From positions 1 through 41,452 of IMG/VR virus record IMGVR_UViG_3300047483_000438: a DNA stretch of 41,452 nt; one strand, given 5' to 3'. Shown in pieces: positions 1 through 41,452 of the stretch. How positions within the stretch are numbered: position 1 is the first letter of the stretch; each line of letters begins with the position of its first letter. The DNA is from a virus. The notes under the pieces are model-generated. The model made no database searches and had not been told where the DNA came from. It saw nothing but the letters and a program-made list of their open reading frames with translations. A program made the position numbers and the translations under genes.

Positions 1-1
1 C

Positions 2-673
2 TTTTTGCAAGACAAGACAAATTGTACTGTTCTCCGGCACGACGAGCTGGAAGCAGATGACTTGGTGGCAGGATGGATTCAAGCACACCCTGAAGATCAC
101 CATACCATCGTAAGTTCAGACACAGACTTTCATCAATTGTTGTCGGAAAATGTCAATCAATATAACGGCATTGCCGATGAGCTTCATACCATTGAAGGTA
201 TCTTTGACAAAAAAGGCAAAGCCGTCATTGACAAGAAAACCAAAGAACCAAAAATCATTCCCGATCCTGAATGGATTTTGTTTGAAAAGTGTATGCGTGG
301 TGATCCCACCGACAATGTGTTTAGTGCTTTTCCTGGTGTTAGAAAAACTAAACTATTGGAAGCTTACAACGACAGAGATAATCGAGGTTTCGCTTGGAAC
401 AATCTAATGCTGCAACGGTGGACTGATCACAATGACATCGAACATAAAGTATTGGATGACTACAACCGTAATCGTGTGTTGGTCGATTTGACTGCACAGC
501 CCGATGATATCAAACTGAAAATTATCGAAACCATTCAAGACAACAGCAAGGTTAAAAATCGTCCAATGATTGGCGCACAATTTTTAAAATTTTGCGGCAA
601 GTATGACCTTGTTAAATTAAGTGAAAACAACACTGCTTTTGCAGAATTTTTATCAGCGAGTTACCCACAATGA
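2..673 (+). CDS. 5'-3' exonuclease / flap endonuclease-like nuclease, 5'-truncated by window
   Basis: Metal-dependent 5' nuclease of the FEN / T4 RNase H type, expected to remove RNA primers and 5' flaps during phage DNA replication. The open frame runs through the left edge, so the N-terminal part is missing. In the visible part (numbered from the first possible TTG at 5) the acidic motif ELEADD lies at about 14-19, SSDTDF at 37-42 and RGDPTDN at 98-104. The helix-hairpin-helix-like segment PGVRKTK follows at 110-116. This order is typical of the family: acidic metal ligands, then the DNA-binding H3TH. The stop overlaps the next start as ATGA, so the two are probably co-translated. Family call is firm; whether it is the T4 rnh orthologue is inference. 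Confidence 0.85.
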   Translation, partial: FLQDKTNCTVLRHDELEADDLVAGWIQAHPEDHHTIVSSDTDFHQLLSENVNQYNGIADELHTIEGIFDKKGKAVIDKKTKEPKIIPDPEWILFEKCMRGDPTDNVFSAFPGVRKTKLLEAYNDRDNRGFAWNNLMLQRWTDHNDIEHKVLDDYNRNRVLVDLTAQPDDIKLKIIETIQDNSKVKNRPMIGAQFLKFCGKYDLVKLSENNTAFAEFLSASYPQ

Positions 674-903
674 ACAAAAAACTATTAGAAGAATTTCAGC
701 TACAAGCAGGCGGCAGTCACTATCCCACAATCAATCCCGACCTACAAGCAGCCTTTGCCAAAGAAATTGTTAAATACTGTATAAACCTCGTAGAAAACGC
801 CAAACTACAAGATATGGTTTATACCACTTATCAACAAGACTATGCTCGCGGCGTAAAAGAACGCATTGTCAAAGAAATCAAAGAAAAATTCAATGTACAT
901 TGA
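670..903 (+). CDS. Small conserved phage protein, unknown function
   Basis: 77 residues. It begins inside the stop codon of the nuclease gene (ATGA). The N-terminal part contains QAGGSHYP, followed by a helical, charged C-terminal half with a lysine/glutamate-rich end (KERIVKEIKEKF). No membrane segment, signal or catalytic motif is visible. It looks like the small hypothetical genes of T4-like marine phages, but no function can be given. Confidence 0.7.
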   Translation: MNKKLLEEFQLQAGGSHYPTINPDLQAAFAKEIVKYCINLVENAKLQDMVYTTYQQDYARGVKERIVKEIKEKFNVH

Positions 904-1135
904 TTCCGAAAAGTTTACAGCTTCTATTCGCACTATTCGTCAACGAGACGATGATTTTATGTTGACTAATGGTTTGGTCTATACACCAAGGGCCGGATTT
1001 GAAATCAGCAATGGCTGTCCTGGAAATTATCGAGAGATCATTCTTGAATGTATCAACCACGGTTGGCTTAAACCTGTGGCTCATATCTACGACAGCGAGC
1101 TTATATGGGATAAGTTAAATGGTGTAACTATATGA
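893..1135 (+). CDS. Conserved phage hypothetical protein
   Basis: 80 residues from ATG 893, which overlaps the end of the previous gene by 11 bases. A TTG at 866 in the same frame would add nine lysine/serine-rich residues coded inside the neighbour and is less likely. The core reads YTPRAGFEISNG, then CPGNYREIILECINHGWLKP. I recall this kind of core from T4-like phage hypotheticals, unchecked. Soluble, no known catalytic motif. Its stop overlaps the next start (ATGA). Confidence 0.7.
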   Translation: MYIDSEKFTASIRTIRQRDDDFMLTNGLVYTPRAGFEISNGCPGNYREIILECINHGWLKPVAHIYDSELIWDKLNGVTI

Positions 1136-1323
1136 TGCAGTTTCAACAATGGTTATATGAAAAGTGGCTTGAGCACTGCGAAGAATATCTACAGTTGTTT
1201 CAACAAATGCCTAACTACGATGTCAGCGAATATTATGAACGATACGGAGACTGGCTAAACGAACAATATGAGAAAGGTCAAAACAATGACGGAGCTGATA
1301 GCAAAACCGATTCTAAAGAATAA
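1132..1323 (+). CDS. Small acidic hypothetical protein
   Basis: 63 residues, coupled to the gene before by an ATGA overlap. It is rich in aromatic and acidic residues: FQQWLYEKWLEHCEEYLQLF, then a YYERYGDWLNEQYEKG segment. It is probably all-helical, with a polar tail (DGADSKTDSKE). The last 38 bases overlap the start of the next gene. No function recognised. Confidence 0.6.
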   Translation: MMQFQQWLYEKWLEHCEEYLQLFQQMPNYDVSEYYERYGDWLNEQYEKGQNNDGADSKTDSKE

Positions 1324-1762
1324 ATTTTGGGTAGTTGAAGATCACGGAAATCAAGTTGCTACTATCCAAGCTGTAGACAACGGCGGTGTTGTTTATGTTG
1401 ACACCAACAACAGAAAACAGTTTCCTTCTATTAGACTACTGTCTAAAGAATATAACATTACCTTTGACAAAGACAGCAGAACAAAATCAAAACCCACACA
1501 AGAACATTCAGTATATGGTTATCCCGTGACCAACAAACCTTGGAATATTTTGTGGGATGTCAAACATCAGTTTGGTGTTTATACTAAGACCAGTAAAAGC
1601 AAAAGCTACTACTGTGCTGGCCATTATATAATTAAATTTAATAATGGGTGGGTCAAGAGTTTTTGCCCAAAGTTAATTACGCTGAATCGTTATCCATTTC
1701 AAGGTCCTTTTATGACCAAAGAACAAATGGCCGAATCACTTAAGGCTGCTAATGGAAAATAA
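1286..1762 (+). CDS. Conserved phage hypothetical protein
   Basis: 158 residues. ATG 1286 is preferred over ATG 1268 because an AAAGG Shine-Dalgarno-like stretch (about 1272-1276) sits at good spacing before it and the first conserved block starts there (MTELIAKPILKNKFWVVED). An N-terminal beta-rich part is followed by a polar linker (SRTKSKPTQEHS) and a C-terminal part rich in Trp, Tyr and Lys (NGWVKSFCPKLITLNRYPFQGP). It resembles a conserved protein of cyanophage-like T4 phages; function unknown. Confidence 0.7.
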   Translation: MTELIAKPILKNKFWVVEDHGNQVATIQAVDNGGVVYVDTNNRKQFPSIRLLSKEYNITFDKDSRTKSKPTQEHSVYGYPVTNKPWNILWDVKHQFGVYTKTSKSKSYYCAGHYIIKFNNGWVKSFCPKLITLNRYPFQGPFMTKEQMAESLKAANGK

Positions 1763-1973
1763 TCTTAGTCTACACTTGAAACAGTTCAATGACAAAGTAA
1801 AAGTCATGAATCAAAGCAACAGTAAGCAACTGATCCTTTCGGCACAAGAAGCACGAGATATTCAAGCAGAACTGTTTGAAATCTTAAACTTTTTAGCAGT
1901 TATGGCCCGTAAACACGCTGCCGGTAATCAAGACACTGATGTTACTGTTAAAATGGATGGCGGTGTTTTTTAA
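1752..1973 (+). CDS. Small conserved phage protein
   Basis: 73 residues, overlapping the previous gene by 11 bases. Helical, with the core LSAQEARDIQAELFEILNFLAVM and a short acidic end (DVTVKMDGGVF). The end pattern 'MDGG + hydrophobic' is one I associate with T4-like phage small genes; unchecked. It is the last gene before a late-type promoter element, so the operon from the left edge probably ends here. Confidence 0.65.
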   Translation: MENNLSLHLKQFNDKVKVMNQSNSKQLILSAQEARDIQAELFEILNFLAVMARKHAAGNQDTDVTVKMDGGVF

Positions 1974-1988
1974 CTGCGTATATTAAGG

Positions 1989-1996
1989 TATAAATA
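1989..1996 (+). promoter_or_regulatory. T4-type late promoter element (TATAAATA)
   Basis: The octamer TATAAATA matches the T4 late promoter exactly. It lies in the 42-base gap between two genes, about 20 bases before ATG 2016, in the right direction. In T4 this element is read by the gp55 sigma factor with the sliding clamp. No -35 is expected for this class, and none is seen. Confidence 0.5.
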
Positions 1997-2015
1997 TACT
2001 GTAAGATCAATTATT

Positions 2016-2303
2016 ATGAGTAGACCCAAGCCCACAGTTTTAATCGATTATGTCGACAAAAAAACTTACAAAACAGAAGCAGTTCTCAGCAGTGAAGGCA
2101 TCTGGGCAGTGTTCTACGACAATCAGCCTATTAACTTAAAAAGCCATAACATGTTGGTCAATTATCCTGGCCCAAAATATAAGAAGACCAGTTTTAGCAA
2201 TCCTGGGCATGCAATTAATCTCTGTAAGAAATTAAACAACTTATTCAAGACCGATAAGTTCACTGTGGTATTATTGAAAAGCGGTGATAAGATCTTCCCC
2301 TAA
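2016..2303 (+). CDS. Conserved phage hypothetical protein
   Basis: 95 residues. It starts at ATG 2016, after the only gap in this part of the window, behind the TATAAATA element. Beta-rich with many lysines; the segment NYPGPKYKKTSFSNPGHAINL precedes a C-terminal strand (KFTVVLLKSGDKIF). The end overlaps the next ORF by 20 bases. Function not recognised. Confidence 0.65.
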   Translation: MSRPKPTVLIDYVDKKTYKTEAVLSSEGIWAVFYDNQPINLKSHNMLVNYPGPKYKKTSFSNPGHAINLCKKLNNLFKTDKFTVVLLKSGDKIFP

Positions 2304-2652
2304 AAGATACACGCAAAGTCAGCTGACAAAGATATTTGCACTGCAACTTGGTTGTACTACAGCTGAACTAAAATTCATTTGGCACAATCCCGACGATACC
2401 TGCATACGACTCAGTATGACTGGTTTTCAGTTTGTCATAAAAGAATTAAAAATACAGACTTGGACCTTTGACTTGCCAAGGCCTTTGACTAATAAAAATT
2501 TAATTCAGCTGGAACGACTGTTTCCTGGTCCATATTATTATTGGAGTCGCACCAGCAAGTTCATAGTCATTGACGACCAAGATGCCAATTGGTTGCAGTT
2601 ATTGGGCGGCGACTTGCCTAGTTACTTAGACCGTTTAGAAAATAATACCTAA
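2284..2652 (+). CDS. Conserved phage hypothetical protein
   Basis: 122 residues from GTG 2284, which lies inside the end of the previous gene. No ATG occurs in frame before about residue 45, so a non-ATG start is required. The order is SPKRYTQSQLTKIFALQLG, a Trp-containing strand, FPGPYYYWSRTSKF, and an acidic C-terminus. The aromatic richness recalls the small-gene array further right, but the C-terminal Leu-Arg-Trp motif is absent. Confidence 0.6.
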   Translation: MIRSSPKRYTQSQLTKIFALQLGCTTAELKFIWHNPDDTCIRLSMTGFQFVIKELKIQTWTFDLPRPLTNKNLIQLERLFPGPYYYWSRTSKFIVIDDQDANWLQLLGGDLPSYLDRLENNT

Positions 2653-2669
2653 GTATACATTTATTTTGG

Positions 2670-2698
2670 TTGACCAAAATTCCTGAATTTGCTATAAT
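2670..2698 (+). promoter_or_regulatory. Sigma70-type promoter (TTGACC-17-TATAAT)
   Basis: -35 TTGACC at 2670-2675 and a perfect -10 TATAAT at 2693-2698 with a 17-base spacer. The spacer carries the inverted repeat AAATT (2677-2681) / AATTT (2686-2690), also found in three other promoters here. A second inverted repeat, TTGGT-TG-ACCAA, covers the -35 (2666-2677). The transcript start would lie about 2705. Confidence 0.8.
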
Positions 2699-2730
2699 TA
2701 TGGCATAGGTTAACAAAACAGGAGTTGATT

Positions 2731-3156
2731 GTGGCATACATGAGTCAAGAGAAAAAAGCAAAGATTGCACCTGTGGTCAAGGCCATCTGTAAAAAGTATG
2801 GCGTCAAAGCCAGCCTTGCTGTTCGAAATCATAGTACTTTGGTTTTAAATGTCAAACAAGGTACCATTGACTTTATTGAAAACTTTATTGAAACTGATCA
2901 TGCCAGTAATCATGGTCGAAAAATAGACCCAGGGCAAATTGAATATCTCCGTAAAAACCGTTCCTTGGATGTCAATGTATACTGGTACAAAGAACACTTT
3001 TCTGGTAGGGCACTGAAGTTCTTGCAGGAAGTTATCCCTGCAATGAATGCAGGCAATCACGACCGTAGCGATGCAATGACTGATTACTTTGATGTGGGTT
3101 GGTACATTGATGTCAACATCGGCCGTTGGAACAAGCCCTACGCATTAGAAAAGTAA
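2731..3156 (+). CDS. Conserved hypothetical protein
   Basis: 141 residues from GTG 2731, chosen because the AGGAG at 2720-2724 has six bases of spacing. TTG 2725 is too close to it and ATG 2740 too far. The protein starts with a lysine-rich helix (KKAKIAPVVKAICKKYGVKA). A strand (STLVLNVKQGTIDFIENF) follows, then a region rich in His/Asp/Tyr (YFDVGWYIDVNIG). It resembles proteins found in several large phages, possibly related to small 'large polyvalent protein-associated' domains; that link is a guess. Confidence 0.7.
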   Translation: MAYMSQEKKAKIAPVVKAICKKYGVKASLAVRNHSTLVLNVKQGTIDFIENFIETDHASNHGRKIDPGQIEYLRKNRSLDVNVYWYKEHFSGRALKFLQEVIPAMNAGNHDRSDAMTDYFDVGWYIDVNIGRWNKPYALEK

Positions 3157-3170
3157 TACTCAAGTAGTAC

Positions 3171-3199
3171 TTGCTCGAAATTCCCAATTTTGCTATAAT
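3171..3199 (+). promoter_or_regulatory. Sigma70-type promoter (TTGCTC-17-TATAAT) with operator-like palindrome
   Basis: -35 TTGCTC at 3171-3176 and -10 TATAAT at 3194-3199, spacer 17. A 13-base palindrome CAAGTAGTACTTG (3161-3173) overlaps the -35. The spacer holds AAATT (3178-3182) / AATTT (3186-3190). The -10 and leader down to the Shine-Dalgarno are nearly identical to those of the promoter at 2670-2698. Confidence 0.8.
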
Positions 3200-3230
3200 A
3201 ATGGCATACAGTAACAAAACAGGAGTTGAA

Positions 3231-3467
3231 ATGAAAGTTCTTTATATTTCCCCTTTGTTCAGCGATGGTGATGTTCGCCGCAAGTTCATGATTGAGGAAA
3301 AAGGCGTCAAGTATCACGCACAACGGGATGCTGCTGTTTTGGCTTTGTTGGCATTGGGCGGATTTGATGCTCCTGATTCTGCCGAAGTTCGTGCTCACCG
3401 TAAAGCAATTCTTTCCGCTCGTCGCGCCATTGAGCGTAACGGTTACTATGCCACCCCTGCACAATAA
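3231..3467 (+). CDS. Small hypothetical protein
   Basis: 78 residues from ATG 3231, seven bases after an AGGAG (3219-3223). Reading further upstream would translate the promoter, so the longer frame is rejected. N-terminal MKVLYISPLFSDGDVRRKFM, then a basic helical region with DSAEVRAHRKAILSARRAIE. No catalytic motif. It shares its leader sequence with the gene at 2731, but the proteins are not alike. Confidence 0.65.
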   Translation: MKVLYISPLFSDGDVRRKFMIEEKGVKYHAQRDAAVLALLALGGFDAPDSAEVRAHRKAILSARRAIERNGYYATPAQ

Positions 3468-3477
3468 GGAGACAGAA

Positions 3478-3750
3478 ATGAACGCACAAGAAATTTCACG
3501 AGCTTTGATCACCGGTCAATTTTCAAATGAAGAATTGATCCAAATTACCGAAGCACTGAAATTCACTCGAGCTCAACTGGGTCAACGAACCAAAGCCAGT
3601 TTGGCCATGGGTGACAATGTTAGTTTTCACAACAGTAAACAGGGTCGTGACTACACTGGTACGGTGGTCAAGATTGCCAGCAAATTTGTTACAGTTCGCA
3701 CCGTAAACGGTCTGTGGCGAGTTCCTGCTAGTATGCTGACTGTGGTATAA
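3478..3750 (+). CDS. Small protein with KOW/SH3-like C-terminal half
   Basis: 90 residues from ATG 3478, preceded by AAGGAG. The N-terminal half is helical (EISRALITGQFSNEELIQ). The C-terminal half (about 43-88) has the strand pattern of a small SH3-like barrel: GDNVSFHNSKQGRDYTGTVV, then KFVTVRTVNGLWRVPASML. Such domains often bind nucleic acid or ribosomal partners; here that is inference. Its stop codon overlaps a TATAAT sequence (3746-3751). Confidence 0.65.
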   Translation: MNAQEISRALITGQFSNEELIQITEALKFTRAQLGQRTKASLAMGDNVSFHNSKQGRDYTGTVVKIASKFVTVRTVNGLWRVPASMLTVV

Positions 3751-3756
3751 TAGCAA

Positions 3757-3785
3757 CAGACAATAATTCACTAATCAGGTATAAT
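3757..3785 (+). promoter_or_regulatory. Likely sigma70-type promoter before the AAA+ ATPase gene
   Basis: Perfect -10 TATAAT at 3780-3785, with CAGACA at 3757-3762 as a partial -35 at 17-base spacing. A second TATAAT at 3746-3751 has no good -35. The transcript would start about 3792, giving a short leader with AAGGAG at 3801-3806. Confidence 0.6.
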
Positions 3786-3812
3786 ATACTTTTTACAGCA
3801 AAGGAGAAAGCA

Positions 3813-4925
3813 ATGTCGAAAGACTCTGGTATGACTGAGAATCGCACTGTAACGGCACTAACTGCTCGTAGGGCCATTATCAAGTGTTTTAAGAAACAAC
3901 GACCCCTGTTCCTGTGGGGTCCTCCGGGTATTGGTAAGAGTGAGCTGGTAGCCAGCATTGCCAAAGACTTGGGTGGTTTGATGATTGACCTGCGTTTGGC
4001 ACAGATGGAACCCACTGATCTGCGTGGTATTCCTTATTACAACAAGGACAATGGTTTGATGGATTGGGCTCCTCCCATTGACTTGCCCAGCGAAGAATTG
4101 GCCAAACAATATCCTGTAATCTGTTTGTTTCTTGATGAAATGAACAGTGCTGCGCCCAGCATTCAGGCTGCAGCCTATCAGTTGGTTTTGAACCGTCGAA
4201 TCGGCAAGTATACACTGCCCGACAATGTGGTTGTGATTGCCGCTGGTAACCGTGAAACTGACAAGGGTGTGACTTTCCGCATGCCTGCTCCGTTGGCTAA
4301 CCGTTTCGTTCACTTGGAAATGCGAGTTGATCACGAATCGTGGGAACAATGGGCTACCCTTAACAAGATCAATTCTGAAGTAGTTGGTTACATTGGTTTT
4401 GCCAAACAGGATCTCTACGACTTTGATCCCCGTAGTTCCAGCCGTGCTTTCGCTACTCCTCGTTCGTGGACTTTTGTCAGCGAGTTGTTGGAAGATGATG
4501 ACTGCACTGACAGCGAATTGACTGATTTGATTTCCGGTGCAGTGGGCGAAGGTGTTGCAATTAAGTTTATGGCACACCGCAAGGTTGCTGGTCAATTGCC
4601 CAAGCCTGCTGACATTCTGTCAGGCAAAGTCACTGACCTCAAAGTCAAAGAAGTTTCGGCTATGTACTCGCTGACTGTGAGTCTCTGCTATGAACTTCAG
4701 GACTATATCCAAAGTGTCAAAGGCAAACCTGACGAAAAGTTCCACAGCATGGCAGATTGTTTCTTCCGTTACATGATGGACAATTTCACTACAGAATTGA
4801 CTGTCATGGGTGCTCGTGTTGCACTGACTACCTACAACTTGCCTTTCGTGCCTGGTAAACTCAAACACTTTGATGAGTTTCATAAGCGGTTTGGCAAATA
4901 CATTGTAGCCGCTAACAGCAAGTAA
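3813..4925 (+). CDS. MoxR-like AAA+ ATPase
   Basis: 370 residues. Walker A GPPGIGKS is at 36-43, Walker B CLFLDEMN at 104-111, and a sensor-1 region AAGNR at 143-147. A PLANRF segment near 160-165 lies where the arginine finger is expected. The segment between Walker A and B (PTDLRGIPYY) is typical of MoxR/RavA-type ATPases, which act as chaperones with von Willebrand A (VWA) partners. The VWA-like gene at 5647 is such a partner and is separated only by two small genes and a promoter. The start has a strong AAGGAG seven bases before it. ATPase family firm; role in virion maturation or host control is inference. Confidence 0.88.
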   Translation: MSKDSGMTENRTVTALTARRAIIKCFKKQRPLFLWGPPGIGKSELVASIAKDLGGLMIDLRLAQMEPTDLRGIPYYNKDNGLMDWAPPIDLPSEELAKQYPVICLFLDEMNSAAPSIQAAAYQLVLNRRIGKYTLPDNVVVIAAGNRETDKGVTFRMPAPLANRFVHLEMRVDHESWEQWATLNKINSEVVGYIGFAKQDLYDFDPRSSSRAFATPRSWTFVSELLEDDDCTDSELTDLISGAVGEGVAIKFMAHRKVAGQLPKPADILSGKVTDLKVKEVSAMYSLTVSLCYELQDYIQSVKGKPDEKFHSMADCFFRYMMDNFTTELTVMGARVALTTYNLPFVPGKLKHFDEFHKRFGKYIVAANSK

Positions 4926-4929
4926 TCAT

Positions 4930-4969
4930 TTACGGGGGCAGGGCTTATGCTTTCTCCCGTAAGTCCCCC
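4930..4969 (+). other. Two mutually exclusive hairpins after the ATPase gene
   Basis: TTACGGG (4930-4936) can pair with CCCGTAA (4956-4962), a 7-bp stem. Alternatively GGGGG (4934-4938) can pair with CCCCC (4965-4969). Both use the same G run, so only one can form. No T-run follows, so it is a poor rho-independent terminator; it could be a partial attenuator or an mRNA 3' end stabiliser. Confidence 0.35.
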
Positions 4970-4989
4970 TACTTACACTGAGATCAGCC

Positions 4990-5283
4990 ATGACCATTAA
5001 ATGCGTTAAACTAGACAGCAGGTACAAGGGTTCCGATCGATTTGCCTATAGAATTGAAGTTTACGGCCATGCAGAGGAAAGAATTCCTTTATTTGCAGCA
5101 CTGTTAAAATGGTCTGTGGAGACTTGGGGCATGAGTGTGCCCATTGACATTTACAAGACCAGTATAAAATTTGACAGAAACCCACACTGGGCTTGGCACG
5201 AAGGCAATGATGATTGGGACGGAGTTTACATTTACCTTGCCACAGATAAAGAACGAGAACTATTCACTTTGAAATGGCTGTAA
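4990..5283 (+). CDS. LRW-motif small protein (array member 1)
   Basis: 97 residues. First protein in the window with the shared ending: ...DKERELFTLKWL. The middle carries LLKWSVETWGMSVPIDIYKT, the W-x3-4-[TF]-[WF]-G pattern seen again in many array members. It is separated from most of the array by the VWA gene, so the family was either split by insertion or seeded twice. It has no strong SD. Function unknown. Confidence 0.65.
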   Translation: MTIKCVKLDSRYKGSDRFAYRIEVYGHAEERIPLFAALLKWSVETWGMSVPIDIYKTSIKFDRNPHWAWHEGNDDWDGVYIYLATDKERELFTLKWL

Positions 5284-5284
5284 A

Positions 5285-5581
5285 ATGCGCAGCAGATTCC
5301 ATCAAGTTGACAGGGATAGTAAAAATAATATTGTCTATATCGAAGACGACTTTAACCTCTACGGCCGTAGAGGTTACCTCTACGGCGGAATAAAAACTGT
5401 GACAAACGATGCCGAAAATGTAATATTATGGTTTCGTAAAATCTACGGTGACAAAGTTCGTGTTGTCTATAGAGACACCGAAATGCAGTGGTGGGAGATA
5501 GTAGAAAAAGAAACTTGGATGGGCAAAGGTATTGGTTTCGAACCCTGGAACGGCCTGGCTTGGTCTTTTCTTAAAAATTAA
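5285..5581 (+). CDS. Small hypothetical protein, divergent LRW-array member
   Basis: 98 residues, starting two bases after the previous stop. It keeps the central pattern (ENVILWFRKIYGDKVRVVYRD) but ends WNGLAWSFLKN instead of the Leu-Arg-Trp motif. Near its start it encodes NLYGRRGYLYGG, which comes from a 24-base perfect palindrome plus a repeat unit. Function unknown. Confidence 0.6.
   Translation: MRSRFHQVDRDSKNNIVYIEDDFNLYGRRGYLYGGIKTVTNDAENVILWFRKIYGDKVRVVYRDTEMQWWEIVEKETWMGKGIGFEPWNGLAWSFLKN
5353..5376. repeat. 24-bp perfect palindrome inside a coding region
   Basis: The left arm TAACCTCTACGG is followed directly by its exact reverse complement CCGTAGAGGTTA. The unit ACCTCTACGGC (5355-5365) recurs at 5376-5386 as a direct repeat. 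It may form a cruciform or RNA hairpin, or be a protein-binding site. Confidence 0.8.
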
Positions 5582-5594
5582 TACTCAAGTATTA

Positions 5595-5623
5595 ATGACA
5601 CAAATTGCAATTTCTGTTATAAT
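5595..5623 (+). promoter_or_regulatory. Sigma70-type promoter (ATGACA-17-TATAAT) before the VWA gene
   Basis: -35 ATGACA at 5595-5600 and -10 TATAAT at 5618-5623, spacer 17. The spacer contains the perfect palindrome AAATTGCAATTT (5602-5613). Just upstream lies TAATACTCAAGTA (5579-5591), which also occurs at 3154-3166, at nearly the same distance from the -35 there (16 and 17 bases). Confidence 0.75.
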
Positions 5624-5646
5624 ATATACATTAACAAGGAGCACAA

Positions 5647-6933
5647 ATGGCAAATTCAGACAGTAAACAAAAAGGCATTGGCGGCAGACTAACTGACAAC
5701 ACAGACCCTGCCCTTGACCGTGCAGTGCGTGAAAAATTGACCACTGCTAGAATTGGTCTGTTGCTTAAAGCACCTTTCTTTGGTAACCTTGCTACTCGCT
5801 TGCAATTGGTTAATGCTGACACTTGGTTGACCACTGCGGCCACTGACGGTCGCAAGTTCTATTACAATACTGACTTTGTCAACAAACTCAAACCCAAAGA
5901 GCTTGAGTTCTTGTTTGGACACGAAGTCCTGCACAATGTCTATGACCATATGGGTCGTAATGGTGACCGTGACCGCAGGCTGTTTAATTGTGCGGCTGAC
6001 TTCTGTGTCAATGCAGATTTGATTGAACAACGAATTGGTGACAAGATCACTCCCTGCCTGTATGACGCCAAGTACAAGGGCTGGTCAGCTGAAGAAGTCT
6101 ACGATGACCTTTACGAAAACGCTGAAAAGATTGACATCGGCGACCTGCTGGATCAATTGCTGGACGAGCATTTGGATGGCGAAGGCGACGGTGATGGTGA
6201 CAGTGATGGCAAAGACGGCGACCAAGAAGGCAACGGCCGGGGTCGTCCCCGTCTCAGCAAAGAAGAACGACAGGCCATCAAAGATGAAGTTCGCGAAGCA
6301 CTGTTACAGGCCGCACAGGCCACTGGTGCTGGTAACTTGCCCGCAGGTGTTAAGCGACTGATTAAAGACTTGACCCAACCTGTGGTCAATTGGCGTGAAC
6401 TTCTGGAGCAACAGATCCAAAGTACCGTTAAAAACGACTTTACTTGGATGCGTCCCAGCCGTCGTAGTTGGCACTTGGATGCTGTGATGCCTGGTATGAT
6501 TCCGGGTCAACAGATTGATGTTTGCATTGCCATTGACACTTCGGGTTCAATTGGTGAAGAAGATATTAAAGCATTCATGGCTGAGATCAAAGGCATTATG
6601 GAAGCCTACGATGAGTATAAACTGCAAGTGTGGAGTTTTGACACTGAAATTTACAATCATCAGGTCTTTAGCAGTGACACGCTGGATGACATCATGACTT
6701 ATCAACCCGAAGGTGGTGGCGGCACTGACTTCATGGCCAATTGGGAATACATGAAGGCCAATGATATTCAGCCCAAAAAGTTCATTATGTTTACTGACGG
6801 TATGCCCTTTGGTGAATGGGGCGATGCTGAATACTGTGACACGGTGTTCATTATCAAGGGCAATGAACAGGCTGAACCGCCTTTTGGTGTTTGGGCTATC
6901 TACGAGCGTGCCAAGGCTTTGGCCAAGGCCTAA
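5647..6933 (+). CDS. VWA domain / HExxH metallopeptidase-like protein (DUF2201 type)
   Basis: 428 residues. The N-terminal half has HEVLH at 92-96 with a further His at 101, a zinc-peptidase-like HExxH, followed by NCAADFCVNADL. An Asp/Gly-rich linker (about 176-200) leads to a C-terminal VWA-like domain. That domain has the MIDAS motif DTSGS at 297-301, a GGGGTDF loop carrying the MIDAS Thr, and a late FTDGMP. This is the layout of the putative metallopeptidase plus VWA family DUF2201, commonly found next to MoxR ATPases. With the ATPase at 3813 it should form a two-part chaperone or remodelling system. AAGGAG (5636-5641) sets the start. Domain calls are firm; substrate unknown. Confidence 0.85.
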   Translation: MANSDSKQKGIGGRLTDNTDPALDRAVREKLTTARIGLLLKAPFFGNLATRLQLVNADTWLTTAATDGRKFYYNTDFVNKLKPKELEFLFGHEVLHNVYDHMGRNGDRDRRLFNCAADFCVNADLIEQRIGDKITPCLYDAKYKGWSAEEVYDDLYENAEKIDIGDLLDQLLDEHLDGEGDGDGDSDGKDGDQEGNGRGRPRLSKEERQAIKDEVREALLQAAQATGAGNLPAGVKRLIKDLTQPVVNWRELLEQQIQSTVKNDFTWMRPSRRSWHLDAVMPGMIPGQQIDVCIAIDTSGSIGEEDIKAFMAEIKGIMEAYDEYKLQVWSFDTEIYNHQVFSSDTLDDIMTYQPEGGGGTDFMANWEYMKANDIQPKKFIMFTDGMPFGEWGDAEYCDTVFIIKGNEQAEPPFGVWAIYERAKALAKA

Positions 6934-7199
6934 TGCTGGCATTCTTTGACTTTGGTTGCGACCCAATGCGTAAACTGTATCGTATACTGCAACATTCAAA
7001 GCAACCTTTTACGGTCACAGTGACCTTTTATGTGCCCGACACTTCAAGGCCACAGATCTACAATCAGTCTATAGAAGATGTAATTGATGAAATGGTTGCT
7101 TGGTGTCGAGACCGTGATTGTGGTCGCAGGGTAGCTTATGATATGTTTACATTTCGTAATAGGCCTGAACTGTCGATGTTTTTATTGAGATGGGCATGA
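6933..7199 (+). CDS. LRW-motif small protein
   Basis: 88 residues from ATG 6933, which shares a base with the VWA gene's stop (TAATG). An AAGG at 6925-6928 supports this start over upstream frames. Central DEMVAWCRDRDCGRR matches the array's W-C-x3 pattern; the ending is ELSMFLLRWA. It is the first gene of the main array. Function unknown. Confidence 0.7.
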   Translation: MLAFFDFGCDPMRKLYRILQHSKQPFTVTVTFYVPDTSRPQIYNQSIEDVIDEMVAWCRDRDCGRRVAYDMFTFRNRPELSMFLLRWA

Positions 7200-7486
7200 A
7201 AAAGAAACGGTTGTTAACTGATAAATCTGGTATGCTACAAGAACAGATGCTAGCAAGCATAGTCCAAGAATATGCCAATGAAGTTGATGCCCAAGTATTA
7301 TTTGACATGTTAGAAGAAATTGGTTGGATAAGAGTAGTTTGCAAAACACCCTTGCTAACAGAACAAAGGCAAGAAATTGATAAATGGATCAAAGACAATG
7401 TCAAAGGCCGCATAGAAAATCGTGGGCCAACTTGGATGTTTAAAGACAGCAAAGATGCATGTGCATTTATTTTGAAATGGACTTAA
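7196..7486 (+). CDS. LRW-motif small protein
   Basis: 96 residues. ATG 7196 overlaps the previous stop (ATGA) behind TTGAGATGGGC, a variant of the array junction. It has a longer helical N-terminal half (LQEQMLASIVQEYANEVDAQ) than most members. The typical C-terminal half follows: EIDKWIKDNVKGR, then the ending DACAFILKWT. Function unknown. Confidence 0.7.
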   Translation: MKKKRLLTDKSGMLQEQMLASIVQEYANEVDAQVLFDMLEEIGWIRVVCKTPLLTEQRQEIDKWIKDNVKGRIENRGPTWMFKDSKDACAFILKWT

Positions 7487-7487
7487 A

Positions 7488-7826
7488 ATGAACTGTAAAA
7501 TTTTAATGGTCGTCGCAAGTGTGCTGATTGGTGGTTGCAGCACTATTCCTGCTCAAACTGTTGAAAGTTGGGAATATGTACCTGAACCAATTCAAGTTCA
7601 AAAACGCAGAGATCAAACTCGCAGTATTAATTGGCTGCAAGTGCCTAACGATCAATTGCAACAGATTTGCGAACGAGTTACCAAAGGTAGATTTGGAAAT
7701 AAAAAGATTGCAGGCTGTGCATCTTGGGTTGGCAACAAATGCACGGTAATTACTGGCATGAATACTACAACCAGTAATTTAGGTCATGAAATTAGGCACT
7801 GCTATGACTACGACTTCCACGACTAA
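7488..7826 (+). CDS. Lipoprotein with HExxH motif
   Basis: 112 residues. A short hydrophobic signal (2-16) ends in a lipobox with Cys at 17 (LIGGC), so it is probably lipid-anchored. Near the C-terminus GHEIRH (99-104) followed by His 111 (HCYDYDFH) looks like a zinc-binding HExxH with a third His. Four further cysteines (61, 77, 85, 105) could form disulfides outside the cytoplasm. It is the only secreted-type gene in the array. Phage lipoproteins often act in lysis (Rz1) or in blocking superinfection; neither is shown here. The alternative is a non-catalytic periplasmic protein that has kept the motif. Confidence 0.75.
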   Translation: MNCKILMVVASVLIGGCSTIPAQTVESWEYVPEPIQVQKRRDQTRSINWLQVPNDQLQQICERVTKGRFGNKKIAGCASWVGNKCTVITGMNTTTSNLGHEIRHCYDYDFHD

Positions 7827-8016
7827 AGAACCGCATAAAAGGTTGTACAGGTTACCTCAACAGAGTTTTGAGTCTGCTAAAAATATTTTAGACTGGTGTA
7901 CAGCAACATTTGGTCCAAGACGGTATGGCGGTCCTTGGGAATATAACGCCGTTTACCACGATGTTGTTATCTACGGCGACAAAAATATCATGTTGTTTGA
8001 ACTGCGATGGCTTTAA
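7804..8016 (+). CDS. LRW-motif small protein
   Basis: 70 residues from ATG 7804, chosen because AGG at 7794-7796 sits seven bases before it; ATG 7786 has AGG only two bases away. It overlaps the lipoprotein gene by 23 bases. It shows the family pattern clearly: NILDWCTATFGPRRYGGPW, a strand (VVIYGDKN), and the ending IMLFELRWL. Confidence 0.65.
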   Translation: MTTTSTTKEPHKRLYRLPQQSFESAKNILDWCTATFGPRRYGGPWEYNAVYHDVVIYGDKNIMLFELRWL

Positions 8017-8243
8017 CACACATACATCAGAGCCAACTGCGGCGTTTGGTCAAGGCTCACAATCCCGAGATCGTCAGCAACCACGATCAAGACTTCACAG
8101 AGTGGATGGAACAGAATGTGGGAGTATTCACCCAGGACTGGGGCCGCATCTACGATCTCGATCAAGCACAATCTACCTACGGCACCACTTGGTGGGTGTT
8201 AGATCCTGCCAAAGCAACACTAACATTGCTGAGGTGGGCGTGA
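8007..8243 (+). CDS. LRW-motif small protein
   Basis: 78 residues. Its ATG is formed out of frame from the Arg-Trp codons (CGATGG) of the previous gene's ending, without a clear SD. Central DFTEWMEQNVGVFTQDWGR; ending DPAKATLTLLRWA. Its C-terminal third is clearly homologous to an orphan coding remnant at 13117-13221, so it or a close copy has been a recombination donor. Confidence 0.65.
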   Translation: MALTHIHQSQLRRLVKAHNPEIVSNHDQDFTEWMEQNVGVFTQDWGRIYDLDQAQSTYGTTWWVLDPAKATLTLLRWA

Positions 8244-8461
8244 AAAATACCGTAATGATTCCCATGAAGCATAGATTCGTCCATGATTCAAAAGGCAGCC
8301 CAGTCTGGTGGCAGTGGTGTATAGAAACGCTGGGACCTCCAAACAACAGTCAGTGGGGTATTCCTGCCAGCCAACACTATTGGAGATTGGAATCCAGTGG
8401 TGCCGCTATATGGTTCGCCAATCCTGCCCATGCTACTTTGTTTGCCTTGAGGTGGTCATGA
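8240..8461 (+). CDS. LRW-motif small protein (GTG start)
   Basis: 73 residues. GTG 8240 is chosen because it sits exactly where the junction normally has ATG (GAGGTGGGC-GTGA). ATG 8255 would lose this coupling. The pattern WWQWCIETLGPPNNSQWG is followed by HYWRL and the ending AHATLFALRWS. A longer frame upstream reads through two neighbours and is not real. Confidence 0.65.
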   Translation: MKNTVMIPMKHRFVHDSKGSPVWWQWCIETLGPPNNSQWGIPASQHYWRLESSGAAIWFANPAHATLFALRWS

Positions 8462-8685
8462 TTAAACAACTGCCTTATGGTGTACAAACTGATAAAAAGA
8501 TTTTGCATCGAGCCGAACCATGGTGTAGAGACCAGTGGGGGCAAAGATGGGACCCGGTACGCAATCGTGCAGGTTCTTGGTGTGTATTTTGGGGAGGTAA
8601 CAGTGTGACAATGATACCTTATCATTACCAATGGTGGTTTGCAACTGAACAACAACAAACATTGTTTATGTTGAGGTGGTTATGA
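8458..8685 (+). CDS. LRW-motif small protein
   Basis: 75 residues. It begins in the first exact copy of the 15-base junction (8447-8461). Very Trp-rich: AEPWCRDQWGQRWDP, then GSWCVFWGG and QWWFATEQQQTLFMLRWL. Function unknown. Confidence 0.7.
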   Translation: MIKQLPYGVQTDKKILHRAEPWCRDQWGQRWDPVRNRAGSWCVFWGGNSVTMIPYHYQWWFATEQQQTLFMLRWL

Positions 8686-8870
8686 AAATTTATCAAGTTC
8701 CCGGATATCCACGTAGTCATTACTTTGTTAAAACATTCTCAGAGTTATTGGAAATTGCATCTTGGGCATACAAGAACAATGTGGGATTACTGCATGAATC
8801 TAGTACCATTCATGGTTACGGGTTCAGCATTAAACAAAACTTTGAATGGTTTGTACTGAAGTGGTTATGA
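8682..8870 (+). CDS. LRW-motif small protein
   Basis: 62 residues, one of the shortest members. ATG 8682 follows GAGGTGGTT. The core LLEIASWAYKNNVGLLHES lacks the Cys after Trp. The ending is NFEWFVLKWL. Confidence 0.65.
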   Translation: MKIYQVPGYPRSHYFVKTFSELLEIASWAYKNNVGLLHESSTIHGYGFSIKQNFEWFVLKWL

Positions 8871-9058
8871 AACTTCCAAGAAATCCTGTAAACGGCTGGG
8901 TTGTTGCAAGTGTGCAAAGTCCTGAATTAAACAGTTGGTTACTGTGTTGTAACTGGTGTAGATCTAATTTCAAACACGCAAATTGGCGTTATGTAGGTGC
9001 AGGTGTATTTGAGTTTAGGCGAGTAGACGATTACATGATGTTTATGTTGAGGTGGTAA
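8867..9058 (+). CDS. LRW-motif small protein
   Basis: 63 residues. ATG 8867 follows GAAGTGGTT. The core WLLCCNWCRSNFKHANWRY has three cysteines. It ends MMFMLRW with no residue after Trp, because the stop is TAA and forms TAATG with the next start. Confidence 0.65.
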   Translation: MKLPRNPVNGWVVASVQSPELNSWLLCCNWCRSNFKHANWRYVGAGVFEFRRVDDYMMFMLRW

Positions 9059-9312
9059 TGACCGTAACTTATAAAACAAACAAGGCATGGCCCGGGGTCA
9101 AGTTTCCGGTGTTGCACAGAGTTGTCTACGCTCACACCACAAATGGAGTACGGGCTGCGTACCAAAGAAGTTACAAGGACCATTTGGTCGATGCTTGGCT
9201 TAAAGAAAACTGCCACAATCCTTACTATCATAGTCCCGGTTATCTTGAAGAAAAGTTCATTGAGTTTGAATGTGACGAGGACGCTGTGTTATTTGCGTTG
9301 AGGTGGGCATAG
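9058..9312 (+). CDS. LRW-motif small protein
   Basis: 84 residues. TAATG coupling to the gene before. The core HLVDAWLKENCHNPYYHSPG is followed by a very acidic strand (EKFIEFECDEDAVLFALRWA). It ends in TAG, which shares its G with a GTG start for the next gene. Confidence 0.65.
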   Translation: MTVTYKTNKAWPGVKFPVLHRVVYAHTTNGVRAAYQRSYKDHLVDAWLKENCHNPYYHSPGYLEEKFIEFECDEDAVLFALRWA

Positions 9313-9584
9313 TGTCGCAATTAGCAAGGCATCGTGTGTTGCATGACCGTTATATGAATTTATATCTAGGACCTAGATATCTAGGAATGGTTGTAGCAGT
9401 TGATCATGACTGGATCAAAACATTTGCCCTACTGCCACACAAAACAATTAGCAACAAATATGTATGGTTGAAAAAAATCTATGTTCGCAGAGTATGGGTA
9501 TATACTGGCTTTATAGACGAACCTGAAACACAATATGCTGAACTTTTTGACATTCTTCAAGACCAAGTACAAAGCTTACTGTGA
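9312..9584 (+). CDS. Small basic protein in the array, no LRW motif
   Basis: 90 residues from GTG 9312 (TAGTG overlap); GTG 9303 would start upstream of the junction. It has a different build from its neighbours: LGMVVAVDHDWIKTFALLP, then KYVWLKKIYVRRVWVYTGF and an acidic C-terminal helix (YAELFDILQDQ). It is rich in aromatics and basic residues, without a clear membrane helix. Function unknown. Confidence 0.55.
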   Translation: MSQLARHRVLHDRYMNLYLGPRYLGMVVAVDHDWIKTFALLPHKTISNKYVWLKKIYVRRVWVYTGFIDEPETQYAELFDILQDQVQSLL

Positions 9585-9963
9585 TGAACGCACTCTAAAA
9601 AAGAGTGGGTTTAGTTCTTGGAAAGCTTACCATCGATGGCATGATCCCGATGTGCAGCAAGGGGCTACGATAATTAAAGATTTTTATCACGGCTACCCCT
9701 TTGTATATGTCTGTGACAACTACAACCACTACTGTTATAAATTACTAGCAGACTATGGACCCGGTGGTCAACGATATGGCTTGCACGATATTCAGGATTG
9801 GCTTACAGACAATCACTCCAACAAAGTGCGTTGGGACACGCATCGTGTCATATATGGTCGTTATCATGGTTGGGAAATAAATGAAATAGGCGGCGGAGAC
9901 TATATGTTCTTTGCTTTTAAAAATGAACAAGATTATGCTATGTTTATGTTGAGGTGGTCATGA
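9535..9963 (+). CDS. LRW-motif protein with extra N-terminal domain
   Basis: 142 residues, the longest array member; it overlaps the previous gene by 50 bases. An N-terminal part (about 1-75) reads DERTLKKSGFSSWKAYHRW, then DPDVQQGATIIKDFYHGYPF. It is followed by a typical array domain: DIQDWLTDNHSNKVRWD and the ending DYAMFMLRWS. It looks like a fusion of a conserved phage domain with the array module. ATG 9535 is the only reasonable start. Confidence 0.65.
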   Translation: MLNFLTFFKTKYKAYCDERTLKKSGFSSWKAYHRWHDPDVQQGATIIKDFYHGYPFVYVCDNYNHYCYKLLADYGPGGQRYGLHDIQDWLTDNHSNKVRWDTHRVIYGRYHGWEINEIGGGDYMFFAFKNEQDYAMFMLRWS

Positions 9964-10292
9964 CACAATACATTAAAGATGATAAAAAAGCCAGTCGCAT
10001 GATGTGGGATGCTGGCCTGGGAGGCGGCGGCCCTTGGGTACATTGTGCCTGTGGTAAAGATCATAGTCAGACTGATGAAGAATTTGAAGAGTTGGGCGGC
10101 TTTAGATATATTGAATTGGGCGGACTGCTGTTCGTAGATGACTGCGATGGATGCCAACAACATCTACTGAAATATGAAAATTTTATTTGGCAGAATCGAG
10201 ACACTATCCGACGCTATCTAAAAATTCGTATTGATCAGGAAAAAGCATGGGCCGATCAAGAGCATTTGTTAAACACATTGGCAGATATTTGA
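9960..10292 (+). CDS. Small protein with possible zinc-binding Cys/His cluster
   Basis: 110 residues. It starts at an exact junction copy (9949-9963) but lacks the LRW ending. HCACGKDH and, after a loop, DDCDGCQQH give a C-x-C-x3-H ... C-x2-C set that could bind one zinc. The C-terminal third is a charged helix (RRYLKIRIDQEKAWADQEHL). It ends in ...ADI, and the junction sequence that follows is non-coding here. Confidence 0.65.
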   Translation: MTQYIKDDKKASRMMWDAGLGGGGPWVHCACGKDHSQTDEEFEELGGFRYIELGGLLFVDDCDGCQQHLLKYENFIWQNRDTIRRYLKIRIDQEKAWADQEHLLNTLADI

Positions 10293-10303
10293 GGTGGTCA
10301 TGA
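10289..10303 (+). repeat. Array junction 15-mer in a position where it codes no LRW peptide
   Basis: The exact 15-base junction TTGAGGTGGTCATGA occurs here, but the upstream gene reads it in another frame and stops at its TGA (10290-10292). Only its SD-plus-start part is used, for ATG 10300. Confidence 0.85.
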
Positions 10304-10617
10304 TAACTAGTATTTGGTACGACAGTGAAGATAAATTACCTGAAAAAGAAGGTTATTATCTTGGCTACAAAATACCTACTTTGGGCGACGACGAGGAAGG
10401 ATTTGGTTTATATTATTGGGGAACTTATTATCGTCAGTGGCGTGGAAATATATCTACTCATTCGCCAACAATTTTTATAAGTTTTTGGTGTGAAACGCCG
10501 GATATAAAATATCCTATGAGTCAGCAATTGATGCCCACTGATGCAGAAATAGATGCTTGGAAAAATGTACAAGATGCTATTTCAAAATACAACATGATCA
10601 AAAATTTAGTGCAATGA
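10300..10617 (+). CDS. Small hypothetical protein, no LRW motif
   Basis: 105 residues from ATG 10300, which uses the orphan junction's GAGGT as SD. The N-terminal part, SIWYDSEDKLPEKEGYYLGY, resembles small phage 'DUF551-like' proteins with the pattern W-(x)-LP-E-x-G-x-Y; this is a weak resemblance. It has an aromatic middle and a helical end. Its stop overlaps the next start (ATGA). Confidence 0.6.
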   Translation: MITSIWYDSEDKLPEKEGYYLGYKIPTLGDDEEGFGLYYWGTYYRQWRGNISTHSPTIFISFWCETPDIKYPMSQQLMPTDAEIDAWKNVQDAISKYNMIKNLVQ

Positions 10618-10994
10618 GTAAATTTGAAATTCACAGCTTATATAAATTGCCGTCAGGTCAATACTGGCCCATGGGACTTAATCTCTGGCAAAAACTTTGG
10701 TGGCGTTTTATTCCTGGTGTTGTTATTAAAGTTAAATGGCCCCGGGGCAACATTGTAGTTGATCACAATGATCCACGTTGGGTCGACTTAGGCGGTGCTG
10801 TTTGGGTAGATCTAGGATTTAGTGCAGATCCCAATGATCATTACCGTTGGTATTTGGAAAAACATGTGGGTCGACAAGGGTGGGATTGGAATTGGGGACT
10901 AGCAGATCGGGACGCCACTGACGATTGCCTTACCATAAAGATTAGACGAAAATATGCTGATCATGCTACAATAATGGCATTGCAGTGGAGTTAA
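10614..10994 (+). CDS. LRW-array protein with distinct N-terminal domain
   Basis: 126 residues. N-terminal 60 residues: FEIHSLYKLPSGQYWPMGLN, LWWRFIPGVV and VVDHNDPRW(V)DLGGAVW. This part is repeated with high identity in the gene at 12918. The C-terminal part is Trp-rich and ends TIMALQWS, a weakened motif. The last codons (CAG TGG AGT TAA) provide a GGAG for the next gene's non-ATG start. Confidence 0.65.
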   Translation: MSKFEIHSLYKLPSGQYWPMGLNLWQKLWWRFIPGVVIKVKWPRGNIVVDHNDPRWVDLGGAVWVDLGFSADPNDHYRWYLEKHVGRQGWDWNWGLADRDATDDCLTIKIRRKYADHATIMALQWS

Positions 10995-10996
10995 CT

Positions 10997-11209
10997 TTGG
11001 GTAATCATATATTTGTTCAAAAAGGTCGGGTGGCACTTGTGGGCGATGAGCGTGATGTTGCTGTGAAAAGTCAGCATCGTATGGCAGTATGGGAATGGTG
11101 CGACAAAAATAAAATTAAATTGGAATACCAAGGTACACTAGACAGAACAGACCTATGGCGTGTAAAAGATGACCAGCAGCGTAGCTGGTTTATTTTGAGG
11201 TGGGCATGA
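10997..11209 (+). CDS. LRW-motif small protein (non-ATG start)
   Basis: 70 residues from TTG 10997, six bases after TGGAG. GTG 10985 in frame would add four residues inside the previous gene. The pattern HRMAVWEWCDKNKIKLEYQG is followed by DLWRVKDD and the ending RSWFILRWA. Confidence 0.6.
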   Translation: MGNHIFVQKGRVALVGDERDVAVKSQHRMAVWEWCDKNKIKLEYQGTLDRTDLWRVKDDQQRSWFILRWA

Positions 11210-11502
11210 AAGGTCCTGTTAAGATTTTAGGACATACTGTTCCCTTGATCAATAAAAAACAGCCAGAAACTTGGCAGTCATACCTGCGTAGACTGGGCAA
11301 TGGTATCAATGGCTTAGCAGAAAGAAGCAAAACTTTAACTGAAGAGCAAATCGTGGCCAACGCATATAAATGGATGCAGATCAAATATCCTGGTGCCTAC
11401 ACCGTAGAGCTGATTTGCAATGCTGACAAAATGAAATGGGATTTGCGATTAAAGTTTGAAGATGCTCAAGAAGAAACTATATGGTTATTGAGGTGGTCAT
11501 GA
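11206..11502 (+). CDS. LRW-motif small protein
   Basis: 98 residues. It starts at the variant junction GAGGTGGGCATGA. The longer N-terminal helix is polar and basic (SYLRRLGNGINGLAERSK). The core VANAYKWMQIKYPGAYTVE leads to the ending EETIWLLRWS. Confidence 0.7.
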   Translation: MKGPVKILGHTVPLINKKQPETWQSYLRRLGNGINGLAERSKTLTEEQIVANAYKWMQIKYPGAYTVELICNADKMKWDLRLKFEDAQEETIWLLRWS

Positions 11503-11705
11503 GAGAGCTTAAAAAAGATCTTTGGCCTTACAGAGTCACTGTTAACAGTGATTGGCTGAGTGATATTACGCCCATAGAAATTTGGTTAGGTGAACAGCTG
11601 GGCACTTTTAAAGGCCGTTGGAATGTTGTTTATAGGCATAATCGTACTGATTTTTATTTTAGATTCAGCGACGATGCTACATTATTTGCATTAAAGTGGT
11701 CATGA
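11499..11705 (+). CDS. LRW-motif small protein
   Basis: 68 residues. It starts at an exact junction copy (11488-11502). It is close to a minimal family domain: IEIWLGEQLGTFKGRWNVVY, then FYFRFSDDATLFALKWS. Good for a family alignment seed. Confidence 0.7.
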   Translation: MRELKKDLWPYRVTVNSDWLSDITPIEIWLGEQLGTFKGRWNVVYRHNRTDFYFRFSDDATLFALKWS

Positions 11706-11986
11706 AAGTTCGAGATACTATGAAGATTGACAAGATTTTCTACACCCTCGATCAAAAAATCTTGAACTTCATGTACGATCAAAAGGTTAGGTATACCGGA
11801 AATTGGGAATCAATACAGTATATCAAGAAAAACTTCCCCAATTGGCAGTACACAGGAGTAGCACCTTTTGATGATGTGTTAGACTGGTGTGAAAAGACAT
11901 TTGGAAACGATTTTCTTTGGAACCATGAAACAATTTATTTTAAAACTGATCAAGATAAAATGTTGTTTGCATTGAGGTGGTCATGA
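11702..11986 (+). CDS. LRW-motif small protein
   Basis: 94 residues; ATG 11702 follows AAAGTGGTC. A Lys/Tyr-rich N-terminal part precedes VLDWCEKTFGNDFLWNHETI and the ending DKMLFALRWS. Its core W-C-x2-T-F-G matches those of the genes at 7804 and 14112. Confidence 0.7.
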   Translation: MKVRDTMKIDKIFYTLDQKILNFMYDQKVRYTGNWESIQYIKKNFPNWQYTGVAPFDDVLDWCEKTFGNDFLWNHETIYFKTDQDKMLFALRWS

Positions 11987-12162
11987 CTAGAGTAATAATA
12001 ACTGATCGTATCACATGGTGGGAACGGTTTCACTGGATTATGCAGAAATGTGAGACAGCGAGAGATAACACCAATTGGGCTATGTGGCAACTTGGACTGA
12101 GTGATATTGAGTTTTCTATGTCAGAAAAAGATGCTATAATGTATTATTTGTTGTGGTCATGA
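11983..12162 (+). CDS. LRW-motif small protein (shortest)
   Basis: 59 residues, starting at an exact junction copy (11972-11986). FHWIMQKCETARDNTNW is followed by SMSEKDAIMYYLLWS. The motif Arg is replaced by Leu; the junction then reads TTGTTGTGGTCATGA, so the SD for the next gene is lost along with Arg. Confidence 0.65.
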   Translation: MTRVIITDRITWWERFHWIMQKCETARDNTNWAMWQLGLSDIEFSMSEKDAIMYYLLWS

Positions 12163-12371
12163 AATTCTGGAACAAAGACAAAGAAGTACGACGCAGATGC
12201 TGGACTAAGGTAGAAAGACCACAGCAAGGGTTACATGTTGGCAATCTAGAATTAAAAAGATGGTGCCAGCAACAGCCCAGCACTGGTAAATTTTATTACT
12301 ACTATGGAACAGAATCCTGGTGGTTTGAGCACAGCAAAGATGCTATGTTATTTGTATTGAGGTGGTCATGA
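12159..12371 (+). CDS. LRW-motif small protein
   Basis: 70 residues. Basic N-terminus (KDKEVRRRCWTKVER). ELKRWCQQQPSTGKFYYYYG leads to the ending DAMLFVLRWS. It starts behind the junction that lost its GAGGT, so it depends mainly on the ATGA overlap. Confidence 0.65.
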   Translation: MKFWNKDKEVRRRCWTKVERPQQGLHVGNLELKRWCQQQPSTGKFYYYYGTESWWFEHSKDAMLFVLRWS

Positions 12372-12661
12372 TTAATCGTAAACAATTTCGACAACTGTTT
12401 AATAATAAGAGAAACGGTTTAGGCGATTGGGACAGTCCCTTATGGTTACCAGAACAGTATAATAACCATGAACCCAGTAGATGGTTTGTAAATATTAGAC
12501 CCTTAGGTGTTCATAACTTTTATACAGAATTTTGGGCATGGGCAAATGAAACCTGCCGAGGCCAAGTTTTATGCTATAGTAGCAGCAATGAAAAACAAGA
12601 AGAATGGTGGGGATTTACACATCGTGCCGACGTTGTTTGGTTTTTGTTGAGGTGGGCATGA
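12368..12661 (+). CDS. LRW-motif small protein, copy 1 of a duplicated pair
   Basis: 97 residues, closely matching the gene at 13218 over its whole length (same length, shared blocks INRKQFRQLFN, PSRWFVNIRPL, EEWWGFTHRADVV). It ends VVWFLLRWA. Cys-containing middle: TCRGQVLCYSSSNEKQEEW. It starts at an exact junction copy (12357-12371). Confidence 0.7.
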   Translation: MINRKQFRQLFNNKRNGLGDWDSPLWLPEQYNNHEPSRWFVNIRPLGVHNFYTEFWAWANETCRGQVLCYSSSNEKQEEWWGFTHRADVVWFLLRWA

Positions 12662-12921
12662 ATCGATTAGAATGGGACACAGATACCTATCGTGCTATAA
12701 GAAAGAATTTCGAAAGTTCTTATAATTGGCATTTGCCGGTGGGAATTTATAGAACTAACTTTGCAGAAGAATTAGAAAAACACTCGGGTAAAATTGTTCG
12801 AGTAAGGAAGTTAACTTCTATAGAAGACGAAATTGTTGATATGCTAGGGATGAATTTTAACTATGAAATTCAATTTGCAAACGAACAGTTATACATGATG
12901 TTTTTGTTGAGGTGGGCATGA
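12658..12921 (+). CDS. LRW-motif small protein
   Basis: 87 residues between the duplicated pair. It starts at GAGGTGGGCATGA. The N-terminal half is less like its neighbours (DTYRAIRKNFESSYNW, LEKHSGKIVRVRKL). The C-terminal half keeps the strand and the ending YMMFLLRWA. Confidence 0.65.
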   Translation: MNRLEWDTDTYRAIRKNFESSYNWHLPVGIYRTNFAEELEKHSGKIVRVRKLTSIEDEIVDMLGMNFNYEIQFANEQLYMMFLLRWA

Positions 12922-13142
12922 GTAGATTAGAAATCAAAAGTTTATTTCGATTGCCTTCGGGTAGATATTTACCCTGTGGGCTGAACATTTGGCAACAACT
13001 TTGGTGGCGTTTTATGCCCGGTACGGTGATCAATGTGCGATGGCCGTCAGGTGAAATTGTTGTCGATCACAATGATCCTCGGTGGCATGACATAGGTGGC
13101 GCAGTTTGGGTAAATTTGGGGCAGAACTTACAATCTCGATAA
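12918..13142 (+). CDS. Truncated chimera of a 10614-like gene
   Basis: 74 residues. Residues 1 to about 65 follow the N-terminal domain of the gene at 10614 closely (LEIKSLFRLPSGRYLPCGLN, LWWRFMPGTV, VVDHNDPRW). The frame then runs into unrelated codons (QNLQSR) and stops. The DNA just past the break codes, in the +1 frame, for the C-terminal third of an 8007-like protein. It is therefore a recombination product whose frame was lost; it may still be translated as a short protein. Confidence 0.65.
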   Translation: MSRLEIKSLFRLPSGRYLPCGLNIWQQLWWRFMPGTVINVRWPSGEIVVDHNDPRWHDIGGAVWVNLGQNLQSR

Positions 13143-13221
13143 ATCACATCCGGCCTACGGCTGCTCTTGGTGGTTCCGTGATCCTAAGATGGCTACTTTA
13201 ACTATATTGAGGTGGTCATGA
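13117..13221 (+). pseudogene. Out-of-frame C-terminal remnant of an LRW-motif gene
   Basis: Reading from 13117 gives 34 codons: WGRTYNLDKS, HPAYGCSWWF, RDPKMATLTI and LRWS, then TGA. It aligns over its whole length with the end of the gene at 8007 (WGRIYDLDQ..., KATLTLLRWA). It has no start of its own, and a TAA lies just upstream in this frame (13111-13113). Its last 15 bases are an exact junction copy and still serve as SD and start for the gene at 13218. Confidence 0.75.
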
Positions 13222-13511
13222 TAAATCGTAAACAATTTCGTCAACTGTTTAATAGTTATAAACCAGGATTAGGTGAGTTTGATAGTCCGTTATGGTATTC
13301 AGAACAGCAGGGCGATTGTAAACCCAGTAGATGGTTTGTAAATATTAGACCCTTAAATCATCAAAACTTTAAGACAGAATTTTGGGCATGGGCAAATAAA
13401 ACTTGTCAAGGTCAACTTTTGTGTTATAGTAGTAATACAGAAAATCAAGAGGAATGGTGGGGATTTACACATCGTGCCGACGTTGTTTTATTTTTACTGA
13501 AGTGGAGTTAA
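13218..13511 (+). CDS. LRW-motif small protein, copy 2 of a duplicated pair
   Basis: 97 residues, paralogue of the gene at 12368. Differences cluster in 15-37 and in the middle (NTENQ instead of SNEKQ). It ends VVLFLLKWS followed by TAA, and the TGGAG in its last codons is the SD for the next gene. Confidence 0.7.
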   Translation: MINRKQFRQLFNSYKPGLGEFDSPLWYSEQQGDCKPSRWFVNIRPLNHQNFKTEFWAWANKTCQGQLLCYSSNTENQEEWWGFTHRADVVLFLLKWS

Positions 13512-13513
13512 TT

Positions 13514-13900
13514 ATGACTGATGATATCAATAATGTCAACAATTTCTGCAGAAAATACCATGCAACTGTGCGCCCTAACGGTGACTATCAGCGTAGAACA
13601 CTGCAAGTCCCACTTAAACAAAATGCAGAATTTTACAACGACTTTGAATTAAGTTATCGTAATATTCCAATGTTAGAAATAGTAATGCCCGAGGATAGCT
13701 TTGGATATTTGCTTGAGAGTCAAAATCATATTCAAACGCTTATAAGCAGAACTCCCGATTCTTACTCGGGCTATATGTACAAAGACATTGCCATGCAGAT
13801 TGTTGAACGCGAAGACGCAGAAATTAGACTGCGTAATCAACATCCGGGACTGAAAGATCTATATAACCAATATCAAATGATGTTGCAGTTAGTACGATGA
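13514..13900 (+). CDS. Conserved phage protein in the array, no LRW motif
   Basis: 128 residues from ATG 13514 (TGGAG before it). Beta-rich N-terminal part, then a helical C-terminal end (EREDAEIRLRNQHPGLKDLY, NQYQMMLQLVR). I associate that end with a conserved T4-like phage hypothetical; unchecked. No catalytic motif. Its stop overlaps the next start (ATGA). Confidence 0.7.
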   Translation: MTDDINNVNNFCRKYHATVRPNGDYQRRTLQVPLKQNAEFYNDFELSYRNIPMLEIVMPEDSFGYLLESQNHIQTLISRTPDSYSGYMYKDIAMQIVEREDAEIRLRNQHPGLKDLYNQYQMMLQLVR

Positions 13901-14121
13901 CTGATTTGTTTCACAATGCCAAAGACTATAAATTTTTGGTTGCGCCAAATTATCTCACTGATCATGAGTTATTGATCATATTGACTAATATTAAGTTTTG
14001 GAATGAATACTATGATGATTTGGACGCATGGTGTCGAGAAAATCGCAGTCAAAGACAGGGCATGACTGTGGTCTTGCCTGATGCCGAAACACTAACATTA
14101 TTTTGCCTACGATGGACATAA
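13897..14121 (+). CDS. LRW-motif small protein
   Basis: 74 residues. The core YYDDLDAWCRENRSQRQG precedes the ending TLTLFCLRWT. Its final Arg-Trp codons (CGATGG) contain the ATG of the next gene, as at 8007. Confidence 0.7.
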   Translation: MTDLFHNAKDYKFLVAPNYLTDHELLIILTNIKFWNEYYDDLDAWCRENRSQRQGMTVVLPDAETLTLFCLRWT

Positions 14122-14294
14122 TCATTAGTGAAGGCAAAGTGTTTGGCGCTCGTTATCTAACAGCAGAACCTAAAGTGTCGTCATGGGATTTAGATGGTGA
14201 CTGGGGAGGTATAAACATATGGGAACAAATGGAAGATTGGTGTACTGAAACATTTGGTGTATCAGAAGGTGCTTTTGAACCTAGTCAACGATAG
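14112..14294 (+). CDS. LRW-motif gene interrupted by an in-frame TAG
   Basis: 60 residues up to TAG 14292-14294. It has the usual core (EQMEDWCTETFGVSEGAF) but stops before the C-terminal strand and motif. Reading on in the same frame restores the full family end, so the gene is a recent nonsense mutant or a readthrough product. Its ATG comes from the CGATGG of the previous gene. Confidence 0.6.
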   Translation: MDIIISEGKVFGARYLTAEPKVSSWDLDGDWGGINIWEQMEDWCTETFGVSEGAFEPSQR

Positions 14295-14366
14295 TACTGT
14301 AATCGTGCAAGATTCTGGTTCAGAGAGAAAAAAGATTTAGAATGGTTTATTATGCGTTGGAGCTAA
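14295..14366 (+). pseudogene. Same-frame C-terminal tail after the TAG
   Basis: Twenty-three codons directly after the TAG read YCNRARFWFREKKD, then LEWFIMRWS and TAA. This is the missing end of the gene at 14112. No frameshift is needed to join them. Confidence 0.75.
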
Positions 14367-14395
14367 TTGACACAAATTCAATTTGGCTATATAAT
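14367..14395 (+). promoter_or_regulatory. Perfect consensus sigma70 promoter (TTGACA-17-TATAAT)
   Basis: -35 TTGACA at 14367-14372 and -10 TATAAT at 14390-14395, 17 bases apart. The spacer begins with the 13-base palindrome CAAATTCAATTTG (14373-14385). It directly follows the last array codon and starts a new operon; SD AAGGAG lies about 14402-14407. Confidence 0.9.
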
Positions 14396-14412
14396 AATAT
14401 CAAGGAGACTGT

Positions 14413-14706
14413 ATGAGTGACCAAGACGATAAATTTAAACACAGCAAGCGATTGCAAAAAGAAGAAAATGCAATTCATCGTCAACAAAAAATTGCCAAAA
14501 CACACGGAGCACCTGAACATGCCACAGAAGCGCACAGATACAGTAAACATCATGCCATGAACTGCGGTGATCCCAAGTGTATCATGTGCAGCAATCCTCG
14601 TAAAACTTTTAAACAATTAACCGCTCAAGAACAAAGACTATTTCAAGACTTGGACCGCGAAACAGATCGAAAAAGCAACGGAATCAAACCCCAGGACGAA
14701 CAATGA
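14413..14706 (+). CDS. Conserved phage protein with Cys motif
   Basis: 97 residues. A polar, charged N-terminal half is followed by HHAMNCGDPKCIMCSNPRKT (about 46-65), in which three cysteines (C-x4-C-x2-C) and nearby His could bind zinc. The rest is helical (LTAQEQRLFQDLDRE). I recall this Cys block in many phage genomes, unchecked. It is the first gene of the operon behind the consensus promoter. Confidence 0.75.
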   Translation: MSDQDDKFKHSKRLQKEENAIHRQQKIAKTHGAPEHATEAHRYSKHHAMNCGDPKCIMCSNPRKTFKQLTAQEQRLFQDLDRETDRKSNGIKPQDEQ

Positions 14707-15173
14707 AAAAAATCTTTTATGAAAAAGTAGGCCGTAAGTATGTGCCAGTACAGGAGTATGATGAATACCTGATGGACAGTTTTCCCAAGGGCAGTCATCT
14801 TGTGATGTGTTATCCTGCAGGTGAAAGTAGAGTTTATAATATAGACCCTAACTATGCTGCTATGATTGCCGCCGGTCGTGTGGCTGCTGATGCTATGTGT
14901 CGGGCCATTAGAGAAGCCAGCGAAATGCAAAAAGAAAAATACGGTAATCGCGCCTTGACCAATGAACAGTTAGCAGCATGGAATCATTTTATTGAAGTCA
15001 TGGGCGAAAGCGGTCGTTATATTCATTACAACAGCATTCGCGACATCGCTGAGGTTGGCCTTAAAGCCTTAGAAGCCGAAGCTGTTAAGTTGATGCAACA
15101 CGAAACAGTTCGTGCTGCCTATGAACAATTTTTAACTGTAGTTGAACTCTGTAAGGAGCAAAATCGTGCTTAA
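14703..15173 (+). CDS. Conserved phage hypothetical protein
   Basis: 156 residues, ATGA-coupled. The N-terminal block FYEKVGRKYVPVQEYDEYLM, then DSFPKGSHLVMCYPAGES and YNIDPNYAAMIAAGRVA, are strongly conserved-looking. The C-terminal two-thirds is helical. It resembles widely distributed phage proteins of unknown role. Confidence 0.75.
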   Translation: MKKIFYEKVGRKYVPVQEYDEYLMDSFPKGSHLVMCYPAGESRVYNIDPNYAAMIAAGRVAADAMCRAIREASEMQKEKYGNRALTNEQLAAWNHFIEVMGESGRYIHYNSIRDIAEVGLKALEAEAVKLMQHETVRAAYEQFLTVVELCKEQNRA

Positions 15174-15456
15174 ATACGGTGAAGTCAATCCCTTAAATGT
15201 ATTTGGCCTGAGACGGCTGGATCACTGCCCGCCCCACTTTATTGAAGTCAAATACAAGCTACAGTGCAGTGAGAAAAAGATCACAGATTGGATCATTGAA
15301 AATTTGGAAGGTCGCTTTTATGCCGGCGACAGTTATATGGAAGAAAATGACCATATTCATATGGTCAAAAGTGCGGCTTTTGAAATCCCGGGTGAAGCCA
15401 GCATGTTTGCGCTAATTTTGGACAAATTAAATACCTGGGAAATGAATTTAAGCTAA
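15166..15456 (+). CDS. Conserved small phage protein
   Basis: 96 residues from GTG 15166, set by AAGGAG at 15153-15158 with seven bases of spacing; TTG 15142 lies upstream of that SD. The core KKITDWIIENLEGRFYAGD is followed by a hydrophobic end (EASMFALILDKLNTW). It recalls the array proteins in layout (Trp helix, then a hydrophobic strand) but lacks the LRW ending. It may be a distant relative. Confidence 0.65.
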   Translation: MLKYGEVNPLNVFGLRRLDHCPPHFIEVKYKLQCSEKKITDWIIENLEGRFYAGDSYMEENDHIHMVKSAAFEIPGEASMFALILDKLNTWEMNLS

Positions 15457-15472
15457 GAAAAAAATATTTCTT

Positions 15473-15509
15473 CGAATAATCACAGTAGTAAATAACTGTA
15501 TATTATTCG
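15473..15509 (+). promoter_or_regulatory. Leader hairpin next to the Shine-Dalgarno
   Basis: CGAATAAT (15473-15480) pairs with ATTATTCG (15502-15509), and inside it ACAGT (15482-15486) pairs with ACTGT (15495-15499). The stem ends on the first G of the GGAG that precedes ATG 15518. This fits a structure that tunes translation. It lies between two operons' worth of genes without a clear promoter. Confidence 0.45.
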
Positions 15510-15517
15510 GAGTTACA

Positions 15518-15745
15518 ATGTCTGACGACACAGTACAAAATCAAGCCCAAGTACAGCTACAGTTAGAAGACTTAATTAGGGCCTTAGAAATTATCAATCT
15601 TGCATCCACTCGCGGTGCATTTAAGCCAGACGAATTCACTTTAATCGGTGGAGTCTATGATCGCATCTTTGCTTTTTTATCAGCAAGTGGTGCTATCCAA
15701 CGCCCTCAGGCCGCTGAGGAACAACAAGAAGGAAATCAACAATGA
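15518..15745 (+). CDS. Small conserved phage protein
   Basis: 75 residues. Helical; core QLQLEDLIRALEIINLASTR, then GAFKPDEFTLIGGVYDRIF, AFLSASGAIQ and a Gln/Glu-rich tail. I associate this build with conserved T4-like phage proteins, unchecked. It is coupled to the next gene by ATGA. Confidence 0.7.
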   Translation: MSDDTVQNQAQVQLQLEDLIRALEIINLASTRGAFKPDEFTLIGGVYDRIFAFLSASGAIQRPQAAEEQQEGNQQ

Positions 15746-16425
15746 TTAAACACGTTGGCAAACATAACAGCCGTAAGGTAGTTATTTTATATCGCAAGGT
15801 CCCCGGCGAGGATCACATGTGTCTTATTTGCTATCCAGACACTATGCCCCGTCACATTCACGACGGTCTAATGGCTGCATTGGAAAGTGATTCAGGACAA
15901 CAAGCTAAAGAATTTAGCGACTACCTGTTCCGTTATACTTTTGCTGATGGCAACAATGCACTGCAAACTCTGCACAAAGAAGGTATGATCAAAAAAGTTC
16001 ATACCAATCAAGTCATTGTTACTCCTGACATGAAAAGCACAGTTCGTTTAGATGAACTAAACAACATTTTAGACAAAATGGCTCTGGGCGAAGAAGCCAT
16101 CAAAGAACTTGCAGACTTAGATAAGAACAGCGGGTTAACTGGCAAGCGAAATAATGTTGCGGTCAATGAACTCAGGGCTCCTAAAAACAGTCGCAGTCAA
16201 CCAGTAGAAGCAGCAAATACGATAAGTATTAATGATGTCTTGACCGATGAGCAGTTAGCTACTCAACGACAAGCACAGGCAGCAAAGATGATTGCCGAAG
16301 CCAAGTCACTGTTGGCAGAAGCAGAAAGACTACAACAAGAAGCACAAGACTTATCTGGCGCAACTACACAAAATGGCACAACAACAAAACCCAAAAAAGC
16401 CAAAGCCCAAAAAGCTGCATCTTAA
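15742..16425 (+). CDS. Conserved T4-like phage protein
   Basis: 227 residues. N-terminal domain (about 1-140) with HNSRKVVILYRKVPGEDHM, YPDTMPRHIHDGLMAAL, QVIVTPDMKSTVRLDELNNI; then a polar region and a long Ala/Gln/Glu coiled-coil-like helix (about 175-205). It ends in a Lys/Ala-rich tail (TKPKKAKAQKAAS). The conserved first half is typical of a T4-superfamily protein of unknown role; a structural or assembly role is possible. Its last 53 bases overlap the next gene. Confidence 0.7.
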   Translation: MIKHVGKHNSRKVVILYRKVPGEDHMCLICYPDTMPRHIHDGLMAALESDSGQQAKEFSDYLFRYTFADGNNALQTLHKEGMIKKVHTNQVIVTPDMKSTVRLDELNNILDKMALGEEAIKELADLDKNSGLTGKRNNVAVNELRAPKNSRSQPVEAANTISINDVLTDEQLATQRQAQAAKMIAEAKSLLAEAERLQQEAQDLSGATTQNGTTTKPKKAKAQKAAS

Positions 16426-16711
16426 TAGTAAGACAGCGTGGAAAGACATACTCAAACAAGTAGACAAAAAAGAAGTTCCTATTCAAGTTTTAGAAAAACT
16501 TAATGTCAATCTCAAAGACGGCACTATAGTTGTTGTTGATATTAAAAAACTTTTAGCAGAAGGTGTAGACCACGAAGAACTTGAACAGCATGTCAACACT
16601 AGATTAGAAGAACTAGACATGTACATAGAAAATGTAGACTTCTTTGTAGACTTAGAGATGGTAGAAAAAACGGTACAACCCGAAACGGACCGTTTGCTTA
16701 AAAAACTATGA
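16373..16711 (+). CDS. Conserved phage hypothetical protein
   Basis: 112 residues from ATG 16373, inside the 3' end of the previous gene. Lys/Pro-rich start (NPKKPKPKKL), then an acidic body: VPIQVLEKLNVNLKDGT, VVVDIKKLLAEGVDHEELEQ, and ENVDFFVDLEMVEKTVQPET. The order and end match my memory of a conserved gene in cyanophage-type T4 phages. ATGA overlap with DHFR. Confidence 0.7.
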   Translation: MAQQQNPKKPKPKKLHLNSKTAWKDILKQVDKKEVPIQVLEKLNVNLKDGTIVVVDIKKLLAEGVDHEELEQHVNTRLEELDMYIENVDFFVDLEMVEKTVQPETDRLLKKL

Positions 16712-17214
16712 TAAAAAGTATATTTGCAGTAGACCACTGGGGCGGCATGGGTCTTAACGGATCCTTGCCATGGCACCACAGTGAAGACCTTGCTTATTTT
16801 AAAGATCAAACTTTAGGACACATTGTCATAATGGGTCGCCGTACGTGGGAAGATCCCAAGATGCCTAAACCTTTACCTGGTAGAACTACTTATGTTGTGA
16901 CATCAAGACCAATATTTGGGTATGATGTGAAAACAATAAGAGGAGATATTGTCTCAGCTATCAAAAAAATTGCCGAGGCAAATGTTAACAAGACGGTATG
17001 GATAATTGGTGGGCCACAACTGCTGTTAGACACCAAAGACCTAGTAGACGAAGCACATGTTACACACTTTAAAGGTCAATATAAAACTGATACACAACTG
17101 GATTTAAGAAAATATCTCAGCTTGTTTCAAGCTCGCAGTGCCTGTCCCAGCGCCGATTACAAGTGCAATTGGACGGTATATAAAAACATTGACATTTTTA
17201 GACCCATAGTCTAA
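16708..17214 (+). CDS. folA: Dihydrofolate reductase
   Basis: 168 residues. Reduces dihydrofolate to tetrahydrofolate with NADPH, regenerating the cofactor used up by thymidylate synthase next door. The family landmarks are present: GMGLNGSLPWHHSEDLAYFK (about 13-32, with the catalytic acid after the Trp), VIMGRRTWE, GRTTYVVTSRP, and IIGGPQLL near 110. Length is normal for bacterial and phage enzymes. It is ATGA-coupled upstream, with a ten-base gap to thymidylate synthase, so the two are one expression unit. Confidence 0.93.
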   Translation: MIKSIFAVDHWGGMGLNGSLPWHHSEDLAYFKDQTLGHIVIMGRRTWEDPKMPKPLPGRTTYVVTSRPIFGYDVKTIRGDIVSAIKKIAEANVNKTVWIIGGPQLLLDTKDLVDEAHVTHFKGQYKTDTQLDLRKYLSLFQARSACPSADYKCNWTVYKNIDIFRPIV

Positions 17215-17223
17215 AATACTAAT

Positions 17224-18126
17224 ATGAAAACCTATTTAGATGCAATGCGTTTTGTACTGGAAAATGGTACAATGAAAAGTGATCGTACGGGCGTTGGTAC
17301 AATAAGTTATTTTGGTATGCAACAGCGATACGATCTTAGTCAAGGCTTTCCTGCGGTAACAACTAAAAAACTAGCATGGAAAAGCCTTGTAAGCGAGCTG
17401 CTGTGGTTCATTGAAGGTTCAGGAGACGAACTACGCCTGCGAGAGATATTACATGGTAGCAGGGACTCTGAAAAGAGCACTATCTGGACTGCCAATGCCA
17501 CAGCACCATACTGGACTAACAAATATAAAAAATTTCCTCCAAAAGGTCCGCAGTACGAAGGCGACTTGGGTCGTGTCTATGGAGTACAGTGGCGGCATTG
17601 GCGTACACCACAACGAACACTAAATGCTGCACAAAACAATCTTGTACATGTTGAAGTAGATCAACTAAAGCAATTGATCCAAGGCATCAAAGCAGATCCC
17701 AATGGACGGAGGCATATTCTAACAGCATGGAACCCGGGAGAACTACAGGAAATGGCTCTGCCTCCCTGTCATTGTTTTGCACAGTTTTATGTCAGCGACA
17801 ACAAGTTAAGTTGCCAAATGTATCAACGCTCATGCGACATGTTTTTAGGCGTGCCTTTTAACATAGCATCCTACTCACTTCTCACACATATGATTGCACA
17901 AGTGTGCGGATTAGGCGTAGGCGAGTTTGTTCATGTGCTGGGAGATGCTCATATATACAGCAACCATACGGAACAGGTAAACGAACAACTCCAGCGTGAA
18001 CCATTACCTGCTCCCACACTGTGGTTAAATCCTGACATAACGGATATTGAAAAATTTACCATGGCGGATATTAGATTAGACAATTATCAAAGTCATGCCG
18101 CTATCAAAGCAGAAATGGCAGTGTAA
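17224..18126 (+). CDS. thyA: Thymidylate synthase (ThyA type)
   Basis: 300 residues. Converts dUMP to dTMP with methylene-tetrahydrofolate. Catalytic Cys is at about 182 (LPPCHCFAQFY), followed by QMYQRSCDMFLGVPFNIASY. The Asn in that block, which selects dUMP, is kept, so a dCMP or dUMP hydroxymethylase is less likely. It ends in the canonical IKAEMAV. The start has no strong SD. A large insert around 85-112 (TIWTANATAPYWTNKYKKFP) is as in long-form enzymes. dCMP deaminase at 23986 would supply dUMP. Confidence 0.95.
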   Translation: MKTYLDAMRFVLENGTMKSDRTGVGTISYFGMQQRYDLSQGFPAVTTKKLAWKSLVSELLWFIEGSGDELRLREILHGSRDSEKSTIWTANATAPYWTNKYKKFPPKGPQYEGDLGRVYGVQWRHWRTPQRTLNAAQNNLVHVEVDQLKQLIQGIKADPNGRRHILTAWNPGELQEMALPPCHCFAQFYVSDNKLSCQMYQRSCDMFLGVPFNIASYSLLTHMIAQVCGLGVGEFVHVLGDAHIYSNHTEQVNEQLQREPLPAPTLWLNPDITDIEKFTMADIRLDNYQSHAAIKAEMAV

Positions 18127-18452
18127 TGGCTTATACTGAACTTTATCCTAGCCCTCCCTATCGATTGGAACATAATTATAAAATAGAAAACCATCAGGTT
18201 GTAGAGACTAAAGAAATTGTTGTACATACTTTTCAATTGAGTGATGTTGAAGATCCTGAAATATATGCAGCTGAATCATTGCTTGAATGGCAAAACAGCG
18301 AACAAGGGCAATGGGTTATGGAACATGCCACAGAACCGCCCAAGTGGCACAAAAATATAGATTATGTACACTATGGATATAAATTTGCTATCACTGCTAA
18401 ACTTAAGGGCAGTGACATCAGTTATTATATGTTAAAGTGGGGCAAGCCTTGA
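18126..18452 (+). CDS. Conserved phage protein with LKWG ending
   Basis: 108 residues, TAATG-coupled to thymidylate synthase. It starts MAYTELYPSPPYRLEHNYKI; the middle has DVEDPEIYAAESLLEWQNSE, then GQWVMEHA; the end is YYMLKWGKP. The last part resembles the array's motif (hydrophobic-L-K-W), so it may be an ancestral or distant relative. It matches my memory of a conserved cyanophage-type gene. Function unknown. Confidence 0.7.
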   Translation: MAYTELYPSPPYRLEHNYKIENHQVVETKEIVVHTFQLSDVEDPEIYAAESLLEWQNSEQGQWVMEHATEPPKWHKNIDYVHYGYKFAITAKLKGSDISYYMLKWGKP

Positions 18453-18471
18453 TTTGAAAAAATGCAGAAAA

Positions 18472-19416
18472 ATGAAATCAAAAAATAAAGAATTAATTTT
18501 ATTTGTAGGCGATACCGACGAACAGCTTGCAATGACTGCATTAGCCTATGACATAAATGCAAGTTTGCTTACTCAAGATAATTTTGTCAAAATTCAGCAC
18601 GGCGTTTATTACACCTCTATTGCTGATCTAGGAGACAAACTTAATTTTTATAAAGTATTGTGTAAATCGAATAAAATATTTTATTGCCCACCTAAAAAAT
18701 GGACTAGTGAAATAATGGAAAAATATACAATAGAATATTTGACTGAATTTTCTTATTATAAAACTGTTATTAATTTTGAAAGGCCCGAGTTATCAAAAAC
18801 ACACAGCAAAATGTTATCTTTAAAAGATCATAGAAAAACAAATAAAAAACAAATATGGATTGCCGGGTGTAGTGTAAGTGATGGTTGGCAAGTTTCAAAA
18901 ACAGAAAGATATGGGCATTTAATTCACCAGGCACTCAAATTACCTGTGTCTTTTTTGACACATCCTAATTCATCAATTCAATGGGCCGCAGATCAAATTT
19001 TAAGATCAAATATTATAAAAGATGACATCATTTTTTGGGGGATAACATCTTTAGGCAGAACACAGTGTTGGGATGAAGACAAAGATAACTTAGAACATAT
19101 TAATATTAATTCATATAAACATAACAAATATGCTTATAATTTTTTTGACAAAAAATATCTTTACAGTGAAACAAATCATTATCATGCATTAATTGCAATA
19201 CACCAAGTAGTTAATTACTGCAAAGCTGTTAAAGCCAAACTTATTCCGGGAATAATAATGCAAGGAATAGATAAATGGCATGAAATACCAAATTGTATCG
19301 ATTTTACTTCATTGTTTAACCGTGTTGATTGTACTGATGATGGCAAACATCCAGGAGCACAAACGCATAAACTTTATGCAGAATTTTTTTTAGAAAAGTA
19401 TAAATCTCTTTTATGA
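18472..19416 (+). CDS. SGNH/GDSL-type hydrolase-like protein
   Basis: 314 residues from ATG 18472; TTG 18454 is also open. The C-terminal two-thirds has IWIAGCSVSDGWQ (Ser of the GxSxS-like block at about 132-138), then RYGHLIHQALKLPVSF. Near the end comes DDGKHPGAQTH, giving the D-x2-H-like Asp/His pair (about 290-293). This is the layout of SGNH esterases, which often deacetylate sugars. The N-terminal 110 residues are unrelated and not recognised. Codons look richer in A/T than in the neighbours (not computed), a hint of separate origin. It overlaps the epimerase by ATGA. Confidence 0.65.
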   Translation: MKSKNKELILFVGDTDEQLAMTALAYDINASLLTQDNFVKIQHGVYYTSIADLGDKLNFYKVLCKSNKIFYCPPKKWTSEIMEKYTIEYLTEFSYYKTVINFERPELSKTHSKMLSLKDHRKTNKKQIWIAGCSVSDGWQVSKTERYGHLIHQALKLPVSFLTHPNSSIQWAADQILRSNIIKDDIIFWGITSLGRTQCWDEDKDNLEHININSYKHNKYAYNFFDKKYLYSETNHYHALIAIHQVVNYCKAVKAKLIPGIIMQGIDKWHEIPNCIDFTSLFNRVDCTDDGKHPGAQTHKLYAEFFLEKYKSLL

Positions 19417-20375
19417 AAATATTAGTAACCGGTGGTGCAGGATTTATTGGACATAATGTTGTCAAGTTTCTTGAACAACAAGGTCACCAATGTTATATTG
19501 TTGATACATTCACAAACTATGGATTTATACCCAAAGAAGAACTAGACTATCTTAAACGCGAGCGTAAACGCAGGATAAACAGCAGTGTACACAGCGTAGA
19601 CATCACAGACCGCAAAGGCATAGACAATATGTTTATGACTTTTCATCCACAGATAGTAATACACCTTGCCAGTTTTCCTAGACAAAAAGTAGTTAATGCC
19701 AGTCCCAGTTTAGCTAGTGAAGTTATGACTACAGGGTTAATTAACTTGTTGGAAGCTAGTAAAATACATAAAGTTAAAAAGTTTGTCTACATCAGCAGCA
19801 GCATGGTCTATGGCAATTTTACTGATGATGTACGAGAAGATGCAACTTGTAATCCACAAGGGCAGTACGGCATTATGAAGTTAGCAGGAGAATGGTTAAC
19901 TAGAGACTACACAAGGCAAGGCCATTTCGATCATGTTATCATTAGGCCCAGTGCTGTCTATGGTGAATGGGATGTGGAAGATCGGGTAGTTAGTAAATTC
20001 ATGCTGACCGCTATGCGCGATGGTGTATTAAAGGTAAACGGAGCTGGTGAAAGCCTGGACTTTACTTATGTAGAAGATGCAGCAAGAGGTATTTCACAAG
20101 CCGCACTTAGTGATGCTGCAAAGAACAAAACTTATAATATTACAAAGAGCCATAGTTATACACTGTTAGATGCTGCTGAACTTGCTGTTAAAATTGCAGG
20201 CAAAGGTACAATCGAAGTTAAAGATAAAGATGCTGACTTCCCCAGTCGCGGTGCATTAAACATAGACGCTGCTCGCAGAGATTTTGGTTACAACCCCACA
20301 GTAGATGTTGAAGAAGGCTTTCAAAGATATTATAATTGGTTCAAGTCGAGCACATATTGGCAGAAGAAACTTTAA
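19413..20375 (+). CDS. NAD-dependent epimerase/dehydratase (extended SDR)
   Basis: 320 residues. Nucleotide-sugar epimerase or dehydratase of the GalE/RmlB type. Rossmann motif GGAGFIG is at 7-13, SSS at 128-130, and the catalytic YGIMK (Y152, K156). A later RPSAVYG and DFTYVEDAARG are typical of the substrate half. The exact sugar cannot be read from the sequence. It overlaps the SGNH-like gene before and the aminotransferase after, forming a small sugar-modification unit. Confidence 0.88.
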   Translation: MKILVTGGAGFIGHNVVKFLEQQGHQCYIVDTFTNYGFIPKEELDYLKRERKRRINSSVHSVDITDRKGIDNMFMTFHPQIVIHLASFPRQKVVNASPSLASEVMTTGLINLLEASKIHKVKKFVYISSSMVYGNFTDDVREDATCNPQGQYGIMKLAGEWLTRDYTRQGHFDHVIIRPSAVYGEWDVEDRVVSKFMLTAMRDGVLKVNGAGESLDFTYVEDAARGISQAALSDAAKNKTYNITKSHSYTLLDAAELAVKIAGKGTIEVKDKDADFPSRGALNIDAARRDFGYNPTVDVEEGFQRYYNWFKSSTYWQKKL

Positions 20376-21466
20376 TTCATTTCTTTGGTATTAAACGACA
20401 ATATCAAACACTAAGAGACGAACTACTGGACGCAGTAGATCGTGTGTATGCCAGCGGACAAGTGCTTGATGGACACTACACCGAAGAATTCGAAAGACAA
20501 ATAGCTCTGCGATGCGGTCGCAAGTATGCGGTAGCTGTCAACAGTTGCACTCAGGGTTTGGTAATGGCACAGTCCATGATGTTTATGCAAGGCACCAAAA
20601 TTTTAATACCTACTGTAAGTTTTGTGGCTACAATTAATGCTGTACTCCTTAACGGTAATGAACCTGTGCTGTGTGATGTAGACGATCAAGCACTGATAGA
20701 TCTTGAAAGCTTGGACTATGCATTAAAAGGTGCAGGCATTGGCGGCATAATGTACGCTAATTTGTTTGGTAATACAGTAGACTACGATAGATTTAAAATG
20801 CTAAGTGGGTTTTTCAACGAAGGTGCTAAAGTAATAGAGGATGCTGCACAGAGCTTTGGTGCTAGCTATATGGGACAGCCCAGTGGCAGTTTAGGGGATG
20901 TCAGTGTGCTGAGCTTTGATCCAACAAAAAACTTCAACAACTATGGATCAGGTGGCATGGTTTTAGTAGATAACTTAGCGGATGCCAAACTATTAAGAGA
21001 TCTGCGTGATAACGGCAAAACCAATGAGCACGACAATCCTGGCACAAATAGCAAAATGAGCGAAGCCGATTGTGCTCAAATGTTAGTTAAATTAAAGTAT
21101 TTCAATAAATGGCAACAACGCAGACAACAAGTAGCAGAATACTATAACCGCGAGTTAGAAGACTTTGTGGAAGTGCCCAAAACTACTAAGGGCACTGTTC
21201 ATGCTTGGTCTAAGTATGTTATTAAGTGTACTGATAGATCTGCGCTGAGGCTGCACTTAAGTAAAACAGGTATTGAAACTAAAGTACATTACGAAAGACC
21301 TTTATATGAGTATCCTGTAGGCTATAACTATATAAACTATGCCAGTGAACTCTATAGAAATGCCAGTGCTTTTTGTTCAGAATGTTTAAGCTTACCTATC
21401 TACCCTGAACTCACAGATGCAGAAGTAGAAACTATAGTGGAAGAAGTTAAAGAGTTTTTTGATTAA
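20357..21466 (+). CDS. DegT/DnrJ/EryC1/StrS-type aminotransferase
   Basis: 369 residues from TTG 20357, chosen since the family normally begins close to the block IHFFGIKRQYQTL; TTG 20336 would add seven residues. It is a PLP enzyme that usually aminates keto-sugars. The Schiff-base Lys lies in DPTKNFNNYGSGG (about residue 191), with EDAAQSFGA before it. With the epimerase it could make an amino sugar for a glycan. It is the last plus-strand gene and overlaps the convergent neighbour by 20 bases. Confidence 0.87.
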   Translation: MAEETLIHFFGIKRQYQTLRDELLDAVDRVYASGQVLDGHYTEEFERQIALRCGRKYAVAVNSCTQGLVMAQSMMFMQGTKILIPTVSFVATINAVLLNGNEPVLCDVDDQALIDLESLDYALKGAGIGGIMYANLFGNTVDYDRFKMLSGFFNEGAKVIEDAAQSFGASYMGQPSGSLGDVSVLSFDPTKNFNNYGSGGMVLVDNLADAKLLRDLRDNGKTNEHDNPGTNSKMSEADCAQMLVKLKYFNKWQQRRQQVAEYYNRELEDFVEVPKTTKGTVHAWSKYVIKCTDRSALRLHLSKTGIETKVHYERPLYEYPVGYNYINYASELYRNASAFCSECLSLPIYPELTDAEVETIVEEVKEFFD

Positions 21467-22349
21467 GAGTTTTCCACTTGTCGGCGATGTGATTAACAAA
21501 ATCTGCAATAGTGTTTAATCTATGTTGACGCATATAGGCAATAATTTTTACCGCATTACTTCGCTCTTGCCCAGAGTCTGGCTTGCGGGCATTACTCATA
21601 TCTACATCTAGTACTCGAGTTGCTTCGTCTCGATCATAGGTATAGCTAAGATTATAGCGCATTTTATCTGCATCTTTACTTAACTTTGATGGATCGTTAA
21701 TAGACATTAGTTCAATCCAACTTTGCATGTAACTGCGCCTGCGTCTAGGGCGATGCCATGCTTTGTCTCTAGCGCCAGTAAGTACCTTAACATTACCAAG
21801 ACGGCGAATGTCTTGATTTTGCCAAGCCGCTTTGTCTGTATAAAAATAAGCAGGTATACCTTGAGTTTTTGCAGCAATTAATAATTCTCTTGTGACAGCA
21901 CGATTATGTGCATCAGTCTTATCGTCTGCCCAGTCTGGATCTATAGAAAACAAGACATGTATAGCACTAACTCCTCCAATCGGGATACTAGGTTCTGCGC
22001 TGAACACACGATCCTCGGCTTCGTGTGTTCGATGATGACTTCGTGTAGGATCACGATTCTCCCAGTAGTCTAAGGGCCTACTTACATAGTGTTGATTAAA
22101 CCAGTTGCCGTCTAACACAAAAAGTACGCCAGTTGTGCGGCCAGCATTATCATGATAGCCGCCGCGGCGGGTGCGGGTTGTACTTAAAAAGTAAGGTTTG
22201 CCCCGAGGCATGTATTGTTGTTCAATACTACCATAGGCGGAACTTAGCTCAAAGTTTCCGCCCTGAACAATTTTAAGTGCAGTTGGAATATTAGTGTAGT
22301 GAAATGCTACACGACTTAGGCTTTCTGCTAAAAGCTCATTAATAAACAT
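21447..22349 (-). CDS. Possible ADP-ribosyltransferase-like protein
   Basis: 300 residues. It has the three landmarks of Arg-Ser-Glu type ADP-ribosyltransferases in order: Arg 13 within SRVAFHYTN, STT at 56-58 (YFLSTTRTRRGGYH), and ExE at 110-112 (HEAEDRVFS). The body (VLFVLDGNWFNQ, ELLIAAKTQGIPAYFYTDKA) fits an alpha/beta fold. T4 uses such enzymes (Alt, ModA, ModB) on host RNA polymerase and translation proteins. Similar proteins occur in other aquatic phages, usually unlabelled. The C-terminal 90 residues are basic then helical and unassigned. The fold call is inference from short motifs. It is the last gene of the minus-strand operon. Confidence 0.5.
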   Translation of the reverse strand: MFINELLAESLSRVAFHYTNIPTALKIVQGGNFELSSAYGSIEQQYMPRGKPYFLSTTRTRRGGYHDNAGRTTGVLFVLDGNWFNQHYVSRPLDYWENRDPTRSHHRTHEAEDRVFSAEPSIPIGGVSAIHVLFSIDPDWADDKTDAHNRAVTRELLIAAKTQGIPAYFYTDKAAWQNQDIRRLGNVKVLTGARDKAWHRPRRRRSYMQSWIELMSINDPSKLSKDADKMRYNLSYTYDRDEATRVLDVDMSNARKPDSGQERSNAVKIIAYMRQHRLNTIADFVNHIADKWKTLNQKTL

Positions 22350-23993
22350 TCAGTATTTATTATCATAATACTGTTTAAGCCAGGTCCATTCGTAACTGAG
22401 CTTTAACTTATCAAAATCACCCTGAACTGAGTCATAGTATTCAACAGCATCTGCCGCACCCTTCAAGCACCAGTCAGCATATTCACCCTCGGCTATTGTC
22501 AGCCATTTCTTTAGCCTGTATGTGTTTTCCACAGTGGGTGTGTCATCATTGAACTTTTTAAGTTTTAATACTTCTCTAAATGCTGTGCGCCAAGTCATCC
22601 AAGGATCTTGATTAAACTCTGCTATACCGCTTAATATAGGCACAACTTCATGGGGCGCACTGAGTGTAAAATCTAATCCTGTTTCTATTGTATCTAAAAC
22701 TAATTGCCTATGATAAGCAATCATGGCCTGGTGTCCATACTCTAACCCGTTCACGGGATTCTTGGCGTGAAAAATGTAGTGTTTAGGACTTTGGAAATAA
22801 TCTGGTTGCCATTTAAAATTAAATTCTTTATCAACTTTAAGTTTTGCAAACACAGCAAAAAACCAAGGTGTAGTACTGGCTTCCGCTGCTGCTTTGTAAG
22901 CAGCGTCACGACCATTTACACCTTTTATCCAATGTATATTACCTCTATGAAAATTAGCTTGGGTTTCATAATTTAATCGTGCGTAATACTCTGCTTCGTT
23001 GGGTTCACCATTGCTGATATAAACAATGTCTAAAGGTTGTTCTGCAAAGTAAGCTATTGTGTACGGCGCATCAGCCAAGTAGGGATAATCATAGACTTGT
23101 GTTTTAATGTATGACTTAGCATCCCGGGGTACACAGCATATTGCTTTACTGATTGTAAACGACTCAATTACTCGATCTTTTTCAGACCACAAACAAGGAT
23201 AATAATAAGGATAGCAGTCTTGCTGATTAGTAAACACAGCATAGGGTGTAGTAAACTTATAATTTTTAATTTCTTCTATTAGATTATCACCGGTATAATT
23301 ATGAATAGGCCATTCATATCTGTTTACTGGCGGTTCTTCAACATAGTTAATTACATTGAACCAATCCAATAGTTCTAAATCATACATCTGTTTTTTGAAA
23401 CTCTCTACATGTATGAAAAAAGTATCACCGCGTTTTTGACTGTGGCTGGCAAAACAATGAATCATTTGTTCTTGCCATTGTGCAGGGTGCCATGTAAAGT
23501 CAAAGGTCATATAATTACATATACTGCTGGTAATCCATACATAGTCACTGGTAGCTGTATTAACTATTCTTTTTATTACATTCAAATGATCATGCACATA
23601 CCTTGTGCTATTGGCCACCGTCCAATACTGTTTTAAAAATTTTAATTGTTCTTGGGATTCACTGTTGCCAAAATCCATGTAATAGATAGGCGCTGATTGT
23701 TTTCTATATACTTTATCAACATCATCACGCCAGTGCCACTGGTAATCTGTAGTGTTGGCGGGCACTAAGCAAGTGCCGCCGTTTTGTTGCCACTGACTGG
23801 GCCAAACATGAGTATGATCTTGTTCGTAGGGCATGGGTCGCCACGACCAGTCAAAGTCAGTGTAGTCATTGCGGCCATCTATTAGCCAAAAATATTCTGT
23901 ACGAGCTTGTGCTCTTGCCGAATCTATATCAGCGGCAGGTTTTTCAAAGACAAATAGGCCGGGTTTAGGACCTGTGTAAAAAACATCAAACAT
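22350..23993 (-). CDS. Protein with three glycosyltransferase-like repeats
   Basis: 547 residues. The same signature occurs three times: FWLIDGRNDYTDFDWSWRP (35-53), VWITSSICNYMTFDFTWHP (152-170) and FFAVFAKLKVDKEFNFKWQP (378-397). Each is followed by a hydrophobic-aromatic strand. Before the third lies DIVYISNGEPNE and GVNGRDAAYKAAAEAS, which matches the glycosyltransferase-like gene at 35113 (GVKGSDAAHKAAAAAS). The metal-binding D-x-D of that gene is reduced to IDGRND in repeat 1 and absent from repeats 2 and 3, so most copies are probably non-catalytic. It overlaps dCMP deaminase by eight bases. Confidence 0.6.
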   Translation of the reverse strand: MFDVFYTGPKPGLFVFEKPAADIDSARAQARTEYFWLIDGRNDYTDFDWSWRPMPYEQDHTHVWPSQWQQNGGTCLVPANTTDYQWHWRDDVDKVYRKQSAPIYYMDFGNSESQEQLKFLKQYWTVANSTRYVHDHLNVIKRIVNTATSDYVWITSSICNYMTFDFTWHPAQWQEQMIHCFASHSQKRGDTFFIHVESFKKQMYDLELLDWFNVINYVEEPPVNRYEWPIHNYTGDNLIEEIKNYKFTTPYAVFTNQQDCYPYYYPCLWSEKDRVIESFTISKAICCVPRDAKSYIKTQVYDYPYLADAPYTIAYFAEQPLDIVYISNGEPNEAEYYARLNYETQANFHRGNIHWIKGVNGRDAAYKAAAEASTTPWFFAVFAKLKVDKEFNFKWQPDYFQSPKHYIFHAKNPVNGLEYGHQAMIAYHRQLVLDTIETGLDFTLSAPHEVVPILSGIAEFNQDPWMTWRTAFREVLKLKKFNDDTPTVENTYRLKKWLTIAEGEYADWCLKGAADAVEYYDSVQGDFDKLKLSYEWTWLKQYYDNKY

Positions 23994-24420
23994 CTAGCTT
24001 TTGAATTTCAATATTACAGTTTTGTAAAAACTTTATGCCTTGGTCATCTCTGTACTGTTGTCCAAAATAGACTTTGCTAATGCCACTTTGATAAATCAAC
24101 TTAGCACATTCTAAGCAAGGACTGTGTGTGATAAACATAGTAGCACCGTCACCGCTTTCACTGCTGCGAGCTAACTTGCTAATAGCATTGGTTTCAGCGT
24201 GAAGAACCTCAGGTTTAGTTTTTAATACAGGTTGACCTTGTGCATAACCTACTATGTTTTCACAGTCATTGTCCCATCCAGCTGGCATGCCGTTATAACC
24301 GATTGAAATAATGCGATCGTCTTTTACCACAATGGCACCCACATGCAGCCTACGAGCATGGCTAAGTTCAGCAAAAGTTTTTGCTGTCTGCATAAATGCT
24401 TTTAGAAATTTTGATTTCAT
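23986..24420 (-). CDS. Deoxycytidylate (dCMP) deaminase
   Basis: 144 residues. Deaminates dCMP to dUMP, the substrate of thymidylate synthase. Zinc motifs: HAE at 74-76 and PCLEC at 101-105. The GYNGMPAGWDN loop (about 41-51) is typical for dCMP deaminases of phage and host. It is placed in the minus-strand operon, apart from folA/thyA. No clear SD precedes its ATG. Confidence 0.92.
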   Translation of the reverse strand: MKSKFLKAFMQTAKTFAELSHARRLHVGAIVVKDDRIISIGYNGMPAGWDNDCENIVGYAQGQPVLKTKPEVLHAETNAISKLARSSESGDGATMFITHSPCLECAKLIYQSGISKVYFGQQYRDDQGIKFLQNCNIEIQKLDV

Positions 24421-24428
24421 TGTGTATT

Positions 24429-25904
24429 TTAGCTTATAACTCGAACTTTGTAAAGCTTTTCGAATCTATCAGCATCTGCTCTGGTATTGACCATAGGTTC
24501 ACCACGAATGTTTAAACTGGTGTTTAACAACATCGGGCAATCTGTCATTATCAACCATTGCTCTAATAGTTTTCTAATACCAGATCCATTGGCAGGCACA
24601 GTTTGCACACGACTGGTTCCATCGTGATGCACAATAGCTGGAAACAAATCTGGCCGTTTACAACGAGCAACTACTTGCATATATCTGCTGTTGCGCCAAT
24701 TGCGTGGCATTTCAAAATAGTCTTCTACTAGTTCTTCGAGAATAACTGGCGCAAACGGCCTAAACTGTTGTCTACGCTTAATCCTATTAACCAAATCTTT
24801 AATTTGATCTCCGCGAGGGTCTGCCAAAAGACTTCTATTTCCGAGGGCTCTAGGACCAAACTCTGCTCGTCCCGAAGCGACTCCGACAATTTTATTGTCC
24901 AATAGCTCATCAAGAATACTGCTAACAGGAAAAGGTCCTGGAATATTATGCCCAAGACTAGCAGTCCTAAAGTTAAGTCTACGCCCAGTAACCAAAGCTG
25001 CACAGCCAAGGCTGCTGCCTGCATCACCTGGATTAGGCATAATCCATATGTCATCAAAATAATTCCCCAGTTGTGCGTTGGCCACACAGTTTAAGGCAAC
25101 ACCTCCCATGTAGACCAAGTTCGAACTGTATTTAAAGTCTTGTGCTCTTTTAATAACATTAAGTATTAAATCAGTAGCAAGTTCTTGTGTGCTGGCCGCA
25201 ATGTCTACACCATGAGCATCACGCAAAAAGGTTTCTTCAACACCTAGGTGTAGATTATTTCTAAATTTTATATCATATTCATTTTGAACAAGTATAGCTT
25301 GCATTAAACCTCTATCATTGGATTGCCCAAAGGCGCTCATACCCATTAAAATGTATTCTTCGTCCAGTGGTTTTAAACCCGCTCTTTTAGTCATAGCACT
25401 GTAGAATAGTCCTATGCTGTGTGGATATCGTTGACTCCAAAGTTTTTTATATTTTGCTTGTCCATTGACATATTCTGCGGCCCAGATTGATGTTGTATCC
25501 CATTCACCTATAGCATCTATTACTACAACAGTAGCACGGTCAAATGAACTGGTTTGGAATCCTGCTGCAGCATGACTAAGATGATGATTGAAACTGTATT
25601 TTTTTAAATCTTTAAACCAACCACCAGTTTGATGTTGTATTATTTGGCCTAAACGCCAATTATTTGTGTCAAATCCTTGGCCAGAATATAATTGTCGTAA
25701 TTGTTTTTGAAAAGGTTTTTCGTGATATGCAATTACTTTGGGATAGTATTTTACTAGTTCGTCAATCAAACCTTGACAAATGTGATGGTCATGTTTATTT
25801 CTGCTGTACCGCTCGCTGTGTGCAGCAAATAATATTTCACCGTCGGTATTAATTACTGATGCTGCTGCATCGTGAAAGCCAGCACTGATGCCTAGAATAT
25901 TCAT
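24429..25904 (-). CDS. Carbamoyltransferase (NodU/CmcH/TobZ family)
   Basis: 491 residues. Transfers a carbamoyl group from carbamoyl phosphate (via carbamoyl-AMP) to a hydroxyl of a sugar or other acceptor. It starts MNILGISAGFHDAA. The metal-binding HHLSH is at 107-111 in the Kae1-like part. The C-terminal domain has GRAEFGPRALGNRS and LLNTSLNIRGEP. It is shorter than the usual about 550-600 residues. The acceptor is unknown: sugar from the glycosyltransferases, or a modified base. TAATG-coupled to the 33-residue ORF before it. Confidence 0.9.
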   Translation of the reverse strand: MNILGISAGFHDAAASVINTDGEILFAAHSERYSRNKHDHHICQGLIDELVKYYPKVIAYHEKPFQKQLRQLYSGQGFDTNNWRLGQIIQHQTGGWFKDLKKYSFNHHLSHAAAGFQTSSFDRATVVVIDAIGEWDTTSIWAAEYVNGQAKYKKLWSQRYPHSIGLFYSAMTKRAGLKPLDEEYILMGMSAFGQSNDRGLMQAILVQNEYDIKFRNNLHLGVEETFLRDAHGVDIAASTQELATDLILNVIKRAQDFKYSSNLVYMGGVALNCVANAQLGNYFDDIWIMPNPGDAGSSLGCAALVTGRRLNFRTASLGHNIPGPFPVSSILDELLDNKIVGVASGRAEFGPRALGNRSLLADPRGDQIKDLVNRIKRRQQFRPFAPVILEELVEDYFEMPRNWRNSRYMQVVARCKRPDLFPAIVHHDGTSRVQTVPANGSGIRKLLEQWLIMTDCPMLLNTSLNIRGEPMVNTRADADRFEKLYKVRVIS

Positions 25905-26005
25905 TATTTGTAGATAAAAGGGTCTCTTTGGCGAAGTTCTTTAAGTTTTCTACGATATCGAATTTCTAATCTAATTCTATTGTAAATATTTTTTATCCAA
26001 TTCAT
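25904..26005 (-). CDS. 33-residue basic protein
   Basis: ATG at 26005, TAA sharing a base with the carbamoyltransferase start (TAATG). Two pieces make up the whole protein: MNWIKNIYNRIRLEIRY and RRKLKELRQRDPFIYK. It is strongly basic and probably one helix. The ending 'LR-x-RDPFIY' is one I recall from other phages, unchecked. An AAGGGA lies about eight bases before the start, so it is likely translated. It could be a nucleic-acid or membrane-surface binder, or a substrate of the radical SAM enzymes; no evidence chooses. Confidence 0.65.
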   Translation of the reverse strand: MNWIKNIYNRIRLEIRYRRKLKELRQRDPFIYK

Positions 26006-26010
26006 TGATT

Positions 26011-26028
26011 GTATCCCTTTTTTGATAC
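26011..26028 (-). promoter_or_regulatory. Hairpin holding the SD of the 33-residue ORF
   Basis: On the minus strand GTATC pairs with GATAC, leaving AAAAAAGG in the loop. The SD-like AAGGGA is split between loop and stem. The rest of the 57-base gap to 26063 is A/T-rich without a good promoter. Confidence 0.35.
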
Positions 26029-26062
26029 TTTGAATATTTATTTCTAAGCAACACTAAATGTT

Positions 26063-27190
26063 TTAATTCTTACTAGTATAATCATATCCGGGTTTCATCA
26101 TATCTATTTGCATTTGTTTATAATTTGAATCAGACCAACAATAATCGTACACTCTTTTTGTACTACTAATTTCTATACTATAAATGTCTAAGTAATCACC
26201 TAAAATTTTCCAAATTTCCTTAGGGTCTGTAGTTCCAAAATCGTTTTGTAAAGTTACTTGCCCAATTGGCAAATATCCAAGTGCTAGATTTTTATCTGTT
26301 GGATCTTTGTTATTTTTAACGAGCCACGCATTAAAATCATCTATTGTTTGTTTGTGCCAGGGAGCTTCGTTACTATAAGTTACATCTTTTCCCCACTCTA
26401 CATCAAATTCACCGCTGTAAAATTGTAATTCAGTAATGGCCGAACATACAGTTTCAGTTAACTCAGGCGCATTTTCATCTCTAAATACTTCAAATAATGT
26501 CTTGCCAATTTGAGTCCAATGCATGTATACTCCGCCAAGTACACGATCATAACCATTTGTTAAAAACAAGTCGCGGTGGCCATCTTTAAGATCATATCTT
26601 GCACTTTGTAAAAATGTAGTAATCTGACATGGTCGTACCCAGTCTGGGGCTGTGCGTGTTTTGCGTTGACTCATTACAAGAGTTTCAATTTCATGACACA
26701 AATTATTAAGTTGTCTAATAGAGTATTTTGTATTGTAGTCTGCTAATTTATAGTATTTGCTTAAATTCCATGCTGTGCCTTGCAATGTTTCAAAGTGGGC
26801 ATGTAATTTATTCATTATCGTGTGCTTAATAGAAAGGCCAAATTTCCCGACGCCAACAGGGTATTCTTCTCCGAATCTGACAACATCCGGACTATACCAA
26901 TCTTCTATCACATACTCATCAAGCCCGTGATTTTGCCAAATATTTGTTGTGTTAAAGTTATTAATTATTTCGATTGATTTGTTTAATTCGCTACACATAT
27001 ACAACAAATTTCTTGCGGTATGTGGAAATCCCATAAAACAAAAATTTTTTTCTAATAAATTTCCGTTGACTATTAATCCTTTTAGTGCATCGGCCCAATC
27101 ACGGCCTAACTCATGATCGTGTATTTCTATATGATAATCGAATGTTTCGTTTTTCTTAACAGGGTTGCGTAATACCAGTTTAACTTTCAA
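26063..27190 (-). CDS. Conserved radical SAM-associated protein, unknown fold
   Basis: 375 residues from TTG 27190, which overlaps the radical SAM gene before it by 11 bases and has GGTGG seven bases upstream. Landmarks: EKNFCFMGFPHTARNLLYMC, WVRPCQITTFLQSARYDL, GGVYMHWTQIGKTLFEVFRD, YLPIGQVTLQNDFGTTDP. The many His, Trp and Asp residues suggest an enzyme, but I know no named family. From memory it recurs beside radical SAM genes in uncultured aquatic phages; unchecked. Its place in the operon suggests it works with them. Confidence 0.7.
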   Translation of the reverse strand: MKVKLVLRNPVKKNETFDYHIEIHDHELGRDWADALKGLIVNGNLLEKNFCFMGFPHTARNLLYMCSELNKSIEIINNFNTTNIWQNHGLDEYVIEDWYSPDVVRFGEEYPVGVGKFGLSIKHTIMNKLHAHFETLQGTAWNLSKYYKLADYNTKYSIRQLNNLCHEIETLVMSQRKTRTAPDWVRPCQITTFLQSARYDLKDGHRDLFLTNGYDRVLGGVYMHWTQIGKTLFEVFRDENAPELTETVCSAITELQFYSGEFDVEWGKDVTYSNEAPWHKQTIDDFNAWLVKNNKDPTDKNLALGYLPIGQVTLQNDFGTTDPKEIWKILGDYLDIYSIEISSTKRVYDYCWSDSNYKQMQIDMMKPGYDYTSKN

Positions 27191-28475
27191 TTTGCTGCCA
27201 CCATTTCAATATTTCAGGACGACGGCTTAGTATGTCGGTCATAGTGATTGTTTGTGTCCTTATCTGTTCTAATTTTAATATGCGGGCCTTACCTCGGGCG
27301 ATTGCGGATTTATATTCATCAGGCCATTGTTCCGCAAATGTCGGTCTAGTTTTTAGCTGGACTAAGATATCCTTTAACGGGTTATTACTAATACCGCTTA
27401 TGATTTCGTCTACCCAAGGTTCTAATAGTTCCCTGGGTAGGGCTAAAGGTGACATAACTATGTCCGGGCTAAAACTAAAAATTACTTTGGCAAGGACTTC
27501 GACTTCTTCTTGTTGAGCAAGTTCTGCAATTTTTGTAATTTCAAACATTCCAGGCAAAGTGAGCGTAAAGTCAATTCTTTGCTGACGACTGTAACGCCTG
27601 ATTTCATTTCCTGCACGGAAGTTTTCAAGCCACGAATTGTAATCAAGGCCTGTTCTAATGTATTCGCCAATTGCACCTGTGCCGTCGAGACTTGCACATA
27701 CCTGCCAATCCCTAATCCTACTAAGAATATCCCTATACAGATTAATACCTTTGTAATCAATTCTGCTGAGATTTGTGTTGTACCTAGCATAAACATTTGG
27801 TCCATCTCCTAACTCTATAATGCGAGTCATGTAACGCCAGTGTTGTTCGTACATGAGAGGTTCTCCCCCTACCCAGTACACTTCTTCAACTCTGTGTTCT
27901 TCCACTGCCTTTGAAAATTCGGCTTCTATTTGACCTTGTTGAAATTGTTCAATTTGTTTTTTGATCTCAGGCTGCATCCAATTGTTTTTTGGATCCCGCC
28001 AATTGATCATGTTGTACTGTCGTTGCTCAGTTTCCCAAGCACTGCTTAACATGTCTCCACACATGCGGCATTTGAAATTACAAAGGTTACTGAATCTGTA
28101 ATCCCAACTGACCGGCTGCATAGTTGTATAGCCTGTACTGTCAGTGGCCTGCATTGCTTCAAAATATTTATGGCCAAATAAGTGATCAAAATAACTACGG
28201 TAAACGGCAGTGTTTAAAAGTTTATCATTACAGACTTCGCATTCAGGTAGTGTTTCTCCTGCCATCATTCGTCTACGCACAGACTTCATATGATCACTGT
28301 TCCAATGTTCTTCTAGTGTAATTGGCGTGTATTGACCTGTTCCCGCAGCGGTGTCGATGTACTGTTTAAAATTTTGTGCAGGTTCTCTTGATGCACAGCA
28401 CAGTCTGCGTTCTGTTTGCGGACTTAGGTATGTATGTGTCCAAGGTGCAAGACACAGTGTTTGCGGTTTATTCAT
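27180..28475 (-). CDS. Radical SAM protein, type A (N-terminal CLAPW/CC twitch)
   Basis: 431 residues. [4Fe-4S] motif C132-x3-C136-x2-C139 (LCNFKCRMCG), then VGGEPLM for SAM binding. N-terminal cysteines 8 (CLAPW), 26-27 (CC) and 79, 82 (CEVC) form the twitch-like set expected to hold a second iron-sulfur cluster. Such enzymes modify peptides or sugars by radical chemistry; the substrate here is unknown. It is sixth of the six in transcription order, followed by the partner protein. Confidence 0.85.
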   Translation of the reverse strand: MNKPQTLCLAPWTHTYLSPQTERRLCCASREPAQNFKQYIDTAAGTGQYTPITLEEHWNSDHMKSVRRRMMAGETLPECEVCNDKLLNTAVYRSYFDHLFGHKYFEAMQATDSTGYTTMQPVSWDYRFSNLCNFKCRMCGDMLSSAWETEQRQYNMINWRDPKNNWMQPEIKKQIEQFQQGQIEAEFSKAVEEHRVEEVYWVGGEPLMYEQHWRYMTRIIELGDGPNVYARYNTNLSRIDYKGINLYRDILSRIRDWQVCASLDGTGAIGEYIRTGLDYNSWLENFRAGNEIRRYSRQQRIDFTLTLPGMFEITKIAELAQQEEVEVLAKVIFSFSPDIVMSPLALPRELLEPWVDEIISGISNNPLKDILVQLKTRPTFAEQWPDEYKSAIARGKARILKLEQIRTQTITMTDILSRRPEILKWWQQIES

Positions 28476-29886
28476 TTATATCCAAATATGGAAAAACTGT
28501 TCGCCAGTTTGTACCGCGTCTGCGATCAAGTTCATCCAGATAAATGTGAAGTTTTTTAATTTCGTTTATATTGTTTTTCTTTACTTGTTGCAATTGTTTT
28601 TCTAAACCCTGCATTCTTAATACAGCTTCTTGTTGATGTACAGTATCTGTTGGCATAACTTTATAAATTTCTACAAAAGAATCCTTCCAAAAGTCGTATG
28701 AAAATATTTGAGGATGTTGAAACATTTGATTACCTGTATAAAATTGAAAATAATGTCCGATATGTTTAGAGCTACTAAACTTTTTAATTTTTTCTATTAG
28801 AGCAGGCATTGTTTTAATAGTCATAGCTGTCACGGTTTGATTAATATTAATCCTTAACCAATTATCCTGTTTACTGGCCCAGTCCAATCTTTTTTCAAAT
28901 AAATTTAAATCTAAACCAAATCGTGTATATTCAGCTTCTACTCCCCAATTATCGATACTAGCAGTTAAATCAAAAACTTTTATTTTTTTATCTTTCTGAA
29001 GTTTTTTAATTTTTTCTATATACAGATCCCAATACTTATTTGGCGCACACATATTACTGAATATACAAAATTCTAAATTAGGATTAGGTTGCTTGTCTAA
29101 AATCTCTAACACGCTATTCATTAAATCATGCTGAATAAAAGTTTCTCCGCCTAATAAATGCAATCTTGAAAGTTTTGTAATATTGTTTGTTAACCAATTA
29201 ATAAATTTGTTAAAATATTCTTGTGCAGCAACAGTAGGTTTGTTAATCACCGGAATAGTAACTCCGTTACTATTAAAAGATCCAAATTTGATATTTTCTT
29301 GTTCAATGCGAGAACTATTATGACTAAAACAATACACACAAGCAAAATTACAAATATTTTGTGCAAAAATTTCTACAATCTTAGGAGAAACTACTATAGC
29401 GGTAGGATCTGTTTCAAGTTCAACAGGAGTAAGATTTGGAATTTCTAAATTATGTTGTCTGTCGCTCCAACCACCTGCATCTTCTATGTTCTTACAGTAT
29501 TCGCAACCCCCAGTAGGCCATTTTCCTTCTAGCATAAGTTTTCTATCATTTAACTTTTTAGGGATATTATGGAAATTATCAAAATCTTCTAATTCAAATT
29601 TTACTGGTTGTACTCTATGGCAACTGGCTGTAGACAGTTGATTAAGGAAAATTGTACTCCAAGTCCATTTACTTTGGCAAGCTGTTTTAGTTTTTATAGG
29701 AAATCTTATACCTTGTTCTTTTACATAATAATTTAACATGCGTTCTACTAGATTTTTAGCGATAGGGTGTGTTGGTCTAACTCCTTGCATAAATTCGTCA
29801 TAGCTAGGCCAGTCACCCCCTGCCCAAATTTCATATTCTTTCGGGCCTATGTACAAACGAAGATTTTTTACAGAGTCTGTCATCAT
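28468..29886 (-). CDS. Radical SAM protein, type B, with N-terminal extension
   Basis: 472 residues. Core motif C179-x3-C183-x2-C186 (ICNFACVYC), then LLGGETF. Its N-terminal set is of the second type: C70 followed by W74, C89 followed by His, and CEYC at 128-131. It carries about 45 extra N-terminal residues compared with the other type B genes. The DNA is visibly A/T-richer than its neighbours (not computed), which may mean a different origin. Starts ATGATG; the first ATG overlaps the previous stop (ATGA). Confidence 0.82.
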   Translation of the reverse strand: MMTDSVKNLRLYIGPKEYEIWAGGDWPSYDEFMQGVRPTHPIAKNLVERMLNYYVKEQGIRFPIKTKTACQSKWTWSTIFLNQLSTASCHRVQPVKFELEDFDNFHNIPKKLNDRKLMLEGKWPTGGCEYCKNIEDAGGWSDRQHNLEIPNLTPVELETDPTAIVVSPKIVEIFAQNICNFACVYCFSHNSSRIEQENIKFGSFNSNGVTIPVINKPTVAAQEYFNKFINWLTNNITKLSRLHLLGGETFIQHDLMNSVLEILDKQPNPNLEFCIFSNMCAPNKYWDLYIEKIKKLQKDKKIKVFDLTASIDNWGVEAEYTRFGLDLNLFEKRLDWASKQDNWLRININQTVTAMTIKTMPALIEKIKKFSSSKHIGHYFQFYTGNQMFQHPQIFSYDFWKDSFVEIYKVMPTDTVHQQEAVLRMQGLEKQLQQVKKNNINEIKKLHIYLDELDRRRGTNWRTVFPYLDINE

Positions 29887-31082
29887 TTATATCCCATTAC
29901 TCGTGCGATTTCAGGATGAGTATCCATAAAGTTTTGTTTACGATAAGCATCAGTACGTTGCATATTAATTAAAAATTCTTGGCCGTCACTGCCTGGACCA
30001 TTTTCAATAAACTTTATAATATTATCTATCTCTTGTTGATAAAAATTGCTGGTCCAAAATACAGTTTTAAGTTTGTTTAGTACTAGTTCTTTGGCTGCAG
30101 GTGTCATGTAAGCAATACTCATATGATTGGGACTGTGCAACATATTAAAATAAATGCTGCCAAAAGGTTTTTTATCTGCCCAAGCTAACAGTTCATCTAA
30201 GTAATAAACATTTTGTATATTAACAGTAAAACATAATTGTGTAGTAATATTTGGAGTATCTACAATTTTAGTCCAGTGTACTGTATCAATGATTTTATTG
30301 GCCAACTGCCAATCTGCCCCATACCGCTCATATTCAAATCTTGCACCAACATTGTCGATACTAAAGGCAATATCTACACGACCAAATTTATCCCATACCA
30401 TTGTATGTGGCCCTACATGCTGTGTAGCATTTGTGTTATAGTGTATGTCAATATTTTTACTATACCCATTGTCTGCTGCGTACTGTAATAAGTCCCAGTG
30501 CTCTTGTATTAGCCAAGGTTCACCGCCAGTAAATTCAAAGTATCTTATGTGAGGCAACAGTGTTTTTAAATTATCCCAAAAGTCCGGCGACTCTTCGGGC
30601 CACTTGCCTTGCTTTAGCCACTTATAAGCAACGTGTTCTTTTTTATTAAAATCTTTAGGCATGTAGTCTAGTTCTTCTGCAGCCCATTTACTGCTGGACC
30701 ACGAACCGCAAATGCGACATTTTAAATTACAGATATTACCTAATTTTAAATCTAAAAACCATAATTGATCAGGAAGGTCATTGGCCCAATCTACTTGTTG
30801 ATATAATTCTTTTAGTCGTACCTGACTGTAAATGCGCTTGCTGTCACGGCCAGCAGCTTCTTCGTCCCAACATAATTTACAGGTAGCAGGCCGTTCTCCC
30901 CTACGAAACTGCTGTCGTAAATTCTGCATATATTCACTTTTGTATGCATCTTCAAGGGTGTGGATTCTCAAATCTATGCCGGCAATATCTTCTCTTGCTA
31001 GGCAACAAGGTCTGGCTGTGCCCATAGGACTAGCTTCTATACTAATCCAAGGCAACATACAAACAGTTTTAGGTAATGTCAT
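29883..31082 (-). CDS. Radical SAM protein, type A
   Basis: 399 residues, the shortest and cleanest of the set. C8 (CMLPW), CC at 26-27, CKLC at 68-71; then core C118-x3-C122-x2-C125 (ICNLKCRICG) and FTGGEPWL. The C-terminal part is alpha/beta as in partial TIM barrels. It overlaps both neighbours by four bases. Good choice as reference for the type A subgroup. Confidence 0.87.
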   Translation of the reverse strand: MTLPKTVCMLPWISIEASPMGTARPCCLAREDIAGIDLRIHTLEDAYKSEYMQNLRQQFRRGERPATCKLCWDEEAAGRDSKRIYSQVRLKELYQQVDWANDLPDQLWFLDLKLGNICNLKCRICGSWSSSKWAAEELDYMPKDFNKKEHVAYKWLKQGKWPEESPDFWDNLKTLLPHIRYFEFTGGEPWLIQEHWDLLQYAADNGYSKNIDIHYNTNATQHVGPHTMVWDKFGRVDIAFSIDNVGARFEYERYGADWQLANKIIDTVHWTKIVDTPNITTQLCFTVNIQNVYYLDELLAWADKKPFGSIYFNMLHSPNHMSIAYMTPAAKELVLNKLKTVFWTSNFYQQEIDNIIKFIENGPGSDGQEFLINMQRTDAYRKQNFMDTHPEIARVMGYK

Positions 31083-32392
31083 TTTAAATTTGTAAATTCA
31101 GAAAATGTTGTCCAAAATTCTTCATTGCGGACTTGATCTAATTTTGTAGTTTCATCTTTAAAACGCTGCCAATGCTGTGTGCCGTCGTTATTCATAATAA
31201 AGTTTAGCATACTTTTAAATCCGTTTGTTGCCCTTTTTAGACTATCTAGTGGTTCTAACCATTCAATATGATTTTCATAGGCAGGTTTAATATACCCTGC
31301 TTTAAACCAATTTGGGAAAATATCTGCGCGATACCAGTCTGGACTTTGGCAAATATTTACATTCCAATCTTTAGCTTGAACAAGTCCAAGATCAGTCCAC
31401 TCACGATGAAAATCTAAAACATGCAATACATTCATTGCACTAATAGTAGAACTAACATAAAAATCCACATGCGGCACTTCTGCGATCATTAATTCTCTAT
31501 TAGCAACTGTTTGGTGCCAGTCGGTGCCTTTACGCATTAGTTCTGCTCTGGCACCATTGTCATCTAAACTAGCACCTACACTGACATTTTTAAAATGGCG
31601 CCAATAATCAAACACATGTTTGTCTTTGAGTCTAAGTTCGCTGAAGTTAGTATTATATTGAATTCTAACATCAGTTTTGCCGTATTGAATTAGTTTCTCT
31701 AACAAGTAGTAATGTTCTTTCATAATTAAAGGTTCACCACCTGCAAAATACACCTGTTCGAGATATGGAATGTGTTCTTCCATTTGAACTATCATACCAT
31801 CTTCGTCGCCAGTTGTATACTCAACTCGCTCCATATTGCGTCCCAATACATCAGGTATACGATTGTATAACTTTACATGATCGTTGTACCAATTACTGCT
31901 GAAAATAGGCCCACAACTGCGACAACGAAAATTACACAAATTACTAAAACGAACATCCCAATATCTAATTTTGAATTCAGGATGTGTTCCATCATTTTGT
32001 GTATTGTCTATTTCAGTAATATGCTGTCCATAGTTTCTGTTAGCATCATAACGCATACTAAATGCACCATGTTGCTCTTGCTCATAACATTTTACGCATT
32101 CTTTACATGGCTTATCTTCAAGCATATTGCGACGCATTTGTTTGTAGGGTTCTTGATTCCATATTTCTACCATAGTATTTTTACGCAGATCTCCTACTGG
32201 ATGCCAATAGTCGCTTAAACAACAAGGATATGCTCTACCGTCAGGAAAAGCATGCATGTGCATCCATGGTAACATACAAAAAGTTTTACTTTCTGTAAGG
32301 CGCAACCATTGCTTATCTGTTAACTTATCTCTTTCGATAAAATATGGAGCACGAGCGTTGTAATCATATTTTTTATAAAAATCTTTGCTCAT
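31079..32392 (-). CDS. Radical SAM protein, type A
   Basis: 437 residues from ATG 32392 (ATGA overlap); the TTG at 32407 would start inside the gene before. C39 (CMLPW), CC at 57-58, and three close cysteines (96, 99, 102: CKECVKC) instead of two. Core C153-x3-C157-x2-C160 (LCNFRCRSCG), then FAGGEPLI. An N-terminal extension of about 30 residues is polar and basic. Confidence 0.86.
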   Translation of the reverse strand: MSKDFYKKYDYNARAPYFIERDKLTDKQWLRLTESKTFCMLPWMHMHAFPDGRAYPCCLSDYWHPVGDLRKNTMVEIWNQEPYKQMRRNMLEDKPCKECVKCYEQEQHGAFSMRYDANRNYGQHITEIDNTQNDGTHPEFKIRYWDVRFSNLCNFRCRSCGPIFSSNWYNDHVKLYNRIPDVLGRNMERVEYTTGDEDGMIVQMEEHIPYLEQVYFAGGEPLIMKEHYYLLEKLIQYGKTDVRIQYNTNFSELRLKDKHVFDYWRHFKNVSVGASLDDNGARAELMRKGTDWHQTVANRELMIAEVPHVDFYVSSTISAMNVLHVLDFHREWTDLGLVQAKDWNVNICQSPDWYRADIFPNWFKAGYIKPAYENHIEWLEPLDSLKRATNGFKSMLNFIMNNDGTQHWQRFKDETTKLDQVRNEEFWTTFSEFTNLK

Positions 32393-33738
32393 AGGCTTTC
32401 GTACCAAGTTTTTAATAAAGGAAATGTTTCAACAAAGTTTTTACTTCTACGGATGTCGTATTGTTGATAAAACTTTTTAAAATCATTATTTAATGACAGT
32501 ATATCAAATGTGTCGCTATGCGGAGTTTTTACTACATCTAAATAATTTACTAATCTTTGCAAATGAGCCCATTCAAATTCGTGAATATAATTATAACCTT
32601 TATGATTGATCATGAATTGTGCAATTCGATCTTTATATTGTGTACGCAATTCATCTGGTAATACTAACGGACTCTGAAAACTAGGAAAGCGTAAAATATT
32701 CAAGCTCATAAAAATTTTGTTGTCACCATATTCTAATTTCCAGTTAGCTATCATTTCTAGAAAACTATCTAAACTATCTAAACATAATGCATTTATCGTG
32801 GACATAATATGAATAGTTCTAAATTTACCACTATCGAGTAGTCTTTCTACATTATTTGCCCAGTCATCAAATACTAAGCCATCGCGAATATATTCTGCTT
32901 GCAAACCCATTGATTCGTTGCTGGTATATAAATCAATTTCGATACCGTCCACAGCATCTACTAGACGGTCTATATCTACTTGTGTGCCTAAATTACTGTT
33001 AATAGCCAATCTTGTTTGACTGCGACCTTTATTGTTTTTGAACCAATCGATTAGTTTCCATGTTTCCGCACTCATTAACGGTTCACCCCCTGTCACACGC
33101 AGTTCTTTCAGTGTCTTATGTAGGTCTGTTTCCCACCACTTATGAAATGCCTCCACATACGGATTAATTTCACCAAACTTATAAAGTTGACTGCCGCCAT
33201 GCTCGTGAGTGAAATGATTACGACCATCACTGATAAGATCGACATATGGCCCATTAGTTCGTATGTCTTTGACCCAAGTACTACTAAAAGCAGGGTTACA
33301 GTAGCTACAAGCGAACTGGCAAGTACGATCAAAAGCAATCTCCAAAGTCTGTAGATCCACGTCTGCATCTGCGTCCAAGTTAAAAGCATATTCTAAATCC
33401 TTGTCATTATAAATTACAGTCTTATAAACCCTATCACTCACCGAGTCTCGGCCCATATCCTCAATTTTCCAACAGTATTCGCAGCCCGGAGGGCGTTCGC
33501 CTACTTTCATCTGTGCTCTGTCCTGTTTCTTTTGTTTACTATTGTGTAGTGCTTTAGGGTTTAACTGCACTTCTTCAACACTAACTTTATGTGCTGGGGG
33601 ATGATGGCAACTGGTAGTCATCCCGCTACCTAACCATATAGTAGCGTTATACCATTTTGCCCCACAAAATGAGTCTGACTTAATGTCAATTACTCTGTGT
33701 TTGTATCCTAAATATGTTTCGTTATGTTGTTTTGGCAT
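32389..33738 (-). CDS. Radical SAM protein, type B
   Basis: 449 residues from ATG 33738; ATG 33765 would overlap the neighbour by 44 bases and has no SD. Type B N-terminus: C25-x3-W, C44 in SCHHPP, CEYCW at 86-90. Core C140-x3-C144-x2-C147 (TCQFACSYC), then VTGGEPLM. It is a close paralogue of the next gene upstream (33722), sharing HHPP/YHPP and LHN blocks, so the two probably arose by tandem duplication. Confidence 0.84.
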   Translation of the reverse strand: MPKQHNETYLGYKHRVIDIKSDSFCGAKWYNATIWLGSGMTTSCHHPPAHKVSVEEVQLNPKALHNSKQKKQDRAQMKVGERPPGCEYCWKIEDMGRDSVSDRVYKTVIYNDKDLEYAFNLDADADVDLQTLEIAFDRTCQFACSYCNPAFSSTWVKDIRTNGPYVDLISDGRNHFTHEHGGSQLYKFGEINPYVEAFHKWWETDLHKTLKELRVTGGEPLMSAETWKLIDWFKNNKGRSQTRLAINSNLGTQVDIDRLVDAVDGIEIDLYTSNESMGLQAEYIRDGLVFDDWANNVERLLDSGKFRTIHIMSTINALCLDSLDSFLEMIANWKLEYGDNKIFMSLNILRFPSFQSPLVLPDELRTQYKDRIAQFMINHKGYNYIHEFEWAHLQRLVNYLDVVKTPHSDTFDILSLNNDFKKFYQQYDIRRSKNFVETFPLLKTWYESL

Positions 33739-35116
33739 GATACTCACATTGTTTCCAAAAATCATACATTTCTGGAAAGGTTCTTAAAAAGCCAGTATTT
33801 CTTCTTAGATCGTGTTCACTGAAGAATCTATAAAAATTAGCCTGTTGCATTTTAACATAGCCATGATCTAATTTGCAACCTTCCGCCATATAATCAATTA
33901 CACGCTGTAGCCTTTGTAGTTCATAATCTTTGAATCCGTGGTTGATATTTTCTTTATTGTCATTGATATTCTTCATCATGAATGCCCAAACTTCTTCTAA
34001 GGAATCTTGATAACTTTCGGGCAGTAATCTTATGTCTTGCCATTCAGGTTTTCTTAATATAGGAGTGTCAAACCAAACACGCTGATAAGTTTTGCTGTAA
34101 ATTGATCTAAGTCCTAATATGCCGTTAATTAACTCATGCAGGCCAGTTACATTCAGTGTATTCATAGTTATAATAAAAGTTAAACTACTTCTATTAGGCA
34201 CTTCATTTAAAAACCTATTAACATTGTCCCATAGTCTTTCAAAGTTTAAACCATGCCTTGCATATTCTGCTTTGTAAAACATAGCATCAAGGCTTACATA
34301 CTGCATGAAATGTTCTAAGTACTTTGGTTCGTTTGAAGTTAATCTTTTAACATAGTTAAGATATCGTTCAAACAATTCAGGCTCAACACTGAAATTACTG
34401 GTAACATTTAAATGCAATTTAGGACTAGGGTTTGCCAAGACATAGTCAAATACTCGATATGTATTTTTATCCATTAGTGGCTCCCCACCTGTCATGCGAA
34501 AGTGTTCTAACTCAGGGTAAAGTTCAGGCCACCATGCCCAAAAAGCATCCACATAAGGATTATGTTCCCTGGCCGGGATCGGTCTACGACGACCAGTAAA
34601 ATGTTGGGGATCATTATGAATTGGAGTAGTAGGATAACCCCCCAAACGCTGTACTTCGTCCTGCCAAGTACTGCTGAATTGTGGACTGCAATAACTGCAA
34701 CTTAAATTACAAGCATGATTGAAATTGACTTCGACATAACTGGGTACAACATCTTCATCGCCGGTGCTGTTTGTTATACTTTCAAAATCTTTAGCGGCCC
34801 AAGGTTCTCCTGACCTATAGTGCCTGTCACTTAAATTGCCTAAATCTTCCTGTGTCCAACAATAACTGCACTCACTAGGTCGTTCATGTTTTAGCATAAT
34901 CTTACGCTGGATTTTTTTATGTTCAGTATTATGTAAACTACTAGGATTAGAAGTTAAATTATCGGGTTCTATTTCATGTAAGGGCGGATGATAACAACTG
35001 TTATTCAACCCCGTTGGTAAATGCAGACTAACTTGTTTCCATTTTGCAAGACAAAGTCCTTGACCCAATTTTTCTTTTGCATCTTCTGCGCTGGTTAGAA
35101 AAACACTTTTAGTCAC
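33722..35116 (-). CDS. Radical SAM protein, type B (first of six)
   Basis: 464 residues from GTG 35116, overlapping the glycosyltransferase stop as GTGA. C22-x3-W26, C41 in SCYHPP, CSYCW at 83-87; core C136-x3-C140-x2-C143 (ACNLSCSYC), then MTGGEPLM. In transcription order it opens the radical SAM block directly after a glycosyltransferase-like gene, so sugar-linked substrates are plausible. Confidence 0.85.
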   Translation of the reverse strand: MTKSVFLTSAEDAKEKLGQGLCLAKWKQVSLHLPTGLNNSCYHPPLHEIEPDNLTSNPSSLHNTEHKKIQRKIMLKHERPSECSYCWTQEDLGNLSDRHYRSGEPWAAKDFESITNSTGDEDVVPSYVEVNFNHACNLSCSYCSPQFSSTWQDEVQRLGGYPTTPIHNDPQHFTGRRRPIPAREHNPYVDAFWAWWPELYPELEHFRMTGGEPLMDKNTYRVFDYVLANPSPKLHLNVTSNFSVEPELFERYLNYVKRLTSNEPKYLEHFMQYVSLDAMFYKAEYARHGLNFERLWDNVNRFLNEVPNRSSLTFIITMNTLNVTGLHELINGILGLRSIYSKTYQRVWFDTPILRKPEWQDIRLLPESYQDSLEEVWAFMMKNINDNKENINHGFKDYELQRLQRVIDYMAEGCKLDHGYVKMQQANFYRFFSEHDLRRNTGFLRTFPEMYDFWKQCEYHAKTT

Positions 35117-36021
35117 AGTTCATTACTTTCTTTAATCACAGCACCTTTGTTGCGATAGTTGTGTTTGTAATGATGTTTGAAAAATTTGCTTTGTTCAGCA
35201 GTCATATCAACTATAGGCAAGGACAATCTAGTTCTTAATGTTTCACCCAATGATATACAGCTTTGTTCTGTGTCTCTACTAAAACTACTCCACAGGTATT
35301 CTAAATGATCGAAATCCTGCACTTGTTTATAGTCCCAGTCTCGCAACATAGTAAAGTAAGTGCCTAGTCTTGCACCATATATTGCCCAAAAACCATTTTC
35401 AACATCCATGCCAACTGTTTGCCATATGCACAAATGGTCGTAGTTTCTTGCATGCACATGTTTTTCAAATTCAGCAAGATTAGGTTTGGTGCCTCTATCT
35501 AAACACATCTTAACACCTTCTCTAAATCCTGCACGCCATGCTTGAAATGGCGTAGCATTAGGATAAGTTGTACTGTAGCAATCGTGCATGGCTATGTATC
35601 TAGGGTCAAAACAAAATTCAACGGCTGTTTCATTAGAACCATCTGTGTTTTCATGTGTACGCATTGTGTTAACAAAGTCTTTGGTCCAACAACTGATGCC
35701 GCCATTACCGTACATAAGGCCATTTATATGATTCCTGGCACGCCAACGAAATACGCAGTCACGATTGGCTGATGTTAGTGTCAACTGTTGATTGAAAAAA
35801 TCAGGATCAGGAATATTGTCACCATCGATTAGAACAAATCTATCAGTATCACTTGCAGCTGCTGCAGCTTTGTGTGCAGCATCTGAACCTTTAACACCGT
35901 CTACTCTTTTTGCCCATGGCACCATGTTTTGGATTTTGATCCAAAATTCTTCTTTTTTAGGTTCGTCGTAGGTTAAAAAAACTACATCTAAATCAGCTAT
36001 ATCAATTGTTTCTTGGTGCAT
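35113..36021 (-). CDS. Glycosyltransferase-like (GT-A) protein
   Basis: 302 residues from ATG 36021; TTG 36030 is also in frame. The GT-A build is visible: strand DLDVVFLTYDEPK at 10-22, GVKGSDAAHKAAAAAS (42-57), then FVLIDGDNIPDPDFF with the metal-binding DGDN at 66-69. HINGLMYGNGGISCW looks like the acceptor loop. It is the only member of this subfamily here with an intact D-x-D. The repeats at 22350 are its degenerate relatives. Donor sugar unknown. Confidence 0.75.
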   Translation of the reverse strand: MHQETIDIADLDVVFLTYDEPKKEEFWIKIQNMVPWAKRVDGVKGSDAAHKAAAAASDTDRFVLIDGDNIPDPDFFNQQLTLTSANRDCVFRWRARNHINGLMYGNGGISCWTKDFVNTMRTHENTDGSNETAVEFCFDPRYIAMHDCYSTTYPNATPFQAWRAGFREGVKMCLDRGTKPNLAEFEKHVHARNYDHLCIWQTVGMDVENGFWAIYGARLGTYFTMLRDWDYKQVQDFDHLEYLWSSFSRDTEQSCISLGETLRTRLSLPIVDMTAEQSKFFKHHYKHNYRNKGAVIKESNEL

Positions 36022-36358
36022 AGTATTCAATATCGTAATAAACTTCTGTATCTTCTATTAACAGTGCAGCATGACCTGCAACAACTTTAAATCCCGAATC
36101 GGCTTTAACTAATGCAGCTAAAATTCTATTTGGTGTTTTAATTACTTCAAGTTTATGATTTTTAACTTCGTATCGTATGTAATTGTCATATTCCGGTTTA
36201 GTAACAACAATATAAGTTCCAGATTCTGGGTGATTAAATGAACTACAATTTGTAATTCTTCCCGATTCATCATAATAAAATCTATATTCAGGTACGGGGT
36301 CTGCTGTGACCTCAAGCCCTTGTAGTGCTATTAATAAATTATTTAAGGATTCGTTCAT
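36002..36358 (-). CDS. Conserved phage hypothetical protein
   Basis: 118 residues, between two glycosyltransferase-like genes and overlapping both by about 20 bases. Beta-rich: EYRFYYDESGRITNCSSF, GTYIVVTKPEYDNYIRYEV, and an end with EVYYDIEYYAPR. Similar short 'YYDESGR' proteins occur near structural genes of other phages (memory, unchecked). No function. Confidence 0.65.
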   Translation of the reverse strand: MNESLNNLLIALQGLEVTADPVPEYRFYYDESGRITNCSSFNHPESGTYIVVTKPEYDNYIRYEVKNHKLEVIKTPNRILAALVKADSGFKVVAGHAALLIEDTEVYYDIEYYAPRNN

Positions 36359-37181
36359 AGTGTTCTATTAATTCATCAGTAGCAAATTCTTTTGTTTGAT
36401 AATGTAAAGGTGCATACTGATTTAAATTGTTTATTCTTATATCGGTATTGTCTAATTCAGTAATTACCGCTGTTGGCCAATCATCATACCAACTGTTAAT
36501 AGCAGGTTTCATATGTGTAAATTTAATAAAATCCATGGTAGGCATAGTACACAATTCTCTGCCAAGTAGTTCAGCAGTAACGGCATAAAGAACATCTGTA
36601 CTGGGATTGTCTTCTCTGCAATTAACCAGTGCATGTTCTCGAATCATTGGCCAATTATCTTGTACTTTTTTTGCTACTCTAAAAAAATCACTGGCAGTTT
36701 GACTAAATCTAAAATACATTAATCCATTATAAACATCAGGCAAGCAGTTATCATCAAAAAACTTTCTATAGGCTCGAACACTGCTGTGCTGTTGTTGCCA
36801 ATCTAAACAACCCCAACTTAAAACTATATCTCGTTTTCTAAAAGCAGGCCACCAATGGTCAATACTGTCAGTAAACAATAAATCGCTTTCTACTTTGACA
36901 GTTTCTTTGAAAGGGGTTAATGCAAAAACTTGATGCTCGTTGCCAAATTTATAGTTGTCAGTGTTATAATCATTTTCCAACACAATTACATAATCAAATA
37001 CTTTTTTATGTAAATTGGTTACAGTGTTGTTTGTTGCTTGATCTACTATAACTGCAAAGCGGTTTACTTTTTGCGTTGCTTTTATACTTAACGCCTGTAA
37101 GTATGCTAGTCTCAGATAATCTACCGTTGCGGTATTTTGTGCAAAAGTCACAAAGCCCTGCTGTTCCTTATGCCATGTCAT
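36339..37181 (-). CDS. Glycosyltransferase-like protein
   Basis: 280 residues from ATG 37181, supported by AAAAGG six bases upstream; the TTG at 37199 is worse. The pattern GFVTFAQNTATVDYLRLAYL then RFAVIVDQAT, and KVESDLLF with ESD at 98-100 as a D-x-D-like site, fit a GT8-like GT-A fold. YNGLMYFRFS and a late KFTHMKPA (His) also fit. The D-x-D is imperfect (E-S-D), so activity is uncertain. Confidence 0.6.
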   Translation of the reverse strand: MTWHKEQQGFVTFAQNTATVDYLRLAYLQALSIKATQKVNRFAVIVDQATNNTVTNLHKKVFDYVIVLENDYNTDNYKFGNEHQVFALTPFKETVKVESDLLFTDSIDHWWPAFRKRDIVLSWGCLDWQQQHSSVRAYRKFFDDNCLPDVYNGLMYFRFSQTASDFFRVAKKVQDNWPMIREHALVNCREDNPSTDVLYAVTAELLGRELCTMPTMDFIKFTHMKPAINSWYDDWPTAVITELDNTDIRINNLNQYAPLHYQTKEFATDELIEHYERILK

Positions 37182-37992
37182 TGCATACCTTTTCAACAAA
37201 CTGTTTAAAACTATCTGTTTGCAGATATTGTTTATCCATAATATGTATATTTTGCACAGGACTGACTACAGCACGATCGTGATGTTTAATGAATATGAAA
37301 TTATTTTTAATTTCTATAGATTCAATGTCTGACTCCACGGTAAAAATTTTATTGGGCATGCTTCTTGATGTGTGCCATGTATAGCCATTTAAGACAATGT
37401 CTGCCATTGCAAAAGCATGATCGTTTCTGAATGTGCCCTGTGCTTTGAATAAAGTTTTGTAGTATTTGTAGTTTCTTTCAATTCTTTGTACAAAATCAAA
37501 AAATAACTTAGAGTGTTGTGTCTTTTTAAAAACCACACAAGTGGCCCATACAAAAGGCAAACTATAATTTACACCCATTCTGCTGTACAATATACCGTCT
37601 TCACTGTAACTAGTATGCTGTAACTTGTAATCAAATGTTTGTTCTGTAAAAGTTAACAAACTATTATCTAAAATCAAATAGTCACTGTCTAATAGAATAG
37701 TTGTGTCATAGGGACTAAGATCATAGGCTAGACTTCTGCCGCCGTTGCGCCATGTTTGCTTTGCGAAGTTTATATTTCTAAAATTATCTAAGGTATTTTC
37801 TATTCTTATGACCTTGTCGTACTTAAAACTAGGGTTACTATCTATGTCAGTTACTAGTGTTACTGGCAATTTAAGATGTTTTGTAATAAGTTTAGCATTG
37901 GCATCAGCTATAGCAACATAGTCTATAAATTCTGTGTTATAAGCAAACAGCACAACACCTTTAGATTCTTCTAAACCGTTTGAGTTCTTCAT
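37168..37992 (-). CDS. Glycosyltransferase-like protein (DxD)
   Basis: 274 residues from ATG 37992; ATG 38010 is also possible and neither has a clear SD. VVLFAYNTEFIDYVAIADAN then LPVTLVTD; ILLDSDYLIL with DSD at 102-104; and IFIKHHDRAV near the end. The layout parallels the next gene (36339), so the two may be diverged paralogues or act as a pair. Confidence 0.65.
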   Translation of the reverse strand: MKNSNGLEESKGVVLFAYNTEFIDYVAIADANAKLITKHLKLPVTLVTDIDSNPSFKYDKVIRIENTLDNFRNINFAKQTWRNGGRSLAYDLSPYDTTILLDSDYLILDNSLLTFTEQTFDYKLQHTSYSEDGILYSRMGVNYSLPFVWATCVVFKKTQHSKLFFDFVQRIERNYKYYKTLFKAQGTFRNDHAFAMADIVLNGYTWHTSRSMPNKIFTVESDIESIEIKNNFIFIKHHDRAVVSPVQNIHIMDKQYLQTDSFKQFVEKVCNDMA

Positions 37993-38278
37993 GTTGTTGA
38001 TGCCACGCATTCATTACTGCTTGATAGTGTTGTCTTGCTAATTTCAAAAATTCTTCTCTTTTGATCTCAATTGGATTTTCGTAAGTATCTTCTATGTATA
38101 TAATTTCGTTGGGCCATGTCGATACAAACGCCAATAAATCAGGTGTGATTTTAAACAAACCATTGTTATAGGCCATGTGAAGATCTGTAGTAATCTTTCC
38201 TTTTAAAATTTTTTTATTTTTTTGGTAGTCTGTGGCTAACTTGACAGACTTTACCAAATCGTTGATAGATCCGGACAT
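37961..38278 (-). CDS. Small conserved phage protein, first gene of the minus-strand operon
   Basis: 105 residues. AAAGGT six bases before ATG. Helical start (SINDLVKSVKLATDYQKNKK), KITTDLHMAYNNGLFKITPD, then a long charged C-terminal helix (LARQHYQAVMNAWHQQHEEL). It recalls a conserved cyanophage-type gene next to tail-fibre genes (memory, unchecked). No known catalytic motif. Confidence 0.7.
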   Translation of the reverse strand: MSGSINDLVKSVKLATDYQKNKKILKGKITTDLHMAYNNGLFKITPDLLAFVSTWPNEIIYIEDTYENPIEIKREEFLKLARQHYQAVMNAWHQQHEELKRFRRI

Positions 38279-38296
38279 AAGTTACCTTTATAGGAA

Positions 38297-38325
38297 ATTA
38301 TATGTTAGATTAAGTAGTTTGTCAA
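38297..38325 (-). promoter_or_regulatory. Perfect consensus sigma70 promoter of the minus-strand operon
   Basis: On the minus strand TTGACA (38325-38320) and TATAAT (38302-38297) with a 17-base spacer. The start point would be about 38290, just before the SD of the gene ending at 38278. Unlike four plus-strand promoters, the spacer lacks the AAATT/AATTT repeat. Confidence 0.9.
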
Positions 38326-38335
38326 GGATTAACAA

Positions 38336-39283
38336 TTAACTAATTGTTACTGAGCCCCAAGTATTGGATAAAAATGTTGTTTCTGGATAAATTACATCTA
38401 CTCTGTGGTTTACTGTAATGTTAATGGTATCATCTGCATAAGATGGGCTTTGAGCGCCAGAAAATAGCACTAAATTCAGATTCATTGTTGTACCGTTATC
38501 TGCATACGAACCTTGTGCTCCGTTTGTCTTATAACTAAAGCCTAATTGGTCATTGGTGTATGCAGCTGTTGTGCTGGTAATACTAACAATGTTTGCATTA
38601 GATGTAGTTGCAGCATAGTAACCAGAAGTTGTGCTGTTTGCATTTAAAGTACCGCTTGTACCTGTACGGCCTGAACTGTTGCCGCCCAAAACCTTACAAC
38701 TTTTAAAGTTTGTATTTGCTAATGTAACTAAACTACCGCTGCGATTAGTACCGTCACCATTGGTTACACTAATTACAACAAAGTTTAATTGGCCACCGGC
38801 ATTAAAGAAATATCTTGCTTGGTCTGCGCTGGCAAATGTAGCTGTTCTTGTTATGTTAAAAGTAACAGCACTGGTATTGGCTACGGCTGTAAAATTAGGA
38901 CTATATGTACTACCGGTAGTAGTAGTGCCAGCACCGGCACCAAAACCAAATCTGTTTGTGTAAGCTGTAGTTAGGTTAGTACTAAACAATACATTGGCAT
39001 TAATTGTTGCGCCTGCTGTTACAGTACCAATATTAGTAAATGCAACACCGTCTTGGTGTTTACGCACAGCATTAAGTGTGTTAATAAATGTTGTCCATTG
39101 TGTGGCTGTGACAAGATCTGTCACAGCAGTTACATTACTAACTCGATTTTGACCATATCCAGCACTTCCATTGCCGCCGCCCCATACCGTATTCAATTCA
39201 CCGCTGACATTGGCTCCCAAGTTTCCACCTGCAAACCCATTGTAGTCTGCTGCTAAAATTGTACTGCCTGCTGAATATGTCAT
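38336..39283 (-). CDS. Virion structural / tail-fibre protein
   Basis: 315 residues, rich in Thr, Ser, Asn, Ala and Gly, without Trp-Cys catalytic patterns. It begins MTYSAGSTILAADYNGFAG and soon has VWGGGNGSAGYGQ, an N-terminal block I associate with structural proteins of marine T4-like phages. The rest is repetitive beta structure (TTSNANIVSITSTTAAY). Its stop lies inside the inverted repeat AACAATT/AATTGTT, which might act as a weak terminator. A tail or baseplate location is inference. Confidence 0.75.
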   Translation of the reverse strand: MTYSAGSTILAADYNGFAGGNLGANVSGELNTVWGGGNGSAGYGQNRVSNVTAVTDLVTATQWTTFINTLNAVRKHQDGVAFTNIGTVTAGATINANVLFSTNLTTAYTNRFGFGAGAGTTTTGSTYSPNFTAVANTSAVTFNITRTATFASADQARYFFNAGGQLNFVVISVTNGDGTNRSGSLVTLANTNFKSCKVLGGNSSGRTGTSGTLNANSTTSGYYAATTSNANIVSITSTTAAYTNDQLGFSYKTNGAQGSYADNGTTMNLNLVLFSGAQSPSYADDTINITVNHRVDVIYPETTFLSNTWGSVTIS

Positions 39284-39296
39284 TGTTTGTCTCTTG

Positions 39297-39515
39297 TTAA
39301 CTTATTCTATTTACTAGGTTTGACGACAATAGAATTAATTTTGTTTCGGGGTCGCTCAAAAGAGTTTCAAGCTGCTCTTTGGTAACTTGTCTTTTTTGTG
39401 GGGGGAATGCTTGTGACGAACAATCGTCGATCTCAACTGGGTGTGTGTAATGATCTTCAACACCTTTTACATCAATGTAAATGTCAAATATATCGCCGTT
39501 TTTAACTACTCTCAT
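39297..39515 (-). CDS. Small protein in the tail-fibre locus
   Basis: 72 residues from ATG 39515, which overlaps the stop of the previous gene (TAATG) and has GGTGGGG upstream. N-terminal strand MRVVKNGDIFDIYIDV, then an acidic middle and a Lys/Gln/Leu helix (TKEQLETLLSDPETKL). It sits between two fibre genes and could be a small chaperone or linker; nothing proves this. Confidence 0.6.
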   Translation of the reverse strand: MRVVKNGDIFDIYIDVKGVEDHYTHPVEIDDCSSQAFPPQKRQVTKEQLETLLSDPETKLILLSSNLVNRIS

Positions 39516-40306
39516 TAATAACCCCACCAAATAAAGACTGCGCCTTGGGCTCCAGAAGCTGCACCTGCTGAACAGTTATACTCAAAGCATCGATCGCCTT
39601 GGAAAGCACCGCCACCGCCGCCACCCCCGCCATAAGTATAGCTGGTTGCTGTTTGGCCACCAACAGAATTACCAACTGCGCCGTAACCGGCTGCACCACT
39701 GGTCAAAATAGAACCAAGTGCTAGGCCAACTGTTGTGTTAATGGTATAAGCGTTTCCTCCGCCACCACCGGTATAAGTGTCAGACAGCGCAGCTGAGCCG
39801 CCAGTGGGTGATAACAACTGAGTTCCCGTTGATGCTGAACCTGCGGAGCTTGAAGATCCATCTGGAGCAACGCCACCACCACTTCCACCAGTTGCCGCAG
39901 CTTTTAATACACCACCCACAGTCACACTGGTTGTTCCTCCGGTGCCGCCATTGCTACCGCCAGAGTAAACACCATCTCTTGCTCCACCGGCACTGCCAGC
40001 TGAGCCAATGGAAATAGTAATGGTTTCACCGGGAACAACTGGTATGTTCAGCGCATACGCTTTCCCGCCGGCGCCCCCGCCGGCGCCACCGGTATTGTAT
40101 CCAGACCATGCAGCGACTCGACCAGTAGCGCCACCGCCACCACCCCCACCACCAATAACCAAAACATTAATGAAATTTCCTGAAGTTAAGGGTAATGTAT
40201 ATGATGTACCGGCTGTTAAAATACCGCTGTTTCCAGCAACCAAACTACCTGCAGCATAGCCATAACCTCTTGCTGTTCCTGATCCAAATGTTGTAAGTAT
40301 TGGCAT
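39515..40306 (-). CDS. Glycine-rich tail-fibre / adhesin protein
   Basis: 263 residues. After about 45 residues come INVLVIGGGGGGGG, GGAGGGAGGKAY, and later TGGSGGG, TGGGGGNAY, TYGGGGGGGGAF: Gly runs separated by short hydrophobic strands. This is the layout of phage glycine-rich adhesins, in which polyglycine-II helices pack together and exposed loops bind the host. It ends QGAVFIWWGY, a typical closing segment. Gly-run number may vary by slippage. Receptor unknown. Confidence 0.8.
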   Translation of the reverse strand: MPILTTFGSGTARGYGYAAGSLVAGNSGILTAGTSYTLPLTSGNFINVLVIGGGGGGGGATGRVAAWSGYNTGGAGGGAGGKAYALNIPVVPGETITISIGSAGSAGGARDGVYSGGSNGGTGGTTSVTVGGVLKAAATGGSGGGVAPDGSSSSAGSASTGTQLLSPTGGSAALSDTYTGGGGGNAYTINTTVGLALGSILTSGAAGYGAVGNSVGGQTATSYTYGGGGGGGGAFQGDRCFEYNCSAGAASGAQGAVFIWWGY

Positions 40307-40312
40307 AATATA

Positions 40313-41452
40313 TTAAGCGTATCTAACTTGTGATCCCAGTACTGTGAATGTAGCAGACGCAGTTTTGATTGCAGTAAATGTATAAGCAACTACACCACTT
40401 GTGTAAGATGTTGTAGGACTAGATCCATTTACATACTTAGGTGTAACTGTACTTCCATCGATTTGAACAACGTTTGGTACAAATCCAGAAGCGCCAACTG
40501 ACAATAATAAAGCAACAGTCACCGATTGTCCAGTAGACATCACTGAATTCAATGAAGTAGAACTGTTACCGCGAATATTCAATGTAATGTTTGCAGCTAT
40601 ATTACCTGTATAATATTGAACTGCTTGTGTTAGTACATCAAAGTTAGTAGTTGATGAAGGAGCTGAGCCAGTTACGGTAGCTGTTTCATACATGGCCATG
40701 ATATTTGTAGGTGTGGCCAGTGTGCCAGCACTTATACTTGCGGTAGTTATTGTGGCATTTGTAATAGTTGTATTAGCAATTGTTCCGCTGTTAACTGTTA
40801 TATTAGAAATAGTAGCATTAGTGATTGCTATGTTTGTATCTAATTTGGCACTTGTAACAGTACTGTTAACAAGCTGTGATCCGTTAACTGTGCCCAATAA
40901 GTAAGCACCACTTACATTACCTGTAGTAGAAAACCCGCCAGCATTAACATTGCTGGTCACGGTTAGTGTGCCACTTATAGTGCCATTGGTAAAGTTTATG
41001 CCTGATGCTGTTAGGTTGCCAGCAATGTTAGCATATCCGCCAACCCAAATATTACCACCAATACCTGCACCACCAGTTACACGCAATGCACCTGTTGCAG
41101 TATTGCTTGCCACAGCACTTGATGTAGTAATTAAATAGGCACTAGTTGTTAGATTACCAGAAGCTGCCAACACATTAGGCACGGTTACTTGACCAGTTGA
41201 ACCAGTAATTGCAATGGCATTAGCTACAGTACCACCAATATTAGCACGGATAGAAATATCGCCGTTGTTAATACTATTATCAAGGTTTACTCTACTAGAG
41301 CTTATGCTCAATGCCGCAGTATTGGCAGTGCCAACAGTAAGACCTGTGTCAGAATTAATATAAACAGGCAAATTAAATGTTGTAGTTACTGCACCTGCAT
41401 CTGTTCTTGCGTAATTTGCTGCAGCAACATTACCCAGGCCGCTGGCATCACT
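40313..41452 (-). CDS. Tail-fibre protein with Asn/Thr/Gly repeats, 5'-truncated by window
   Basis: At least 379 residues; the frame is open to the right edge, so the N-terminus is missing and the TTG at 41371 is only an internal codon. Repetitive short beta elements dominate: GNLTTSAYLITTSSAV, GALRVTGGAGIGGNIWVGG, ATISNITVNSGTIANT. A distinct C-terminal domain (about the last 140 residues) has NITLNIRGNSSTSLNS and SVTVALLLS. This is the style of long fibre or structural proteins of marine phages. Direct neighbour of the Gly-rich adhesin. Confidence 0.78.
   Translation of the reverse strand, partial: SDASGLGNVAAANYARTDAGAVTTTFNLPVYINSDTGLTVGTANTAALSISSSRVNLDNSINNGDISIRANIGGTVANAIAITGSTGQVTVPNVLAASGNLTTSAYLITTSSAVASNTATGALRVTGGAGIGGNIWVGGYANIAGNLTASGINFTNGTISGTLTVTSNVNAGGFSTTGNVSGAYLLGTVNGSQLVNSTVTSAKLDTNIAITNATISNITVNSGTIANTTITNATITTASISAGTLATPTNIMAMYETATVTGSAPSSTTNFDVLTQAVQYYTGNIAANITLNIRGNSSTSLNSVMSTGQSVTVALLLSVGASGFVPNVVQIDGSTVTPKYVNGSSPTTSYTSGVVAYTFTAIKTASATFTVLGSQVRYA

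Follow-up and report, generated by a model that had tools for sequence, protein, structure and literature searches.

A phage array of small genes from one protein family in which the shared C-terminal coding end contains the start signals of the following gene

Two described systems are among the closest to the gene array considered here. The Start-Associated Sequences (SAS) of cluster K mycobacteriophages, which have been proposed as possible recombination targets, are short, near-identical, oriented elements with ribosome-binding features that lie before many gene starts (PMC3203893). Bacillus phage G carries a lineage-specific expansion of zinc-ribbon proteins, about 35 copies, and thus offers an example of one small protein family greatly expanded in a jumbo phage (PMC7824862).

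The DNA analyzed here (the window: all 41,452 nucleotides of IMG/VR virus record IMGVR_UViG_3300047483_000438) resembles both. Its plus strand holds 22 intact small ORFs of 59–142 aa within 4990–14121, joined by a junction element, TTGAGGTGGTCATGA, that has the SAS properties listed above. It differs from SAS (GGGATAGGAGCCC) in sequence; moreover, SAS precede genes of many unrelated families with no shared C-terminal protein motif described, whereas the window element is the coding end of a single family (PMC3203893). The zinc-ribbons of phage G are another family, and the passage on them describes no tandem coupled array, junction motif or core-protein pieces (PMC7824862). The array comprises the following features, with E-values from an independent hidden Markov model (HMM) described below.

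4990..5283, + strand: family member 1 (..FTLKWL), a MoxR ATPase gene and the VWA gene on either side; HMM E 1.5e-4
6966..7199, + strand: family member 2 (..FLLRWA); HMM E 4.1e-9
7196..7486, + strand: family member 3 (..FILKWT), with an 'EID'-type N-terminal helix; HMM E 1.9e-10
7804..8016, + strand: family member 4 (..FELRWL), 7786 being a possible start; HMM E 1.5e-6
8007..8243, + strand: family member 5 (..LLRWA); HMM E 2.4e-9
8240..8461, + strand: family member 6 (..FALRWS), GTG start; HMM E 1e-11
8458..8685, + strand: family member 7 (..FMLRWL); HMM E 0.0057
8682..8870, + strand: family member 8 (..FVLKWL); HMM E 3.3e-4
8867..9058, + strand: family member 9 (..FMLRW); HMM E 5.7e-10
9058..9312, + strand: family member 10 (..FALRWA); HMM E 6.2e-11
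9535..9963, + strand: family member 11 (..FMLRWS), 142 aa, helical N-terminal extension; AF2 pLDDT 86.6, HMM E 2.6e-11
10614..10994, + strand: family member 12 (..MALQWS), divergent; assigned by ORF and alignment, with no match to the independent HMM
10985..11209, + strand: family member 13 (..FILRWA); HMM E 2.7e-9
11206..11502, + strand: family member 14 (..WLLRWS); HMM E 0.0015
11499..11705, + strand: family member 15 (..FALKWS), β-α-β-β-α model; AF2 pLDDT 89.9, pTM 0.77, HMM E 6.9e-12
11702..11986, + strand: family member 16 (..FALRWS); HMM E 3.9e-12
11983..12162, + strand: family member 17 (..YYLLWS); HMM E 0.039
12159..12371, + strand: family member 18 (..FVLRWS); HMM E 4.8e-11
12368..12661, + strand: family member 19 (..FLLRWA), a close paralogue of 13218–13511; HMM E 4.6e-6
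12658..12921, + strand: family member 20 (..FLLRWA); HMM E 1.2e-7
12918..13221, + strand: frame-broken chimera; tail HMM E 2e-7
13218..13511, + strand: family member 21 (..FLLKWS); HMM E 2.3e-5
13897..14121, + strand: family member 22 (..FCLRWT); HMM E 5.4e-9
14110..14366, + strand: frame-broken member (..FIMRWS), intact in the close relative L003 (8886–9149)
18126..18452, + strand: possible distant member off the array (..YYMLKWGKP); HMM E 0.15

The ending L[RK]W, followed by at most one residue, closes 20 of the 22 intact ORFs; the other two end in LQWS (10614–10994) and LLWS (11983–12162). A looser scan of the window for the end motif gave 29 matches on the plus strand, nearly all of them the array, and only 4 on the minus strand. 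A sequence-only reading had described at least 22 paralogous ORFs with this motif standing in a row; the number holds, but the row is interrupted by several unrelated genes (5285–5581, the VWA gene 5647–6933, 7488–7826, 9309–9584, 9960–10292, 10300–10617, and 13514–13900).

Kinship of the ORFs was assessed with an HMM built from 494 members on other contigs, the window and L003 being left out. Of the 22 intact ORFs it matches 20 at E ≤ 0.006, the lowest value being 4e-12; scores of real ORFs reach 41.9 bits, whereas none of 12,740 shuffled ORFs exceeds 12 bits. Across the fetched loci there are 713 HMM matches, 571 with an L[RK]W ending, a family-wide frequency that is biased upwards because the loci were found through the motif DNA. 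AlphaFold (AF2) predicts a β-α-β-β-α fold for the product of 11499–11705, and the same α-β-β-α core with extra strands for the C-terminal part of 9535–9963. The Trp-[Cys/Leu/Ile/Met] core noted in the sequence-only reading is real and corresponds to the first helix, its W being invariant in the window alignment; the profile further conserves F at −13, E at −10 and D at −8, and the LRW motif forms the end of the last helix, for which the family consensus is ...D-x3-F-x-L-R-W. No more than one of 107 members matches any family in Pfam, PHROGs, NCBIfam or PADLOC at E ≤ 0.01, and the PDB yields neither a sequence match nor a Foldseek match at E ≤ 0.001. The array members thus constitute one phage protein family without a prior name, with a predicted domain of about 60 aa that is N-terminally extended in some of them; checks for a known named domain and for unrelated folds, either of which would have told against the family, did not refute it. 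Three database candidates were rejected: the T4 gp33 late-transcription coactivator (PF16805; one member in the cultured phage Phosso, 13.8 bits against a cut-off of 25), the LAGLIDADG homing endonucleases (I-DmoI, Foldseek E 0.23–1, TM about 0.4), and Rpb8 (a single weak match under the cut-off).

In jumbo phages, putative DNA-binding proteins of one fold can be greatly expanded (PMC7824862), so the products could be nucleic-acid-binding regulators comparable to the zinc-ribbons of phage G. The weak Foldseek matches to DNA- and RNA-associated proteins such as I-DmoI would fit this, but every PDB fold match has E > 0.1, a conserved basic surface was not identified, and the mean net charge is −1 (spread −7 to +5), so that the proteins are not basic. 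A regulatory role is accordingly judged unlikely, and the same charge values led to the rejection of DNA mimicry and of strong nucleic-acid binding by charge.

The end motif has a second function at the DNA level. The junction element TTGAGGTGGTCATGA comprises the Shine-Dalgarno sequence and the ATGA at which the next gene starts, such that the codons TTG AGG TGG TCA TGA both close one gene and start the following one, and the junction pattern occurs 17 times in the window against 0.32 expected. Since the motif supplies these signals, the array genes are probably translation-coupled. Codon choice follows the position of the next start: in counts cleared of ORFs that the search pattern itself had selected, AGG makes up 119 of 172 Arg codons where the next start lies at −4 and 47 of 50 where it lies at −1, compared with 8.8% of Arg codons in the remainder of these genes. 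With a next start at −10, CGA, AGA or AAA followed by TGG is used instead, spelling that gene's ATG; the start codon of member 5, for instance, lies within CGATGG, the RW codons of the preceding gene. The LRW motif is therefore partly imposed by DNA, as it includes the ribosome-binding site of the following gene. It could on these grounds be a mere by-product of ribosome-binding sites in the ends of genes that share no homology, AGG TGG being itself a Shine-Dalgarno sequence. As a full explanation this is refuted and retains hardly any probability, although the partial explanation stands: even where it serves no downstream site, LRW or LKW is kept, with CGA, CGT, AAA or AGA codons, the profile also conserves the three upstream residues and the helix-1 Trp, a single fold is predicted, and the same residues are present in Phosso.

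Comparison with L003 indicates that the junctions are also where the array is rearranged. Cassettes gained or lost between the two contigs end at the junction motif, and 11 of 14 alignment break points fall at such motifs, where 1.7 are expected and none of 100,000 random sets reached as high a number. One junction is out of frame with the gene upstream of it:

10289..10303, + strand: junction motif TTGAGGTGGTCATGA, in a different frame from the upstream ORF 9960–10292

Homology with L003 picks up again at this motif, which is read as a scar of recombination that has kept its use for the gene behind it. The idea that N- and C-terminal halves are freely exchanged inside the family was rejected, such cases being rare (8 of 187 pairs at high C-terminal identity, mostly distant homologues). 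Recombination at the junctions would also be expected if the expansion were mostly neutral, with the motifs driving tandem duplication and DNA capture and the proteins having little or no function; in keeping with this, two copies in the window are frame-broken, one of them the chimera 12918–13221, whose front resembles gene 10614 and whose tail, in another frame (..TILRWS), resembles gene 8007. However, the array genes are under purifying selection (pooled dN/dS 0.23; neighbours 0.11), C-terminal residues are retained despite codon changes, motif peptides are retained with differing synonymous codons, and orthologous subfamilies are common to up to 24 loci, which together leave neutral expansion improbable. 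The same dN/dS value speaks against diversifying selection in an arms race.

The family extends well beyond the window. The motif is matched on at least 120 IMG/VR contigs, and in the cultured Sinorhizobium jumbo phage Phosso (PV764938) about 33 family copies pass E < 1e-3. Profile matches at E ≤ 1 number 43 in Phosso, 8 in Atu_ph07 (MF403008) and 3 in PA5oct (MK797984), all annotated only as hypothetical; the profile search alone found these relatives, single-sequence tblastn for cultured relatives having returned nothing convincing. Phosso, like the window, has runs of family genes (..DAMLFKL[RTA]W), but they are spread over several clusters and their endings are more variable (KLAFG, KLTWS). 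In 257 Gb of bacterial genomes the motif occurred as 21 single matches, close to the number expected by chance; contig L161 from this search carries a real array.

The arrays lie on a single strand in 99 of 100 loci, and two strong consensus matches to σ70-type promoters lie near the two ends of the array in the window:

5595..5623, + strand: promoter-like site ATGACA-17-TATAAT with TG before the −10 (11/12), by consensus match only; located 5′ of the VWA gene and of the main run
14367..14395, + strand: perfect σ70-type promoter TTGACA-17-TATAAT directly after the array, by consensus match only

Promoter-like matches overall (31, against 24.9 in shuffles) are hardly above expectation. Neighbouring genes in other loci, among them helicases, RNR and an exonuclease, belong mainly to replication, nucleotide metabolism and nucleases, not to structural genes, and PADLOC showed no link of the array to defence systems.

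In other phages, some family members have an N-terminus that corresponds in frame to part of a core phage protein. The evidence is statistically solid for the pieces of the major capsid protein (Pfam Gp23, E-values down to 2e-12), of which one occurs in Phosso; PF07068 exceeds its curated cut-off in array ORFs of other phages (G032, G021, G036, G008, G031, G004, and G025), with pieces corresponding to profile positions 2–55, 124–223 and 305–354. XYS97328.1 is an example of a capsid-piece member. The family's own domain has no relation to T4-like gp23. Pieces of NrdA, helicase, PolB and a lysin motif are shorter and weaker. For NrdA, too short to be detected by HMM, motif counts are the only support (8, against 0.04 in shuffles, the copies not all being independent). 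Because synonymous codons differ freely, retention of core-gene pieces at the DNA level, as homing sites or antisense, is not supported. Among the N-termini in the window none matches a core phage protein solidly, and no window ORF matches PF07068 at E ≤ 10; the sole candidate is gene 7196, whose EID subfamily profile matches helix 195–220 of the capsid protein (E 4.9e-5), the gene taken alone matching weakly (z 4.4). These core-protein pieces had escaped the sequence-only reading, as had the double use of the gene ending as a translation start and the wide occurrence of the family in large phages.

Several relatives carry pieces of the capsid arm and helix, which, together with a large and presumably co-expressed set sharing one fold, would suit accessory proteins of the virion or capsid, the members sitting in or on the particle and the capsid-like N-termini serving as docking pieces. 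The mainly non-structural neighbours tell against this, and NrdA, helicase, PolB and lysin pieces would be senseless as docking parts; a virion role is considered quite unlikely. Capsid protein is a known trigger of Lit, CapRel and CmdTAC. A further possibility, rather doubtful, is a protein-level mimicry repertoire, in which the common domain would successively display short peptides taken from the most recognisable regions of core phage proteins (the arm and a helix of the capsid protein, the NLCxEI site of NrdA, the P-loop of the helicase, motifs of PolB, and one lysin motif) as decoys or blockers; these could saturate host sensors of core proteins or block the proteins of a rival phage, and coupled, recombining cassettes would allow quick exchange of the displayed set.

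The reading preferred here, held to be moderately probable as a whole, is that the array is an early, recombining, coupled repertoire of small binding proteins for takeover or counter-defence. The polycistronic tandem row of one family would be transcribed from host-type (σ70) promoters as an early accessory operon, with the last codons of each gene supplying the Shine-Dalgarno sequence and ATGA for coupled translation of the next; the identical short motif at every junction would let cassettes be gained, lost, duplicated, and fused by recombination with coupling intact; and the products would form a changing set of binding proteins against host or competitor targets, which in other phages carry core-protein pieces at their N-termini, above all from the major capsid protein. 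The results above establish the family, its predicted fold, the double coding at the junctions, the turnover of cassettes, the purifying selection, and the capsid pieces of relatives; the operon, its early timing, the binding, and its targets are what we infer. The earlier proposal of a diversified accessory set is borne out insofar as the members share one fold but differ at their N-termini, cassettes turn over, selection is purifying, and strong σ70-like promoters lie near both ends; its anti-defence or takeover role may apply, and the results speak neither for nor against its modular multi-subunit assembly.

One fold would account for many small hypothetical genes of jumbo phages, part of their 'dark matter', including more than 30 in a cultured phage. 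As a single 15-base element encodes the end of the protein, holds the ribosome-binding site, and serves as a point of recombination, the gene row may stay both expandable and translatable. Should the pieces of capsid and other core proteins at the N-termini target host sensors or rivals, they would represent a new mode of fighting by phages.

The window spans an entire IMG/VR contig (41,452 bases). Its genes, identified by sequence, include an RNase H-like exonuclease, a MoxR-type ATPase, a VWA protein, DHFR and thymidylate synthase, with a minus-strand gene cluster past 21 kb. The best cultured matches of the ATPase are in Pseudomonas jumbo phages (PA5oct and relatives), followed by Phosso and Atu_ph07; the window is therefore likely to be part of a large phage related to T4. 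In the array (4990–14366), 22 small intact ORFs share their C-terminal end, and their number and lengths agree with the sequence-only reading; two further copies are frame-broken, and seven other genes interrupt the run. Outside it, two ORFs lacking the LRW end (15142–15456 and 2278–2652) match the family profile weakly (E 0.03–0.06) and are possibly older relatives. On the minus strand at 27180–35116, six adjacent radical-SAM-like ORFs (CxxxCxxC; 400–470 aa) are followed by glycosyltransferase-like ORFs; together with aminotransferase and epimerase genes at 19413–21466, these resemble a peptide or glycan modification cluster.

The strongest test of homology was an HMM built from 494 C-termini of other contigs, with no window sequence included. 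Of the 22 intact ORFs it matched 20 with E-values of 0.006 or below, the lowest being 3.9e-12, whereas shuffled ORFs scored 12 bits at most; the array ORFs are accordingly judged, from sequence, to share homology rather than chance likeness. Iterated searches seeded with the window protein 11499–11705 gathered 280 members at 95 loci, nine of them in the window. AlphaFold prediction on 107 aligned members (pLDDT 89.9) gave the order strand-helix-strand-strand-helix, and a 142-aa member was predicted to have the same core with a helical N-terminal extension. Residues with little or no variation, namely the helix-1 W, the F in the final strand and F-x-L-R/K-W in the final helix, look like core packing, and Trp content is unusually high (~5.9% vs. 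0–3% in seven neighbouring genes).

An 18-base form of the gene-end motif occurs in at least 120 viral stretches, with up to 30 copies in one record; in 257 Gb of genome sequence from bacteria and archaea it gave 21 single matches, only one at a true array. Among cultured phages, Sinorhizobium phage Phosso has 43 profile matches (E ≤ 1), Agrobacterium phage Atu_ph07 has 8 and PA5oct 3, while RaK2 and S-TIM54 have none. The Phosso members are runs of hypothetical proteins ending in ..DAMLFKL[RTA]W; a text search turned up no reference to paralogues of this kind in the papers on Atu_ph07 and the related Sinorhizobium phage AP-J-162. A 6.4-kb contig of the Bacteroidetes MAG UBA11400, mostly LRW array, is probably a mis-binned phage contig and possibly a hint of the host.

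The sequence TTG AGG TGG TCA TGA encodes L-R-W-S-stop and also holds a Shine-Dalgarno GAGG five bases upstream of the ATG in an overlapping ATGA. The window's plus strand has 17 instances of this junction pattern, against 0.32 expected. In relatives, once all ORFs that the search pattern had itself picked up are removed, AGG makes up 69% of the Arg codons at −4 overlaps and 94% at −1 overlaps; elsewhere in the same genes its share of Arg codons is 8.8%. Where the next start lies 10 bases before the gene end, the codons become CGA, AGA or AAA followed by TGG, spelling that ATG, and the end amino acids are retained even where no gene start needs them. Since codons follow the next gene's start while amino acids persist without it, constraint on both protein and DNA is judged real.

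Cassettes turn over at these junctions. A close relative contig, L003, is ~95% identical to the window over much of the array; it has seven additional cassettes, and several cassettes of the window are missing from it. Of the 14 break points in the alignment, 11 fall no more than 15 bases from a junction motif, against an expectation of 1.7 and a result matched by none of 100,000 random sets. At 10289 the two contigs are unrelated upstream of the motif and the same downstream. Gene 12918–13221 joins a 10614-like front to an 8007-like tail out of frame. Two unrelated genes (9960–10292 and 10300–10617) lie between motif copies, so cassette slots are open to non-family genes. Pooled dN/dS of orthologues common to both contigs (0.23; neighbours 0.11) indicates purifying selection.

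A consensus scan gave the region's two best promoter-like sites:

5595–5623: promoter-like site, 11/12 match with TG, preceding both the VWA gene and the array's main run

14367–14395: perfect TTGACA-17-TATAAT, directly after the last array copy

These would suit an early operon read by host polymerase and are only a lead, because the scan overall barely exceeds shuffles. Array neighbours in other contigs include helicases, RNR, an exonuclease, a phosphoesterase and homing endonucleases. An overlapping pair of unknown ORFs (PHROG 11758/11058) recurs beside arrays in ~10 contigs (among them L005 5325–6600, L006, L122, L085 and L108).

In other phages, some array N-termini carry pieces of capsid protein. 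Array ORFs in seven records score above the curated cut-off of Pfam Gp23 (T4-type capsid protein), with a best E of 2.0e-12 and matches mostly to profile positions 2–55, and the PHROG 'major head protein' matches 6 of 63 long members. When 456 N-termini were compared by blastp with 515 other ORFs of two large genomes, capsid protein was the sole target at E ≤ 1e-3 (7 N-termini; shuffled 0, reversed 0). The profile of the EID N-terminal helix subfamily matches another capsid helix at E 4.9e-5, with 0.14 for the next target and 0.23 for the best reversed match, and Phosso XYS97328.1 bears a third piece (Gp23 profile 305–354, E 6.6e-6; z 8.9 against Phosso's own capsid protein). Such pieces are not restricted to LRW genes, as a non-LRW Phosso ORF (182169–182855; L216) has a capsid-arm piece lying 5′ of the start annotated for it, with E 4.6e-10 to PF07068 and z 14.6 against Phosso's capsid protein. 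Window ORFs gave no Gp23, NrdA or DnaB match at E ≤ 10; the EID gene 7196–7486 alone scores z 4.4 against the capsid helix, a suggestive match, and the finding of core-protein pieces extends only weakly to the window.

Helicase matches are of moderate strength (one N-terminus reaches E 7e-4 against DnaB_C), and NrdA NLCxE[IV], PolB and lysin motifs are short, supported by motif counts against shuffles. Two different core motifs are joined in seven N-termini. The C-terminal subfamily ..KYKFSRAKW..PDAWSRW.. bears capsid, NrdA+capsid or helicase+NrdA fronts, and in one genome it stands twice in adjacent positions. Core-motif peptides vary in synonymous codons, so it is the peptides rather than the DNA that are conserved. 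The N-terminus of L114:908-1321 joins a lysin motif (FKGRGTIQITGR) to a P-loop (GRQTGKS) at a common GR, which looks like a fusion at a site of micro-identity. In locus L166 (G021:C1:4300-6800), NrdA is apparently split by an intein at NLC|CEI, the same motif as in several array N-termini: one ORF ends in an intein-like stretch and the next opens ..LVHNCEILL. In L165 (G026:C1:57500-62200), NrdA is broken between YQSNLC and ALCTLG, both of which recur in array N-termini elsewhere.

We are highly confident in this anatomy of family, fold, coupled junction and cassette turnover. In the material searched, whose papers were open-access ones, no known system combines these features. The function itself we infer, tentatively: the products may be binding proteins of an early accessory set, serving host takeover or counter-defence. 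That the N-termini mimic core phage proteins is unlikely. Capsid proteins trigger bacterial immunity through Lit, via the Gol peptide of gp23, and CapRel (PMC9712102), and through CmdTAC (PMC11618068). A displayed capsid peptide could itself trigger these systems, and a decoy role would therefore require altered peptides. With capsid proteins documented as immunity triggers, mimicry would, if true, be the most exciting reading of the array.
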